64,000 bases of DNA from Dryococelus australis (taxonomy: Eukaryota > Arthropoda > Insecta > Phasmatodea > Phasmatidae): positions 170,710,332 through 170,774,331 of the forward strand of contig CM056998.1 in the NCBI GenBank assembly GCA_029891345.1, in the 5' to 3' direction. The stretch's first letter is position 1. Each line of letters starts with the position of its first letter. Shown in pieces: positions 1 through 64,000 of the stretch. The position numbers were made by a program, and so were the translations under genes. The notes below the pieces were generated by a model, which was given only the letters and a program-made list of their open reading frames with translations, was not told the origin of the DNA and made no database searches.

Positions 1-3000
1 GTGTAATATGCAGTTCCGTGGCAAGTTCCGCGAGGATAAGTTACACATTGCACAATAAATGATGGTGTTAGCAGCAATCAAAACTAAATGTACTATGTGA
101 CATGTTATAAAACATACAGCCTTATACCAATACGATCTCTCGTTATATGTAGCCCATTGATACAGTTTCAAATTACAAGTTCACTCTGCATACATAAGTC
201 GTACGCTGCATTTTATCAGCCAAGCCTGTAATCCCACCAGCAGCGTGCACTACAGCTGCTAATAGCTCGCCGGGCAATGGACGACTGACTCTCCACACAC
301 AAGGCACTTAGGCGACTTCCCCAACTAGTGTGTTTAGGCAGCATCATGTCATACAGACACACATACAGTACACCTGGCGGCCACCACCTTTAACAGTATA
401 TGAACTGCGATAAGTTACAACACAGACATAAATTTGAATAACAAAAGTAGAACATATTAATATAACAATGCGTGATAACAAGATTATAAATATATTGCAT
501 GTTGAAATATAATTAAGATCAATATCATATTGGCTGGCCAATTAAAAATAATTTTTATAAACTGTAAAATATAACACACTACCAAGTTACCCACTAGTAT
601 CAATCCTGGTGAAAAAATAACTATTGACAAAAAAATTCCCTGAGAGGAATTAATTCGCTTTACCGGAGTTTCATGCAGCACTAGTGCCTTTGCTGATCAG
701 CAATGTGGGCGAACTTTTACAAGTTGCTCGAATATTGGATTGGAGTACATGTCAACCGCGTTGGGAGAATAGTGCCGCACGATTGCACCACAAGCCATGT
801 CCGGAAAAAGTTTCCAAACCATGGGAAAGATAAAGGCTCCGTACAAAAAATATTTTCGACAGGACCGGCATAAAACCATAGTAAAAACCGGGAATACCAG
901 TACGAGGCAGGATGACAACAATGTAAAAACGGACAGTGCGATGAGACGTGTAGGTAAACAAGGCAACATGTGGGATGGCAGTAAAGTCCTGTAAACACCT
1001 TGCTGCTACTGCATGTCTGCAGAGGTCTGCCACTGGCATAGGAAATGCACTAAAAACCCCACCTTGCGACTTACAAAGGATCTGCGAACAGCCAACCGGG
1101 AAACGGTGAGAGGGGATAACGAGGCTGGATGCTTCTAACGCCCCAGTTCTGCAGCAGCTCCCGGAGCTGACCCCCAGCACTCACTAATACAACAGATTAG
1201 TGGTAACACGAGGTTTTTTTGGATGGAAGGTCGGGGCATCTGGGAATTACGAACCAGTTAGAATGCATGACTGTGGAATTCAATTATCCCAGGTGGGTGC
1301 CAGTCCTTGCTCAGTGGAGAATATGATGATGAAGTTGGGCCATGGGCCGTTCACCCCAAAGTGGCCCTCTGATGCTCCAGTGTCACTGTTGTTGTCCGTT
1401 GTCTATAAATCCAAGTGCCTGGTCTAGTCGAGGATATCAGAGCTTCCTCGATACTCTCACCCAACTTCTGATGGGAACTATCCAGACAATTCCCATGCCA
1501 AGACTTTGTTATGTAATGTTTTTCACAGGTTATGTGGCCGTGAAGCAGCCAAAATAAATAAAAATGACGTAGTTCACACACAATTAGATTTATTCATTAT
1601 TATTCTTCGTATGAGGCACGCACATGATAACTCTCCGGTATAGCATAGAGTGTTCTTTAACAGACAAAAAGGTGTGAACACAGATACAAAGAATTACGTG
1701 AACATTACGTCCCAGCCTTTCAAAATACGAACTGGGTTGTCGAGCGACACTCTCCCTGGATGAAAACAATCTTAAAACATTCCTGAATTTAAATATTGAC
1801 TATTGATACACTACATGGTTGGTTCTGAACATGAAGATTTGGGAAGGATGCGACAGCACGTCTGCTTGACGGTGAGGTGATGATGCAACTGACTGGCTAA
1901 TGAAGCGCTGCCCTCTCAGTGGCTGGCCTATCCCACCTGGATTCAAAAATACAGTTATTTACCCCTACATTCCTTCACTCAATGCAATAAAAAGGTTGAT
2001 GACAGATTAATGATAGCGACATTAACATAGTATGAACTCTAATACAACACATTGAAAATAATTAAAGACAAAATAAATATATAAAAACTTATGAATTTAA
2101 GATGGTAAACTTACCATGCACATATACTTAACAGAGTACAAGTTACCTGCTTTGGCATACGTTCTGCATGATAATTACTGATTCCCTTCTTAAACCTTCT
2201 ATCTCCATCCACAAATTTAATGCTGTAGATCATGTTAGTACCATTAAAATCATTCAAAACATTTCCTATGTACAAGTTATGTAAAAGTGGGGTTAACTTG
2301 CCATTTGTCCTTGACTTACGGCAGCCATCTTAAGGTCATGAGCAACCTAACCTCAATGTTCTGTTCAATACTGTTCTGAGTACTGTCCACTACTGCCCAC
2401 TACTGGTGTGCTCTTATTTATTTTATACAACTGAAAAAAAGGATGTGGGTGCAGAGATTGCATCCTGATGGTAAACCTACTTATAATTAATTAAGTCTTG
2501 CATCATAACAAAGTGATGTGCATGTATTCAATAAGAACAGAAGTGTCTTCTATGCACAGTATGTGCGTGGCATGGAATATTAAAAATTACATAAAACCCT
2601 CTTAAAATTAACAAACAAATACACTGGCACTGATGATAAATTTGGATGTGGTATTTCCACTCACTTGTCATTTTTACATATGTCACGTGACATTTCGGGC
2701 ATTTCTTGCATGGTGTACTGTGTTTAGGAACACATGTGAGATACTGATTTAATGAAAAAAAAAAAAAAACAGTACAATGCAAGAAATCTTTTTAAAATAC
2801 GCAATATCACTCTTAGAATTTAATATGATCACATATAGAATATTACATGCTGGCATGCCAATATACTTATAAATACTTTGACAGGTTGGATGCACACAGT
2901 GTTTACACTGTGATGTAAACAAACGTAACATTTCGAAGAATATACAAACACTCACTGACTCTACTTTAACATATGGCTGGCATAAAAAATTACTATCAAC

Positions 3001-3300
3001 AAAATATTACACTTGAATTTACACAACGCATTTATGCACTCCACTGATGCAGTCGAGGCACTAAATGAACCTACGCTTGACATACTGGTTGCATTGTTGT
3101 CTCAGCTTGGTGCGTGTGGATGTTGAATGCTGTGGACGAGATGAACAGGCTAAGTTAAGGAAGTGTGGAACACATCACATTGTGCACTTAGTAAACGAAC
3201 AGTAAGTAGCCACTGCCAACCACGTAATTTACCTCGCTAATGGTTAGCACAGTAGTGCAGCACTGGGCCAAGCAATCATTACAATCAGAGTGCACGATTT
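1..3300. other. AT-rich stretch without a recognisable gene
   Basis: I read both strands and saw no conserved protein motif, RNA gene or clear repeat ends. The open frames near 697-1180 are low in recognisable motifs and overlap on both strands. A run of 15-16 A residues lies near 2755-2770. The stretch may be old intergenic or decayed transposon sequence. Confidence 0.5.
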
Positions 3301-3482
3301 TGATACAATTACAACTGTAATAATTACCTCAGAAATACGAGATGAAACGATTCTAGGTGTGCCATGGTTATTACAGCAAAACACGATCGCTGAGCCAGCT
3401 GTGAGGTGTATCCATTTCGGGGCTAGAGAAAGGCGTACTGTTTACAGTATAGATACGGACAGATGACAGTGTACCTACATTT

Positions 3483-4317
3483 TTGCTTATTGATTTCGGC
3501 CACAGCATCCTGCCCGAACAGCTGGCAGCATTCCAACGTCTATTGGACGAATGCAAAGAAATTTTTTCTGAATATGACGTGTTGCATATAACAACTGTCA
3601 TGGAACGTGAAATTCCCCTAATGCAAAAAGAGTCTATTTACATTGCCCCACATAGCTATATGCCTCATCAAGCACAAATTTTACGTAAACAAATTAAAGA
3701 GATGCTGGCAGATGGAGTTATTGAGCCCATGCACAGCGGATTTAACTCCACAATTATATTGGTGCCGAAAAAAGATGGGAAGTGGTGTTTTTGCGTGGAA
3801 TTCCGCCTCCTCAATCAGGCAAATTGTAGCACTTTGCCGTCTTACATCAGTGTCAAGGACGCACTGGTGTCACTCAGCAAGGCCAAAATTCAATCCTCTC
3901 TTGATTTGTATAGCAGATATTGGTGGTTTCCAGTAAAAATTGGAAGACAAAGAGAAAACCACTTTCACCATGCCAGATTGAAGATGTTTTCAATTCTGCA
4001 CAATGCCTTTTGGTTTGAAATGCGCACCAGCCACATTTCAAGCCATGATGGCGAGTGTTCTGGAAGGCATCGTCGGTGATTTCAAACTTGCCTACTTGGA
4101 TGATGTTGTAGTGTGGTCAGAGACTTGGGAGGACCATGTACACCACTTGAATATGGTGCTAGAAAGGCTTGTGATAAATGGGCTAATGTGTGCAGTGAAC
4201 AAGTGTCACAATTACAAAATGCAGTTGGATTTCCTGGGACACATTGTTGACAAATGTGGAAATAACCCAAACCCAGAGTTTCCTTTAGTTAACAACTACC
4301 AGCCACCACATATGTGA
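3483..4317 (+). pseudogene. Gypsy reverse transcriptase region (fossil)
   Basis: The translated segments carry the Gypsy RT signatures in order: the fingers segment LADGVIEPMHSGFNS, then VPKKDGKWCFCVEFRLLN, then MPFGLKCAPATFQ, then the catalytic YLDDVVVWS, followed by the conserved FLGHIV. This order and spacing are specific to Ty3/Gypsy pol. The region is broken and should be read as a fossil part of the surrounding element. Confidence 0.85.
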
Positions 4318-4952
4318 AAACAGCTTATTTATTTCTTTGGCTTAATTGACTGGTTCCCTTAATTAATTCAAGGATTTTGCTTTAGTGACTGTGCCACTCA
4401 TAGACCTGCTGCCACAACAGAAACGGCACATATGGGATGGCACAGCAGAAACTACTTTCCAGGAAATATAATTACGTTTCAGGTCTTGCCCTACACTTGA
4501 GCAGTAGAACCCCAGTTGTACCCAACTTGCAAACCGACGCCATCCAGGAGGGACTGAGTGTGGTATAGTACCAGTGTACAGATGATGGTGTTCGTCATGT
4601 TATCTATTTTGCGAGTTCAAAACTGGAGCAGACTGAGGAAAGGTATGACATAAACGAGTGTGAGTGTTTGGCAGTAGTGTGCGCAAAGAAGAAGTAGCAC
4701 TAATTAGAGTATCAATGGTTCACACTATGGATCGATAATAGTTGTCTCGTCTGGGTACACAGTATGAAGGAGTCGCGATGAAAATTAACACGGTGGGTGT
4801 TACTGATTCAAGCAAACGACTTTACAGTAGAACACATCCCCGGAAAAGAGCACCAACTAGAAGATGATCTATCACATGAACCGAATGCTGACACCACAGT
4901 GTATGACGACACAGAATGGGACAACATCCTACCTCCGGTATCACAATAACTG

Positions 4953-6091
4953 TTGTGCGAAGCAAATTTAAATCAAATTAATGTTGCTGACATAGAAATA
5001 CTAATTTGTGACCTGTATCACGAGGTAGTCGATGCGCAAGTGACATGCACATTTGCACAACAACGAATGGCAAAGTGCGTACAAGAAAACATGGAACAAT
5101 GGTGTGTTGTTGACATTCTGTTAGAAAAGTGTTTACCGAAGGATCCACTCACACGAAAACTGTTTGTGCCACACACGTACAGAAATAAAGTTTTTGCGCA
5201 AGTGCACATGAACTGTGTGGCAGGCCATCCCAGTACCGAATAAAACATTTATAACATCAGGGAATACTTATTTTGGCCAGGACTGTCATGTGACACACGT
5301 AAATACGTTCGTGAGCTCGAGGAATGCCAGAAGTTGAAGGTACGTAGGACAGATAGGACATAACAACAGTAGCCCAGACTACTCAGATGGCCATTCGAGA
5401 CAGTAAGCCTTGACTTTAAGGGGCCATACCCAAGGTCAACAGAGGGGAAAATGTTTATACTGGCCGTGACCGATAATTTTTCCAGATGGGTAGAAGTGTA
5501 TGCCTTAACACGGGCATGAGTCATAAGCATTGTAAAAGTGTTGGAAAGGGAGTTCTTTTCCTGTTGGGGATCCCAAAACAGTTGCTAACCAACAACGGTA
5601 CCCAATTTACAGGGGGAAAATTGCAAGATATGTGCACCCAGTGGGGGACACTACATTTGAAGGTGGGGGTGTATCACCCACGCATAAACCCCACGAAGAG
5701 CCACTACCAGGAGTTGAAGGTGCAGCTGCGGCTCTGTGTGGGGGAACAACACACCAGCTGGGCCGACCACCTGCCTGCTTCCCTCTTCACCCTCCACCGG
5801 CGTGTAAATGTTGCTACTATCCATTCACCTGCCGGCGTGCTGCACTGGCATATCTTAGCCCAGCTGGGCGAAAAGAACTGCCTGCAAGCGTGCACCAGTA
5901 CCAGCTCCGAAAGTAGTGGCGAACACCATGAGGAAGGTAAGTGTAGATGTAAGGAGCAGCAGATGTGCCAGAGGGAGTATGCTGCGAGGTGGGTTCCAAT
6001 CAGCAAAAGGCCACCCTCAGCACTTCAGGCTGGCCAATCAGTGTATCTGCGTGAGCACCCAGAGTCTGTCACCAGCATAACTTTTGCATAG
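4953..6091 (+). pseudogene. Gypsy integrase region (fossil)
   Basis: The first part (about 4953-5243) resembles the zinc-binding N-terminal region, with the typical GHPS segment just before the core. The catalytic-core region follows, with recognisable neighbours of the second acidic residue (GIPKQLLTNNGTQF) and a downstream YHPRINPT segment. It lies after the RT as expected in Gypsy pol. The region is broken and its breaks are not itemised. Confidence 0.75.
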
Positions 6092-7139
6092 TATTGGGTG
6101 CTAAATGGAGCGGTGCACACCAGGTAATAAAGAGCATTGGGATCAACCAACTACGTGGCCTGTGTGGGTAGAAAAAGTGTCATGCCACATCGAGACGACC
6201 TGTGACGTTAGCCTGGAGACATCGCCGACGAAGTCGCAGCCAAGGCCCCAAACACCCATGACAGCGAACAACCTGCCGAGCATACCACACATAGAGAGGA
6301 GGAGGATAGTGGGTCAGCACTGTCCTGCAAGGGTCGGTCAGATGAGGAGATCCATGTCGAACGTGGCGAAGAGCCCTCAGAAGACGTCAGCTCGACTCCA
6401 ACAAACATCATAAGAATGGAAGAGGGGGAAAGCATGAATGAGGAGTGACCCATTATGACGATTGCACTGTCGAGCCCCAGAGGAGGAGCGCAGGTGTGTT
6501 CATACTTCAAGCAATAACATCTGCAGCAGATATAGAAAGCCTGACATCACCCAGTGCACTTGCGCCAGCAGGGGGGTGCTCAAAGGCTGGTTACAAGGAA
6601 ATGGACAGCGTAATGCAGTCGAGCGAAACAATGCAAGATCCAGTGCCGCAACCAGCACCAGCATTCTCTGAGGGAATTTCGGACGAGGACGCCAAGATGC
6701 TTGTCGTTGAAGTGCCCCCCAAAGATATCGTGAGTAGCACCGGCGAGGAAAAAGTGTGTGCGTCTGAGACAGCTAGGGGTGGGAAACCCCCTTAGTTGCC
6801 ACCCGTTCGAAACTCTCCCAACGACAGCGAGACTTGGAGCAAGAAAGAAGCGTGAGCATGTGTGATGAGGATGACAGTGAGGGTAGTGAGTTGGTCGGCT
6901 CCTACTGACCTCGCCAGTCACAATGGCAGAGACAGCCACTAACAGCTTGCGGCACTTGTGGGGGTGACCTGATGCCTCGCAAATTGCGAAGCTGCCAACA
7001 ACAGCGAGAGCAGCAGAAGCAGTTCCAGATGCAGGGGCATGGCAAGAAGCCCCATGTGCAATGCAGGATACAGCAAGGCCGGAGGCTTTGTCTGTACTTT
7101 GCCTGACAACGAGCGATTGCTAACCGTATCCTTAGGGGA

Positions 7140-7500
7140 GGGCCATTTGATGCATGCCGTGCTCCCCTCTTAGACTGCAAGCGTACCGCTCAGCACTCTA
7201 ACTGTGCAAAATCTACCCGCACTATACTCGTGCGACTAGTGTGCATGTGAGTGCGACATCGTGCATGAAGTGTAGCATAGTGTGAGAGGTTAATTGCCTT
7301 CCATTGCAGGGCCTGGTAACAGAGGCCACAAGCCACATGGTGTGGAGGGATATAAACCCTTCTGATCTATTTTTATTCAAAGCGCACAAAAAATGGCCAC
7401 ACAGTTGACACAAACAGACAAACAGTCACACAACATAAACTAATGCTCAATAAAGCCACCATTCTTTTAATTAGCCTTGTGCAGTGTTTGTTTAATTGTT
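7140..7500 (+). repeat. possible 3' LTR remnant of the Gypsy element
   Basis: A purine run (about 7133-7141) precedes a stretch with a TATA-like GGATATAAACCC (about 7348) and an AATAAA signal (about 7448). This is the layout of a polypurine tract followed by an LTR. No second copy exists upstream in the window to confirm the ends, so the assignment is tentative. Confidence 0.3.
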
Positions 7501-9100
7501 TTCTGTTTTTGTTCATCTCGTATGTTTCCATTTACACCTCACTCACCTTGTTTGTTAATGTCTTGTTTTCATGTGTTATAAATATGTACTGTTTCTAATT
7601 TAGTGTCAGCATGGCGAATCCATGGTAAGAGAGTGTGTTCTACTATTTGTAATAGAAAGTAGTTTCACGGCACTTTCCAGTGCAACAAACCAGCGTGTGC
7701 ATCTTGTACACCACAGCAGTCATAGTCGAACATACAGAGGAGCAGGTGAAGTGTGTGCATGTCTCACGTTCCTGCACCTGGGTGGCATTTAAACTTTTGA
7801 ACCAACCATCTAACATGTAATAGCTTTAATATCTGGAACCATTTTTCGTCAAGCTGCTCGGGACACCTCTCCTCAACTTTCCCAATGCTTGCATCACCTG
7901 GGGAAGTTTTAATATTCAACTAAGGTTAATGGTCACGTGCTGGTTTTCAGTGTAGCCTAACTGGCAGGCCAAAGCCCGGTACATAATCATAAAGTGATCT
8001 CCTGGAGAGATATGTTAACATAACCCGAATAAATACTACAATAAAGGAATCTTCTTGTTCTATTCAAGTGTAACCAGTGTTCATCAAATGTAAATTGTGT
8101 TTGCATTCAAGTGCTCTGATTCGTCGTATGGTTTCTCATGAGTATTTGGGGCATGTGGCAAGCACAAACAGGCCACTGCGCAGTACACAAACTTTAAGTC
8201 ATATCGACATCAGAGGAGTACCAGCACTTTGGGAGGATTTCACTTTGGCTGGCGACCGAACGACTCTGAGACAAACAGAGTCTGCTCTACTAGAGTATGG
8301 TATCAACACAGTGATGCCTGGCGCCCGTGTAATATTGTCCAAAAATTCCTGAGTTTTTCCTTAAGCCTTATTTCACCGCAACCAAAATGACTCCTCTGCC
8401 CACTGCGGCACCCCGTCATACCCTGTGATCTGCAGAGTGTGCTCTACCAGAACTTCGTGGTATCACCAGCACCTGGATGATACGTGGTGTCCGAGGTAAT
8501 AATGCAAATTCGTGACACATTTCGAACATAATTATTTACTGCTCCTCAAAACCCAGCTCTTCCCACTGATGCACCATTACACCACATCAAAATTTATTTT
8601 ACAGAGTTTCACGGCACCTGGGGAATGAATTCATAAATGACTTAGTCAAGAACCCAAAAATTAGAATTAAGCTACTTTATAAAGCAAATATTTAGTCTCT
8701 GGTACGAAAAATATTTTTTTCTATTTAAATTAATTTGTGTAATTAATTAAATTGGCAAACATTTCCGGAATAAAATGATACAATGGAAGGGCAAACACTG
8801 GCTCCAATTTCGCCTAAAAAGGAAGCATTTATAAACTGCAGTACTACAACGGACCTGCTAATTTTGCCAAGGGTCTCACATTTTCTTAAAATGGCTCTAC
8901 TCTTTACAATTTTTTACACTCGGTAGGTTTATTCCGATTGTCCCCTCCAAATATTCACTTCGGTGGACAAAGTTATCCTGCCTGCCCTGTGTCGATGCCA
9001 TTATTGAAACAAATATTATTTGAACATTTGGTAATTTATATTAGGAATCTGGCATACTGTTGGCTGCTAATTTCTATTTTTGATATTACTTATTACATAT
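7501..9100. other. stretch without a recognisable gene
   Basis: The sequence is AT-rich with short open frames only. A 91-residue open frame at 8077-8352 contains a single C2H2-like spacing but nothing else that supports a gene. I see no terminal repeats. Confidence 0.4.
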
Positions 9101-9103
9101 AAC

Positions 9104-9745
9104 TCATGACACCATGTGGCTGAGCCATGGACGGGTGAAGGGAAATTGGCATGTGGTAAATGTTGAGGTTAGGATATGTACGTATTACCCAGGGCACCAA
9201 ACATTGTCCCAGCAGTGTCAATGTTGGTAGAGCTGACTCTTCTGTCTCCAGGCTGCATGGCCGACTGCCCAGGGTGTAGAAATCCACATTGCTCTGCTGA
9301 TTCTTTGCTGTTGATGCTTAATAAGTGTTACTAATTTCCCTTCGGCAATCTCTCGGTGGGTGCTACGACTTGTTACGTAATAATTACTAGCACCGCCGGG
9401 TGGCCTATCGGCTAGTCCACAGGCCCAAAAATACGGCAAACTTGCAATAATAAAAATATACATTAAACACTAAATGCTTGCATAGAAAATGGCTGGTTTT
9501 CTGAAGGCCCATGCCCTGAAGTACCTTGCGGTCAGACGAATGAGAACACACCAAAGTCCTGTTTCACGCGTTTCTCAGTGCCTTTTATTTAAACTTCCCA
9601 GTTGAGAAAACTCACACTTGTGCTGGGCTCAGCATGCCATCAGGGCGAATCAGACAAAAGACACACATGTGGTCAATAAGAATTATGGTAGTTTTGAAAT
9701 CCCCCTGGGCAATGCAATACCACAGGAGGAGAGGGCAGGCGTTCC
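9104..9745 (+). repeat. LTR-like dispersed repeat, copy A
   Basis: The segment begins TGACACCATGTGGCTG. It later contains a block reading GGCCCATGCCCTGAAGTACC, then CTTGCGGTCAG. A diverged counterpart of the same order lies at 19,691-20,421 in the same orientation. The internal order (TG start, mid block, downstream TTTATTTAAAC-like motif, CCCCTGGG block near the end) suggests a solo LTR or LTR pair of an old retroelement. The right end here is uncertain. Confidence 0.4.
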
Positions 9746-10644
9746 GACGGCTAAAGCAAACGGTTTCGGAGTGATTTAAAGTATATTGTGGTTAAGATGA
9801 TCAGTTGCAAATGTGAATGCCACCGGACATACACGATTTAGTCTTGCCCTCGCGACTCTCAGATGCTAACTGATTGGTCGGCTTTGCGCTTTCACCGCCC
9901 GGGGGTAGGGGAGCGTGCCAAGCGGGCACTATTTACTACTATCTACAAAATAACTCTCTTACTTGCATAATTGAAAGATTACCTGTTCAGAATGAAACAT
10001 AACAAATTAACAAAACATTTAAAAATAACAAATAAAACACAACAACCTTGCAATGATTGATGTGAACAATATAAACATATGAGGTGAAAAATACAAAACA
10101 CTATAACGCTGCTTTAGTTCCTTTAATTTAAATAAGGCTGATACTAGGGAATACGTTATTGTGTATTCTCTTAGGAATGTTCGACAGTACCAGTCTTAAG
10201 CCATTTTAACTTGGCCCTATTTTCGCTGGCACCCCTGTGCTCGGTGTTGCACTTACCTGTACCTGACACTCTGTGCACTAACTTGCACTAGCTTGTACTT
10301 TACCCTCTTATTGCACTATGCGCATGGGCGCATCACTCACACGAACTTTGCACTGTATGTGTTGCACGTAGTGTGGTCTTCGGTGCTAGGCCGGGCGAAT
10401 GGTCTGTGAGGCGGGAGACTCAGCACACGTCACACAATGTCCGTCTCATCACATTTTATATTATTCTCTAATTATATGTGACCTAGAATATTGCCTTGTC
10501 TCATAGAACAAGAGAAACTGAGAAATGAAAGAGCTTCGTGAAAAGTTCACTGGAAAACAAAATTATACTAAAATGCTTGGCACAATGTGTTGCGAAGTAA
10601 TCATATTTATGTTCTTATTTGCCATATCTTTGTTGAAGCAGTGG
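9746..10644. other. stretch without a recognisable gene
   Basis: Mixed composition. The part near 10,200-10,440 is less AT-rich, with several repeated GCACTA-like words. I see no coding motif or repeat ends. Confidence 0.4.
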
Positions 10645-10648
10645 TTAA

Positions 10649-11034
10649 CCATAGACTAGATATGAGGTAGACCAATCTCGCTGGCTGCGCACAACAAATC
10701 TCAGTTTCACAACATTGATCTGCTTTTCTGCCTACACGTCTAGCAAAAGTGGTGTCGCTTGGTTTTGAGGTTAGAACACTGTTTAGTAAACCAGTGTTTT
10801 TGAGTTGTTTTATACTTCCTCTAATCAATTTGTAATGTTTTTGATTACATTAAAACTGGTAAAAATACTTTATTAATGTAACAGTGCTTGTCATTTAAAA
10901 ATTACGATGTAAACAAACACGTTCATCATTGTTGACAATGTGACTTTAACAGTTGTGTTTCTTTGCGGTAGGTCAATGTTGGGTACATGCGCAGAAGACG
11001 AATAAGCGGTCTACCTCATCTTTAGTCTATGGCA
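10649..11034. mobile_element. TTAA-flanked MITE with terminal inverted repeats
   Basis: The left end reads CCATAGACTAGATATGAGG and continues TAGACC. The right end is its inverse, reading GGTCTACCTCATC and then TTTAGTCTATGG, so the arms are about 25 bp with two or three mismatches. TTAA lies at both outer edges (10,645-10,648 and 11,035-11,038), as in piggyBac-type target sites, although the right edge has two extra bases between arm and TTAA. There is no coding capacity. The element is 386 bp, typical of a non-autonomous miniature transposon. A small internal inverted repeat (AACACTG / CAGTGTT) lies near 10,777-10,798. Confidence 0.6.
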
Positions 11035-11538
11035 TTAACAACCCACAGAAATTGTATTTCATTATTTCAATCTGTGATGTTCATTTAAGATTGCTATTCT
11101 CGTTTCTTTTTGCGACACATTGTTTATTTTAATTTGTTCTGTAAAACATATGATTACATAAACAACACTTGACAGTTTCGCAGCCGCTATATTGATCACT
11201 GATAATTGGCATTAGCCAATGCCGCTTATGCACCATCTGCCCTATTTACTAATCTCTGGGCCTGTCTACCTAAAGTGTAAATAATGTACAAATATGAAGA
11301 CATCTCGGACAAATTTTAGGAAACAAAATTTCGAACTCCATCACTGGCGATAGATAGCAGAGTATTTAAAAATTATATAGCCATTTTTAAAATTACTTCC
11401 TTTAATTTTAAGTACACATTAGCGGCAATTTAAACACCCTATTAACAATCTTAGCACTACTTAATTTTACCATTTTTATTGTTAGTTGTAATCTAACTAA
11501 ATAAGTAATTGTTTGTTGTAATGCTGCTTCCTAATGTC

Positions 11539-11541
<3 letters not shown>

Positions 11542-11617
<76 letters not shown>
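11542..11617. repeat. (TA)n microsatellite
   Basis: About 76 bases of uninterrupted TA dinucleotide repeat. Confidence 0.95.
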
Positions 11618-11620
<3 letters not shown>

Positions 11621-12355
11621 GTGAATTTTTATTAGCACAAATCATCAATTCCATTAGTTTCTGCATGTAGTAAAGATTTTTTTTAAAGGTCTGTAAAACC
11701 TAGAACAAAAAAGCAACATTTACCTTCTAGGTTACATTCACCTGATCGTTGTTATAGGGAAGAGCATGATCGAATATTGACCAATTAAACATTTCAGTTT
11801 CGTTCTTAGCAGTTGCTCATTTGTTACATGAAATTGTCATACATAAGTAAGCCGAAGTTAACAATAGCCATGTCTAATTTATATCACCTAAGTTAATTTT
11901 GAAAGGACCTTACATGCCAACATAATATTTTTGGCAACAATGAATTTTGAAGAAACAGATTTACAAGTCCAAATGAATAAAATTCTGTTCGTGAACAGTA
12001 ATTTCAAGAATGTCATTGTTGTTATTGCAATATTTATTATTCCATAATATGTAATCATAGGTTTTGTATATAATACAGCCTGACTGAAGCATAAATTGTG
12101 TACCAAAAAGAAAAGATTGCATATAAAAGTAATATAATTTGTGTGGGTAAAACTAGTGTCACCTTAGTTTATATAATTATTTGTTCTTTATTTCATGATA
12201 CTTATACTATCATATAACAATAAATTATGTCACTGTAAATTGCCAATATATAATATAGTTCATCCACTGTTATTATTCTTGATTATGCATTTATTTTTTT
12301 AAATTAGAATTATCATGATAATAAAAATTTACTAATAAATATAATAAATTGCTTG
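11618..12355. other. AT-rich stretch without a recognisable gene
   Basis: Very AT-rich with no conserved coding motif. It ends at the target duplication of the Copia element. Similar gene-less sequence fills 11,039-11,541 before the microsatellite. Confidence 0.4.
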
Positions 12356-12360
12356 GCCTG

Positions 12361-12621
12361 TGTTAAGTTATGAAAGTCGCCAAAAGTGTAATGTTTGTTA
12401 TACATACCTATGATCCCTTGCTGTTCCTGTTGATAGGTAGACAAAGGAGATGATGAAAAGATTTTGTGTGTTGTTATTGCAGATAAAATGTTGTCAATAT
12501 TGCTGTTTAAGTCTAGTATGTTCTATGTAAATAAAAGGAAGATCAAGAAAATAAAGTAGACATCAAATCATAACTTAGGAGTGACTATTTATTGCTTTCA
12601 CTGTGTTTTCAAAATGCAACA
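12361..12621 (+). repeat. Copia 5' LTR
   Basis: The LTR starts TGTTAAGTTATG and ends AATGCAACA. It matches the 3' LTR along its whole length. An AATAAA motif lies in its second half. Confidence 0.92.
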
Positions 12622-12640
12622 GGTTATGGGCCCAGAGCGC
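12622..12640 (+). promoter_or_regulatory. primer binding site, initiator-Met half-tRNA type
   Basis: Directly after the LTR the sequence GGTTATGGGCCCAG is complementary to the anticodon stem-loop side of eukaryotic initiator tRNA-Met (known sequence CUGGGCCCAUAACC). Copia of Drosophila is known to prime from a half tRNA of this kind, so this fits an internal rather than 3'-end tRNA primer. Confidence 0.85.
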
Positions 12641-12789
12641 AAGGCACAAGCACTTGGCCAAAGTTTTGAGGAAAAGCTGTACGAGTGAATATCAATGCAT
12701 GGAATGACCAAGGTATGCATGAAGATAGTTGATGGCAAGATGTAAGAGTTAGTATTTTTTGTGCTAAGTGGATATTCAAATAATAAAAA

Positions 12790-13620
12790 AAAATGGCCAT
12801 GCAACATAAAGTTGGTTATATGGTAGAGCTACTAAATGTCTCGAATTACTACAATTAGAAGTTAAGAATGCTTATGCTACTTGCGGAAAATGATGTTGCT
12901 GAGTGTGTTAGCAAGGCATATGTTGAAATTGAAGATGGTAAACCGATATGTGATTCAGACCAGAAAAAAGAAAATCAGGCTAGAAACTTAATTGTTCAAT
13001 GTATTGATGATTCTCAAATAGAAAATTTTCGGGATAAGGTAAGTGCATACCAAATGTGAAAATGCCTAGAAAATGTCTTTACAAGAAGAAGGGATTGCTT
13101 GGCCAATTGTATTTAAAGAAGAAGTTACAGTCATTGATGCTAAATGAAGGTGAAAGTGTAAATAGTTTCCTCAGGCAGTTTGATGGAGTTATAAGGCAGT
13201 TAAATCTACTGGTGCAGAATTAAATGATAATGATGCTATACGCCATTTGTTGCTGAGTTTACCTAAGTCGTTTGACGTATTGGTTACAGTCATTGAAAAC
13301 ATACAACCAGAAACATTAACGCTTGAATTTGTGAAGAGTAAGCTGCAAGCAGAAGAATTAACACGTAAGTGCAAATCTACTAAGACTGAAGTACAAAGTG
13401 CAGTGGTGCCACCAGCATTCTCATCAGCAACTCAAAGTGTATATTATGAGTGCGGCAAGAAGGGACATTTTCGTCGAAACTGTATGCATCTACCCAAGAA
13501 CAGCTTATCATCGACCTGGAAGGTATTATGGAAATGTTCACCAGAGTGGACATTACCAAGCAGTTGGTCGCCAGGAAAATCAATCTCAACATTACTCAAC
13601 AATGGGTGAGCGAAAAAGCA
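12790..13620 (+). pseudogene. Copia gag region with CCHC zinc knuckle (fossil)
   Basis: Segments resemble the Copia gag polyprotein, including LLSLPKSFDVLVTVIEN-type sequence, which is typical of the family. A zinc knuckle follows at about 13,440-13,490 (CGKKGHFRRNC). The region is broken. It lies after the primer site and before the protease motif, as expected. Confidence 0.8.
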
Positions 13621-13744
13621 ATTATGTTGACATGGATACTCAAAATAAATGTTAATCTAGTCACCCTAATTGTAGAAAAATTTGTTTCATAAGTGAACTA
13701 GAAGCAGACAATGATAGTATTAGCAAAAATGCTGTTGCGAGTTT

Positions 13745-14850
13745 CTGTGTAGATTCAGGGTGTACAAATCATATAGTAGGGTTGAATGACATAATTGTAT
13801 TTTCTGAGTTTGTTTGCAGAATTGAAAGAGCCTGTAAAGATAGCAGTGGCTAAACACAATAGTGTGATTGAGGCAACAGGTGTAGGGAATATTAATGAGT
13901 TTTTGGAAGTAGAGGGTAAAAGAACTGAATGTACTGTAAAAAATGTATTTTATGTACCAAATATAAGAAAAAACTTGTTATCAGTGAAATGTTTAGAAAA
14001 TGCTAATATTAAGGTTGTTTTTAAGAATGATAAGGTAAAGTTGTATTCTCAGGAACCCAAAATTGGAGAGGTTGTTAGAAGTAATTTACATGAGTTAAAG
14101 ACTCATGTAAATTCAGCTGAAAGTTGTGTGACTGAAGAAGAGTGCGAAGAAAATAAGCTATGGCATAGATAGTTATGTCACCTAAGCTATTCTGAAATGA
14201 AAAAATTGGCCAGTCAAAACATGGTGGAAGGGATAAACAAGAAGTTAAATATGAACAAAGTTGAATTCTGTGAGGAGTGTGTAAATGAAAAGCTAACGAG
14301 GTTACCATTTGGTAACAGAACAAAAAGTACCAGTGTGTTAGGCATAGTTCATTCAGATGTGTGTGGTCCAATTTCACCTACTATAAATGAGGGTCATAAA
14401 TATTTCGTTACATTCATTGATGATTTTTCAAATTTTACAATGGTGTATCTGATCAAGTCAAAAGGCGAAGTTAGAGAATGTTTCCAAGATTATTACAGTA
14501 TGTCAGGCAATATGTTTGGGCAGTTTGTATCAAAGCTAAGATGCGACCATGTAGGAGAATATGTTGCACAAGAATTGATTGATTTTTGTAGAAAGAAAGG
14601 CATAATTCTTGATTACACAGTGCCATACATGTCTGAACAAAATTGCAAGGCAGAAAGGATGAATGGGAGTTTAGTCGAATGGGTACGCAGTATGATCAGT
14701 GAATCTGGGGTACCTAAACAACTTCGGGGAGAAGCGCTCAGAACAGCTGCTTATATTGTAACTCGTAGTCCAACTGTAAGCATGGAAGAAGTCACACCGG
14801 CTGAAATCTGGTTTGGGTGTAAGCCAAACGTAACAAATGTTTGAGGGTTT
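13745..14850 (+). pseudogene. Copia protease and integrase region (fossil)
   Basis: A protease active-site motif (CVDSGCTNHIV) lies near 13,748. Next come the GAG-pre-integrase region, with His and Cys residues of the HHCC finger (for example EFCEECVNEK), and the integrase core with HSDVCGP, FIDDFS and the downstream acidic segment (about 14,197-14,844). The order is diagnostic for Ty1/Copia pol. The region is broken. Confidence 0.85.
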
Positions 14851-15299
14851 TTGGATGTGCAGCATACAGCCATGTACCAAAGGAGTTGCGTACAAAGTTA
14901 GACAATAAGACAGAATCAAAATGGTTATAGACTATTGAATCTTGAAAAGGGAAAAATCATAGTGTCACGTTATGTTAAGTTTGACGAAGGTAATTTTATG
15001 TTTAAAGAAAGAAATGGAAGAAAACTTGTAGAATGTAAACAGTATGCTGTGGACTGTAGTGAACCTGAAAATGCTAGTGTCGGTCCAGTACATGCAAATG
15101 AAGAAGGAAAATAAAGTGTATTTAGGGATCACAAACATTGTGTAAGTTTGCCAAAAATATTTGATGACTATAAAATGTACATGGCATATAATACGATGAG
15201 TTTTGCAGAGAATGTTCGAAAGAACCATAATGAAGTAGAAAAAGAGTATCGACAAGGAAATGGGGTTACAAGCTATGGATACTGAAATTGAGTCCATTA

Positions 15300-16600
15300 A
15301 AAAAAAAAAGGAACTTGGGAGGAAGTAGAAAACCCAAAGGATGTAAAAGTTATTGATACAAAGTGGGCATATGCATTGAAACCCTTAGAGGAGAATATAA
15401 GTGACAGGTATAAGGTTAGACTAGTTGCAAGAGGTTTTGCACAAGAAGGAAATGTAAGTTGTTATGATATATATGCACCAGTGGCTAGAATGACTACCAT
15501 AAGAACATTGTTAACTGTTGGAAATCAGAAGTCTTATCATTTTGAGCAGCTGGATGTAAAAACTGCATTTTTGAATAGTGAATTGCATGAAGATGTATAT
15601 ATTTATCCACCAGTTGGTATTAGTTGTAAGCCTAACTCTGTTCTTAAATTAAATAAGTCTTTGTATTGTTTTAAGCAGACACCAAAGTGCTCAAATGACA
15701 AGTTTAACTAGGTCATGTTAGAATTAGGTCTTGTAAAGACTGAAAACGATTGTTGTCTGCATACATTGATAAGTGGAGATGAAATTTCGTATTGACTGCT
15801 TTATGCGGATGACATTATTCTAATCAGTTCAAATTTTGAGGTTAAAGAAAAATGAAAACTGAAACATTTCGAAAATTAACCAAACCAAGTACACTAAAGG
15901 AATTTTGAAAAAATTTGGATGTGAGATTTGTATATCATCACCAACACCAATTGAGGCAAAGCTAAACATAAAATCTTGTACACATGAAAATGATATAACA
16001 ACAAAACATTTTAGAGAACTGATAGTCTGTTTGATGTATATGATGTTGGGTACCAGACCAGACATGTGTTTTGCTGTAAATTACTTCAGTATAATACCGG
16101 ACAAAACAACTGATGAGGCATGGTAGCAATTAAAAAGGTTCTTGAGATTTTTGAAGGGTACTGCAGAAGTTGGATTGGCGTACAGAGGAAATAGTTCTCC
16201 TGAACTTTCTTGTTTTGTTGATGCAGATTGGCGAGGAGATGTAAATGATCGAAAATCAGTTTGATGTTTTTTGTCTAAGGTAAATGGAAATGTGGTATCC
16301 TGGGTGACATGGAAACAGAATTGTGCAGCCTTGTCAAAAACAGAGGCAGAACTCGTAGCGTTAAGTACTGCAGTTTGTGAACGTTTATGGCTGAAGAAGT
16401 TGTGTCGGACTTAAATGCCAAAGTAAATAAGATTACCACGTTGAAAGATAATCAAGGTCGATTTGCTGTAATTAAGAGTCCAGAAAATATTCGAAGGGTA
16501 AAACACATTGACTTGAAGTATCGTTTGTATGTGATAAAGTTAAGAAAGGTGATATTGATGTACGATTTATTGAAAGCGTAAGTCAACATACTGACATTTT
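15300..16600 (+). pseudogene. Copia reverse transcriptase and RNase H region (fossil)
   Basis: RT motifs include KVRLVARGFAQEGNVSC, the LDVKTAFLNSELHEDVY segment and the catalytic YADDIILIS (about 15,800). The RNase H part follows, with DADWRGDVNDRKS (about 16,220) and a C-terminal segment near 16,387-16,581. The sequence is typical of insect Copia. The region is broken. Confidence 0.85.
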
Positions 16601-16667
16601 GCCAAAAGGTTTAACCAGATATGTGTTTCTGAAGAATTGTAAAGAAATGGGACTAAGAGACTTTTGG

Positions 16668-16677
16668 CGAGGGAGGG
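16668..16677 (+). promoter_or_regulatory. polypurine tract
   Basis: The purine run GCGAGGGAGGG sits immediately before the 3' LTR, at the place expected for plus-strand priming. Confidence 0.75.
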
Positions 16678-16937
16678 TGTTAAGTTATGAAGGTCGCCAA
16701 AAGTGTAATGTTTGTTATACATATATATATGATCCCTTCCTGTTCCTGCTGATAGGTAAACGAATGAGATGATGAAAAGGTTTTGTGTGTTCTTATTGCA
16801 GATAAAAGGTTGTTAATATGCTGTTTAAGTCTTGTATGTTCTACGTAAATAAAAGGAAGATCAAGAAAATAAATAAGACATTAAACCATAACTTGGGAGT
16901 AAGTATTTATTGCTTTCGCTGTGTTCAAAATGCAACA
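16678..16937 (+). repeat. Copia 3' LTR
   Basis: The LTR has the same ends as the 5' LTR (TGTTAAG and TGCAACA) and is followed at once by the second copy of the GCCTG target duplication. Confidence 0.92.
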
Positions 16938-16942
16938 GCCTG

Positions 16943-17540
16943 CATTATTTAATAGTATACCAAATAATATTTTAGAGCAGCAAAATGTTGGCCGAAAGAT
17001 AATATATATTACAGTGGACAGACTACACTCCCATACCCCCGTGTTTGAAGTATTCAGAACAACTGTTTGTGACCCAGTAGTTTGATTTGTGTGGAGAACT
17101 GGCAACAGCGCACGCCGCAGGCACGGCAGTGTTAAACAGCGATTGAATGCTATTCGGCACTCGCCACTCGCTACCTTTCCTGCTCGATGTTCGAGATACG
17201 AGTGAAGTGATGAGCGACGAGTAGTGGGGAGTCCGAGCGATTCGCTCGGTTTAAAACATTGGAATGACTAGTACGAATAATCGATCACACGAATGATATC
17301 TTTGATAATTGAATATTTCGAATTTCGTTATTCGATTATGCCCATCCATAGTTGTTACTGGCGTAATGGTTAGAGACGGCAAAATTCTCATTTCTATGCG
17401 CTTACAATGTATCTAAACGTTCCAGTTCCGATTATAATATGATCGTTTGAATCGATTCATCATCCGATTCAATGCATGGGATAAATCTAATAGCTGGCAA
17501 CTTTTAGTAAAAAAATGATTAAATTTTCAACATCTTAAGG
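16943..17540. other. stretch without a recognisable gene
   Basis: Noncoding by eye. It ends in a poly-G run (about 17,540-17,556) that abuts a SINE. Confidence 0.4.
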
Positions 17541-17555
17541 GGGGGGGGGAGGGGG

Positions 17556-17820
17556 GCACGGTGGTTGAGTGGTTAACCTACTCGCCTCCCGCCAATGCGA
17601 ACCAGTCTCAATCCCTGGCCGGGTCACCGGATTTTCGCAAGTGGGAATCGTGCCAGACAATGCCATTGGCCGGCGGGTTTTCTCGGGGATCTTCCGTTTC
17701 CCCCGCCCCCTCATTCCGGCGCCGCTCCATACTCACCTGAATCACCCTCATTGGCTCTCAAGGCCACGATGTTAAGAGCCAACCAAATCTCTTCACTCAC
17801 TCACTCACTCAACATCTGTC
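17556..17820 (+). mobile_element. tRNA-derived SINE
   Basis: The head contains a good RNA polymerase III A box (TGGTTGAGTGG, 17,562-17,572). A weaker B box (GTCTCAATCC, about 17,605) lies at the tRNA-like spacing. The body holds CGGCGGGTTTTCTCGGGGAT and a TTCCGTTTCCC segment that recur in two other SINEs of this window. The 3' end is a (TCAC)n simple tail near 17,793-17,812. It has no coding capacity and would be mobilised by a LINE. A poly-T run follows at about 17,848. Confidence 0.8.
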
Positions 17821-18169
17821 AGCAAATGAGCAAAATTTATGTCATGTTTTTTTTTTTTTTTTTTTTGTAATTTGCATTATTATTGAATTTCGTTAACTTT
17901 TATGTTTACTAATTAAGAAATACAAAACAACAAATCAATACGTAATGTGTTTAGTTTTGTAAACAAAAAAGGAAATAACATAAATAGCAGGCCTGATAAA
18001 ATAATTTACCACCTGCAACTTGCAGAAAGGAATGTGCACAAATGCTCTTTCTTTTAAAGTAAATTTCACTTATTGTTTAACATACCTTGAATATGATTAA
18101 TTTTCACTGAAACATTATTTTCTTTGTACTCTTTTGCTTGCTATGTTTTATAACATACGCTATATCTAG

Positions 18170-18470
18170 GCATGGGACCGTATGCACAGACTCGCCTAGA
18201 AATGAAGCACCACTAGCACTTCCTGTAGTGGAGATTCCAAATGTCACTATATTTCGTACGCTCAGTCCGTTTTGGTTTAAGCCTAGTGCGGCTTCATGAA
18301 TTATAGTATGGTTGGTTACTAAATACGAAGATACGCGAGTTTGCCAGAAATTAATGATGTCAGTAGATCTCAGCCAACAGGAAGTCGTGGAAACTATGAC
18401 GTCTGCTTCTTCTGGTAAGAAATATAATGGAGAGGATGTCTCCTCGAAATACTTATAATATATATTCTTA
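18170..18470. repeat. direct repeat, copy 1 (about 300 bp)
   Basis: The segment from CCGTATGCACAGACTCGCC to the AATACTT region is repeated at 19,390-19,685 in the same orientation, with roughly 80-85 percent identity by eye. Shared words include AGCACCACTAGCACTTCC and TACTAAATACGAAGATAC. There is no coding motif. It is probably a dispersed noncoding repeat or MITE. Confidence 0.7.
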
Positions 18471-18499
18471 TACGTACTGATTAAAAATGACATTTATTA

Positions 18500-19385
18500 G
18501 CTGTGATCAACAGAAAACTTATGTAGAATTTTAAATACTGCCAGCTAACTGATAAATATATGCGAAATTGCAATTTCTAACATGTTGTTAACAAATGTTT
18601 ATGGAATAATATAATTACGATATTTTTTAAAGTGATTTATGAGGGAAGGCAATTACTTCATACACAGCCCCATTTCAGTACTATTTGAACTAACCGACAA
18701 AATTTAAAAATTCTGAAATATGTAAGATTTTGTACATGTACTTTAGAAATATTTAAATATTCCCCCGTGATATGCCTAATGTTAACGAAAAGTACTTTGT
18801 TTTTAAATGTATACATTATGTACTTATATTTCATCAATTAAGGCGTATACATTTAAATAATTTACAGTTACATGGGAGAACAAATAAAAATATATTGTAA
18901 TGATTAGCATTTATTAACTTTAGCGGTGTCTAGTAACTGTAATGTAACTAGCGTTGCTTACACGTTATTTCGCGAAACGAAACTGTATGAAAAATTACAA
19001 TGTAATGGTATATGTAGTGGTCCAGTTAAATAAATACATTCTCTGAACAGGAATGTGTGAATGTGAAGCCCCATACGACCTGAAATGTTTAATCTCAATA
19101 TATGTCTTCTAATGCCATTTTACAGAAGGTCTCCACTAGATGGTAATTTAGGGAGGTCTTTCGGAGACTAGATTTCTCCACTTAAAAAGTAAGCTCCACT
19201 AACACTGAAAGTAACTGAACATACACAAAGCGAGTAATCTAGTGCCGGTATCGCTTCGGTTCTAGTACTAGTGGCGGTTAGGTACTTCTCTGCATACGGC
19301 TCTTTTCCAAACTTTCAAACAAGGCGGACTAATACTTAATGTGACTGAGCATACGAAATGAGCCTTCTAGTGACGATTTTTCCGT
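18500..19385. other. stretch between two direct repeats, no gene
   Basis: AT-rich sequence. Around 19,190-19,380 there are two short related segments (AGTAACTGAACATACACAAA and GTGACTGAGCATACGAAAT), a weak internal duplication. Confidence 0.4.
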
Positions 19386-19389
19386 GTAT

Positions 19390-19685
19390 CTAGGGCCGTA
19401 TGCACAGACACGCATAGAAATAAAGCACCACTAGCACTTCCTGTAGTGGAGATTCTGTGTGTCACTAGATTTCGTATCCTCAGTGCGTAATGGTTTAAGC
19501 CAAGTGCGGCTTCGCGAAGTTTAGTACGGATGGTTACTAAATACGAAGATACACGAGTTCGCCCGAATTTTAATGACGTCAGTAGATCTCAGTCAATAAG
19601 AAGTCGCCGAAACTATGATGTCTTCGTCTTCTCATTAGAAATAAAATGGAGAGTCTTCCTCCTGGAAATACGCATATTATTCTTA
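19390..19685. repeat. direct repeat, copy 2 (about 300 bp)
   Basis: This is the second copy of the repeat at 18,170-18,470, about 1.2 kb downstream in the same orientation. It ends just before the LTR-like repeat at 19,691. Confidence 0.7.
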
Positions 19686-19690
19686 TATTG

Positions 19691-20421
19691 TGACACCATG
19701 TGGCTGGATGGAAAGGTGCTGAGTTTAGGTTTAAGGGCGGTGAAAATGTTATGGTGAGGAGTTGATGTGGTTACCCAACTAGGTGTCGGATTTCGCTCAA
19801 GGGCAGCATCAATGATGGTGGAAGTGAAGCATGGAGACTCTGGTGCTCTCGGGGTGTTTGCGGGCCTATTCGCCCGGACGTAATATTCGCTCGTTGGTCA
19901 CTGTTGCCCCTGTTATTATTATTCTAGCTGTGCCGAAATTACTGTTTCCTAATCGATGGTCTAATGGGACTGACTGACCTCATGCCCATATATCTGGCAC
20001 ATGATGCAATTACACGAATGATGAAATATTCACAGAAACTAATACATGCGTTTTATGCGGTGGGCTATTGAGGGCTGACCACACACTTATTAATGATACA
20101 TGATGCAAAACAAATCACACAATAATATAGGCCACAACATCAAAAATACTCTTGAGGAAATTGGCAGGAAATTACGAGGCCCCGTGCCCTGAAATGTCTT
20201 GCGGCAACCGAAATAAATAACACGTCGATCAGTTCTCTGCTGTATTTACTCGGTATCCAATTTGTACACTTCCTGAAGAAGTAACTTTACATGTGTGCTC
20301 GGATTGACCTACCGGCGAAGGTTACTCTGACAAAAGGCACTGAGACCATAAATTAATTAAAGTTCTGCTTAAACTTCCCCAGGCGATGCTACACCTGGGG
20401 AAGGTTAGGGGTGGTGTCATG
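19691..20421 (+). repeat. LTR-like dispersed repeat, copy B
   Basis: The segment starts TGACACCATGTGGCTG and ends GGTGGTGTCA, so the ends form a short inverted pair TGACACCA / TGGTGTCA, typical of LTR ends. The middle shares CCCTGAAATGTCTTGCGG with copy A at 9104. No clear target duplication is visible. It is likely a solo LTR of an old element. Confidence 0.45.
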
Positions 20422-20692
20422 GGAGGCGATGCAAAAATGATTCCGATGTAATTAAACTATTGCAGATGCACTTTATCAGTGAAAATAAGTCGTGTGCCAC
20501 CCTAGCAAAATAAAGCGCGAGACGCAGTAGCATGTAACCGAAGCCTCTCAACGCTCGACGCTGACTAATTTCCCAATGTGGCGCGCGAGCCAGTGTTGGC
20601 GGACTAGCGGGCCACGTGTGTCTACATCGAGAACACTGTACAAAACATTGCTTACCTGCTTTCAACTTGCAAATAACATGATAAAAAATTAG
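20422..20692. other. flank between LTR-like repeat and Polinton-like element 1
   Basis: No gene or repeat recognised. It includes a GC-richer segment at 20,510-20,630. Confidence 0.4.
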
Positions 20693-20698
20693 CAACAT
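20693..20698. repeat. 6-bp target-site duplication, left (element 1)
   Basis: CAACAT is paired with CAATAT at 30,340-30,345 (one mismatch). Confidence 0.7.
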
Positions 20699-20938
20699 AG
20701 TAGTAGGGGCTGGATGGTTTCAGATACAACGGAATACCGCCATTATTGATATCAAAGGGTTAAACCGATTGAAAGGGCCAATTAAATTGATCGAAATGGT
20801 TAATTGATTGCAAGGGTTAATCCTTAATCCGATCAAAAAATGTAATCCGATTTCAATCCGATTAAAATGTTTTAATCCGATTTTTTGAATGTTTGGTGCA
20901 AGAGTGTACTAAGGGCCAAATTTATTATTTTCTTTCTT
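20699..20938 (+). repeat. left terminal inverted repeat with iterons (element 1)
   Basis: The outer 65 bases match the inverse of the right terminus closely. Inside are two arrays: GGGTTAA/ATTGATTGAAA-type motifs (about 20,750-20,820), then four or five AATCCGAT motifs (about 20,822-20,885). The segment ends near the conserved word GTGTACTAAGGGCCAAATTT. Confidence 0.85.
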
Positions 20939-21054
20939 ACTTTTTGTGGGTTGGGGAGCAGCTTGGGTAGATGTTCACCCTCTGAGCTCTGACACTCGAT
21001 GAGGTGTGACGTGTTGTGGAAGGGGTGTATGTGTGTGTATATGTGTGTGTATAT

Positions 21055-21370
21055 ATATAATAAATTAAACGGCTAACGAACACAAGTAGATGACAATGAC
21101 TAAACGAATTTAAAAAAACATACAATGAAATCGCACCAGGAGCTCCCCCAAAACACATCCATCCACCTGGGATGCTGGTGAATGAATGACTAGATTGTAT
21201 GACGTGCGCCGGCTTATAAGCTGATATATATGTGGAGTGCAGCTGAGTTGAAGTTTACTATAAAAACTCTTTTGTACATTATTCGTCCTACAACAGACAA
21301 CGAAACGATAATTTTTAACGAAAGTTTCATTATTGTAAGAATAATAAGACAAATTCACTTTTAACACAAT
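21055..21370. repeat. sub-terminal segment shared with element 2 inverted repeats
   Basis: This stretch (for example AAATTAAACGGCTAACGAAC and ATCGCACCAGGAGCTCCCCC) matches 45,050-45,365 in direct orientation and 60,130-60,480 in inverse orientation. It shows that elements 1 and 2 are the same family. About 0.8 kb present in element 2 is absent here. Confidence 0.8.
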
Positions 21371-21839
21371 TTTTTTTTTCCATCTAAGTGCAAGGAGACT
21401 CTGATGGCTTAATCCCGCAACACTTTATAGAAACGTACTATATATTATTTTTAATTATTTAAAATAATGGACGTACTATAAATTTTTCCATTCAGTCTGT
21501 GAAACTCACGGCACTAGTTAGCGAAACGATAGTTGAAAATACTACCACGTTTCGTCGACCAAACTCAGAAACAAGGTTTACATGATAAACACATTATGCA
21601 AAATATAAACGCAAAATTATTTTTTCTCCGATAAATTAAAAAAAAGGTTAATTTTTTTAATATTAAAATGATAATCGTGGCTAACATTCAGGTGTATGAT
21701 ATGCCTACACTCTCCGAAGCCCGCTGACCGCCGCGCCTGGTGAATAGATAGTTCAGAGGAGTGATCAGTAGAGCCTCTAACCTGGACAAGTGTTTGCGAA
21801 TAACTAAAATGGCGCCGGACACCTAAAACTGTTCACGTC

Positions 21840-22420
21840 GGTGCTACCCTCCCCCCTTTTTCCAGACCGCATTTTTGTGCAAAAAGTGATTTCCTGCCCA
21901 CGGTCCCTCCCCCTCTCCTACAATGCAGAATTCATTTTCGCTCGAAATGACAGTTTCTATCCAAGGCCATGCAGCCCCCTCTCCCTCCAGCCCAGAGGTC
22001 GCTTTCTGCTGGCTGGAGGGTTGCTCTGTCCAAGGTCACGCACGCCGCTATCGATCCAACGACGCGGTCTGCAAAACCTGCCCAAGGCCATGCAGCCCCC
22101 TCCCCCTACACCAGCCAAGAACACACTTTTCGGATATTTCGAGAACTGCTCGGCCACGCACCCTGCCTTCACTGTCGTACCAAGGCCACGCAGCTCCTCC
22201 CTTCACTCCCACCCCAGAACGCATTTTTCGGATATCTCGAGAAATGCCAGGTCCACACAGCCCTGGCCCCCCTCCCTTCACACCACATCACAGAGTGTGC
22301 GTTTTTCCGACACAAGAGCTGCCTCGGCCAGGAACTGAGGTTTCCCTCAATGCCAAAGTACATTTTTGTACAAAACTTCGGGAAGACTCCATCCCTCGGG
22401 GCAGCGGGATTTTGAACTGA
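21840..22420. repeat. C-rich tandem repeats in element 1
   Basis: Imperfect units contain CCAAGGCCATGCAGCCCC (about 21,960, 22,080 and 22,182, with a variant near 22,029) and CGGATATTTCGAGAA (about 22,132 and 22,229). All frames stay open here because of composition, which yields several overlapping spurious ORFs on both strands. A related but diverged segment lies in inverse orientation in element 2 (about 59,365-59,740). Confidence 0.65.
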
Positions 22421-23239
22421 CCTGAACTATCTCCCCTCTTCCCTAGAAACGGTTATTTTCGCTCGACCGCTGAAGCATCGTCAAATATGATTTCCAACCT
22501 AGAGCCTGGTGTATTCCCAGGAAAATAAAGTTTCACAACTGCTGCTGATGAAATTTTTATCCCTGAAGCTAAATGTTACTCGATATTGTAATCCCCACAA
22601 GATAATCTCAAAGATTTAACATTTCAACAAAACTTTATATTTTAATTCTGTAAACTTTATGCAGTTTTCCAGCAAACTTATTTAATTTAAAACTGATCAA
22701 TGGTTAATTTTCATACCAACACAAATACAAGATCTATTATTACTCTCTAAAAAATTTTTAAGTATGGAAAACCACACATCATTCCGCTTACACAAGTTAA
22801 ACTTAGAACACCATTCATGCCTCATTCGATTTAAGCAATACACAAGTAAATGTTTCTTATTTCCAATCGATTATTAAATATTTATTCGTATAGCAGAGGA
22901 AATATATAAATTCCATCTCTTTTTTAAATATTTGTCCATATTTCACGTATAGATTTCTCCGTAAGTTTCCCAGCCTAGAATTTTTAGTTACACGAACTAC
23001 CATTAAATGTTTACATATTTGAATTTATTTACAAATTGTTTTCCCTAGAAAATAAATTCCGACATGATATTACTGAAATAGCATGTATCCATCTTGAAAT
23101 GGCTGCTATCGAAGATGAAATCTGTGAAATTTCATGATATTTCAACTGATTTTCCTAAAAGGCCAAATTTTAGCAAATTTGATGGCAAATGGCAGCAATT
23201 GAAAAATCCCTTTAATTATGTTTTCCGAGTTCGTGTAAA

Positions 23240-23950
23240 GTATGATAATGTTTTACCAGCAGACATATTCGTGTTGAATCTTCAGCTGCAGTAGTAGTAA
23301 TCTGGTTGCTGTGTTAAAATTTATTTATTTCAAAGCTGGCTGGATTCTCCCATTAGTAGAGTTGTAGGGCAGCCGGAAAATGTTCTTGGAGCTGGGGTGT
23401 GTTGCTAAGAGGATTTTATCCCCCTGAAAAGGTATTTGTGAGACTTGGCTGTTGGTTTCGTTAAATTACCCAGGATTCTTCAAGCTGACCAGCGGCTCGA
23501 CAAAGATTTCCCGAGGTACTAGTCCGTTCCTTTTACTTCAAATTCATTCATTCAGACATGTTCGATTCTCTCCAACATTTTTGTAATTTTCCCCTTTAAA
23601 TTTATGAGATTTTATTAAATTTTAATATAAATGATAATTTTTTTAAATGTACAATAATATTTTTCTGCATCATAAAGAATAAAGCAAAAAACTTGTAAAT
23701 TTTTTTTCGTTAAAAACTTCCAGTTACCTGATTTTAAAATAAAACCAACAACTTATCATTACCTACTCGTCTCAAGTTACCAAGAATATTTTTCATTTAA
23801 ACATTTGATATCCAGTCATATACAAGTACTTCGTCTTCAGACACATCCCATCTCCAATCCTTCACAACAGATATAATGAAATGAGGAATTTTCAAACTAA
23901 TAAATAAGAAGTCACAGTATAGCATATTAACATAGAATATATTAAGTATT
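23240..23950. repeat. conserved noncoding block shared by both Polinton-like elements
   Basis: About 700 bp here match 45,430-46,130 in the same orientation at roughly 80-85 percent by eye. Shared words include TAGTAATCTGGTTGCTGTG, GAGCTGGGGTGTG and CAAATTCATTCATTC. No open frame is shared, so the conservation looks like recent common origin or a noncoding function. Confidence 0.75.
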
Positions 23951-24019
23951 TTTTTTAATTCACAAAATACACCTCAGTTAACATTCATTCGACGAAATCT
24001 CTACATATTCACATCAACC

Positions 24020-24368
24020 ATGCTATGACTTAAAATCATTAAACATGTTTAACATTTACACGTGAAAGCCATACAATCATATTAACCAAACCTCCATCTT
24101 ATGCCTTAAAAGTGTAAAACAATCACAAAAAATCATGTTTCAATGAAAATCATTAAACATTTTAAACATTTCAATGGCAAACTCATACAAGCATTTATCA
24201 AAAACACCATCTTACGTCATATAAACTGTAAAATAATAGCAACAAAGTATGCTATGACTGAAAATCATTAAACATTTTTTAACATTTACGTATGAAAGCC
24301 ATACAAGCATATTAACCAAAACTCCATCTTACACCTTAAAGCTGTAAAATAATCGCAACAAAGTATGC
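24020..24368. repeat. three tandem units of about 115 bp
   Basis: Units start near 24,020, 24,135 and 24,250. Each contains AAAATCATTAAACAT, AAGCCATACAAGCAT-like and CTGTAAAATAAT-like words. The array abuts the 3' end of the minus-strand repetitive ORF, and the next unit start (TGCTATGACTGAAG) forms that end. It would be the 3' untranslated side of that gene. Confidence 0.75.
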
Positions 24369-25951
24369 TATGACTGAAGCCCTGGACGGCGATGGCGTTG
24401 CTGTAGCCCTGGAAGCCTTGGAAGCCAGAGACATCGCTGTAGCTCTGGTCGCTGAAGGCCTTGCTGTAACCCTGGAAGCCTTGAGACCCAGAAGCATCGC
24501 TGTAACTCTGAATGGTGAAGGTGTTTCTGTAGCTCTGGATGCCGAAGGTGTAGCTGTAGCCCTGGAAGCCTTGGAAGCCAGAGACGTCGCTGTATCTGTG
24601 GATGCTGAAGGCATTGCTGTAGCCCTGGAAGCCTTGGTAGCCAGAGGCGTCGCTGTATATCTGGACGGCAAAAGCATCGCTGTAGCTCTGGATGTCGAAG
24701 GTATTGCTGTAGCTCTGGACGGCGAAGGTATCGTTGTAGCTCCGGATGCCGAAGGCATTGCTGTTGCCTTGGAAGTCTAGGAAGCCAGAGGCGTCGCTGT
24801 TGCTCTGGACGCTGAAGGCATTGCTGTAGCTCTGGACAGCGAAGGCATTGCTGTAGACCTGGAAGCCTTGGAACCCAGAGGCGTTGCTGTAACTCTGGGT
24901 GGTGAAGGTGTCATTGTAGCTCTGGATGCCGAAGGCGTTGTTGTAGCCCTGGATGGTGAAGGCATTGCTGTAGCCCTGGAAGCCTTTGAAGCCATAGGCG
25001 TCGCTGTAACTCTGGATGGTGAAGGTGTCGCTGTAGCTCTGTATGCCAAAGGCGTTGCTGTAGCCCTGGATGGCGATGGCATTGCTGTAGCCCTGGAAGC
25101 CTTGGAAGCCAGAGACGTCGCTGTAGCTCTGGTCGCCAAAGGCATTGCTGTAACCCTGGAAGCCATGGGACCCAGAAGCATCGCTGTAACTCTGGACGGT
25201 GAAGGTGTTGCTGTAGCTCTGGATGCCGAAGGTGTAGCTGTAGCCCTGGAAGCCTTGGAAGCCAGAGATGTCGCTGTATCTGTGGATGCTGAAGGCATTG
25301 CTGTAGCCCTGGAAGCCTTGGAAGCCAGAGGCATCGCTGTATATCTGGACGGCGAAAGCATCGCTGTAGCTCTGGATGTCGAAGGTATTGCTGTAGCTCT
25401 GGACGGCGAAGGTATCGTTGTAGCTCCGGATGCCGAAGGCATTGCTGTTGCCTTGGAAGTCTAGGAAGCCAGAGGCGTCGCTGTTGCTCTGGACGCTGAA
25501 GGCATTGCTGTAGCTCTGGAAGCTTTGGGACCCAGAGGCGTCGCTGTAACTCTGGATGGCAAAGGTGTTTCTGTAGCTCTGGACGCCGAATGCGTTGCTG
25601 TAGCCCTGGAAGCTGGAGGCGTCGCTGTAGCTCTGCGATGGGGAATGCGTTGCTGTAAATCTGGATGCTGAAGGTGTTGCTGTAATCCTGGACGCGGGAG
25701 TCATCGCTGTAGGTCTCGCTACCGTTGACATTAATATACCTGCTCTTGATGTAGGTCTTGTTAGCGCAGTCATCAATATACTTGCTCTCGACGTTGAATG
25801 TGTTACTGTAGGATTCGTTAGTGCAGATGTTACTGTAACTGCTCTTATCATTGAAAGTGTTGCTATAGGATCTGTTAGTGCAGACATCACTGCAACTGCT
25901 CTTAACATCGAAGGCATTGACAAGAGCAACTGCTGTACAAAAACCAGACAT
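24286..25951 (-). CDS. repetitive Tyr/Ser/Phe/Gln-rich protein, Polinton cargo (broken)
   Basis: The longest frame in the window outside the LINE (547 residues, minus strand) consists of short units such as GFQGFQGYSNAF and IQSYSDTFAVQSYS. These are 7-8 residue Q-S-Y-S modules mixed with 11-12 residue G-F-Q-G modules. A 684-bp internal duplication (24,379-24,836 against 25,063-25,520, about 96 percent identical by eye) keeps the frame. Residues 1-110 of the open frame read differently from the repeats, and part of the upstream region is open in another frame, so the gene is broken at least once. I see no catalytic motif. The composition recalls structural or elastomeric low-complexity proteins, but no function is claimed. 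The location inside the element suggests captured cargo. Confidence 0.6.
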
Positions 25952-26199
25952 TTAGTTGTGTGTTTATAATTTTTAAATTTTATTTGCTCTCCTTTTGGGG
26001 TAAAGTGATTTTTACGGCTGCATTTTTAGAACAATCTTCGGTATGTTTGTTTAGTTTTCTTCAGAATACATAACTGAAGACACATATCACATACATAAGT
26101 TTTACGTTGTTTATTATTGTTTTGTGTTGAGACTAACCTCGATAAATCTCTAATCCAAAAGTAATGCAGGTTTGTAAATTTTTTTAAATATATAGTAAA

Positions 26200-27110
26200 T
26201 TTTTGTTTTTTCCTTTTTTATTCTGTGTGAGTTTAAATGGATATAATGTGGATTTATCATCAATATAGAAACATTTATAGAAGCTTCAATTATAATTTTC
26301 TATTTTTGGTATATTATCAATTTTAGTAGGATATTCATATTTATCTATTACTTCATCAAAATTAAACCTCACATTTATATATTTGGTTACTCTATCTGAA
26401 TGGCTGTCTGCTGAAAATAATGCAGTTTAAGTCGCCCAAATAAAGCATTTTTGATTAATATTCTTTACATTTATGCATGCTTTTTTATTTTTCATCACTT
26501 CTGGTAGATCAATATATGATGAGCCTCTTCATGACTTATACTTATTTATTGCTAATTGTATTCCAATTATTTTATCTAAAGCCCATACAGAATCTCTTTT
26601 TTGAAATTAAGATAATAGTGTAATTATTTTTTGTATTATGATTTCATTTTTTTAAATATTACCAGCATTTAATACTGTATAATTGGGTGATTGAAAAGTG
26701 ATCAATTGTACTAGATTATTTTCTTGCTTATGAAAATTAGCATATAATTCAATACTGGTTTTCACACCTCTAAATAGTTTAAGATTATTGTGAATTATCT
26801 TAAATATCTTATTTTTTGCCGAGGTCAAAAAATGAATGGGCTGTACAATATTAAAAGTATTTTCAATGTTATAAGTTGATATTATACTTTTAAAAGTTTT
26901 ATTAACTAAGAATTTTTTGTTGCTTCTTCTTCTATTATTTGTTAACAAAATAATCATTATAGAATGGAAATATTTGTGTTAATTCTTTTTTGTCCTTGGG
27001 ATATGATTCATTGATATTTGCATCAGCCAAGGGTAAATTTGTAAAATTATTCTTAGTTCTTTTTATCTGCTTTCCTTTTCTCCGCCCGTCTATAACCAGC
27101 GGTATAAAAA
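26200..27110 (-). pseudogene. type-B DNA polymerase N-terminal region, element 1 (fossil)
   Basis: Minus-strand segments resemble the N-terminal part of the protein-primed polymerases of Polinton and adintovirus-like elements. Examples are KIFKIIHNNLKLFRGVKTSI (about 26,800) and the characteristic RGSSYIDLPEVMKNKKACIN, followed by a KCFIWA-type segment (about 26,410-26,530). The region is AT-rich and broken. The exonuclease and polymerase domains are not visible downstream, so most of the gene is gone. Confidence 0.7.
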
Positions 27111-27539
27111 TGGTATAAGAGTTATAATTAGATCGTTTTTCCTAGTCTAGTTATATATTATATTTTAAAATATTTAGCAATACGTCTCAACTTCCTCACA
27201 ACCTCACCGTTCAACATAGTTGTTATACAAGCCTCCCTTTTTATAGTTATATTAATAAGGAAAATAAATGTAACTGTATTTTAATTTTTATGGACTATTT
27301 GGTACCATGATGTTTTTTATCAAATAACACAAGTATTTTAGTTAATATTAATATAAAAACCATATATATTAATTATTTTGTTTCTAACCATAATTATATT
27401 TTCTTCACATATTCCTTCATATGTTCATTATACAAACTTTATATTTTATTATATTTTTGTCCTTAGTATTTTTATAAAGATAAAATAGATTTAGATTCAT
27501 TACACACTTTACATGTTTTTGCTGTATAATTATCATATT

Positions 27540-27700
27540 GAGTTTAATTTAAATTATCTAGTGCTTTACTGTGATCTTCAGAATTTTTATGTGTTTTGAG
27601 AGATGTATTATAAACATATTTTCCACATTCACAATTTACTTTCTCTTTATTTAAATCATAATTGTTTTGTACCTTTTTAGATACATTTTTTACAGATGTT
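27540..27700 (-). pseudogene. small finger-like ORF, element 1 (fossil)
   Basis: The minus strand reads CECGKYVYNTSLKTHKNSED, a CxC...H pattern seen in short zinc-finger-like proteins that I associate with polymerase-bearing elements of this kind. It is only a remnant and the assignment is by pattern. Confidence 0.4.
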
Positions 27701-27756
27701 ATAAAGGTTATCTATTGTGTTTTGATTAAAGTAAAAACTTTCTTTAATTAATAATG

Positions 27757-27758
<2 letters not shown>

Positions 27759-27812
<54 letters not shown>
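27759..27812. repeat. (AT)n microsatellite
   Basis: About 54 bases of AT dinucleotide repeat inside Polinton-like element 1. Confidence 0.95.
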
Positions 27813-27814
<2 letters not shown>

Positions 27815-28056
27815 CAAATTTTAGTATTTTCCATTTTGTGTGGTGATTCCATTTTTGTTTATTTATAAAGAAAAAAATTTAATTAAGAAAATAAAAAATG
27901 TTAAATTTAATATATTGTGTTATTTTAATATTATTATTTTTTATATTATTGTTTTTAATTTTATTATTTTTAATTTCATTATTTGAATATTATTTTTAGT
28001 TTCAAAATTTTTCCAGATTTATTGAATTTGTTTCTTTTAAAATAACTTAAACCAGA

Positions 28057-28350
28057 ATGGAGGCTCTGCTCAACAAGTTGAACAATCCATAGGAATTGAT
28101 TAAACTATGTGACCTCGAAATTGATCAATGGTATGAAGCTACAGAAATTCAAATTTACGAATCTAAGTTTGGCAAAAAAATTAATTGTATTCTAGATGGT
28201 AATTATAAAATCACTTTACCAGATTGTTATGCAAAGATAATTGATGAAAATAGCTTAAAAAATTATGAATGAGGGCAGGTTTTTAGAGTGTAAAAAGGTT
28301 TAAAAGAAATGAAAAATGGAAAATCTGTACATAATATTGAGTTTAATATT
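28057..28350 (+). pseudogene. small conserved ORF typical of polymerase-bearing elements (fossil)
   Basis: The start MEALLNKLNNP is followed by LCDLEIDQWYEATEIQIYES, then FGKKINCILDGNYKITLP. This pattern (short start, DLEI, FG, LP) matches a small protein I recall next to Polinton or adintovirus-like polymerases in insects and other animals. It is on the opposite strand to the polymerase fragment, so the two are divergent. It is broken. The function is not established from sequence. Confidence 0.5.
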
Positions 28351-28359
28351 TAAATCCTA

Positions 28360-29600
28360 TCAATCATGTTTTCATCTGATTTGCTTGGTTTAGCCTTAAA
28401 CTTGCTAGATTTTTTGCTTAATTTTGCTTGTTTTGCCTGCGTCAAATCATGTGCGCTCATTTTTGAAAAACTGCTATAACTTTCTTGTTTTTTTTTTGTT
28501 TAAAATTGCCCATTTTTGAGAAATCCTTTTTTAAAAAGCTTTTAGAGCTTAAATTTAGCCCTCAAATACATTGATTTTGACTTTTTTACATGATTTTTAT
28601 TGTTTTTTCTATTGAATTTCATATTTTGAGTTTTAAATTTTTTCCTGTACTTTTAGATAAAATAACCTTATTTAGTGTACTGCATTTTTATTGTAATTTT
28701 GAAGAAATATCCCAAAAAAGTGGGGTGATCAAGAATCGGCCTTTTACATCTACTAGCATCACCTAATATTCTGTCAATCTTAAACTTCACATAAAATATT
28801 GCTTATTTTCAATAAATCTTATCGAAGTCAAGAAACATATTATGCTTTAGATCTGATTCAAGTAAATATGCTCCAGTTGTCTTAATGTGTATATAGTTAA
28901 TCATATATGTATATTTTCTGTTAATATGTACAATGATTTTTCAATATGATTAAAAATAATTTTTTTATAAAATATTCTAAAACTTTTTGTAAAGGTCAGT
29001 GTGTATGCGGAGGTAAAACTTGTTTAATAAAAATTTGTTAAACTTTTTATATAAGCCTTGTGAATTTCTTTTTTAATTTCTGTATATTTCCCTGCATAAT
29101 GGAGGTTGGAAAGAGAATATTAATTTTATAAAGTAGAAAATACAATTTTTTTTTCTCGAGAGTTTGAATTCAGCTAGGAAGACGTTTTGACCTTGGTATT
29201 CTCAACGGTTAAAATCGTTGACCTGAACTGTCCTCCCCAGCAGGACAGACCAAGGACCTTGGTAGCTTGCTTTGTGAAAAGAGATACTTTCCCCAGGGTA
29301 TTATAAAACTGAAATGCATTCTGCAGGGGTTCGCTGGAGTCAGACTGGCACTCTCTGCGATCTCAGTTTTTGTAGTTCGTACTATAGGAAAAACATTGAA
29401 CTTTAACCTTGAAGGTTTATGACTCTGGAGAAGGAGAAGTCACACTGCTAAGACCATAGATCTCTAAACATAATGGGGTTTTCAAGTCTGGAGATATTGG
29501 CAAATGCTATATGTCTAAGATGTCTAAGCGTGTATAATGTTGCTAATAATGTTGGATCGGAAATATTACACATGATTCATTTAAGTTTAAACATATATAA
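28360..29600. other. element 1 interior without a recognised gene
   Basis: AT-rich to about 29,150. A less AT-rich part follows (29,150-29,480) with paired words such as GACCTTGGTATT / GACCTTGGTAGC. No coding motif is seen. A TATAAAA at 29,302 is noted but not supported as a promoter. Confidence 0.4.
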
Positions 29601-30010
29601 AATTGAGCATCTTTACCTTTTCCATGTACACGAAAAATGATTATCACGATATTGTATATACATTTGATTACGTGATTAATTCATTATTACTTTTATGTAT
29701 ATAAACTAATTATTATCATACATGGCCTAGCTGGTATTCGAACCTAGAAACATACTTATATTAACCATGTCTTACCCTATATGGTATATTCTATGCTTAA
29801 TTATGGAAAAGCGGTTAGAGAACTCGCTTCCAAAACTTTTACTCTGACTTTTTCATTACAACACACATACATGTTAATACAAACCAGACATCTTATAAAA
29901 ATCTCTCTGTTGAGATTAATTTATTGCATTTCATTTCTTAGGAACACAAATACACTTTTTATTAAAAAGGAATAAGTTAAATAAATATATGAAAAGGAAT
30001 TCATTTTACA
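29600..30010. repeat. right sub-terminal segment shared with element 2
   Basis: This stretch is colinear with about 56,110-56,660 of element 2. Shared words include CTTATATTAACCATGTCT, CTTTTTCATTACAACAC and AAGGAATTCATTTTRCAAGA. It contains a tRNA T-arm-like TTCGAA site near 29,736. Confidence 0.75.
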
Positions 30011-30016
30011 AGAAAG

Positions 30017-30339
30017 AAAATCATAAATTTGGCCCTTAGTCACTCTTGCACCAAACACACAAAAATCGGATTTAAAATTTTTTAATCTGATTAAAATCGG
30101 ACTACAATTTTATTGATCGGATTAAGATCGGATTACGGATTAACCCTTTCAATCAATTGACCCTTTAAATCGATTTAATTAACCCTTTCAATCAATTGAC
30201 CCGTTAAATCGATTTAATTAACCCTTTCAATCAATTGACCCTTTAAATCGATTTAATTAACCCTTTCAATCAATTTAACCCTTTGATATCAATAAAGGCG
30301 GCATCCCTTTGTATATGAAACCATCCAGTCCCTACTACT
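30017..30339 (-). repeat. right terminal inverted repeat with iterons (element 1)
   Basis: This is the inverse of the left terminus. Five or six ATCGGATT-type motifs (30,065-30,140) are followed by three tandem 39-bp units built from AACCCTTTCAATCAATT and GACCCTTTAAATCGATT (about 30,140-30,260). The conserved end follows, from GATATCAATAAAGGCGGCAT to CCCTACTACT. Confidence 0.88.
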
Positions 30340-31329
30340 CAATATTAACACAACACACTCTGACACTTGCGAAACGCAGGTGGGATGAAATGGACTTAAC
30401 ATATTTGAAATTAAAGCAAACAATAATTAATGAAAAACACTTGCAAGGCTATTGTAGGTGTGTGTCCACCTACGTGACCGGCGGAGGCGGAACGAGCCAG
30501 CCGACTCGCTGCCTTCGCTCCTTCCATCTCTACTTGCACTTGCTTCACTGCTGCTTCGCCTACTCTGATGCTTCTGGGCGCGACCTGGTTGAACAAAGAC
30601 CAAGGTAGGGGAGGACCAGTTGCCCCCTTTGTTGGTGAATTCTCCCTTGCTGCGCTCTTGCAGTGTGCTGTCACTTCCTCGCCAGCGGTTGGACTTTTGT
30701 GCCACACTTCGATTAGTCTTCAGAGTGGCAGCCGACCCCCTCCCTCCCCCTCTCAGACCTCCGCAGAGGGTCTGCGCGGCCAATCAGGAGCCAGCTCGTC
30801 GCTCATTGGGCAAGCAGGTTAGCGGAGCTCCGCTACAAAACAGGCCCGATAAACACCAGTCCAGCGCCACCAGACGCAGACACAGACACACTCGAGATCC
30901 TGGTATCGACGAGTGAGGACGTGTCTTCAAGGAGTAAGGAGATGTCCCTGCCACTGTAGGTTTGTATAGCTTTCGCGACTTTTGAGTGTCTGCTCGTCGA
31001 CTATTGGGTCTAAAAACCTAACAGTCATCTCGAGCCTAGCCCCTTGGGGGTCAGCGGCGACAGACTCTCTTGCAGCGAATAGGCATACTTAATTCTTTCT
31101 TCTTACCGTTGCTTTCCTAGTGCACTTCCCCCCCTATTTTTTTTCCGGGTCCTGGACGGGCGTAGCTCTGTGGAGGGGGTTGGGCCCCCGAATGAATCCG
31201 ACGATAATCATCGTCATGTGAAAAACACAGCACCTGGTGCAGAATTATATGAACCCAACCTGAACAATAGGTCTTCTGTTTTTTTCGAGCCGGGAAGATA
31301 ATTCCTGTTTTCCCATCTCTTCCTCAGAC

Positions 31330-32791
31330 ATGGAATTTGAATTCGAGCTTCAGGGTAGCAACCTGAAAAGACGCAACTCCTATGAGAACTCGGAGGATGC
31401 CAGAGCCGCTCTTCGTACCCAACTGAGCAAACGACAAGCAAAATAAAACATTGAGTACGAACAGCAAACCCTGGGTGAGTCCAGACAACAGGCACAATGT
31501 GCCCCTGGCACGGCACTGGACGTGCAGCCGAACATTCCGGTTCGAAACCGGTACGCAATTTTGAGGGAGCAAGTGGCTTCCACCTCGATCCCCGGCTCAC
31601 CAAACGTGAACCTGAACCTGTGCAACAATGCGAAACACAGAAAGCCTACTTTCCGCCTCGTGGTGCGTGACACAGGCAGGTACTCTTTCCTCGTTCGACA
31701 GCTCCGAACCATCCATCCCTCAGGCTTTACCATCAGCATGGCCAGGAACGGTCTGCACATTGTTGCAACCGACCTGCAAAAATATGAGGCCGCGACAAAC
31801 ATGCTGAAAAACACTGGCATTCCATACAAATATCGATCCACCCCAGAAGGTCGTGTTTGATCTGCCGGCAGACACGGACCCTAATACCATCGCAGAGGAG
31901 CTCACACTGCGCGGGTACCAGGTGACTGAAGTGTACCAGTTTAAGTACAGAAAACAAAACGATCTAGACCCTTCCCAATACCAGCTCGTACCACAGAACC
32001 GCTTCTGCGTCACTGCAGCTAAGAATGACTATCTCGAGCCTCTTATCTCTGTAACCCGGCTTAACATGACAATTGTTCATCCCCGCCAGTACCAGAGGAA
32101 GCTCAGTGACGTTGCTCAATGCAAGCTCTGCCAGGCCCTGGACCACACAAAGAATTACTGCAAACTGAACGTAGTCTGCCCACACTGCACCGGGTCACAC
32201 ACTCTGGATGCCTGTCCCCAGATAGCTGCTGCACCGAAATGTGTAAACTGCAATGGCGACCACCTTGCCAACTCGAAAGATTGTCCCAAATTAATAGCAA
32301 TCGTGCAGCAGCGACAGAAAACGGCCCTCAAAAAAATGCAATCTAGAATGAATCCACAAATGGCAACGACGTCTGCCCCACAAGTTCCAGCTAGGGATAT
32401 CTCGCAATATCCTAAACTCCTTGATGCAAAATCTCTTCCCCCGCAAGCAACCTACGCACAGGCAGCCAGAGGCCCCGTCCGCCACCTTTCAATACCAACA
32501 CACGCCACGCAGGTGCCCCTAGACCACGAAACCCTACAGATGCCAACCGCCCCACCCCGCTGGCAAACCCCCGCACCTGTCCACAGCTCCGCCCCATCGG
32601 CTCCTGGCGACCTGGGAAGCACCATGAAGGACCTCATGGTCCTCATGAGGTTCCTAAAAGAGGCTAATTTCCGGGCCATCATGAGCCATTTCCGCGGCTA
32701 CATGATAGTAGCAAACACCCACCCAGACCCACAAACCAAGTCCATGCTCCTCATGGAGGCGCTCATGACTTTTGCGGAGCAGATGCCCTAA
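31330..32791 (+). pseudogene. LINE ORF1, nucleic-acid-binding protein with CCHC knuckles
   Basis: About 487 codons. The start MEFEFELQGSNLKRR follows the GC-rich leader. The middle (about 31,600-31,850) resembles the RNA-recognition-like region of Jockey ORF1 (TFRLVVRDTGRYSFLVRQL). The next part, FDLPADTDPNTIAEELTLRG, matches the PRE_C2HC type. Three knuckles follow at about 32,120-32,280: CKLCQALDHTKNYC, CPHCTGSHTLDAC and CVNCNGDHLANSKDC. The C-terminal half is Pro-rich. A stop lies at 31,444-31,446 (perhaps CAA to TAA), and a one-base frame change lies near 31,845. The protein would coat LINE RNA in a ribonucleoprotein particle. Confidence 0.85.
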
Positions 32792-32832
32792 ATGGACCCA
32801 CAATCCCTGCAAGCTTCCGGATCCTATCCCTG

Positions 32833-35490
32833 TTGTACTGGAACAGTAACGGTATTTTCTCACAGCTTTACGAGTTGGAGCGAGTGCTGGAGACGTACGG
32901 GATAGAAATCGCGTTAATACAAGAAACCAGACTGAAACCACGTCGTCGTTTTGCCATTAAAAACTACACTACATACCGTACGGACAGAGTACGAGCAGGC
33001 GGAGGTACCTTAATACTAGTTCATAACAAAATTCAACATCACGTAAATAAGGACCCCGACTGTGAAAACATAGAAACCACTACAATCAACATAAACACAA
33101 ACTCCGGCCATATAACCGTCATCTCTGCCTACCTAGCGCCCCGAGCGAAATTAAAAACCACGGATCTCGATAAATTAATAAACCAGCCCTACCCCTTCAT
33201 AATTGCAGGCGACTTAAACGCAAAACATACTGATTGACACAGTAGAATTAATAATGCTAGTGGTAACATATTACAAAACCACGCGCAGCCCCACAGCTAT
33301 ATTATTCAGGCCCTCTACTCATCTACCTTCTTTCCTGCAAATCGCAGACATAATCCGGATGTGCTTGACATAGTTATTACTAACCTACCAAATTTATTTA
33401 CAGAACTAACAACCCTAACCGAACTAGACTCAGATCACATGCCAGTTCTATGCAAAATCAGCACAAAATCACTTCAACACCCAGAAACCATCTTAGCAAA
33501 AATCCCGGTAACTAACTGGGAAGGTTTTAAAAGTGAACTGGCGGAAATCTTTACAGAACAACACTTAACGATTCGCGACAAAATTGATATCGATCCAGCC
33601 ATAGAAATCCTGGAAAATACTTAAAAAACCCAATTAGCAAAACACACACAATTTTAAAACAGGCGAGAATTTTTAAAGCAAAATTTCCCAGACATAGACA
33701 TGCTACTTGGCGAAAAACGACAAGCTAGACATGTATTCCAACGTAACAGGACAGAATCAAACAAAGCTAAATACAACAAGCTGAAAAAACAATTAAAAAT
33801 CAAATTAGAAACACAAAAAATAACAAAATGGGAAAATTTTGTTACCGAACTTTCAGACAACATAAACCAATTCTGGCGGATATCCAGAGTGCTCCGAGGT
33901 TCTAGCAATAAAACTCAATCTACACCTATCCTTTCCCCACCAGGACTAGCTTACGACCCCCAAACTAAAGCAGAAACTATAGCAAATTCTTTGGAAAATC
34001 AATTCACTCCGAATGAGGACCTCGGAGACATAAATTTTACCAGAGATGTAATAACAACCACACATAAATTTCTAAATAGAAAACCAAAAAAGGAACCGGA
34101 ATTAATAACCATGCCAGAATTAATAGCTACCATTAAAAACCTACACCCTAAAAAAGCGCCAGGCCCAGACAAAATAAACAACCAAACTATTAAAAACCTC
34201 CCATACGAAGCCCTCTGTCTTTTACTGGATATCCTAAACGCCATACTAAAATTCAACTACTTCCCACCTGCATGGAAATTGGCAAAAGTGATCACTATCC
34301 CTAAATCAGGCAAGGACCCACAATTACCTGTAAACCGGAGGCCCATATCGCTACTCAGCTCTCTAAGCAAAGTTTTTGAAAGAATTCTCTTAGCTAGATT
34401 AAACTCACATGCTATTAAAAAACGCATTATTCCGCAAAGGCAGTTCGGTTTTAGGGCAGGCCACTCCACAATTCACGCTCTAACCACTTTTGTTACAGAA
34501 GTTATAAAAACTTCACTCATAAATAAACAATATTCGATAGCTGTATTCCTGGATGTGGCTAAAGCTTTCGACAAGGTTTGGATACCTGGCCTCATTCAGA
34601 AACTCATAAATTTTAAATTTACCGATTGCTACATCCACCTCATAAATAACTACTTCACCAACAGAAAATTCTTCGTAAATTTAGAAGGCGCAAATTCCTC
34701 CCACCGTCCCCTAACTGCAGGAGTACCTCAAGGCTCCGCAATATCCCCATTTTTATATAATATTTACACTGCCGATATCCCCAGCACTTACTGCACTCTA
34801 CAGATGTATGCTGACGACACCATCTTCTATTCAAAAGATAAACATATAAAATATGCACATTTGTTTGCACAGTGCCAACTAGACGAGCTGAGTCAGTGGT
34901 ATAACCGATGGAAAATTAAAATTAATGCAGAAAAAAGTCAAGCACTCATTATCACGCGCAGGAAACAGCCAGAAATTAAACCATTAAAATACAATAATGT
35001 AGACATTCCCTACTCAGACACAGCTAAATATTTAGGCTTAACAATAGATAATAAATTAAAATGGTCCGCACACATAAACGAAACAAGGAAAAAAGCTCTA
35101 GGAAAAATCCCCTTAATTTACCCTCTACTAAAATCGCCTCGGCTTCCTAAACGGCTAAAACTTTTAATATATACGTCTCAAATCCGCTCAGCCATGATGC
35201 ATGGAAATGAAGTATGGGGAACCGCGTCTAAAACATTAATTAAATCACTTCAAGTCGTCCAGAATAAATATTTAAAAATAATCACAAATGCACCGCCGCG
35301 TACACGCATTTCCGACATTCACGACGCACTTAAAGTACCTTATATAGGGAATAAATTCCATTCTCAAAACAATAAATTCTATGATAAATTATTAACACAC
35401 CCAAACCCCGTACTCAAAAGGATAGGGCAGTATCAACCAGACACGCGTAACCACTTAAAAAGACCTAAAATGCCGAAATTAACACAGTAA
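32833..35490 (+). pseudogene. LINE ORF2, endonuclease and reverse transcriptase
   Basis: One reading frame runs about 886 codons. The endonuclease has YWNSNG, IQETRL, GDLNAKH, the VLDIVITN segment and SDHMPV, so all main catalytic motifs of the APE type are present. The reverse transcriptase has LHPKKAPGPD, FLDVAKAFDKVW (about 34,552), GVPQGSAISPFLYNIY and YADDTIF (34,807). The C-terminus is Jockey-like without RNase H. Premature stops lie at 33,235-33,237 (TGA where Trp is expected), 33,622-33,624 and 33,655-33,657. No ATG lies near the frame start. The frame overlaps the end of ORF1 in the minus-one frame, so reinitiation or frameshifting may start ORF2. Confidence 0.9.
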
Positions 35491-35891
35491 AAGAAACTGC
35501 AAACAACACATTAAAACCTCGGCAGAGCGAGGAAATTCTCTGATCAGTCCGGGACGGAAATTCGCAAACTTTTAATAAAACTACTTCCCAGTGGCTGTTT
35601 CCAGTGAACTTCTCAATCATCATCGGAGCTGCGCACATTCTCCCCCCCCCCCCCCACCAAAACATAACAACACGCCTCCAGCATTAGCTCCTTCTCATTC
35701 AGCTGCAATTTGAGCCTATTTCGAGCCGATTATTATAATTAACTTAATAATTTTCTCCATAATGGAAATATAAATTAAAAATCACTAATTACCATCTCAC
35801 ACTTCACCATACCATTTGCCAATTCATGGCAAGCAGAACTCACGAACCTTGAAATAAACTTCACGGGAATCTTGGCTTAATTAATAACTTC

Positions 35892-35920
<29 letters not shown>
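35491..35920 (+). other. LINE 3' UTR and poly-A tail
   Basis: Noncoding sequence with a run of 14 C (35,642-35,655) and a terminal run of 29 A (35,892-35,920), as expected for a poly-A-ending LINE. Confidence 0.8.
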
Positions 35921-35922
<2 letters not shown>

Positions 35923-36059
35923 AGAAAGGGGAAAGAAAAAAAAAATCATAAATCTATTGCAGGCATGTGGATTCTTCGAAACCATATGCCAGCTTTGTTA
36001 ATATTTAATTTCACAAGACCTGTATTTTCAAAATTGATACCGTTACTGAAATATAAACT

Positions 36060-36500
36060 TGGGCACTCAGTTAAATGTTTGCCACCCACCTAACCCCCGC
36101 AGGCAGGGAAGGACAGGGTTAGGGAACCGCGGCTTGCTGGTCTGACTGGCGGGCTGTCTGAGTTGCGCCGGGACGTGCAGGGCGTCCTGACCTCTGGGCT
36201 ATGTGTTCTTTGCGGTCTGGTGAGGGAAACTTCCTCAGCCCGCAGAGAGATACAACTGCTGCAACCGTATGGGTGGTATAAGGGTCCTCACAAGGGCCCG
36301 AGCACACCCCCCGCTCTGAGCTTCGGCAATGATGAGAGAGTCCAGCGCCAGTAGCAATGTCGAGAGTTCCAGCCAATAATATTTCCGACGAGGAAACTCG
36401 CCAATTATTTATTATAATCAAACAGAACCCCCTGGCCCAAAAATCTCCAGCACTGGTGGAGCTAATTGAAGCATGCTTCAAAATGATTGCTATTTGGACT
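36060..36500 (+). other. GC-rich leader-like segment with a 55-residue ORF
   Basis: The base composition changes sharply to GC-rich at about 36,075. At 36,357 an ATG opens MSRVPANNISDEETRQLF, continuing with an IIIKQNPLAQKSPALVELIE helix-like stretch. The frame runs to a stop at 36,522-36,524, which already lies in the adjacent hAT-like segment. The layout resembles the 5' UTR and first codons of another LINE cut off by the next element. I do not recognise the protein. Confidence 0.3.
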
Positions 36501-36800
36501 AGAGATGGGAGTTATTTAACATAACGGTTATAAAAAAACTGTTACAACTTGGTAACACGTTACACAAATAACACGTTCCACAGTTTATACCGTTATTTTT
36601 GGAACTGCTTCGACGTCTGACTATTGCGTATGCGTAAAAGTTATTTTCTGGAATTGCTTCGACGCCTGACTACTGCGCATACGTGAAAGTTATTTTCTGG
36701 AACGTCTTGGCTTGGAACTGTGCGCATGTGGAAACGTTATTTTCTGGAACGTCGAAGAGCCGAAGTTCAGAACAGGGCTCAACTTCCCGAAAGGTTGTGC
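36500..36800. mobile_element. possible hAT-type terminus with 49-bp tandem units
   Basis: TAGAGATGGGAGTTA at the left edge resembles hAT transposon ends. Three tandem units of about 49 bp follow (36,602-36,746), each ending AAAGTTATTTTCTG or a close variant. A matching inverted end was not found within 1 kb, so this is tentative. Confidence 0.35.
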
Positions 36801-37200
36801 TAATGTAACCCAATTAACTGAAAGTTGAAGTATAATTATAAATAAGCTTTTAGTTATTACTAATTAAATGCAGCAGCGTGCTTTTTAATATCTTTAACGC
36901 GTTATTGAAGTTGCAAAACCACGATTTAAAAATAAAATGTATTTTACGTATAGAAGCGCCGGCCATTCACATTTGCCCATTCGCATCTCTTAAAAAGTTT
37001 CCAACAAATTATCTGCTTTGAATCTGATGCAAAACTAAGTTCAAATGCTTATTACGCTAATAAACGGCATGTTGTAACTAATTACTACAATATAAAGCAA
37101 TACAGTACAGTTCTTGACTTTCAAGTTAAATACAAACTTAAATACATTTTGGGTGGCATTCGTCATAGCCTCAATTTTGAAAAAAAAATATTTTCCTCTA
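36801..37200. other. stretch without a recognisable gene
   Basis: AT-rich. No coding motif or repeat ends are seen. Confidence 0.4.
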
Positions 37201-37202
37201 TA

Positions 37203-37290
37203 ATTCCTGTGTGACTGCGTAGCGCAGATGGTTAGGTACCAGCCGAGAATCAAAAAGGATAAGTGAGTTGAAATTCAAACCTATCACTCT
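37203..37290 (+). mobile_element. tRNA-like SINE head or tRNA relic
   Basis: TAGCGCAGATGG fits the polymerase III A box, and ATTCAAACC about 50 bases later fits the B box. No acceptor stem pairs fully, so it is not an intact tRNA gene. The body after it is not recognised. Confidence 0.4.
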
Positions 37291-37789
37291 CCAAAATATA
37301 TTCACTTGTTTGAATTACGGAAAGTTGGGCAATATAAATAGTAAACTATCGTAAATATGTTTATTTAACATAATTATTTGACTAGATTAAAAATTAAAAA
37401 CAATATTTAATACGTCGGTGCAGTTGGCTGTCACTTATTCAATCAATAAAATTGTTTCACGCCACTAAACAATAACATAAAGGCCATGCATACAAGACTT
37501 TCCCGTAGATTCAATATGAACTTCAATTAATGCGAACATACCTCCGGCATTTCCCGACGTATGAGCGAATAAGCTAGACATTTAATTTTATTTACGCGAC
37601 ACGCAACGTTTTTTTTTTTTTTTGCATTCCATACCAGATTATATTATTGTACTATGTAAATAAAACAATCATAAAGAATGTAACGCCTAGAATTTGTGTA
37701 CTGCACATGCGCCAGAGATAGAAGTTCTGTCGGGAATGGTTGACGCCGTGGGTGCTACTATTTAATTAGGCAATCAGTAAGTAGCTATT
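37291..37789. other. stretch without a recognisable gene
   Basis: AT-rich, with a poly-T run near 37,610-37,623. No gene was seen. Confidence 0.4.
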
Positions 37790-38470
37790 TATTCAGTTTA
37801 CTACCCACCAGGTCGCGCACTTTTGCCTGCGGATTTAAATGAATTAATTAATGCTTATCCAGTCTCACTCGCTGTGGGCGATTTAAATGCTAAGCATCCC
37901 ATTTGGGATGCTTAGCATGGAAATACCTTATTCAGACACCATAGGCAACATAATTATTTTGTTTATTCACCCAGCTAGCCCACTTACGACTCTAATAATG
38001 CTAATAATAGGCCCGACATACTTGATATCGTGCTTAATAAAGGCCTTACTATGGCCTTGGAATTTGAAGTGCTCCATGAATTGGCTTCGGACCATAATCC
38101 TGTCCACTTGTCTTTCAACGAAGTTGATAAAGAAAATAAACCAATTTGCAAAATTAAAGAAACTGGCCTGGCTTTAGGAATTACCTGGATGAAGATATAA
38201 ATCTACCAGCTCTAATTAGTACTCTCGCTGAATTGGATTCTGTTGTCGAGCAAGTTGCAGGGCTAATTCAGACGGGAATAAATAAGTATATCCAGAAAAA
38301 AGCACGGATAATTAGAGGAGACAAGCTTCCTGAACATATCAGGGAGCTAATCTCACGCAAAAATAGGCTGCGCAAGCGCTATTCGCGAACTCGATCCAGG
38401 CTAATAAAAGCCCGGGTAAACAGTCTTAGAGCGCATATTGATGCTGAAATCACTGGCTGGCAGATTGATA
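37790..38470 (+). mobile_element. LINE ORF2 fragment (endonuclease and linker), second family
   Basis: Translated segments read AIYSVYYPPGRALLPADLNE, AVGDLNAKHPIW and LDIVLNKGLTMALEFEVLHE, then LASDHNPVHLSF. These are the later motifs of an APE-type LINE endonuclease. The linker ahead of the RT follows (38,233-38,460, ELISRKNRLRKRYSRTRSR). It is clearly different from the LINE at 32,833. A stop (TAG) follows the HPIW motif, and the frame changes at least once. Both the 5' part and the RT are missing, so the copy is truncated at both sides. Confidence 0.8.
37887..37918. repeat. perfect 15-bp inverted repeat
   Basis: ATGCTAAGCATCCCA, a TT spacer, then TGGGATGCTTAGCAT. It lies within the LINE endonuclease fragment right after the conserved NAKHP motif. 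Confidence 0.9.
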
Positions 38471-39400
38471 TATCTGTCATATATATACACACACACCTTG
38501 TATCGATTTAGCATAGGGTATATCTATAAAACCAATATGGCCGCCACTGCCCTGTAAGTCCGAAGGAAGCCCCTCAAATGAATGAAATTGGCAAAAATTG
38601 GATTTCAGGGGCTTGTTTTTGCACGAGGGGAGCTTGTACCATTTTTGAGGGCTTATAACTTTTTGAAGGAAAAAAGGGATATTTTTAAGGAAAAAGGGAC
38701 ATTTTTTTTTGGGAAAAAGGGACTTTTTGAGGAAATAAGGAACGTTCGGGATGGCGGACAGAATCCCCTGAAGGATTTCTTGGGGATCCGTATTTTGTAG
38801 TTCTGCAAAATGTGAATTTTTAGGTGGTGTTTAGGGAAAATTATCGATGTCGAAGGTGGGGAAAAACAAGTGATTTTGTAAGAAAAATTCCAAAATGACG
38901 GAATTTAAGATGGCGGCCAGAGCCACCGAGCCGCCCTCCTAGGCTCCTGCACCAGTCTTCCCTATGCCTTACTGCTACTGATCGCATCTACTCTCTTGTC
39001 AGTCGCATCTCTAGGCGCTGCTTCGGTGGCTGGGCGCTTCAGGGATTGCGATTCCTCCATCGACCCTAACACTCGAGTATTTGAAGGCCGCGGGACCCCG
39101 CGACCCTGGTCATCAAAGTATCTTCTGCGCCGGCCGTCGCTGGATGTTCAAACATTTCTGCAAGCGGGAGGTGACGTCACGGCGCGACACTTGCCAGCCG
39201 TCAAATCAAAATGGCACTACTCTCGTGAGTTATAGGGCCACAGACAGGTGTCACCCGTCTGCGGTTGGCGTGACGAGTAAACATTTCAAAACATCGTGCC
39301 CGACACGAATTACGAAAACGTCAGACGCTACTATATAAACAATAAGTCGCAGTAGCAAAATGTTTGGATCTTTCATATAGGATTTTAAAATTTAAACTGT
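38471..39400. other. stretch without a gene, with purine-rich short repeats
   Basis: Around 38,660-38,740 about three units of GGAAAAAGGGACATTTTTT-like sequence repeat at 20-30 bp. The part at 38,900-39,340 is less AT-rich without coding signs. Confidence 0.45.
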
Positions 39401-39405
39401 AATTA

Positions 39406-39812
39406 GCAAAACCGCACCAGGTGTCCGCAACGTAACGTACATACGTGTACAGCAAGTTGCATGTCAGGAAGGCGGATGGAACTTGCGCGTCATGCGGTGA
39501 ACGCCTCTACACAGGTCCCATTGAAAATACGTGTAGGTCCTACATCGTCATTACTGATGTTTGCGTGTTGTAGGTAATAAAATGTAATCACTTCTGGCAG
39601 CCTTTACTACCCAACCGTTAGTCTCCCATTGTTCACGTAGTTTGAAACACGTGCACTAACAAGCAACATCTAACGGCGCCCACGTACGCGAGTGTATGGT
39701 GTCATATGCGCAGGCGCTGTTCGAATGACACGCCAGTTCCGTTCGCCTTCGTTATATGCAACTTGATGTGCTCGTAGGCACGTCAAGTTGCGGACTCCCG
39801 GCGCAGTTTTGC
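39406..39812. mobile_element. MITE with long terminal inverted repeats (about 90 bp)
   Basis: The left arm begins GCAAAACCGCACCAGG and includes CAAGTTGCATGTCAGGAAGG. The right arm, inverted, begins GCAAAACTGCGCCGGG and includes CAAGTTGCATATAACGAAGG. The arms match at roughly 75-80 percent. No open frame lies between them. The target duplication is unclear because both flanks are A/T-rich. Confidence 0.65.
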
Positions 39813-41490
39813 AAAATTAAATTTTAATTAAAAAACCAGATGTATTTTCCTAACATTTTGCCACAAGGATTTCTTGTTCGTATTAGCCCATAAATGCCGT
39901 GGATTCAGTCTTGACATTTATTTTAAAAATTGCTTGTGTGGCTTTTTTCATAACCAGCCGCTACAATGTTGGTGTGCCAATACTTTTTGGGGCAGGTGTA
40001 GGTATATTAAGAGGTTAGGTCAGGAATTGTTATCTATAAAGCATATCGTCGCAAGCTTTCATTTGCCGAACTTGCCAATTACCACGTGATCTGCGAATCG
40101 TAAAACAGGAGACGTAGTTCCGTAAGCGAGAACTGTGGTTATTAAATAGTTCTTACTGCACAGTGAACGAAGGGAAAGGAGGATCAAGAGAAATCTCTTT
40201 AACCTCCTTTCCTTTCGTTCAGTCGTGGTAACGGGCGCAGATCATGTAATCTATTAGCGGCAACTTCACACTTTTTGAATCAACGCTTTGAAAAATCAAC
40301 CCATGTATGACGTGTTTGTTTGTTTCCTAAATATACCAAGTTACACAAGCTTTTTATACCCGTGTTTATAAAAGTACCTTATTTGTGATTAAATTGGCTG
40401 TTTTTCATGTTTTATTTAAAAATTATAATATTTCGTTTAGAGTAATCAACGTGAATAAAAATAGCGAGAAAATAGGTGTGTTGGTAATGTCCTAGTAATA
40501 AATAGTTATTATGTAAAATATTATTACACTGAGTGCGCACGGATGTGGTGCCCTGTCCCTTTGGCGCATTATCCATATTCATTTTAGCTTTGTTTGCACG
40601 AGGTGGTGAAATATCCTGGAAATATAACCTCGGAGCAGGTCTTCAGAAAAGAGCGAATTAACCATGAATATACCTCAGTAACAATCCTGCTACGTGTAAG
40701 TTGCAGATTTACTAAAACTGCTGCTCCTAGTAATGCAGTTGTAGCTCTGACACCAGTACGGTTAAGTATAGAGGTTTTGGTCGGCGTTTAGGATAGGAGA
40801 GTCACTTCCTCGGACTGTACAAATTGCTCAAATAAAAAAAAAGTACTTCACTCACTACGTCATCTGTAAAAAAATATCATTTATATTGCATGGAAGAAAA
40901 ATGTGCATTATTTGCAACGCTGTATAAATTTTTGCTAGAATGTACTTATTTAGAAATTTAAAAAAATAATACGAAAGTATTTTTAATCGAAATTTACGCG
41001 TTTTTTTTTATTATGGCCACTTTCGTAAGCACATATTTCAAAATAAAACCCCATCATCAATATTATCATAGTAATTACTCTGGTTTCATATAAGAAGTAA
41101 TGATATTTACACACATTTTGATTAATTGATTTTATGCACATCCATTTCAACCACAAAAGTTCTAATTTTTGTAACTAAAATAAACTTACATAAAATCAGT
41201 TATTAAAATGGATAACGATAGTTGTTGAAATTAGTGCTAATGTTTTCTAACATATAACCACAGTGACTAGTCTGTTTGCCAAACTTGAAGTTTTCTTGAA
41301 AATGTCCTTCCTGAAGCATCCACAATGGGAATACGCTTCAATTGTGATAAAACATAAACTGTTACCAACTGTTATTTACACATTCAAATATGTAAATTAC
41401 AGTTACAGACGCTACAGTGCTACAAAATACATGCATTATTCTTTGATTAGCAATATAAATCTTGATTTTTCTGACAACTACGGCAAATTT
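39813..41490. other. stretch without a gene apart from a hairpin
   Basis: AT-rich. A long hairpin lies at 40,165-40,220 (separate entry). No protein motif was recognised. Confidence 0.4.
40165..40220. repeat. 18-bp-arm hairpin
   Basis: GAACGAAGGGAAAGGAGG pairs with CCTCCTTTCCTTTCGTTC (one non-Watson-Crick pair). The 20-base loop itself contains AAGAGA and TCTCTT, so nearly the whole 56 bases can fold. Confidence 0.8.
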
Positions 41491-41494
41491 CGTA

Positions 41495-41700
41495 CTAGGT
41501 AAGGATGGAGTAGCGGCGGAATGCAAGAGCGGAGAAGCGGAAGTGCCGCGAGAAAACCTGCTGGACATTGGCAACGTCCACCATGTTTCCCACATGGGAA
41601 TATCTGCGTAAGTGCAGGCGCCGGGAGTCGAACACGGTTCACCTTGGTGACAGACGTGTAGCCTGAACACTACACTTCGCGACCCGAGATTAGTAGAGTG
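41495..41700 (-). mobile_element. tRNA-derived SINE (minus strand)
   Basis: On the minus strand the head has a clear B box (GTGTTCGACTCCC, near 41,620-41,632) preceded by a tRNA-like D-arm region. The body contains AGCAGGTTTTCTCGCGGCAC and TGCATTCCGCCGCTACTCCA. The same central domain occurs in the SINE at 17,556 and the fragment at 61,685. It is probably a different SINE family sharing the domain. Confidence 0.7.
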
Positions 41701-41708
41701 TAGGTGTA

Positions 41709-41735
41709 GTGTGCGTGTGTGTGTGTGTGTGTGTT
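41709..41735. repeat. (GT)n microsatellite
   Basis: A short GT dinucleotide run next to the SINE head. Confidence 0.9.
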
Positions 41736-41769
41736 GGGGAGGGGGGTTGTGATGGTATTCACCACTCAT

Positions 41770-44129
41770 AGGATGTTTTCCTTGATTCGTAAAAAATAAA
41801 AATAATTTCCCTGCAGAGAAACTTATTTCCCTCCTTGAAGATGAATAATGCAGGACGACGAAATTAAATAACTGGGTTTCTTGACATTCTTCTCTATCCT
41901 GGGAACGTTTGTGCGACCGTCATTGCTGGATTACCTTACATTGCCTATCATAATTTATACTGCAGAAAATATATCGTTAATATAACTTATGTAGTCCATT
42001 CATGGTTACGTCCAGTTCTTCTGAAGCCCTACTAAAGTTCTACTTTCAGGATATTCCTCCGCCTCATGCAAATCAAAGAAACAACGTACCGAAATCGTGC
42101 GCACTGAGTGCAACAATATTTTGCACTAGTAACTACCAACACACCTATTTTCTCTCTGTTTTTATTTGTATGATTTCGATTGTGAAAGACACATAATTTA
42201 TATATAACATATGAATATAATTTCAGTAAGCCAATTATAAGGTACTTTATTATCAACACAAGTACAAATGCGTTTTATGTATGGTTTATTATGGAAACAA
42301 GAAAACAAACAAACAAACACGCCATACAGAGTGTAATTTTCTAAAGGTTAGAAAACTAAAATCTTTACAAACGATGTGCATGTAGTTTAACTTTTAAAAG
42401 CCCATGGTTGTTATCGCACGCTGAGGAATATGGGATGCACTCAACCTTACTCGTCAAGGTTAATCATATGTCACACTATAAAGTTTGTTCCAAATCTCTG
42501 AAAATTTCCTAGATCACTAAGTATAATCCCCACACCCCTCAACAAAATGTTTAACTCACACACCGTGTACATGCTTGTAATACTGTGACGTAGCTATGCA
42601 TATCACGTTCAACACATTGTTGTCAGTTACACGCGGCAGCAATGAAACTGAAGGAAGGTGGATTTTAAGATATGCGATATGTACTTATTGACATTTTGCT
42701 TTTCAAGTTGAGCGTAAGACGAAACGAGTCGTTGCCGCAGCAAAGATACCACAAAATTTAATCAATAAATGAATAAAACAAGACTTTGTTGCTACGAAAA
42801 AAAAAAACTGTCGACTCAAAGCAAAAAAAAAGGAGACGATCAAATAAACAGGCGGAAGTATTCATTTTGACGGTGAGGTAGCGGGATAACTATACATAGA
42901 TTGTAGAGTGTGAGACGGTGCCTACAATTAAGTTTCTATCTACACTGAGAGAAAAAATGAGGAAATAATCCGGAAGAAAAACGTAATCCCGGTTGAAAAT
43001 CGTGAATGCAGGAAGTTTTACATTACGGCAAGGACTTACATAGTGGCATGGCGTGCATGGTATTTCATAACAAGATAGCAGTCATTCATATGACACTAAG
43101 CTCAAATACAGAATGGTTTCTGTAAAATTCTCGCAAAAAAATAATTTATCTAAAAATTTAATTAATGCTTTTGCGAAAATATATGACCCTACAGTTTTGC
43201 GGGACGTAAAGTTAATTTCTAAAACTCGGCTTTCAAATAAGTCGTTGAACTTAATCTGAAAATGAAATTATTATTATTATTATTATTTTTTTTTCACGTG
43301 AGTGAATATTACCGCTGTGTTATCCGAAACTGCCGACTTACCGAGAGACTGTATACGCTCTTCAATGTTAACGGAGCCCTTTAGGGACACCTGCAAATGA
43401 TCAACTTCCCTTCTAATTTGGTATCCTTCCCCCACATGCAAATTTAACTATCACGAGACGGATCAATTTGTTCATACGTCAGCCAGGTGAAACCATAAAG
43501 CCTATAAAACAAAAACACCAACTTAGTGGCTATAAATTCAAACATTACAATTGCAATACAACACCAAATGTCAAGAACTATTTATATTTATTCTCTGCTA
43601 ACTTACCTGGGAGCCCGTAATACCATGTGCACTTTAGAATGTATGTAGATGTCGGCAGTGATATACTTTTTCCAAAGGTTGATTTTAAAAGTACTCACTT
43701 TACAGTGAACAGCTTTAATATTTATTGGCTACTGATATCTCTTTACTTATGGCTCGGGTGCAATTGACACATGCTTTCCGTAAACATAACACACTAATAT
43801 ACACACACGTTTGACACAATTTAAATCGCATACTACAATCGCGTATAGCGGTAAGCTCTTCCCTAAATATAATATTAGTAACGAGAGGAGTTCAAATTTG
43901 CTGTGTGTGTAGGGAGTTTAGTTAGTGGGAAAGCCCCGAATGATCTACTACGTTGTCAAGGGTGGAATTGGTTTATGAGAAAGTGTGAGCATTGGCTATA
44001 TTCTGTAGTCAGTTATCTTCTTTTGTTTATTTCTTAAGCTTCGCCCTCACAAAAGTTTTGGAATGTTTTTACATGACATTCGAAGTGAAAACTTGAATGA
44101 AACCTATTTCATGTAGTATTTCAAAAAAG
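41770..44129. other. stretch without a recognisable gene
   Basis: AT-rich with short simple runs (AAAC repeats near 42,303-42,318, ATT repeats near 43,268-43,285). I saw no coding motif, RNA gene or element ends. Confidence 0.45.
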
Positions 44130-44135
44130 TATAGG
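44130..44135. repeat. 6-bp target-site duplication, left (element 2)
   Basis: TATAGG is paired with TCTAGG at 61,506-61,511 (one mismatch). Confidence 0.7.
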
Positions 44136-45365
44136 AGTAGTAGAGGAGCACGAGTTCTAGATACAAAGGGATGCCGCCTGTATTGATATCAAAATGTTAA
44201 ATTGATTGAAAGGGTTAATTAAATTTATTGAGAGGGTTAATTAAATTCATTGAAAAGATTACATTTATTGAAAGGGTTAATTTTTAATTCGATTAAATCC
44301 GATCAAACAATTTTTCACCCGATTTTTATACTATGATTTTTTTGTGTTTATTTGCAAGAATGTACTAAGAGCCAAATTTATTATTTTCTTTCTTTCTTTT
44401 TGTGGGTTGGGTGCAGCTCTTGTACGTATATATATATATATGTATATATATATAATATATGGTGAGTTATGTGCAAAAGTGTCATCAGTGTATTTTTTTG
44501 GGGGGTTGGTAGTGATATTGCTCGTAGACGGTGTTGGGAGATAGGCGATTTTTAGGTAATGAAACATCAAGATAAAACGTTGCATATAGTTAACACAGGA
44601 GAGAAATTTCCGAGTGTTTAAACGCAATATATTTCAAACCAGTTCTACGTACAAATAACCTGGTGTCCTAAATAAAATTAACGATCTACAACGAAGCAAA
44701 CATGTCCCTATAAATTAAACGGCTAACGAACACAATAACAAGGTATTTGAAAAATGACACTACTTGTCTCTCGCATGTACCTGACATGATTTTAAAACAC
44801 GTTCGTCAACCTGTGAGAATGGTGACGATTATTAAAAAATAAATTAATTTAATAACACACATAAAAAAGAAAACATTTAATTTACGTCCATTCGCTCGGG
44901 AGGTCGCTGCAGTACTAACTTGGATATAGCACTAATGTCAACTTATAAGCTGTGTTGAGAGAAAACGTAACCTGCATCGGCCTATGTTTGATTATAGACT
45001 GAGGTGAAAAACTCGTAAATGAACGAAATTACAAAACGAATGTTTCCAAATAAATTAAATGGCTAACGAACACATGTACATGACAATCACTAAATGAATT
45101 ACGGAACCCAGCTATCCTGTTTTTTCTAAAAAATGAAATCGCACCAGGAACTCCCCCAAAACACACCCATCCGCCTTGGAGGTAAGTGAATGAATGAGTC
45201 GAGCTTATGTCGAGAGCCTGACTATATACATGGAGCGCGGCTGAGTTGAAATTTACGACAAAAACTCCGAATACACTACTCGTCCTGCATGATACAGCGA
45301 AACAATAATAAAAAAACAGCCTGATTTTAACGAAAGTTTTACCATTGTAAGAAGAAAAATGTATG
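44136..45365 (+). repeat. left terminal inverted repeat (element 2)
   Basis: The outer part carries iterons of the GGGTTAATTAAATTTATTGA type (44,190-44,290) and an AATCCGATCAAAC segment. The rest matches the inverse of the right arm, for example AATAACCTGGTGTCCTAAA, TTACGTCCATTCGCTCGGGA and AAATTAAATGGCTAACGAAC. Confidence 0.88.
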
Positions 45366-45429
45366 TTTGTGAAATAGTTGAATTTAATTTTTAAAATTTC
45401 AATTATGTTTGCTGAGTTTTTTGAGTGTG

Positions 45430-46130
45430 TTTTTACCAGCAGACATCTCCGTGTTGGATCTTGAGCTGCAGCAGCAGTAGTAATCTGGTTGCTGTGAGAA
45501 AATTAATTTTATCTCGAAGTTCGCTGGATTCTGCCACTGCTTGCTGTGGAGTTGTAGAGCAGCGGGAAATCATTCTTGGAGCTGGGGTGTGTCACTAAGA
45601 GGTCTTTCTACCTGCCTCTTGAAAACGTATTTGTGTCACTTGATGCTCGGTTTCATTAAATTCCCTAAGGGTTCTTCAAGTTGACCAGAGGGTCGGCAAA
45701 ATTTTCTCGAGATACTAGCTTGTTCCCTCTCGTTTCAAATTCATTCATTCGGACGTCTTCGATTTTCTCCAAAATTTTTGTAATTTTCCCCTTCAAAGTT
45801 TGTTTTTAATTATATTTTTATTTAAATGATAGTTTTTTAATGTACAAAATTTATTTTTTTCCCCCATCAAGAATAAAGCAAACAACTTGTAATTTTTTTT
45901 CCAGTTACGTGATTTTGAAATAAAACCTACAACTTACCATCACCTACGCATCTCAAGTTGCCAAGAATATTTTTCATTTAAACATTTAATATCCAGTCAT
46001 ATACAATTATTTTGTTTTCAGACACATCCCACCTCCAATCATTCATAAGCGATATAATGACATGAGGAATTTTCAAACTAATAAATTGCAAGTCACAGTA
46101 TATCATTTTAACATAGAACAATTTCATTCA
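45430..46130. repeat. conserved noncoding block, element 2 copy
   Basis: This is colinear with 23,240-23,950 of element 1. It lies between the left arm and the polymerase gene end. Confidence 0.75.
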
Positions 46131-47064
46131 AAATTAATATTTTTTTTCAAAAAATTATCCTTAACACTAAATATCTACAATGTTCATACAAAAGTTTAAT
46201 TTACAGAAGCATTTTTTCAATCACATCGTGTTTTATCAAATAAAATGAATATATACAAAAACATTTTTTTTACATATTTTAAAACAAACATATTACCAGA
46301 ATAAAATTTACAAGAATCATGTTACAAACTAAATTACCAAACATTTTTAACAATAATAAGACATTTTAACAAATACAATACAACTTACCAATGACATTTT
46401 AAGATTTAAATTAACAAACATTTCATCAAAGTTATGTACATCTTAAGACTATTTCTGTTTTCTACTTCTACTACTACTCCTACTATTACTACTACAATCC
46501 ACAATTTTATTACACAGATTACATTATTAATTATATAAAATAAATGATTAACTAAATATTTACAAATATAATACAGTAATCTGAAGATCACCATTTTAAC
46601 CTAAAACTACGCGTATATACATAATATTTACAGACTCTTGAAGAGGTCATAAAGATGCTAAATGAGGAGCGTTTTTTCTATAATTTCCAAACACTCACAC
46701 ATTCCGAATGAATGGGCGCAACACACACTAACAAGCATGCAGTTTCCAGATAATTGCTGTCACACTGCGACTTTCTTCTTCTTCTTATTTTGTAAATTCT
46801 ATTAAAGACAGTTGTAGTTAGGCAAACAGGTAGCAGCAGCAATGATGGTGTTGCAAGAGATGTTGCAAACAGTCGCAGATATTTGTAGACTTTGTAGATA
46901 TTTATAGTTATACGTGAGGTTGCTTGTGGAATAGGAGGTGTATGTGGTGGCGGCAGAAGGACGTCATCGGCGATGAGGTGTTGGTAGTTGTGGTGTCGTG
47001 GGCAGGCTGTATTTATTGTGGTGTTATAACTATTGTAGCAAGGAAAATAAAAAGAAATTACTTA
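46131..47064. other. element 2 interior without a recognised gene
   Basis: AT-rich to about 46,620, then more balanced with ACTACT/TACTACT runs near 46,462-46,500. I see no protein motif. Confidence 0.4.
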
Positions 47065-50000
47065 GGTATTCTGTAGTGCCCAGATGGCAAGGTTGATATT
47101 CCATCTGCCTTAATGTACCACTTATCATCCATACCTGACTACACGTCCTTTGTTATGCGTTCGGTGTAGACTTCATGAGCATGCAAACAGAACTGATATT
47201 GGGTCCCCAAAACCCTTGTGCAATTTTCGAGACAATCTCGATAATCCTTGTACCTGAGTGATTGCAACACATTAAATTTTACACCCTTCGCCTTACGTAT
47301 ACATTGTTCATTCGCAACAATGTATGCGTGAAGCTTAGGACGTAAATCCACAAAGTGTGTGATGATGCGACTAGCACATTCATCTTTCATTACCCCGGTA
47401 GACCTTTGTTCTAATGAGGGAATTTTTGCGGGTTTTCATGTGCATAGTTGGATGTATCAAACTGCGCCTTTAAATCTGGGGTAATTACTTTATAGATGTC
47501 CTCACAAGCAACATAAAACACCATGGAATCGGTGTCACAATAGAGGAGGTGCAAGGCTGGCGGAAGAAATTTTGTACACATCCGCTGATAATGGAATTCG
47601 TAGAGGGTTCATTTAGAAAGATCAAGAATGCCAATACCTGTGTACAAATGTTTGCTGAGCACAGCAGAACTCTTTGACATCTCGATAAGGAGATAGTTTT
47701 CATCGATAATTTGTCTTGCCTGGAATGTTGGACGCCCTAACAACTCTGCAGCCCCATAGATCGTGTCATACCTCGAAACGACTCTGATATCCCTTTCCCG
47801 GAGGACATTCTGCAAGGTTTTTTCATAAATGGAATTATTAATCAATTTGAAAAACGATTTTTCGAATTCGTTTGCAGCCTGGGCACATTTCTCAATGTTA
47901 TACTCGACGTATGGAGCCATCCAAGCTTTCTGCTCAAAGCGCAAAATGTGATGAACAGAGTCAAGTATGGCTCCATACATCAAGTACTGCCTCAGTGTTT
48001 CCCTGTGTATAACATATTTCTTTCGCAGCGCGAGTGTCAAAAGAAGTTTCTCATGTGAACCGTCCAGGGGTACACCCTTTTATGGGGCCAAAGCCAGATC
48101 GGATAGTGCATCATGACACTCGTCTGTAAAAGACACTCCCACGAAAATACAAGTGTCACCGTCATTCACAGTGTTTTAAGAATCCCAAGTTGAAAACACA
48201 TCAGCCTTAACCCACTCAAAATTGCCAATCGGAAGCTTGGATCACATTATATGACTGCACAGCCCGTTTACATCGAGATAGCATATATATTTCGATACCA
48301 CACCGGGGTCGTAGTCCTCATATATGTAAATATGGTTGACTTCTGCACTTTTTTTTAAACCTGGGTAAAGCCACTCCTAACCCCACATTATACAAAAATA
48401 TACAAGTCTGGGTCAGTCAACAACTCTAGCCGTGCACATGTCATTGATAATAAAGAGACGGAGCTGTGATGTACATGGTGGGGTCAAGACCATAATGAGC
48501 CAAACATATGGTGCTGAAATTTTCAAAAACACCTGCCAACAAACAAGTGTCCCCCACATAAGTAGTGAATGGCATACTGCAGCAAGTTTATGCAGTTGAA
48601 CGCATCCCGTGCAATGTGGACGTGAGCATAATCCTCATCGCTAATGCCTTCGCCTCTCATCATATTATGAAATGCATCCTTTGGTGGGAGTGGCTTGCAC
48701 ATCAGACTGTTTGGCGACTTAACAAAGTCATAAGGAAATACTCCCTTTCGTTTTGCCAACTCGTATTGAGTGTTTTCTGGAAACATTGAGAGGGTGATAC
48801 TCAATTGCGCAGGTCACCAATTACCTGCCAAAGTTTCTAGGTGCTCATAAATTGGAACGAATCAATAAATCATAACTCGAAATTTTGCGCCTACCCATTG
48901 AAATCAGTCCCACTGGGGATTTGTTTGGTAATGCATTCGTATTTTTCAAGGATCATTCCAATCACTTGAATTTTACCCAGGTTTTCGATTAACACGGTTC
49001 CGTCGGGTTGTGGTTTGTGATGTTCAGCCAGGGGCTTTATGAGAAAGTGAGCATCATAGTTTTGCAGGTTATGAAAAACAGCGACAAGTTGTCTTTTGGG
49101 CAGTCTGAAATTCAAGTTGCATTTATTATGTGTGCGACCCCTGATTTTACCCATCAGATGGTCATGATCTACCACAATATCATCTGTACTGAGCTTTTCC
49201 TTACAAACACGATAACTGTTCTGAGCCGCCAATCTACCTTCATCAGCAGTAGTTTTTGGCTTCATCGGAACAATCATGCTGTATATTTCTACAACACACT
49301 TTGTAAGTTCAACTAATTTATCAACTAATTGATACATACAATCAGCATCCACAAACTCAAAATAGTTAGATGAACTTGGATTGCACAAGCAGACAAAATG
49401 CTACAAACATATGGAACATGTTGGTTGATGGTAGTTGTATTACTTGTTTCATCATTAGGCAATCAAGTGGACATGGGTTTCAGGCAACATTCTAAGTCGC
49501 AATAGGTGACAAAACCCAATCTCTGCTGTTTGCTGTAATCTTTAATTTCCAAGTAATTGTCATTCCCAGTGGGGAAAGAACTGCGAACAGCTTTTTGTTG
49601 CTGGCAAAGAATAGTGTGAATTGCGAGTTTCTACTCAGTTCTGAAGTACTGTAGACAACACTCGCAAACAAATTTCCTGTTTTTATCCTTACTCAGCTGA
49701 CTACCAACCAACAGTGACAAATCTGTAATACATACAAATGTAAATGAGCGGCATTTCCACTCGCATGAATCGCCAAAATATTAACATGTTTGTCATGATG
49801 CACAGGAGAAATACACATGTGTACTACAACCCCGTCCTTTTCGCAAGTTTCGTCAATTTTATTGCTATCTTTTGTCTGCCACACTGTAGACATTGATAGA
49901 AATAGAATTGTTATCCTCAAACTTACGAATATCCTGTATGACTACGGATGTCAACAGACCTTCAGTATTCAAAACCTAGTGAGGTTTTGGATATGAAGAG

Positions 50001-50980
50001 GAATGACTGACATTTTGTGTGGCAGGAAACAATGATGCTACGACGGTGTAGTGGAAACACATTCCTTCCAGGCAGTGTACATCGATACAAGCTTTCCTAT
50101 CAGTAATAAACTTTGGTAATTTAGTGTATGCAGCAACGATGGTGAACGACCATTATTGGGACACATGTACATCTATGTATGTCAATATTTGTAGATTCCA
50201 GCCAGATCCATGCACACTAAACTCCTCAAGTCTGTTAGTAAGATAAGGGACGATGTCATCATCATAGATTAAACCCACATAGGAAGAGTGTAGGACAGGG
50301 AGGGCTTTGCTTTGAAAATAGAAGGTTTCCGAAGTGCCTTCCTCTGCCACAAGGGATTTCAAGTACTTGCCTGCTATGGTAACTGAAATTCTAATAGACT
50401 GGGATGATGCAATTATTAAGTTTATTAAAGGGACCTTCCACCTCTGAAAAAAACAAGAAAAGTCTGCATCACTCTTAAGCCTGTTGTTAACTACCCACAC
50501 ATAATTTAATCTTCCCGTGAACGCCGTAGCCATGAGCTCATATGTCAGGTCTGGCAAAGCTTCCACTGAGGCTGGGGAATCGGAAAATAAATTATTTTCC
50601 GGCTCCCTCGGTGAAATATCTCTAAGCGACTCGAAAGTCAGTTGTGAGATGGATTGAGCACTCTTCGAATCTCAAGAATATTCCGAGTCTAATAGAAATG
50701 TCATCATTCAAAATATCAACCTTGTCATGATTGGGGGAAGTGGACATGTTTCGATCTTTTGTTGTTGCTGATTTCCCCATAAGTGAATCCGTGCTCGAAT
50801 TTCATAAATAGAGATCATCATCCAAGAGGTTAACTTGTGTCTGCTTAGGCGAAGATACACTGTCTCGACAGCTTGCTGTAGACTGTCTTTGCGTCTGCGA
50901 TTGAGAATTTGAATCGCTTATGTAAAAATCTTCAAGCCAGCTGTCAATTTTTTTGCCGCTTACGCTCACCCATTAAAAAT
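47065..50980 (-). pseudogene. protein-primed type-B DNA polymerase, element 2 (fossil)
   Basis: From N to C terminus on the minus strand I see a weakly conserved N-terminal part with an HGSGW segment (about 50,153-50,566). Next is an HNH-like zinc segment, VVDHDHLMGKIRGRTHNKCN (about 49,200), then the exonuclease-type FHNLQNYDAHFL. The KGVFPYDF segment follows, and then LPPKDAFHNM (about 48,700). The motif-B-like FFKLINNSIYEKT lies at about 47,840, the catalytic CDTDSMVF at about 47,540, and the C-terminal RKAKGVKFNVLQSLRYKDY at about 47,260. This order identifies the Polinton or adintovirus-type polymerase that would copy the element DNA. The gene spans a near full length but is broken, with about ten or more disruptions. 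Confidence 0.88.
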
Positions 50981-50999
50981 ATGTAATAGTTTCTTTAGT

Positions 51000-53560
51000 T
51001 TCTCCGATATAACAGTTACAACACCACAAAAATTAAACTGAATTACCTCGTCGTTCTGACAACAGAGAAAAGTAAGCCCACTTTATTCCCTCACCACGAC
51101 ATAGTTGAAATTAATATTATAATAGTAACATAAAACACTGGTTGCCTTAATATAAATAAAATTTGATGAGGGAAGTTCTGTTTATTTGGGAAAGGCAGTC
51201 GACTACAGTGACATGTATTTACAAAATATAAGGGGGACGAGACATTCTAATAGTTCGTGGACAAAGCCAGACAGCGAATGGCCGCGAATTGAGTGCATGG
51301 GGGAGCGTGCGAAACTTAGGTCTCAAGAGCTGATGAGGGTGACAGGCGTGGAGTCGGAGCAGCGAACGAAACTTTAGACCACGCGAGCTGGGAGTTTTGG
51401 ATGCATACGGAGTGGGCGAGAGAATGAAAGAATGCGTCAGTAAACTGCAGCTGTCCGCTGCACGCGGCAGAATCCAGTCACACTCCCCTTTCCCTGCCCT
51501 TCCAAACAACCTCCCCTTCCCCCACAAGCACTCATCATGCAGACCCTAGGGGCGCACATGCGCTCCAGCGGGAGGGACAGTCGTTACTCCCCCCTCCGCC
51601 CACGCCTCTCCGTCGACTCCAGCTAACACCCAGGTGAGTTCCGATCAGACAGCTCTAGCCAATATACAATGAGTTTCCTTGACCTGGATTGCCCATGCCT
51701 GTCTTTCACATCCTTTGCATTTAAAGGAAACGCATTTGGTATACATTATTAGAATTTAAACTCACTCTATTGCATTGGAATTTAAGGACAGTTTTAAAAA
51801 AATTTTAGGCTACATCTTAAATGCGATTTTTAAAATATTGTGAGTTACTCAAGACCATCGAACTAGCGTACATTGCCAAACTTGTGTACACTGTTAAAAA
51901 TAAAGATTTATGAATACTACACCATTAAAAATTTATGAATTTTACACCTTCAAAAATACTTTCTAGGGTACACCGTTACAAATGTATGTAATTAAAAAAC
52001 CGTCAAATCATTTTCACAAATTTAATAATGAATTTTGTCTATATGCTTTAACAAGGGAGTAACAGTTTATACTAATGATAATAACTAAACAAACACTCTT
52101 AAATTAAACATTCTAGACACTTCCCAAATAAAATAATATTTTACTTAAATTGAATTAAAAAAAACTGCTTAATGCTCTATCTACTCGTAATTTTTCAACT
52201 GCTTTGAAAAATGAAATGAAAACTCTTAAAATTAACTTAGATACTCAATCCATCCCATCACATGCACATCAAAAACATTTCATTCATTAGAAATACTCTC
52301 AGCTCATTAATCCATCACTCAAACATCCATCACCAAACAACTCACTCAGAACAAGCTTGGAAGCTGAGGTTAGGCACTTGCTCCTTACACTAGGCATAGG
52401 CAGCGTAGTTCTTGCCTTGTTTTAGCTGTTTCATAATTAATACCTCATAAACACAACAACCCACCCTTAAACATCTATTAAAAACTACATAAATATAACT
52501 CAATTTTAAATAAATCGCATCATCTTTCCCCTGCACTCGTACTCACAATCAGACACCTATTTTTAAAAAAATTTCAGAATACTTGGTATTTTATTCTAGA
52601 TGGTTTTAACATATATTTGCGAGTATTTAACAGTGTAGAAAGGGCCTGAATATGAGATATTGTCTCGCCTTATGTCCATAGTGCAATACTGTGGCAGTCA
52701 TCCAGTATCTCCCTCAAAACGCTATTAAATTCCTCTCAAATATACATCAACAACCCACCTAGAATTTTTTTGACAACACTTTTCCCTGCACTCATACTTA
52801 TTGCCCCCCTCCCCCCACACACATACACACCCATACACAAATACACACCATTGAAATATCATTAATTAACACTAATAATAATAAACTACTTTTAACAAGT
52901 GGGGCGGGACCACATCGCCACAGGCACCCTATTCGACAAATTTAATTACAACTAATAATAAACTATTTTTAACAAACGGGATGGGACTATGTTGCCACAA
53001 GCACCCATTCTACTTATCATTAATTACAACTAATAATAAACTATTTTTAACAAATTCTAAAAAAAAAATGTGTTATCACATTCCAAACAAATGTTATGTA
53101 ATTTTCATTCAAGCTGGAATGATTTGCAATGATCTTAAGACAATTTCAGTCAAGTTGGAACAATTTTAAGAAAATTTAATTCACTTGGTTAAAAGTTTTA
53201 ACAATTTGCTAAGATAGTTCCATTCACTTGGTTAAAAGTTTGAATGATTTGTTAAGAAAGTTTATAACGAAATTCATAAAAAAAATTATTCAATTTGGAA
53301 CGATTTGCAATGATTTTAATAAAATTTCATTCAAGTTGTAAATTATTTACTAATAGTTTAATTAAATCACATAAATGTGAAACAATTTAAAGGAAAATGT
53401 TAAAAGTTACTAAAAGATTAAACGATTATGCAAAAAAATGTTACGGAAAGTTTTAACAAAATACCACAAAATAATTAAAAAACACTAAATTTTTAAAATT
53501 ATTCACTTACTTAAACTCTAGTAACTCTAGAAGCTGGTAGGCATGGAATGAGACCTGAAG
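51000..53560. other. element 2 interior without a recognised gene
   Basis: A GC-richer island (51,220-51,640) has short open frames on both strands but no motif. 51,700-53,500 is AT-rich. A near repeat of about 100 bp lies at 52,880-52,975 and 52,955-53,060 (sharing ACTAATAATAAACTA and TTTTTAACAA). Related AAGTTGGAACRATTTG-like words recur between 53,110 and 53,400. Confidence 0.45.
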
Positions 53561-53564
53561 CCAA

Positions 53565-53760
53565 GGACAGGCTGGTTTAGCGGTAGCTCGGTTCACACGG
53601 TGAGCATCAGGGTCCCTACCCTAGCAAGCGGTCCAATTCCCCAGCGATGCTGAAGGTCAGAAGCAATGTGCGAGGGGTTCCTTCTCCCTACCCCATCGTG
53701 TCAGGTCCCGGCAGCGCTAGGGTAACGGCGAGCAGGCCACCGATGTACTTGAAGAAATCA
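53565..53760 (+). mobile_element. possible tRNA-derived SINE
   Basis: GGCTGGTTTAGCGGTAGCTC has an A-box-like core (TGGTTTAGCGG). GGTCCAATTCCC follows about 45 bases later as a B-box-like word. The following body is GC-rich and unassigned. It lies inside Polinton-like element 2. Confidence 0.4.
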
Positions 53761-53969
53761 AGATCAGGCAGCAGCTTCTAGCAGTGCGGACAGGCTCACA
53801 GGGTGCCCGGGCGCTAGAGAGGAGGAGCTCTTGACCCCATGAAGTCAGAGCAGCAAATGACGTGGACCACCGCCATTTTACATCTCTGGGACGCTACTCC
53901 CTCAGCGCGGGGGTAGATCGGTCCCTTGTGAGGGACCTTGGCCACCCAGTTAGTTGTCAGTTAGCTTGC

Positions 53970-55060
53970 GGAGGCGAGGAGAAGCTAACCCCCTCCCTCC
54001 TCCGCACCCATCAAACTTACTTTATGCTGCAAAGCTAGCATTCTTTTACAGGATTCCCAGGGTAGCGCCTGGGAGCTGTTTCCATAGCTGAGTTTTACTC
54101 TCTTTTCCCCTGCCTATACGGGATAAAAGAGAGTGATGAATTAATTGAATTTATCAGCACGGAATTTTAAAGTTCAGGACTTGTGAAGTACTGTCACGAG
54201 CTCCCTGTGAGAGAGCTAGCGACAGTTTGGTATAAAAAGCGGAGGTTAATAGCCAAATGAAGTTAAATGATCGATATAAGTAGCTTTCCCATGACTGGAG
54301 TGGCAAGGGTTTATATAATTAAATTAATTATATGTATATTGCAGTGGTGAATTTAAGTTGCGCAAAAATTTAAATCAGTGTAGTTGTTTCAGTAATTTAC
54401 TTCATATCTTATGAGTTATTGTTAAAAACCTGTAAATAATTTGATTGGTGTGTAAATGAATGTCTGAATGTACTGTGACGAGCGACTAAAAGTCAAGTAA
54501 AACATGTTAACTCGGGGAAGTCCGAGAGCGATATGGCTGGCGCGATGCAAGCGCCAACTAGTTTTGTTAAACGTGGTCGATTTTTGTCCCGGACCGATCG
54601 GAAAATTCCGGCCAGTTTCGGGGCCTTATTTCTATGAAATCGGGCGGTATAATTGCGCTGAAGGCGTGAATTTATATTTTTAAAGTTGTTTTGAACTATA
54701 TTCCGTGTTGATAATTATTTAGACTTGTAAAATTCGAAAGCAGAGCCATGAAAACACGTCGCGTGAGTGAAGCTAAACAGTAATATAGGCCAGAGGGCTC
54801 TGATTGGCCGAGAGAACTTGGTGGGGCGGGGCTAAGAAGTTGCTCGAGAGATGGCAGCATGGTCGTTAATTTACCGTCAACAGCTTTTATTTGACACGGA
54901 AAAATCTAAATAAATTAAAAGCGGTTGTAATTAAAGTTATTAAATCTTCTTAAATAAATAATTGGTGCTGCAAAACTTAAAATGTTCAGTTGTGTACGAC
55001 TAGAATATATACGCGATTATTTCGCTCGTCATAGTGATTAATATTTATGTACTGTGTTTC
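53970..55060. other. element 2 interior, unassigned; possible LTR-like part
   Basis: The part from about 54,474 (TGTGACGAGCGAC) to 54,965 has an LTR-like composition, but no second copy and no clear primer site is present. No gene was recognised. Confidence 0.3.
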
Positions 55061-55064
55061 GGAG

Positions 55065-55770
55065 TCGCTCCAGTACAGAGTAGGGGAAATTGGTATTTGA
55101 GGGTCTAGTTGACGGGCTAGGGGGCCGCAAATGACGCCATGGCTTCGAGAAGTAGCCAGGTTCTCTCTTGTTTCTCTGTGATGTTGCGGAGTTTTAGTAT
55201 GTAGGGGTGGAAATGTGCCATGAGCGAGGCGAAGTCGCATGCTCTAAGGAATTCCATGAGTTCATGGAAATCCTGCATAACGCCTCGCATCTCTCCTGGC
55301 GAATTTCGCTGGCGAGGGCGGGACTGAGGTTGTGTATTTGGCATTGCAGGGGTGTCAAGAGTGGGAGATGGTTTGTGAATAGGCGCAGAGAGTGCCTGCG
55401 AATACGTTTTGCCGGGCTGTAATGTCCTGACTGTGAACCTGGACGGGGCAGGAGGTTGTTTTGCAGTTTTTGTCGCGATTTTCGTAGCAGCAGCAGTAGT
55501 TCTTTTCTGCACCAAGTCCAGGAACTTGGGGCAGGTTTTTGAAAGAGCTGTGTGTTCGCCTGCGCAGTTACTGCATGTCGGCTTGGAGTTGGTTTCGTTT
55601 TTTTTGCAAGCACTCTCGGGGTGAGGGCCGGCGCAGTGAGGGCATTTTGTCGGCATTGAACAGTGATTTTTTGTGTGTCCTAAAGCGAGACAGTTACGGC
55701 ATTGTGCCACTTCTGTCGGCCGTTTCTGGTATTGTCGGGGATGAACTATTGTCATATTTATCCTCGTGGA
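55065..55770 (-). mobile_element. Jockey LINE ORF1 fragment, truncated at both ends
   Basis: The minus strand encodes INMTIVHPRQYQKRPTEVAQ, followed by three knuckles (CRNCLALGHTKNHC, CPHCAGPHPESAC and CSNCAGEHTALSKTC). A Pro-rich part follows, and the ORF ends MASFAAP at 55,117. It is homologous to codons from about 32,050 to 32,850 of the full LINE here and continues a few codons into the ORF2 start (LYW, about 55,072). It lacks the 5' half of ORF1 and nearly all of ORF2, so it is not a simple 5'-truncated insertion. The ORF1 part is open with no stop. Confidence 0.85.
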
Positions 55771-55779
55771 GCACATGGG

Positions 55780-56105
55780 AACCCCTGTTTATAGGCCCCC
55801 TCTCTCCCTGGTCCCATAATTTATATTTCGTAACTAGCTTTCAAAATACATAAAACGTACATATAATGAAATTTAACCCAATTTTAAACAAATTTAATGC
55901 AATTAAATTTATTCAACGGTTTTTTTAAATAAATTTTCGGGTGTAAATGCTGGAATTTAACATCTCACATGTGTATCTATTCGGTTTTAAGCCATTCGAT
56001 TTGAATTACGTTCTTATTTAACGATTTCGTACATGAACACATGTAATTCCAATAAGGGTTTTTTGCATTCCGAGTTGTTTGTAACTTGAATTTAACACTA
56101 CGATT
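55780..56105. other. element 2 interior without a recognised gene
   Basis: AT-rich, no coding motif. Confidence 0.4.
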
Positions 56106-56109
56106 CAAT

Positions 56110-56660
56110 TACGCTTACACCCTCTCACGTACAAATGATTATCAAGCTATTGTATACATTTCAATTACGTGATTAGTTCATTTTTACTTTTATGTTTATA
56201 AATTAACTATTATTAAGCATGTCTTAGCCGGGATTCGAACTGAGGAACCTGCTTATATTAACCATGTCTCATCTGGGATTCGAACCCAGAACCTCCTTGC
56301 ATAATCTGATTACTTTACGGAGGCTGGCGATATATATCAACTTATTTAATGTGTTTATAGTGTTTTGCCCAATATTACTAAGGTTTTTTTTTTTCCAGCA
56401 GATATCTTTTGCCAGGAGAATAGTTCAAATATCTTTAATTGAATAGTAATTTTGATGAACTAATAGTTTGTTTGTTATCTGATTTTTTTCCTCTGGCTTT
56501 TTCATTACAACACTCCTTTGATGGAAACCAGACATCTTTTAAAAATTTATCTGTTTAGATAAATATTTTTTTTTCATTTCTTTGGAAAACAAGTATGCTT
56601 TTACTAAGGATACGTTAAATAAATGTACGAAAGGAATTCATTTTGCAAGATAAAATAATT
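56110..56660. repeat. segment shared with element 1, with tRNA T-arm-like motifs
   Basis: This is colinear with 29,600-30,010. On the minus strand CTGGGTTCGAATCCCAG (about 56,272-56,288) forms a perfect tRNA T-arm. A second, weaker one (CAGTTCGAATCCCGG, about 56,227-56,241) lies about 45 bases away. Element 1 keeps one such motif at the same place. No acceptor stem is present, so it is not a tRNA gene. Confidence 0.6.
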
Positions 56661-57050
56661 TTTTGAAACAAGCTGTGTTTGTATATATTTTGTCAATAAA
56701 TTTAACACTGAAACAGCATAGGATGTTAAAAAAACATACACAAGTAATGACATGATAGTAAAAAACACACACAAGTAAATATAGGATATTCCAAACAAGT
56801 ACAGGTTTCTCCAAAATTTATATACAACATTTTTTAACAATTGCAAATACACGATGCCACACAAATTACACAATTATTTTACAAAAATATATACACACAG
56901 CATTAAATAAGCAAATACATGTTGATCCAGAAATTTATGTACAACACTAGGAAGTACAGGTTGATTCAAAATATATACAAAATTTTTATTCAACAAAATA
57001 ATATAATTATAAACTCTTAGCTACTTCGGTGAACAAAGTTTCCATGCATT
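56661..57050. other. AT-rich stretch before the small-protein array
   Basis: Contains repeated words such as CAAAATATATACA and ACAAGTACAGGTT at 60-120 bp spacing, a weak tandem pattern. No gene was recognised. Confidence 0.4.
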
Positions 57051-57053
57051 TTC

Positions 57054-57509
57054 TTAATACAGGTTACATATCCCCTTCTTGAACTGTGCTTTAAAGGAGG
57101 GAGCATTTCTTATGCCCTGGCTAGATGGAAGAGGTGTGGTTGCAGTCATATAAAACACTGGACATTTCTTCTTATCTCTGCATTGAATTAGTTCGTGGCT
57201 CTTTTCGTCTCCTAGAGGAAAATAAATTACTTTTAAAAAAATACTGTCGCAGGTCTCTGTAAATTCGCGCAAAAGCCTGTTACACCATAGTGTGTAAGAT
57301 ACATTAGACTTTCCTTATTTGACACTGACATAATTATTTGTAGGATGAAAATATGTCATGTTACTACTATGACATCCAACACTCGACTGAGAAGAATTAG
57401 CAAGGAACAATGTATTGATACAATTCATTCCTTCTAGATTTGTAAGTTGAAATGTGTTTGAGGACTCAACTGCATTTTTTCTAATTTTATTGCTTGATGC
57501 ACATAACAT
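57054..57509 (-). pseudogene. small Cys-motif protein, array member E (broken)
   Basis: Two adjacent minus-strand open segments. The second contains CRDKKKCPVFYMTATTPLP, which fits the array motif C-x(2-5)-C-x(10-11)-L-P seen in the neighbours. Upstream residues include several more Cys. It lies on the same strand as members A, B and C. I know no named family with this motif. Confidence 0.5.
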
Positions 57510-57594
57510 TTTGATGAATCACACCCAGTATGAGATGTGTAACCAAGCTTGTTTTTGCTATAATGATATAAAGTATGAAGATTATTATCACATT

Positions 57595-57695
57595 ATTCTA
57601 AATACTGATAGGGTAAAACATTATCTGTATTATAAAAAATATGTTTCAAACATTTTTCTTCCTCACAATATGACATTAAAATGCATTCACCCTTA
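57595..57695 (-). pseudogene. possible array member D (fragment)
   Basis: The minus strand reads CEEEKCLKHIFYNTDNVLP, matching the same spacing as members C and E (one residue longer). It is only a short segment, so membership is tentative. Confidence 0.35.
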
Positions 57696-57700
57696 AGCTT

Positions 57701-58001
57701 ACACTTTTGATCTACTATATGAGGTCAGTACTGGTTTGCAAGACATTTAGAACTATTGCAGTTAGTTAAAGTCTAATCATGACTAGTTGGTTTACTATGT
57801 GGTGTCAAAACTTGAGAGAAATACGTAGATTTGAAATCAATATCTGACCCACATATTTCCTTAACAACATAATGTGAACTTGCTATGATATAAGTTACAG
57901 AATACAAACCTTTAGTAATAAACACATACTTTCATATAGGAGAGAACATTATTCTGAATTAGCCACTTCACACCCATATAAATTACACATGGAAGGAAAA
58001 A
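57701..58001. other. spacer in the small-protein array
   Basis: No motif recognised. It could hold a further decayed member or untranslated sequence. Confidence 0.3.
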
Positions 58002-58355
58002 CTAATCCTCCTGAACGGCGATTCCCTGATGAGACCTGGTGAGTTGGTAGGCGATTACTCCATATCCACACTCATCGTCTATCTCCTCGCTAAGATTGGC
58101 ACTCATCAAATCTTCTAATGTTGTTGGTAAGTCACTGTCAGGGTGAAGGTATCTCACAGCACAATCGTTGCATGCTATTCTTTCACCAGAGTGAATGCCG
58201 AGACTGTTGTCGAAAGTGTAGCACCAATGTTTTATATCAATGCAGATGTGAACTTGTAAAATACCGTCATACGGTTTAAAGAAGACTCTTCTGTACTCAA
58301 TTTGCAGGACTTCATATATGTCTGTAGGGTCGAAGATTCTAGCCATAACTGACAA
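58002..58355 (-). CDS. small Cys-motif protein, array member A (looks whole)
   Basis: A 117-residue frame with an ATG start (MSVMARIFDPTDIYEV). It contains YRRVFFKPYDG, then LQVHICIDIKHWCYTF, then CNDCAVRYLHPDSDLP, and ends acidic. It is the best preserved member of a tandem family in element 2. Member B shares YRRV.F, LQ...C....HWC and L.PDS.LP in the same order. No signal peptide or membrane segment is evident. The family is not known to me, so no function is assigned. Confidence 0.6.
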   Translation of the reverse strand: MSVMARIFDPTDIYEVLQIEYRRVFFKPYDGILQVHICIDIKHWCYTFDNSLGIHSGERIACNDCAVRYLHPDSDLPTTLEDLMSANLSEEIDDECGYGVIAYQLTRSHQGIAVQED

Positions 58356-58507
58356 TTTAATACTGAGCGCTCTCTATCATATAGCTGTTGTTTCATCACT
58401 TTTTCTCATTTTTAACTGTTCTTACTGTGCCAAACTTTACAATTCCACATGCCACAGGGAGTAGTTAATTATTGGTCATCAATATACATAAAATGTTGTT
58501 TGTTGTT

Positions 58508-58869
58508 TCATTGTTCCGCCCAAACTGTAGTAAGAGAGCAGCAACTGTACTCCTTCTGCATTATGTATTTGATTTTCTTGTAGGACACACGTTTCGTGAT
58601 GTATCCATTTTGTGCTTCAAATTCTAGTTGACCATCGTTACAAGGTAGTTTGCTGTCAGGATATAAATTATATAAAGGATAAGAATTTCGCTCATAACGT
58701 ACGTCGAAAACTTTTAAAGTATAGTCAGGACTGATTAACAAGAAACACCAATGTTCATCTTTGTTACACATCTGTATCTGTAGCAGACTATCTTCTTCAA
58801 GTGGAAACCACACTCGCCTGTATCATGGATAACATTGACATAAGGAAGTGATGAGTCGAACCTCTCCAT
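58508..58869 (-). pseudogene. small Cys-motif protein, array member B (broken)
   Basis: A minus-strand segment with RRVWFPLEEDS, LQIQMCNKDEHWCFLL and LYPDSKLP aligns along member A. Its C-terminal half (GYITKRVSYKKIKYIM) and the downstream PCGMWNCKVW align with member C. It is broken in a few places. Confidence 0.55.
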
Positions 58870-58925
58870 CGTAACTGAAGCTCCGGTCTACAGTTCTCTC
58901 TTTATATAGTTATATTTGGAAAATA

Positions 58926-59261
58926 TTAGTTCTTCGACATTGAATTGGCTAAATGAAATTTACAGACACAGACATTCCTATTCCAAACCTCACAGTCCCA
59001 CATCCCACAAGGTGCTCTTATGCCTTGCATTTGCATGATGTGTTCCTTATTATTGCATGTTTCAGTCCATAAGGTGTTGCTGTCGTAAAACTCTGTACTC
59101 AATTTATATTTTATTTGATGAAAATCTGATTCTTTGGTTATTTTTTCACTTCTATTTGTAAAACACAAGTCCCAAGAAGAACAGGGCAGTTCGATATCAG
59201 GTCGCATATTAAAAACCAAACAGTCTTCGTCTTCATAACACAACACTCGTTCTGTATACAT
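58926..59261 (-). pseudogene. small Cys-motif protein, array member C (5' part missing)
   Basis: The open frame has CYEDEDCLVFNMRPDIELP, HQIKYKLSTEFYDSNTLWTE and PCGMWDCEVWNRNVCVC. It corresponds to the second half of members A and B plus a C-terminal Cys-Trp segment. The first half is replaced at about 59,262 by a repeat segment shared with element 1 (22,540-22,650), so the copy is truncated by rearrangement. Confidence 0.55.
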
Positions 59262-59830
59262 GTTTGTAGAAATAAAATATAAAGTTTTTGTTGAAATGTA
59301 AAATCTTTGGGATTATCTTGTGGGGATTAATGAAACATCATTTTAACTTTAGGGAATATAAATTTCATTGGCGGGACTTGTGAAATTTTTTTCGCTGTAC
59401 GTAAGACAGGGTAATGCATTCGGAAGAGTCCAAACTTCTCTGCACGAAGGTGCGGGACCTTGGATCGACAACAAGGTCAGGGTGCTTAGACCAGGGAGTT
59501 CTCCAGCCATCAGAAAGATGCGCTCTGGGCTGATGTACGGGGAGAGGGTCGGGGGTACGTAGCCTTGAAAAAGAACTCTCTTTTCGCGCAAAGACGCAGA
59601 CTGGATAAGGGGAGGGGGAGGGAGCCTGCTGCTGGCAGCACCGACGTAAGCAGTTCTCGTGGGTTAGTGCCATGTTAGTTCTTCGCAAACACTTGTCTTG
59701 GATAGACGTATACACCAGCTCTCCCAACTTCACTGGGCAGGTCGACAGTTGGTGGGATTTCGTGCCACGATCAAGAGGTTCAGTAGTCAGCAGGCTTCGG
59801 AGAGTGTAGGCATATCATACGTCTGAGTGT
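59262..59830 (-). repeat. segment shared in inverse orientation with element 1 (21,710-22,650)
   Basis: The inverse of this stretch carries CCCCACAAGATAAT, ACATTTCAACAAAA and a C-rich middle like the tandem-repeat region of element 1. It ends at the ACACTCTCCGAAGCC block shared by both. Confidence 0.7.
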
Positions 59831-60129
59831 TATCCGCGATTCTCGTTTTAATATAAAAATAATCTCATAACTTTTTTTAAATTATCGGGAAAAATTATTT
59901 TCGTGTGTTAAACATATATAGTGTGTTTACGTGTAAATCCTGTTTCTGAGTTCGGTCGACGAAACTTCGCAGCATTTTCAACTGTTATTTCAGTAACTAG
60001 TGCCGTGAATTTCACAGATTTAACGGAAATATTTGTAGTACGTCCTTTATTTTAAATAATTAAAAATAATATATTGAACATTTCTATAAAGTGTTGTGGT
60101 ATTAATCCATCCGAATCTCCTTACGCATC

Positions 60130-61505
60130 GATGGAAAAAAAATTGTGTTGAAAGTGAATTCTTATTCTTACAATAATGAAACTTTTCGTTAGAAATCATG
60201 CTAATTTTTTTTTATCGTTTTTATGTCTGTTGTAGGACGAATAGTGTATTCAGAGTTTTTGCCGTAAATTTAAACTCAGCCGCGCTCCACGTATATAGTC
60301 AGGCTCTAGACGTAAGCTCGACTCATTCATTCACCAACTTCCCAGGCAGAAGGATGTGTTTTGGGGGAGCTCCTGGTGCGATGTCATTTATTTAAAAAAA
60401 ACAGGACAGGTGGGTTCCGTAATTAATTTAGTGATTGTCATATACATGTGTTCGTTAGCCATTTAATTTATTTGGAAACATTCGGTTTGTATTTTCGTTC
60501 CTTTAAGAGTTTTTCACCTCAATCTATAATCAAACATGGACCGACGCAGGTTATGTTTGCTCTCAACACAGCTTATAAGTAGATATTAGTGCTATATCCA
60601 AGTCAGTGCTTCAGCGATCTCCCGAGCGAATGGACGTATATTAAACGTTTTCTTTTTTATGTATTTTAATAAATTAATTTCTTTTTAATAAGTCATTTAA
60701 CGTATGGATTCCGTTTCAAAATTTTCCTCACCAGTCTTACAGGTGGACGGACATGTTATAAAATCATGTCAGGTACGTGGGAGAGGCATCAAGTAGTGCC
60801 ATTTTAAAATACCTTGTTATTGTGTTTGTTAGCTGTTTAATTTATAGGGACATTTTTGCTTTGTTGTAGATTGTTAATTTTCTTTAGGACACCAGGTTAT
60901 TCGTAAGTAGAATTCGTTTGAAATATACTTCATGTAAACACTCCGAAATTTATCTCATGTGATAACTATACTTAATGTTTTCTCTTTCTGTTTAATCACC
61001 AAATAATGGCCTATCTCCCAACACCGTCTACAAGCAATATCACTACCAACTCAAAAAAATTACACTTATGCAATTCTTACACAAAACACATCACACATAT
61101 GCCCTGTCTCAAACCCGTCACATCCCATGGACTGCCAGAGCTCCAAGGGTGAGTATGTACCTGAGCTGATCCCCAACCTACAAAAAGAAAGAAAGAAAAT
61201 AATAAATTTGACCCTTAGTACACTCTTGCAACAAACACGAGAAAATTATCTGATTAAGATGGGATTAAAAATTTCTGATCGGATTTAATCGGATTAAAAT
61301 TAACCCTTTCATACTTTTAATCCTTTCAATACATTTTGTCCTTTCAATCTATTTAATTAACCTTGTAAATCAATTTAATTAACTCTTTCAATAAATTTAA
61401 CTAGCCCTTTCAATAAATTTAATTAGCCCTTGCAATCAATTTAACCCTTTGATATCAATAAAGGCGGCATCCCTTTGTATCTAGAACCCGCGCGCCTCTA
61501 CTACT
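60130..61505 (-). repeat. right terminal inverted repeat (element 2)
   Basis: This is the inverse of the left arm, including AATAACCTGGTGTCCTAAA. Its outer part has several AACCCTTTCAAT / CAATTTAATTAA iterons (61,295-61,450). The conserved GATATCAATAAAGGCGGCAT and the CCTCTACTACT end follow. It differs from the left arm by about a tenth. Confidence 0.88.
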
Positions 61506-61511
61506 TCTAGG

Positions 61512-61684
61512 TTTATGGAAAATAAATATTTAAGACGAAAATTCATGCAACTAACAAACCGTAATTTCTAGATCGCTGAGAGTAACAGCGTAAACAAACC
61601 AACATTGCCGGTGCTGTATCAGTTTTAGGAAGACTGATGTGCTTGTGTTGTGCTATGAGGAGGGAGCGTGGTGACTATGGACCA
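61512..61684. other. right flank of element 2
   Basis: No gene or repeat recognised. Confidence 0.4.
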
Positions 61685-61760
61685 GCGTCGGAATGCAAGG
61701 TTGGGGGAAACGGGATATCCCCGAGAAAACCCGCTGACCAAAGGGTCATTTAAAATTTAA
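61685..61760 (-). mobile_element. SINE body fragment (minus strand)
   Basis: On the minus strand it reads CAGCGGGTTTTCTCGGGGAT, followed by CCCGTTTCCCCC and TGCATTCCGACGCTGGTCCA. This is the central domain of the SINE at 17,556. The tRNA head is absent. Confidence 0.6.
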
Positions 61761-62880
61761 ATCTTATATCCCCTGGATGGCTGTAATGCCTGTATAAAAC
61801 ACATACTGTATCTTGAACCAGCCGTTAATGTCTTATTTCACTTGCGCCACTCGGCCTCCGCGAACTACAGAAGGTAATGCCGTGACCTAATGTAAAGAGA
61901 GTTCTCTACAGAGAGCGCTCTTTCAGATCACCTGGCGAGAGCGCTTTTCAGCGCGCTCTCGCACTTCTCGCCATCTCGGTTCGGGACGATGCTCTCTCTC
62001 TCTCTCTCTTTAGTGAACAAACAGCATAATACGATGAAAGCAGCTGGAAGTTTTAAATGGCTCTTGTAATCAGTGCTGTGCGAACGTATGCGTGGACAAT
62101 TAAAACAATAGTCATAAACTACTTTGCAGTGTGTTTCAGATACTAACTTCATTTTTGTAGCTAAAATAATTAACCACTAAATGCCCTTGGTGAGTGCAAT
62201 CAATACGTCCTGTTATGACCAAAACTGTCGCACATAATCACCAAATAAAATGAAGTCTAATAATAGTACTTTAATTAAATAATATGATGCCTTACACAAA
62301 TTTAACCTAACCGCTATGTGAAATAACATGAATTTATAGGCGTGAAAGAACATGGCGGATGCCAGAGTACAAGGATGTGAATCGAGTAGACTATAGGTAG
62401 AACTCTGTGCTTTATAGCTATTTCGCACTATCTCCGACAAACTGGACAATCCGGTAGCGTTCTCTGTGGCGTATTTCGCTCGCGCGCGCGTGTGTGGAGA
62501 GAGAGAGATACAGAGAGAGCGAGAGAGCACTCTCTGTGTCAGCTGAGAGTTTTGTCAGCTATAGTTGTAGCCTCGGAAACCTAGCTGATGTTACTGGAGT
62601 TACTGACTGGTGAAATCTACTAGTGTTGGCAGAGGCAGTAAGGTGCGGCTCGACATTTACTCCGCGAAGTATTCCGGAAATGTACCCTATCACTGTGTAC
62701 GCGAATTGAGGGAGTATGAATGGTTACTGATAATTATGCTACATTTTTAGAGGAAAGATTCACATGCGTGATGAACTTTACAACTTTGTGGAGTATAGTT
62801 CTTCCTATACCTGCAGTTGAGTGAGGGAAAACTGACTGACTGAGATATAAAGGGCCAGCCTCAAACGTTGGCCCTGGAAA
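61761..62880. other. stretch without a gene, with GA/CT-rich simple repeats
   Basis: CT repeats near 61,991-62,010 and GA-rich repeats near 62,497-62,530. Several GAGAGC / GCTCTC words near 61,895-61,960 can pair. No coding motif. Confidence 0.45.
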
Positions 62881-62889
62881 TAAAAAAAT

Positions 62890-63306
62890 ATGGAGGAAAC
62901 ACTCATTATGCAATGTATGCAGCCACTGATTCCCATGCCTGAACGTTCGCCTGACATGTCGCCCATCGGACATGTCTGGGATATGCTTAGTCAACGACTT
63001 GTTTGTAACGGACCTCCAGCAACCACTGTCGATGCATCGTGGACTCGAATACAAACCGCGTGGAGGGAGATTCCCCAGTAACATACCCAGGTCCTCTCTG
63101 ATTTCATGCCACTACGTTTAAGGTCTCTGATTGTAGAACGTGGGGGCTTCACGCCATACTGAATTCGCATGGACAGAGAATTTTAACAGTTCTGTAATCA
63201 TAATCAATTGTGTATCTCAATCATCATGCACCTAATCCGTGGTGTAAATTACATTTGTCACATTTATCCTTCTTTGTGTGATATTTTTCACAAACGTTAG
63301 TGTATG
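62890..63306 (+). mobile_element. Tc1/mariner transposase C-terminal fragment, copy 1
   Basis: The plus strand encodes RSPDMSPIGHVWDMLSQRLV, then PPATTVDASWTRIQTAWREIPQ in two adjoining parts. A TAA (63,079-63,081, where Gln is likely) comes next. The final part then continues with HTQVLSDFMP and ERGGFTPY to a TGA at about 63,160. This is the last third of a Tc1-type DDE transposase, including the D-x-P-I-E-like site (Gly replaces Glu in PIGHVWD). The 5' two-thirds are missing. The element 3' end is near ACGTTAGTGT (about 63,303). Confidence 0.85.
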
Positions 63307-63681
63307 TTGGTAAGTACTAAATGGCTTCAATACTAGTTAATCTACATGTCATTAGCTACAACAGTCTCTTTTTACCAGGAACAAAAAAAATCCGCTTTGG
63401 AATGAATCAACCATGCATTTTAATTAACTACTAAAACCTTTTATTCCAGTGAATACTATCCCTGTGCCAAGATGTCAGCTTGTATTAGCCCGCTTGTCCA
63501 CATGCATGGAAGATACTTGTTGTATTGCAGGAAAGTAGCGTATCATGAGCAATCAGCTATCAGAATCACATAATAAAAGAATAACATTTTAAATAAAAAT
63601 ATAATTTAGTTATGTATTTGGAATGAAGTGTATTACTACATTCAGCTTTCTATCATTAATGTTAGCTGTCTGATTTGCACG
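63307..63681. other. spacer between two convergent Tc1/mariner ends
   Basis: AT-rich. No gene recognised. Confidence 0.45.
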
Positions 63682-64000
63682 CACACTAACGTTCGTAAAA
63701 ATGCGACACCAAGAAGGGTACATGTGATTGAAATTAACTTTATACTACAGATTATGTAAATGACAAGTCACAACATATTAATATTACAGCACTGCACATG
63801 ATCTCTGTCCTTGGAAATTCAGTATGGTTTAAAGTACCTATATGCTGCAATCAGAGCCCCTAAATGCTGTGACATGGAATCAAAGAGGACCTGGATATGT
63901 TCCTGGTGAATCCCCATCCATGTGATTTGTATGCGAGTCGACAAGGCATCAACAGTGGTAGCTGGAAGACTACGATGAACAAGTTACCAGTAGTATATAA
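63682..64000 (-). mobile_element. Tc1/mariner transposase C-terminal fragment, copy 2 (runs off window)
   Basis: The minus strand encodes PATTVDALSTRIQITWMGIH, then QEHIQVLFDSM, and ends at a stop (63,819-63,821). The 3' noncoding end down to 63,682 matches copy 1 in inverse orientation, ending with ACGAACGTTAGTGTG. The typical GG of the C-terminal RGG.TPY motif is altered (YRYFKPY). The copy continues beyond the window edge. Confidence 0.8.

Follow-up and report, generated by a model that had tools for sequence, protein, structure and literature searches.

The vertebrate Mavericks are among the known systems closest to the element considered here. In the accessible part of their description they have an (AGT)2 end motif, 6-bp target duplications and inverted repeats of 46-1,447 bp, span 12.7-24.6 kb, and encode PolB, integrase, ATPase, protease and capsid genes, with accessory genes beside this core (PMC8097293). 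Among insects, the Mavericks of Spodoptera cells carry a PolB with a predicted endonuclease VII domain alongside integrase, ATPase, protease and CAP genes, and the accessible part of that report gives no homologue of the PY (DJR) capsid protein (PMC5803895). Non-autonomous Maverick/Polinton elements devoid of the genes needed for transposition are described as well, again in a source available in part (PMC6327564). Here we analyze a 64,000-nucleotide stretch of the genome of the insect Dryococelus australis (the window; C6:170710332-170774331), with genome searches made in the 3.4-Gb, 646-contig assembly to which it belongs. We propose that the array of small minus-strand genes in this window is probably an accessory cassette of one large, old, integrase-less and capsid-less Maverick/Polinton family. 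In this cassette, three adjacent paralogous genes (C, B and A) are followed by a fourth, longer gene with a diverged relative in its E half; the whole lies in the interval from the right inverted repeat to PolB and shares the strand of PolB.

An earlier note on this DNA had placed the array inside a Polinton-like element, and such an element does surround it (Table 1), with inverted repeats that have (AGT)2-type ends, a 6-bp target duplication, and the remains of a PolB gene with an endonuclease VII-like part. The two copies of the target duplication are alike at 5 of 6 bases, and the inverted repeats, which are 1.2-1.35 kb long, show 15.2% mismatches over 1220 ungapped sites (K2P 0.171). The window copy is collinear with copies at C4:125140061-125161486 and C14:85261578-85282054, which were read in separate pieces and are also collinear with each other. 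The first of these is flanked by CTTAGG/CTTAGG (6/6 alike) and the second by GCCCTG/GCCCCA (4/6 alike); the end bases of all three copies were chosen by eye, and in the C4 and C14 copies one of the two ends deviates from the (AGT)2-type motif. Read along the gene strand, the element begins with the right repeat, followed by two unnamed coding stretches (Q and R), C, B, A and D/E, and continues through a poorly coding spacer to PolB with its endonuclease VII-like part and then the left repeat. A later insertion in the spacer of the window copy holds a non-LTR retrotransposon ORF1-like frame (55120-55788), which resembles a frame at 31808-32791; it has no Pfam match above cut-off, and its name is a reading by eye.

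Table 1. Features of the window, by position in the 64,000-nucleotide stretch
Feature	Position	Strand	Remarks
Maverick/Polinton copy, 17.4 kb	44136..61505	- (genes)	AGTAGTAG at both ends, inverted repeats; collinear with two other copies
Target site duplication, left	44130..44135	.	TATAGG
Left terminal inverted repeat	44136..45360	+	44132-45360 matches 61509-60158 at 77.8%
PolB gene remains	47142..50671	-	collinear with L030/L033/L034
Endonuclease VII-like part of PolB gene	48894..49400	-	PF02945, E 2.6e-5, just above cut-off
Later insertion	53867..55764	-	in spacer; absent from two collinear copies
D/E gene	57054..57900	-	E 57054-57518, diverged member; D ~57595-57900, upstream part
Gene A	57952..58373	-	core 58005-58373; open frame of segment A 58002-58355; tail 57952-58071 in another frame
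Gene B	58412..58887	-	core 58511-58822; 58508-58813 open in one frame; start 58738-58887 in another frame; tail frame-broken ~58412-58466 (read by eye)
Gene C, start missing	58926..59312	-	open frame of segment C 58926-59261; ~150 aa in other copies
Right terminal inverted repeat	60158..61505	-	partner of left repeat
Target site duplication, right	61506..61511	.	TCTAGG
Second, shortened relative of the same element	20699..30339	+	ends AGTAGTAGGGGCTGG / AGTAGTAGGGACTGG (AGTAGTAG ends); partial matches

The window contains three further features of note. The shortened relative of the element is flanked by CAACAT / CAATAT (5/6 alike), and the array profile finds no match within it. A 579-aa open minus-strand frame of short repeats lies at 24286-26025 and is, from its letters, probably a coding-like minisatellite. 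At 31447-35490 are frames that, read by eye, resemble those of a non-LTR retrotransposon, with ORF1 zinc knuckles followed by a reverse transcriptase-like frame.

The array genes in the window are damaged to different degrees. Segments A, B and C can each be read as an open frame on the minus strand, with B and C damaged at the start. Collinearity with two other loci (L029 and L031) indicates a deletion at 59263-59265, which took Q, R and the start of C; gene B is frameshifted, and the tail of gene A is lost to another frame. The E segment consists of two frames (57057-57314 and 57318-57518), and segment D, as delimited in the earlier note (57595-57696), contains three stops. D and E are one longer gene, since at locus L010:2058-2612 a single open frame reads through D into E; the length of this gene is put at more than 300 aa, an estimate that combines open pieces taken from several copies.

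A, B and C appear to be individual genes, each encoding ~150 aa in which Cys, His and Trp residues are conserved. A methionine stands just ahead of the conserved start in 12 of 14 A frames examined, and the frames end in stop codons; these 14 frames, like the rows of the profile comparisons below, were picked because they are open. It is also conceivable that a single gene has C, B, A and D/E as its exons, as their short spacers, single strand and fixed order would allow, and a start codon is seen in just three open B frames and one open C frame of other loci, where several other B and C frames are cut or frameshifted before the start point. Against this stand the methionine and stop codons of the A frames and the repetition of the same whole domain in each member, and we consider the exon reading quite improbable.

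Profile comparison establishes that the members are related. Profiles were built from open frames of A (8), B (8) and C (6), drawn both from this window and from loci elsewhere in the genome, and aligned with hhalign. The A-B comparison gave a probability of 97.5 and a score of 74 (column shuffles, n=20, up to 16.7), A-C a probability of 97.4 and a score of 71 (n=20, up to 15.9), and B-C a probability of 99.7 and a score of 150 (n=20, up to 19.6). E matches the joint A+B+C profile over 80 collinear columns (probability 74, score 37.9; shuffles, n=30, up to 18.8). Against single profiles it scores 32 with A and with C (probabilities 42 and 47) and weakly with B (score 19.6, probability 1.6). 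The earlier claim that A, B, C and E are relatives of one family is thus borne out, in the case of E by the joint profile, and the pattern C-x(2-5)-C-x10-L-P can be read letter for letter in A, C and E, as had been noted. D, which had been counted as a separate copy, does not keep that standing: its score against the joint profile (16.2) falls inside the shuffled control (up to 18.6), and it is the upstream part of the E frame, not detectably a member of the family. A D-E profile match (probability 94) is an artefact of overlapping alignments, both of which contain one common stretch of sequence, and was rejected. Putative internal half-repeats in one member score 19.3-19.5 against shuffles of up to 17.0 (probability ~9).

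The differences between paralogues are distributed unevenly over the codon. In all three pairs, position 3 differs most and position 2 least (positions 1/2/3: A-B, 0.61/0.47/0.70; A-C, 0.58/0.47/0.73; B-C, 0.48/0.38/0.60), a pattern that would fit selected proteins and toward which the protein-guided codon alignment itself leans. Among copies of the same gene, codon periodicity is slight: only two 150-base windows exceed z 3 (4.1 over A and 3.5 over E). Selection among copies was considered and set aside, the windows beyond those two lying below z 3 and being treated as decay. Because there is so little periodicity among copies, selection on the small genes is visible mainly between paralogues.

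No named family was recognized. The array members have no match above cut-off in Pfam, none better than E 0.024 in PHROGs and none better than E 2 among PDB sequences, and scans of IMG/VR with A, B, R and PolB, which were seeded by short exact peptides and reach close relatives, confirmed no contig. The family is therefore unnamed in the sense of being without a match in these four libraries, in agreement with the earlier note. A zinc ribbon is not found at the cut-off, the best candidate being Zn_ribbon_19 (E 0.015; 15.9 bits against a cut-off of 30.8), which 2 of 27 members match weakly. Candidate relatives in phage records, one match to A at E 5 and three to PolB at E 0.5-0.7, were disregarded. 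The predicted model of B, made from an alignment of window B, C and A, has a pLDDT of 42 and gives no usable fold. In open-licence literature on Polintons, adintoviruses, split or satellite elements and tandem accessory paralogues, no such cassette appears by title and start of abstract.

The array is abundant in the genome. A occurs at at least 150 places (from 6,514 first-look candidates) and B likewise at at least 150 (from 7,923), both copy numbers being lower bounds. A 15-base sequence from one end of the C4 copy is present 1,324 times, compared with 5 occurrences of its reversed control; the window ends differ from this 15-mer, and the ends counted may include copies without the array. 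Among the 100 ends listed of these 1,324, taken together with the gene matches of contig C1, all 4 gene-end pairs on that contig closer than 30 kb face inward, and neighbouring ends within 40 kb form 7 inward pairs, 1 outward pair and 1 pair facing the same way.

The order of the array is constant. We examined 48 other loci (L010-L028 and L036-L064), which are best matches of A or B, each spanning only 1.5 kb either side of the match, with members called at 50% identity or more; the window itself (L009) and a duplicate place (L035, the same as L017) were left out before counting. The members found follow the order R-C-B-A-D-E on one strand at 48/48 loci, with the full set at 26/48; B is seen at 48, A at 47, C at 44, R at 43, E at 40 and D at 32. 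Because the order is the same throughout, the duplications predate the spread of these copies. The earlier suggestion of a lineage-specific expansion is accordingly not borne out, and such constancy speaks against an arms-race expansion that is still under way. Q and R, the coding stretches upstream of C that are missing from the window, can be read at L031:5598-6873 and L052:2464-2949. R is present at 29/29 loci of the B search; nothing exceeded the Pfam cut-off (the best match being Curto_V2, E 0.0024), and PDB gave no match.

Linkage to neighbouring genes is equally regular. R and A lie within 30 kb of each other in 18 pairs, of which 17 have R upstream on the same strand at 1.54-1.73 kb and the 18th is 24 kb apart; this count covers 149 of 150 R matches, the one on a small contig being left out. 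A and PolB lie within 30 kb in 10 pairs, all on one strand with PolB after A, the distance being 7.0-10.0 kb in nine pairs and 1.5 kb in the tenth. By chance, about 0.40 pairs are expected in each case. This is the linkage to type-B polymerases that the earlier note had named as support for its reading. Early linkage counts took 43 of 150 B matches and 47 of 54 PF03175 matches; counts on matches picked by hand (27 PolB and 9 R; 16 DJR and 11 integrase) gave way to the full lists.

These data also bear on whether the array is a host gene family that was picked up or hit by repeats, so that its link to the Polinton would be accidental. Such an origin would be in keeping with the finding that A and B have no relative in IMG/VR, where close relatives could be reached. 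It is contradicted by the occurrence of each query at at least 150 places, by the same neighbours at 48 loci and by the narrow range of distances to PolB in 9/10 pairs, and it is nearly refuted. Nor was A seen as an ordinary host exon, the outcome that the earlier note had named as contrary to its reading; of 19 other A loci that were read, 19 have B and 18 have C.

Over the array, copies differ from the majority by ~6-18% per site. Given this divergence, the slight codon periodicity and the diverged inverted repeats, the array-bearing copies are old.

PolB is the core gene that the array family has kept. L033:1-876, collinear with the PolB remains of the window, matches PF03175 above cut-off (E 8.1e-8) and L034:1532-2140 does so below it (E 3e-4), and the window piece 47612-48079 on its own has no Pfam match. 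The PF03175 matches supply the PolB that marks a Maverick/Polinton, and protein priming by this polymerase is putative. Across 87 frame pieces of the three end-to-end copies, Pfam (E <=0.01) finds PolB (2 pieces) and endonuclease VII (2), with two unconvincing single matches (GAPES2, 6.7e-4; zf-MYST, 8.5e-3), and no integrase, ATPase, protease or capsid gene. Since these three copies are decayed, such a scan could overlook a gene that survives only as fragments. We also searched the array elements with this genome's own integrase, DJR capsid, PLA2, protease-like and ATPase-like frames, of which the protease and ATPase queries are themselves weakly identified; the best match had E 0.049, and the same frames do find the other capsid loci. 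With the Polinton integrase of this genome as query, the best match in array copies has E 0.48. The array family would appear to be integrase-less and capsid-less by loss, and not by failure to see the genes.

Genes of the missing kinds are present elsewhere in the genome. A DJR capsid domain occurs at at least 126 places and an integrase core is found as well (rve, E 2.3e-11), and DJR and integrase matches form 8 pairs on opposite strands, 5.1-6.0 kb apart. Their pairings with array A or array PolB number 0, 0, 0 and 1, which is the chance level. The single case of a DJR match near a PolB match (28 kb apart) is likewise at chance level, as are R and B matches at C6:53.83 Mb, which lie 7.7 and 15.1 kb from a DJR match on the other strand, and no integrase neighbours R or B in the hit lists. 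An 8.7-kb element on contig C7 (C7:77435616-77444285; L065:5617-8000 and L066:1-6286) contains DJR capsid, PLA2 and integrase frames, protease-like and ATPase-like frames that fall below the Pfam cut-off, a 6/6 target duplication and AGTAGTAG at one end; no PolB was found in it. In IMG/VR, a 69-kb viral contig (L069; IMGVR_UViG_3300031760_000045) matches the DJR capsid protein distantly, its best segment reaching 38% over residues 104-160 (E 2e-4).

It could be proposed that array and capsid elements are halves of a divided Polinton system, with PolB and the array on one element, integrase and capsid on another, and the two replicating together. The C7 element, with its integrase, capsid, PLA2, target duplication and single AGTAGTAG end and no PolB found, would suit such an arrangement, as would array PolB being unlinked to DJR or integrase matches. 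What speaks against it is a second PolB lineage, which forms 3 integrase-PolB pairs and 1 DJR-PolB pair within 13 kb (0.26 and 0.21 expected by chance; 97 of 100 matches, the second pieces of three genes being left out). Because this lineage lies near integrase and DJR matches, complete Polintons probably exist in this genome and the C7 element may be a deletion form of one. Furthermore, the two types of element share few end bases, in a motif common to Mavericks in the accessible part of their description (PMC8097293), and the exact C7 end is rare (4 occurrences, against 1 for the control). We therefore regard a divided system as very unlikely. The second PolB lineage includes long stop-free frames and in this differs from the decayed array family, which suggests that it was active more recently or is a gene kept by the host.

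We return to the reading of the array as an accessory cassette of an old Polinton family. Having kept its PolB, this family could have copied itself by protein priming. Given that no integrase, packaging ATPase, protease or capsid gene is seen in it, the family probably relied on other Polintons of the same genome, which would have mobilised it in trans by supplying integrase and perhaps particles. The small proteins would be intracellular factors, encoded by genes that, to judge from their constant order, were duplicated early and diverged into separate jobs before the family spread. As to the job of the cassette, our first choice, held tentatively, is that its products interact with the host cell or with Polintons acting as helpers. 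Our second choice, and a rather doubtful one, is help in PolB replication, in which the small proteins would be machinery such as DNA-binding or terminal-protein partners of PolB and not anti-host factors. The strand and linkage that the small genes have in common with PolB favor such a role, and so does their constant order, since an arms race would be expected to make the gene content vary. It is weakened by the description, in the accessible part of one account, of eukaryotic PolBs of this kind with a terminal-protein domain of their own (PMC11071308); nor does any library that we searched tie the array family to DNA binding.

A bolder version is that the array family is a satellite, a Polinton without integrase and capsid that lives off complete Polintons and brings its own four-gene cassette of a new family, whose products act on the helper or on host silencing. 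We think this unlikely. If true, it would provide an animal counterpart of phage satellites and virophages, and an animal case in which one virus-like element may live on another. If false, the analysis still accounts for an abundant repeat that may be broken up into many small 'genes' by automated annotation. In addition, the accessory genes of Polintons gain an unnamed protein family, located in a PolB-only family that is itself abundant.

Tandem, diverged small paralogues near a genome end are also found in large DNA viruses, for example as the MGFs of African swine fever virus. The likeness of the array to these is one of layout, and kinship is not claimed; no MGF-type name appeared in the Pfam scan of array members. 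Closer comparison is with Mavericks themselves. The array element resembles those of vertebrates in its ends, 6-bp duplications, inverted repeats, size, PolB and possession of accessory genes, and differs in that no integrase, ATPase, protease or capsid gene was found in it and in the array family itself, which is absent from the accessible part of the vertebrate description (PMC8097293). With the Mavericks of Spodoptera cells it has in common a PolB with an endonuclease VII domain, and the capsid loci of this genome resemble those elements in their PLA2-type protein and integrase and, more weakly, in an A32-like ATPase and an adenovirus-type protease; unlike the array element, the Spodoptera elements are described, in the accessible part of that report, without a tandem small-gene cassette (PMC5803895). 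Finally, the array family is likewise without transposition genes when set beside non-autonomous Mavericks, as far as the available portion of their description goes, but it has kept PolB and a private cassette and is therefore not a simple empty derivative (PMC6327564).
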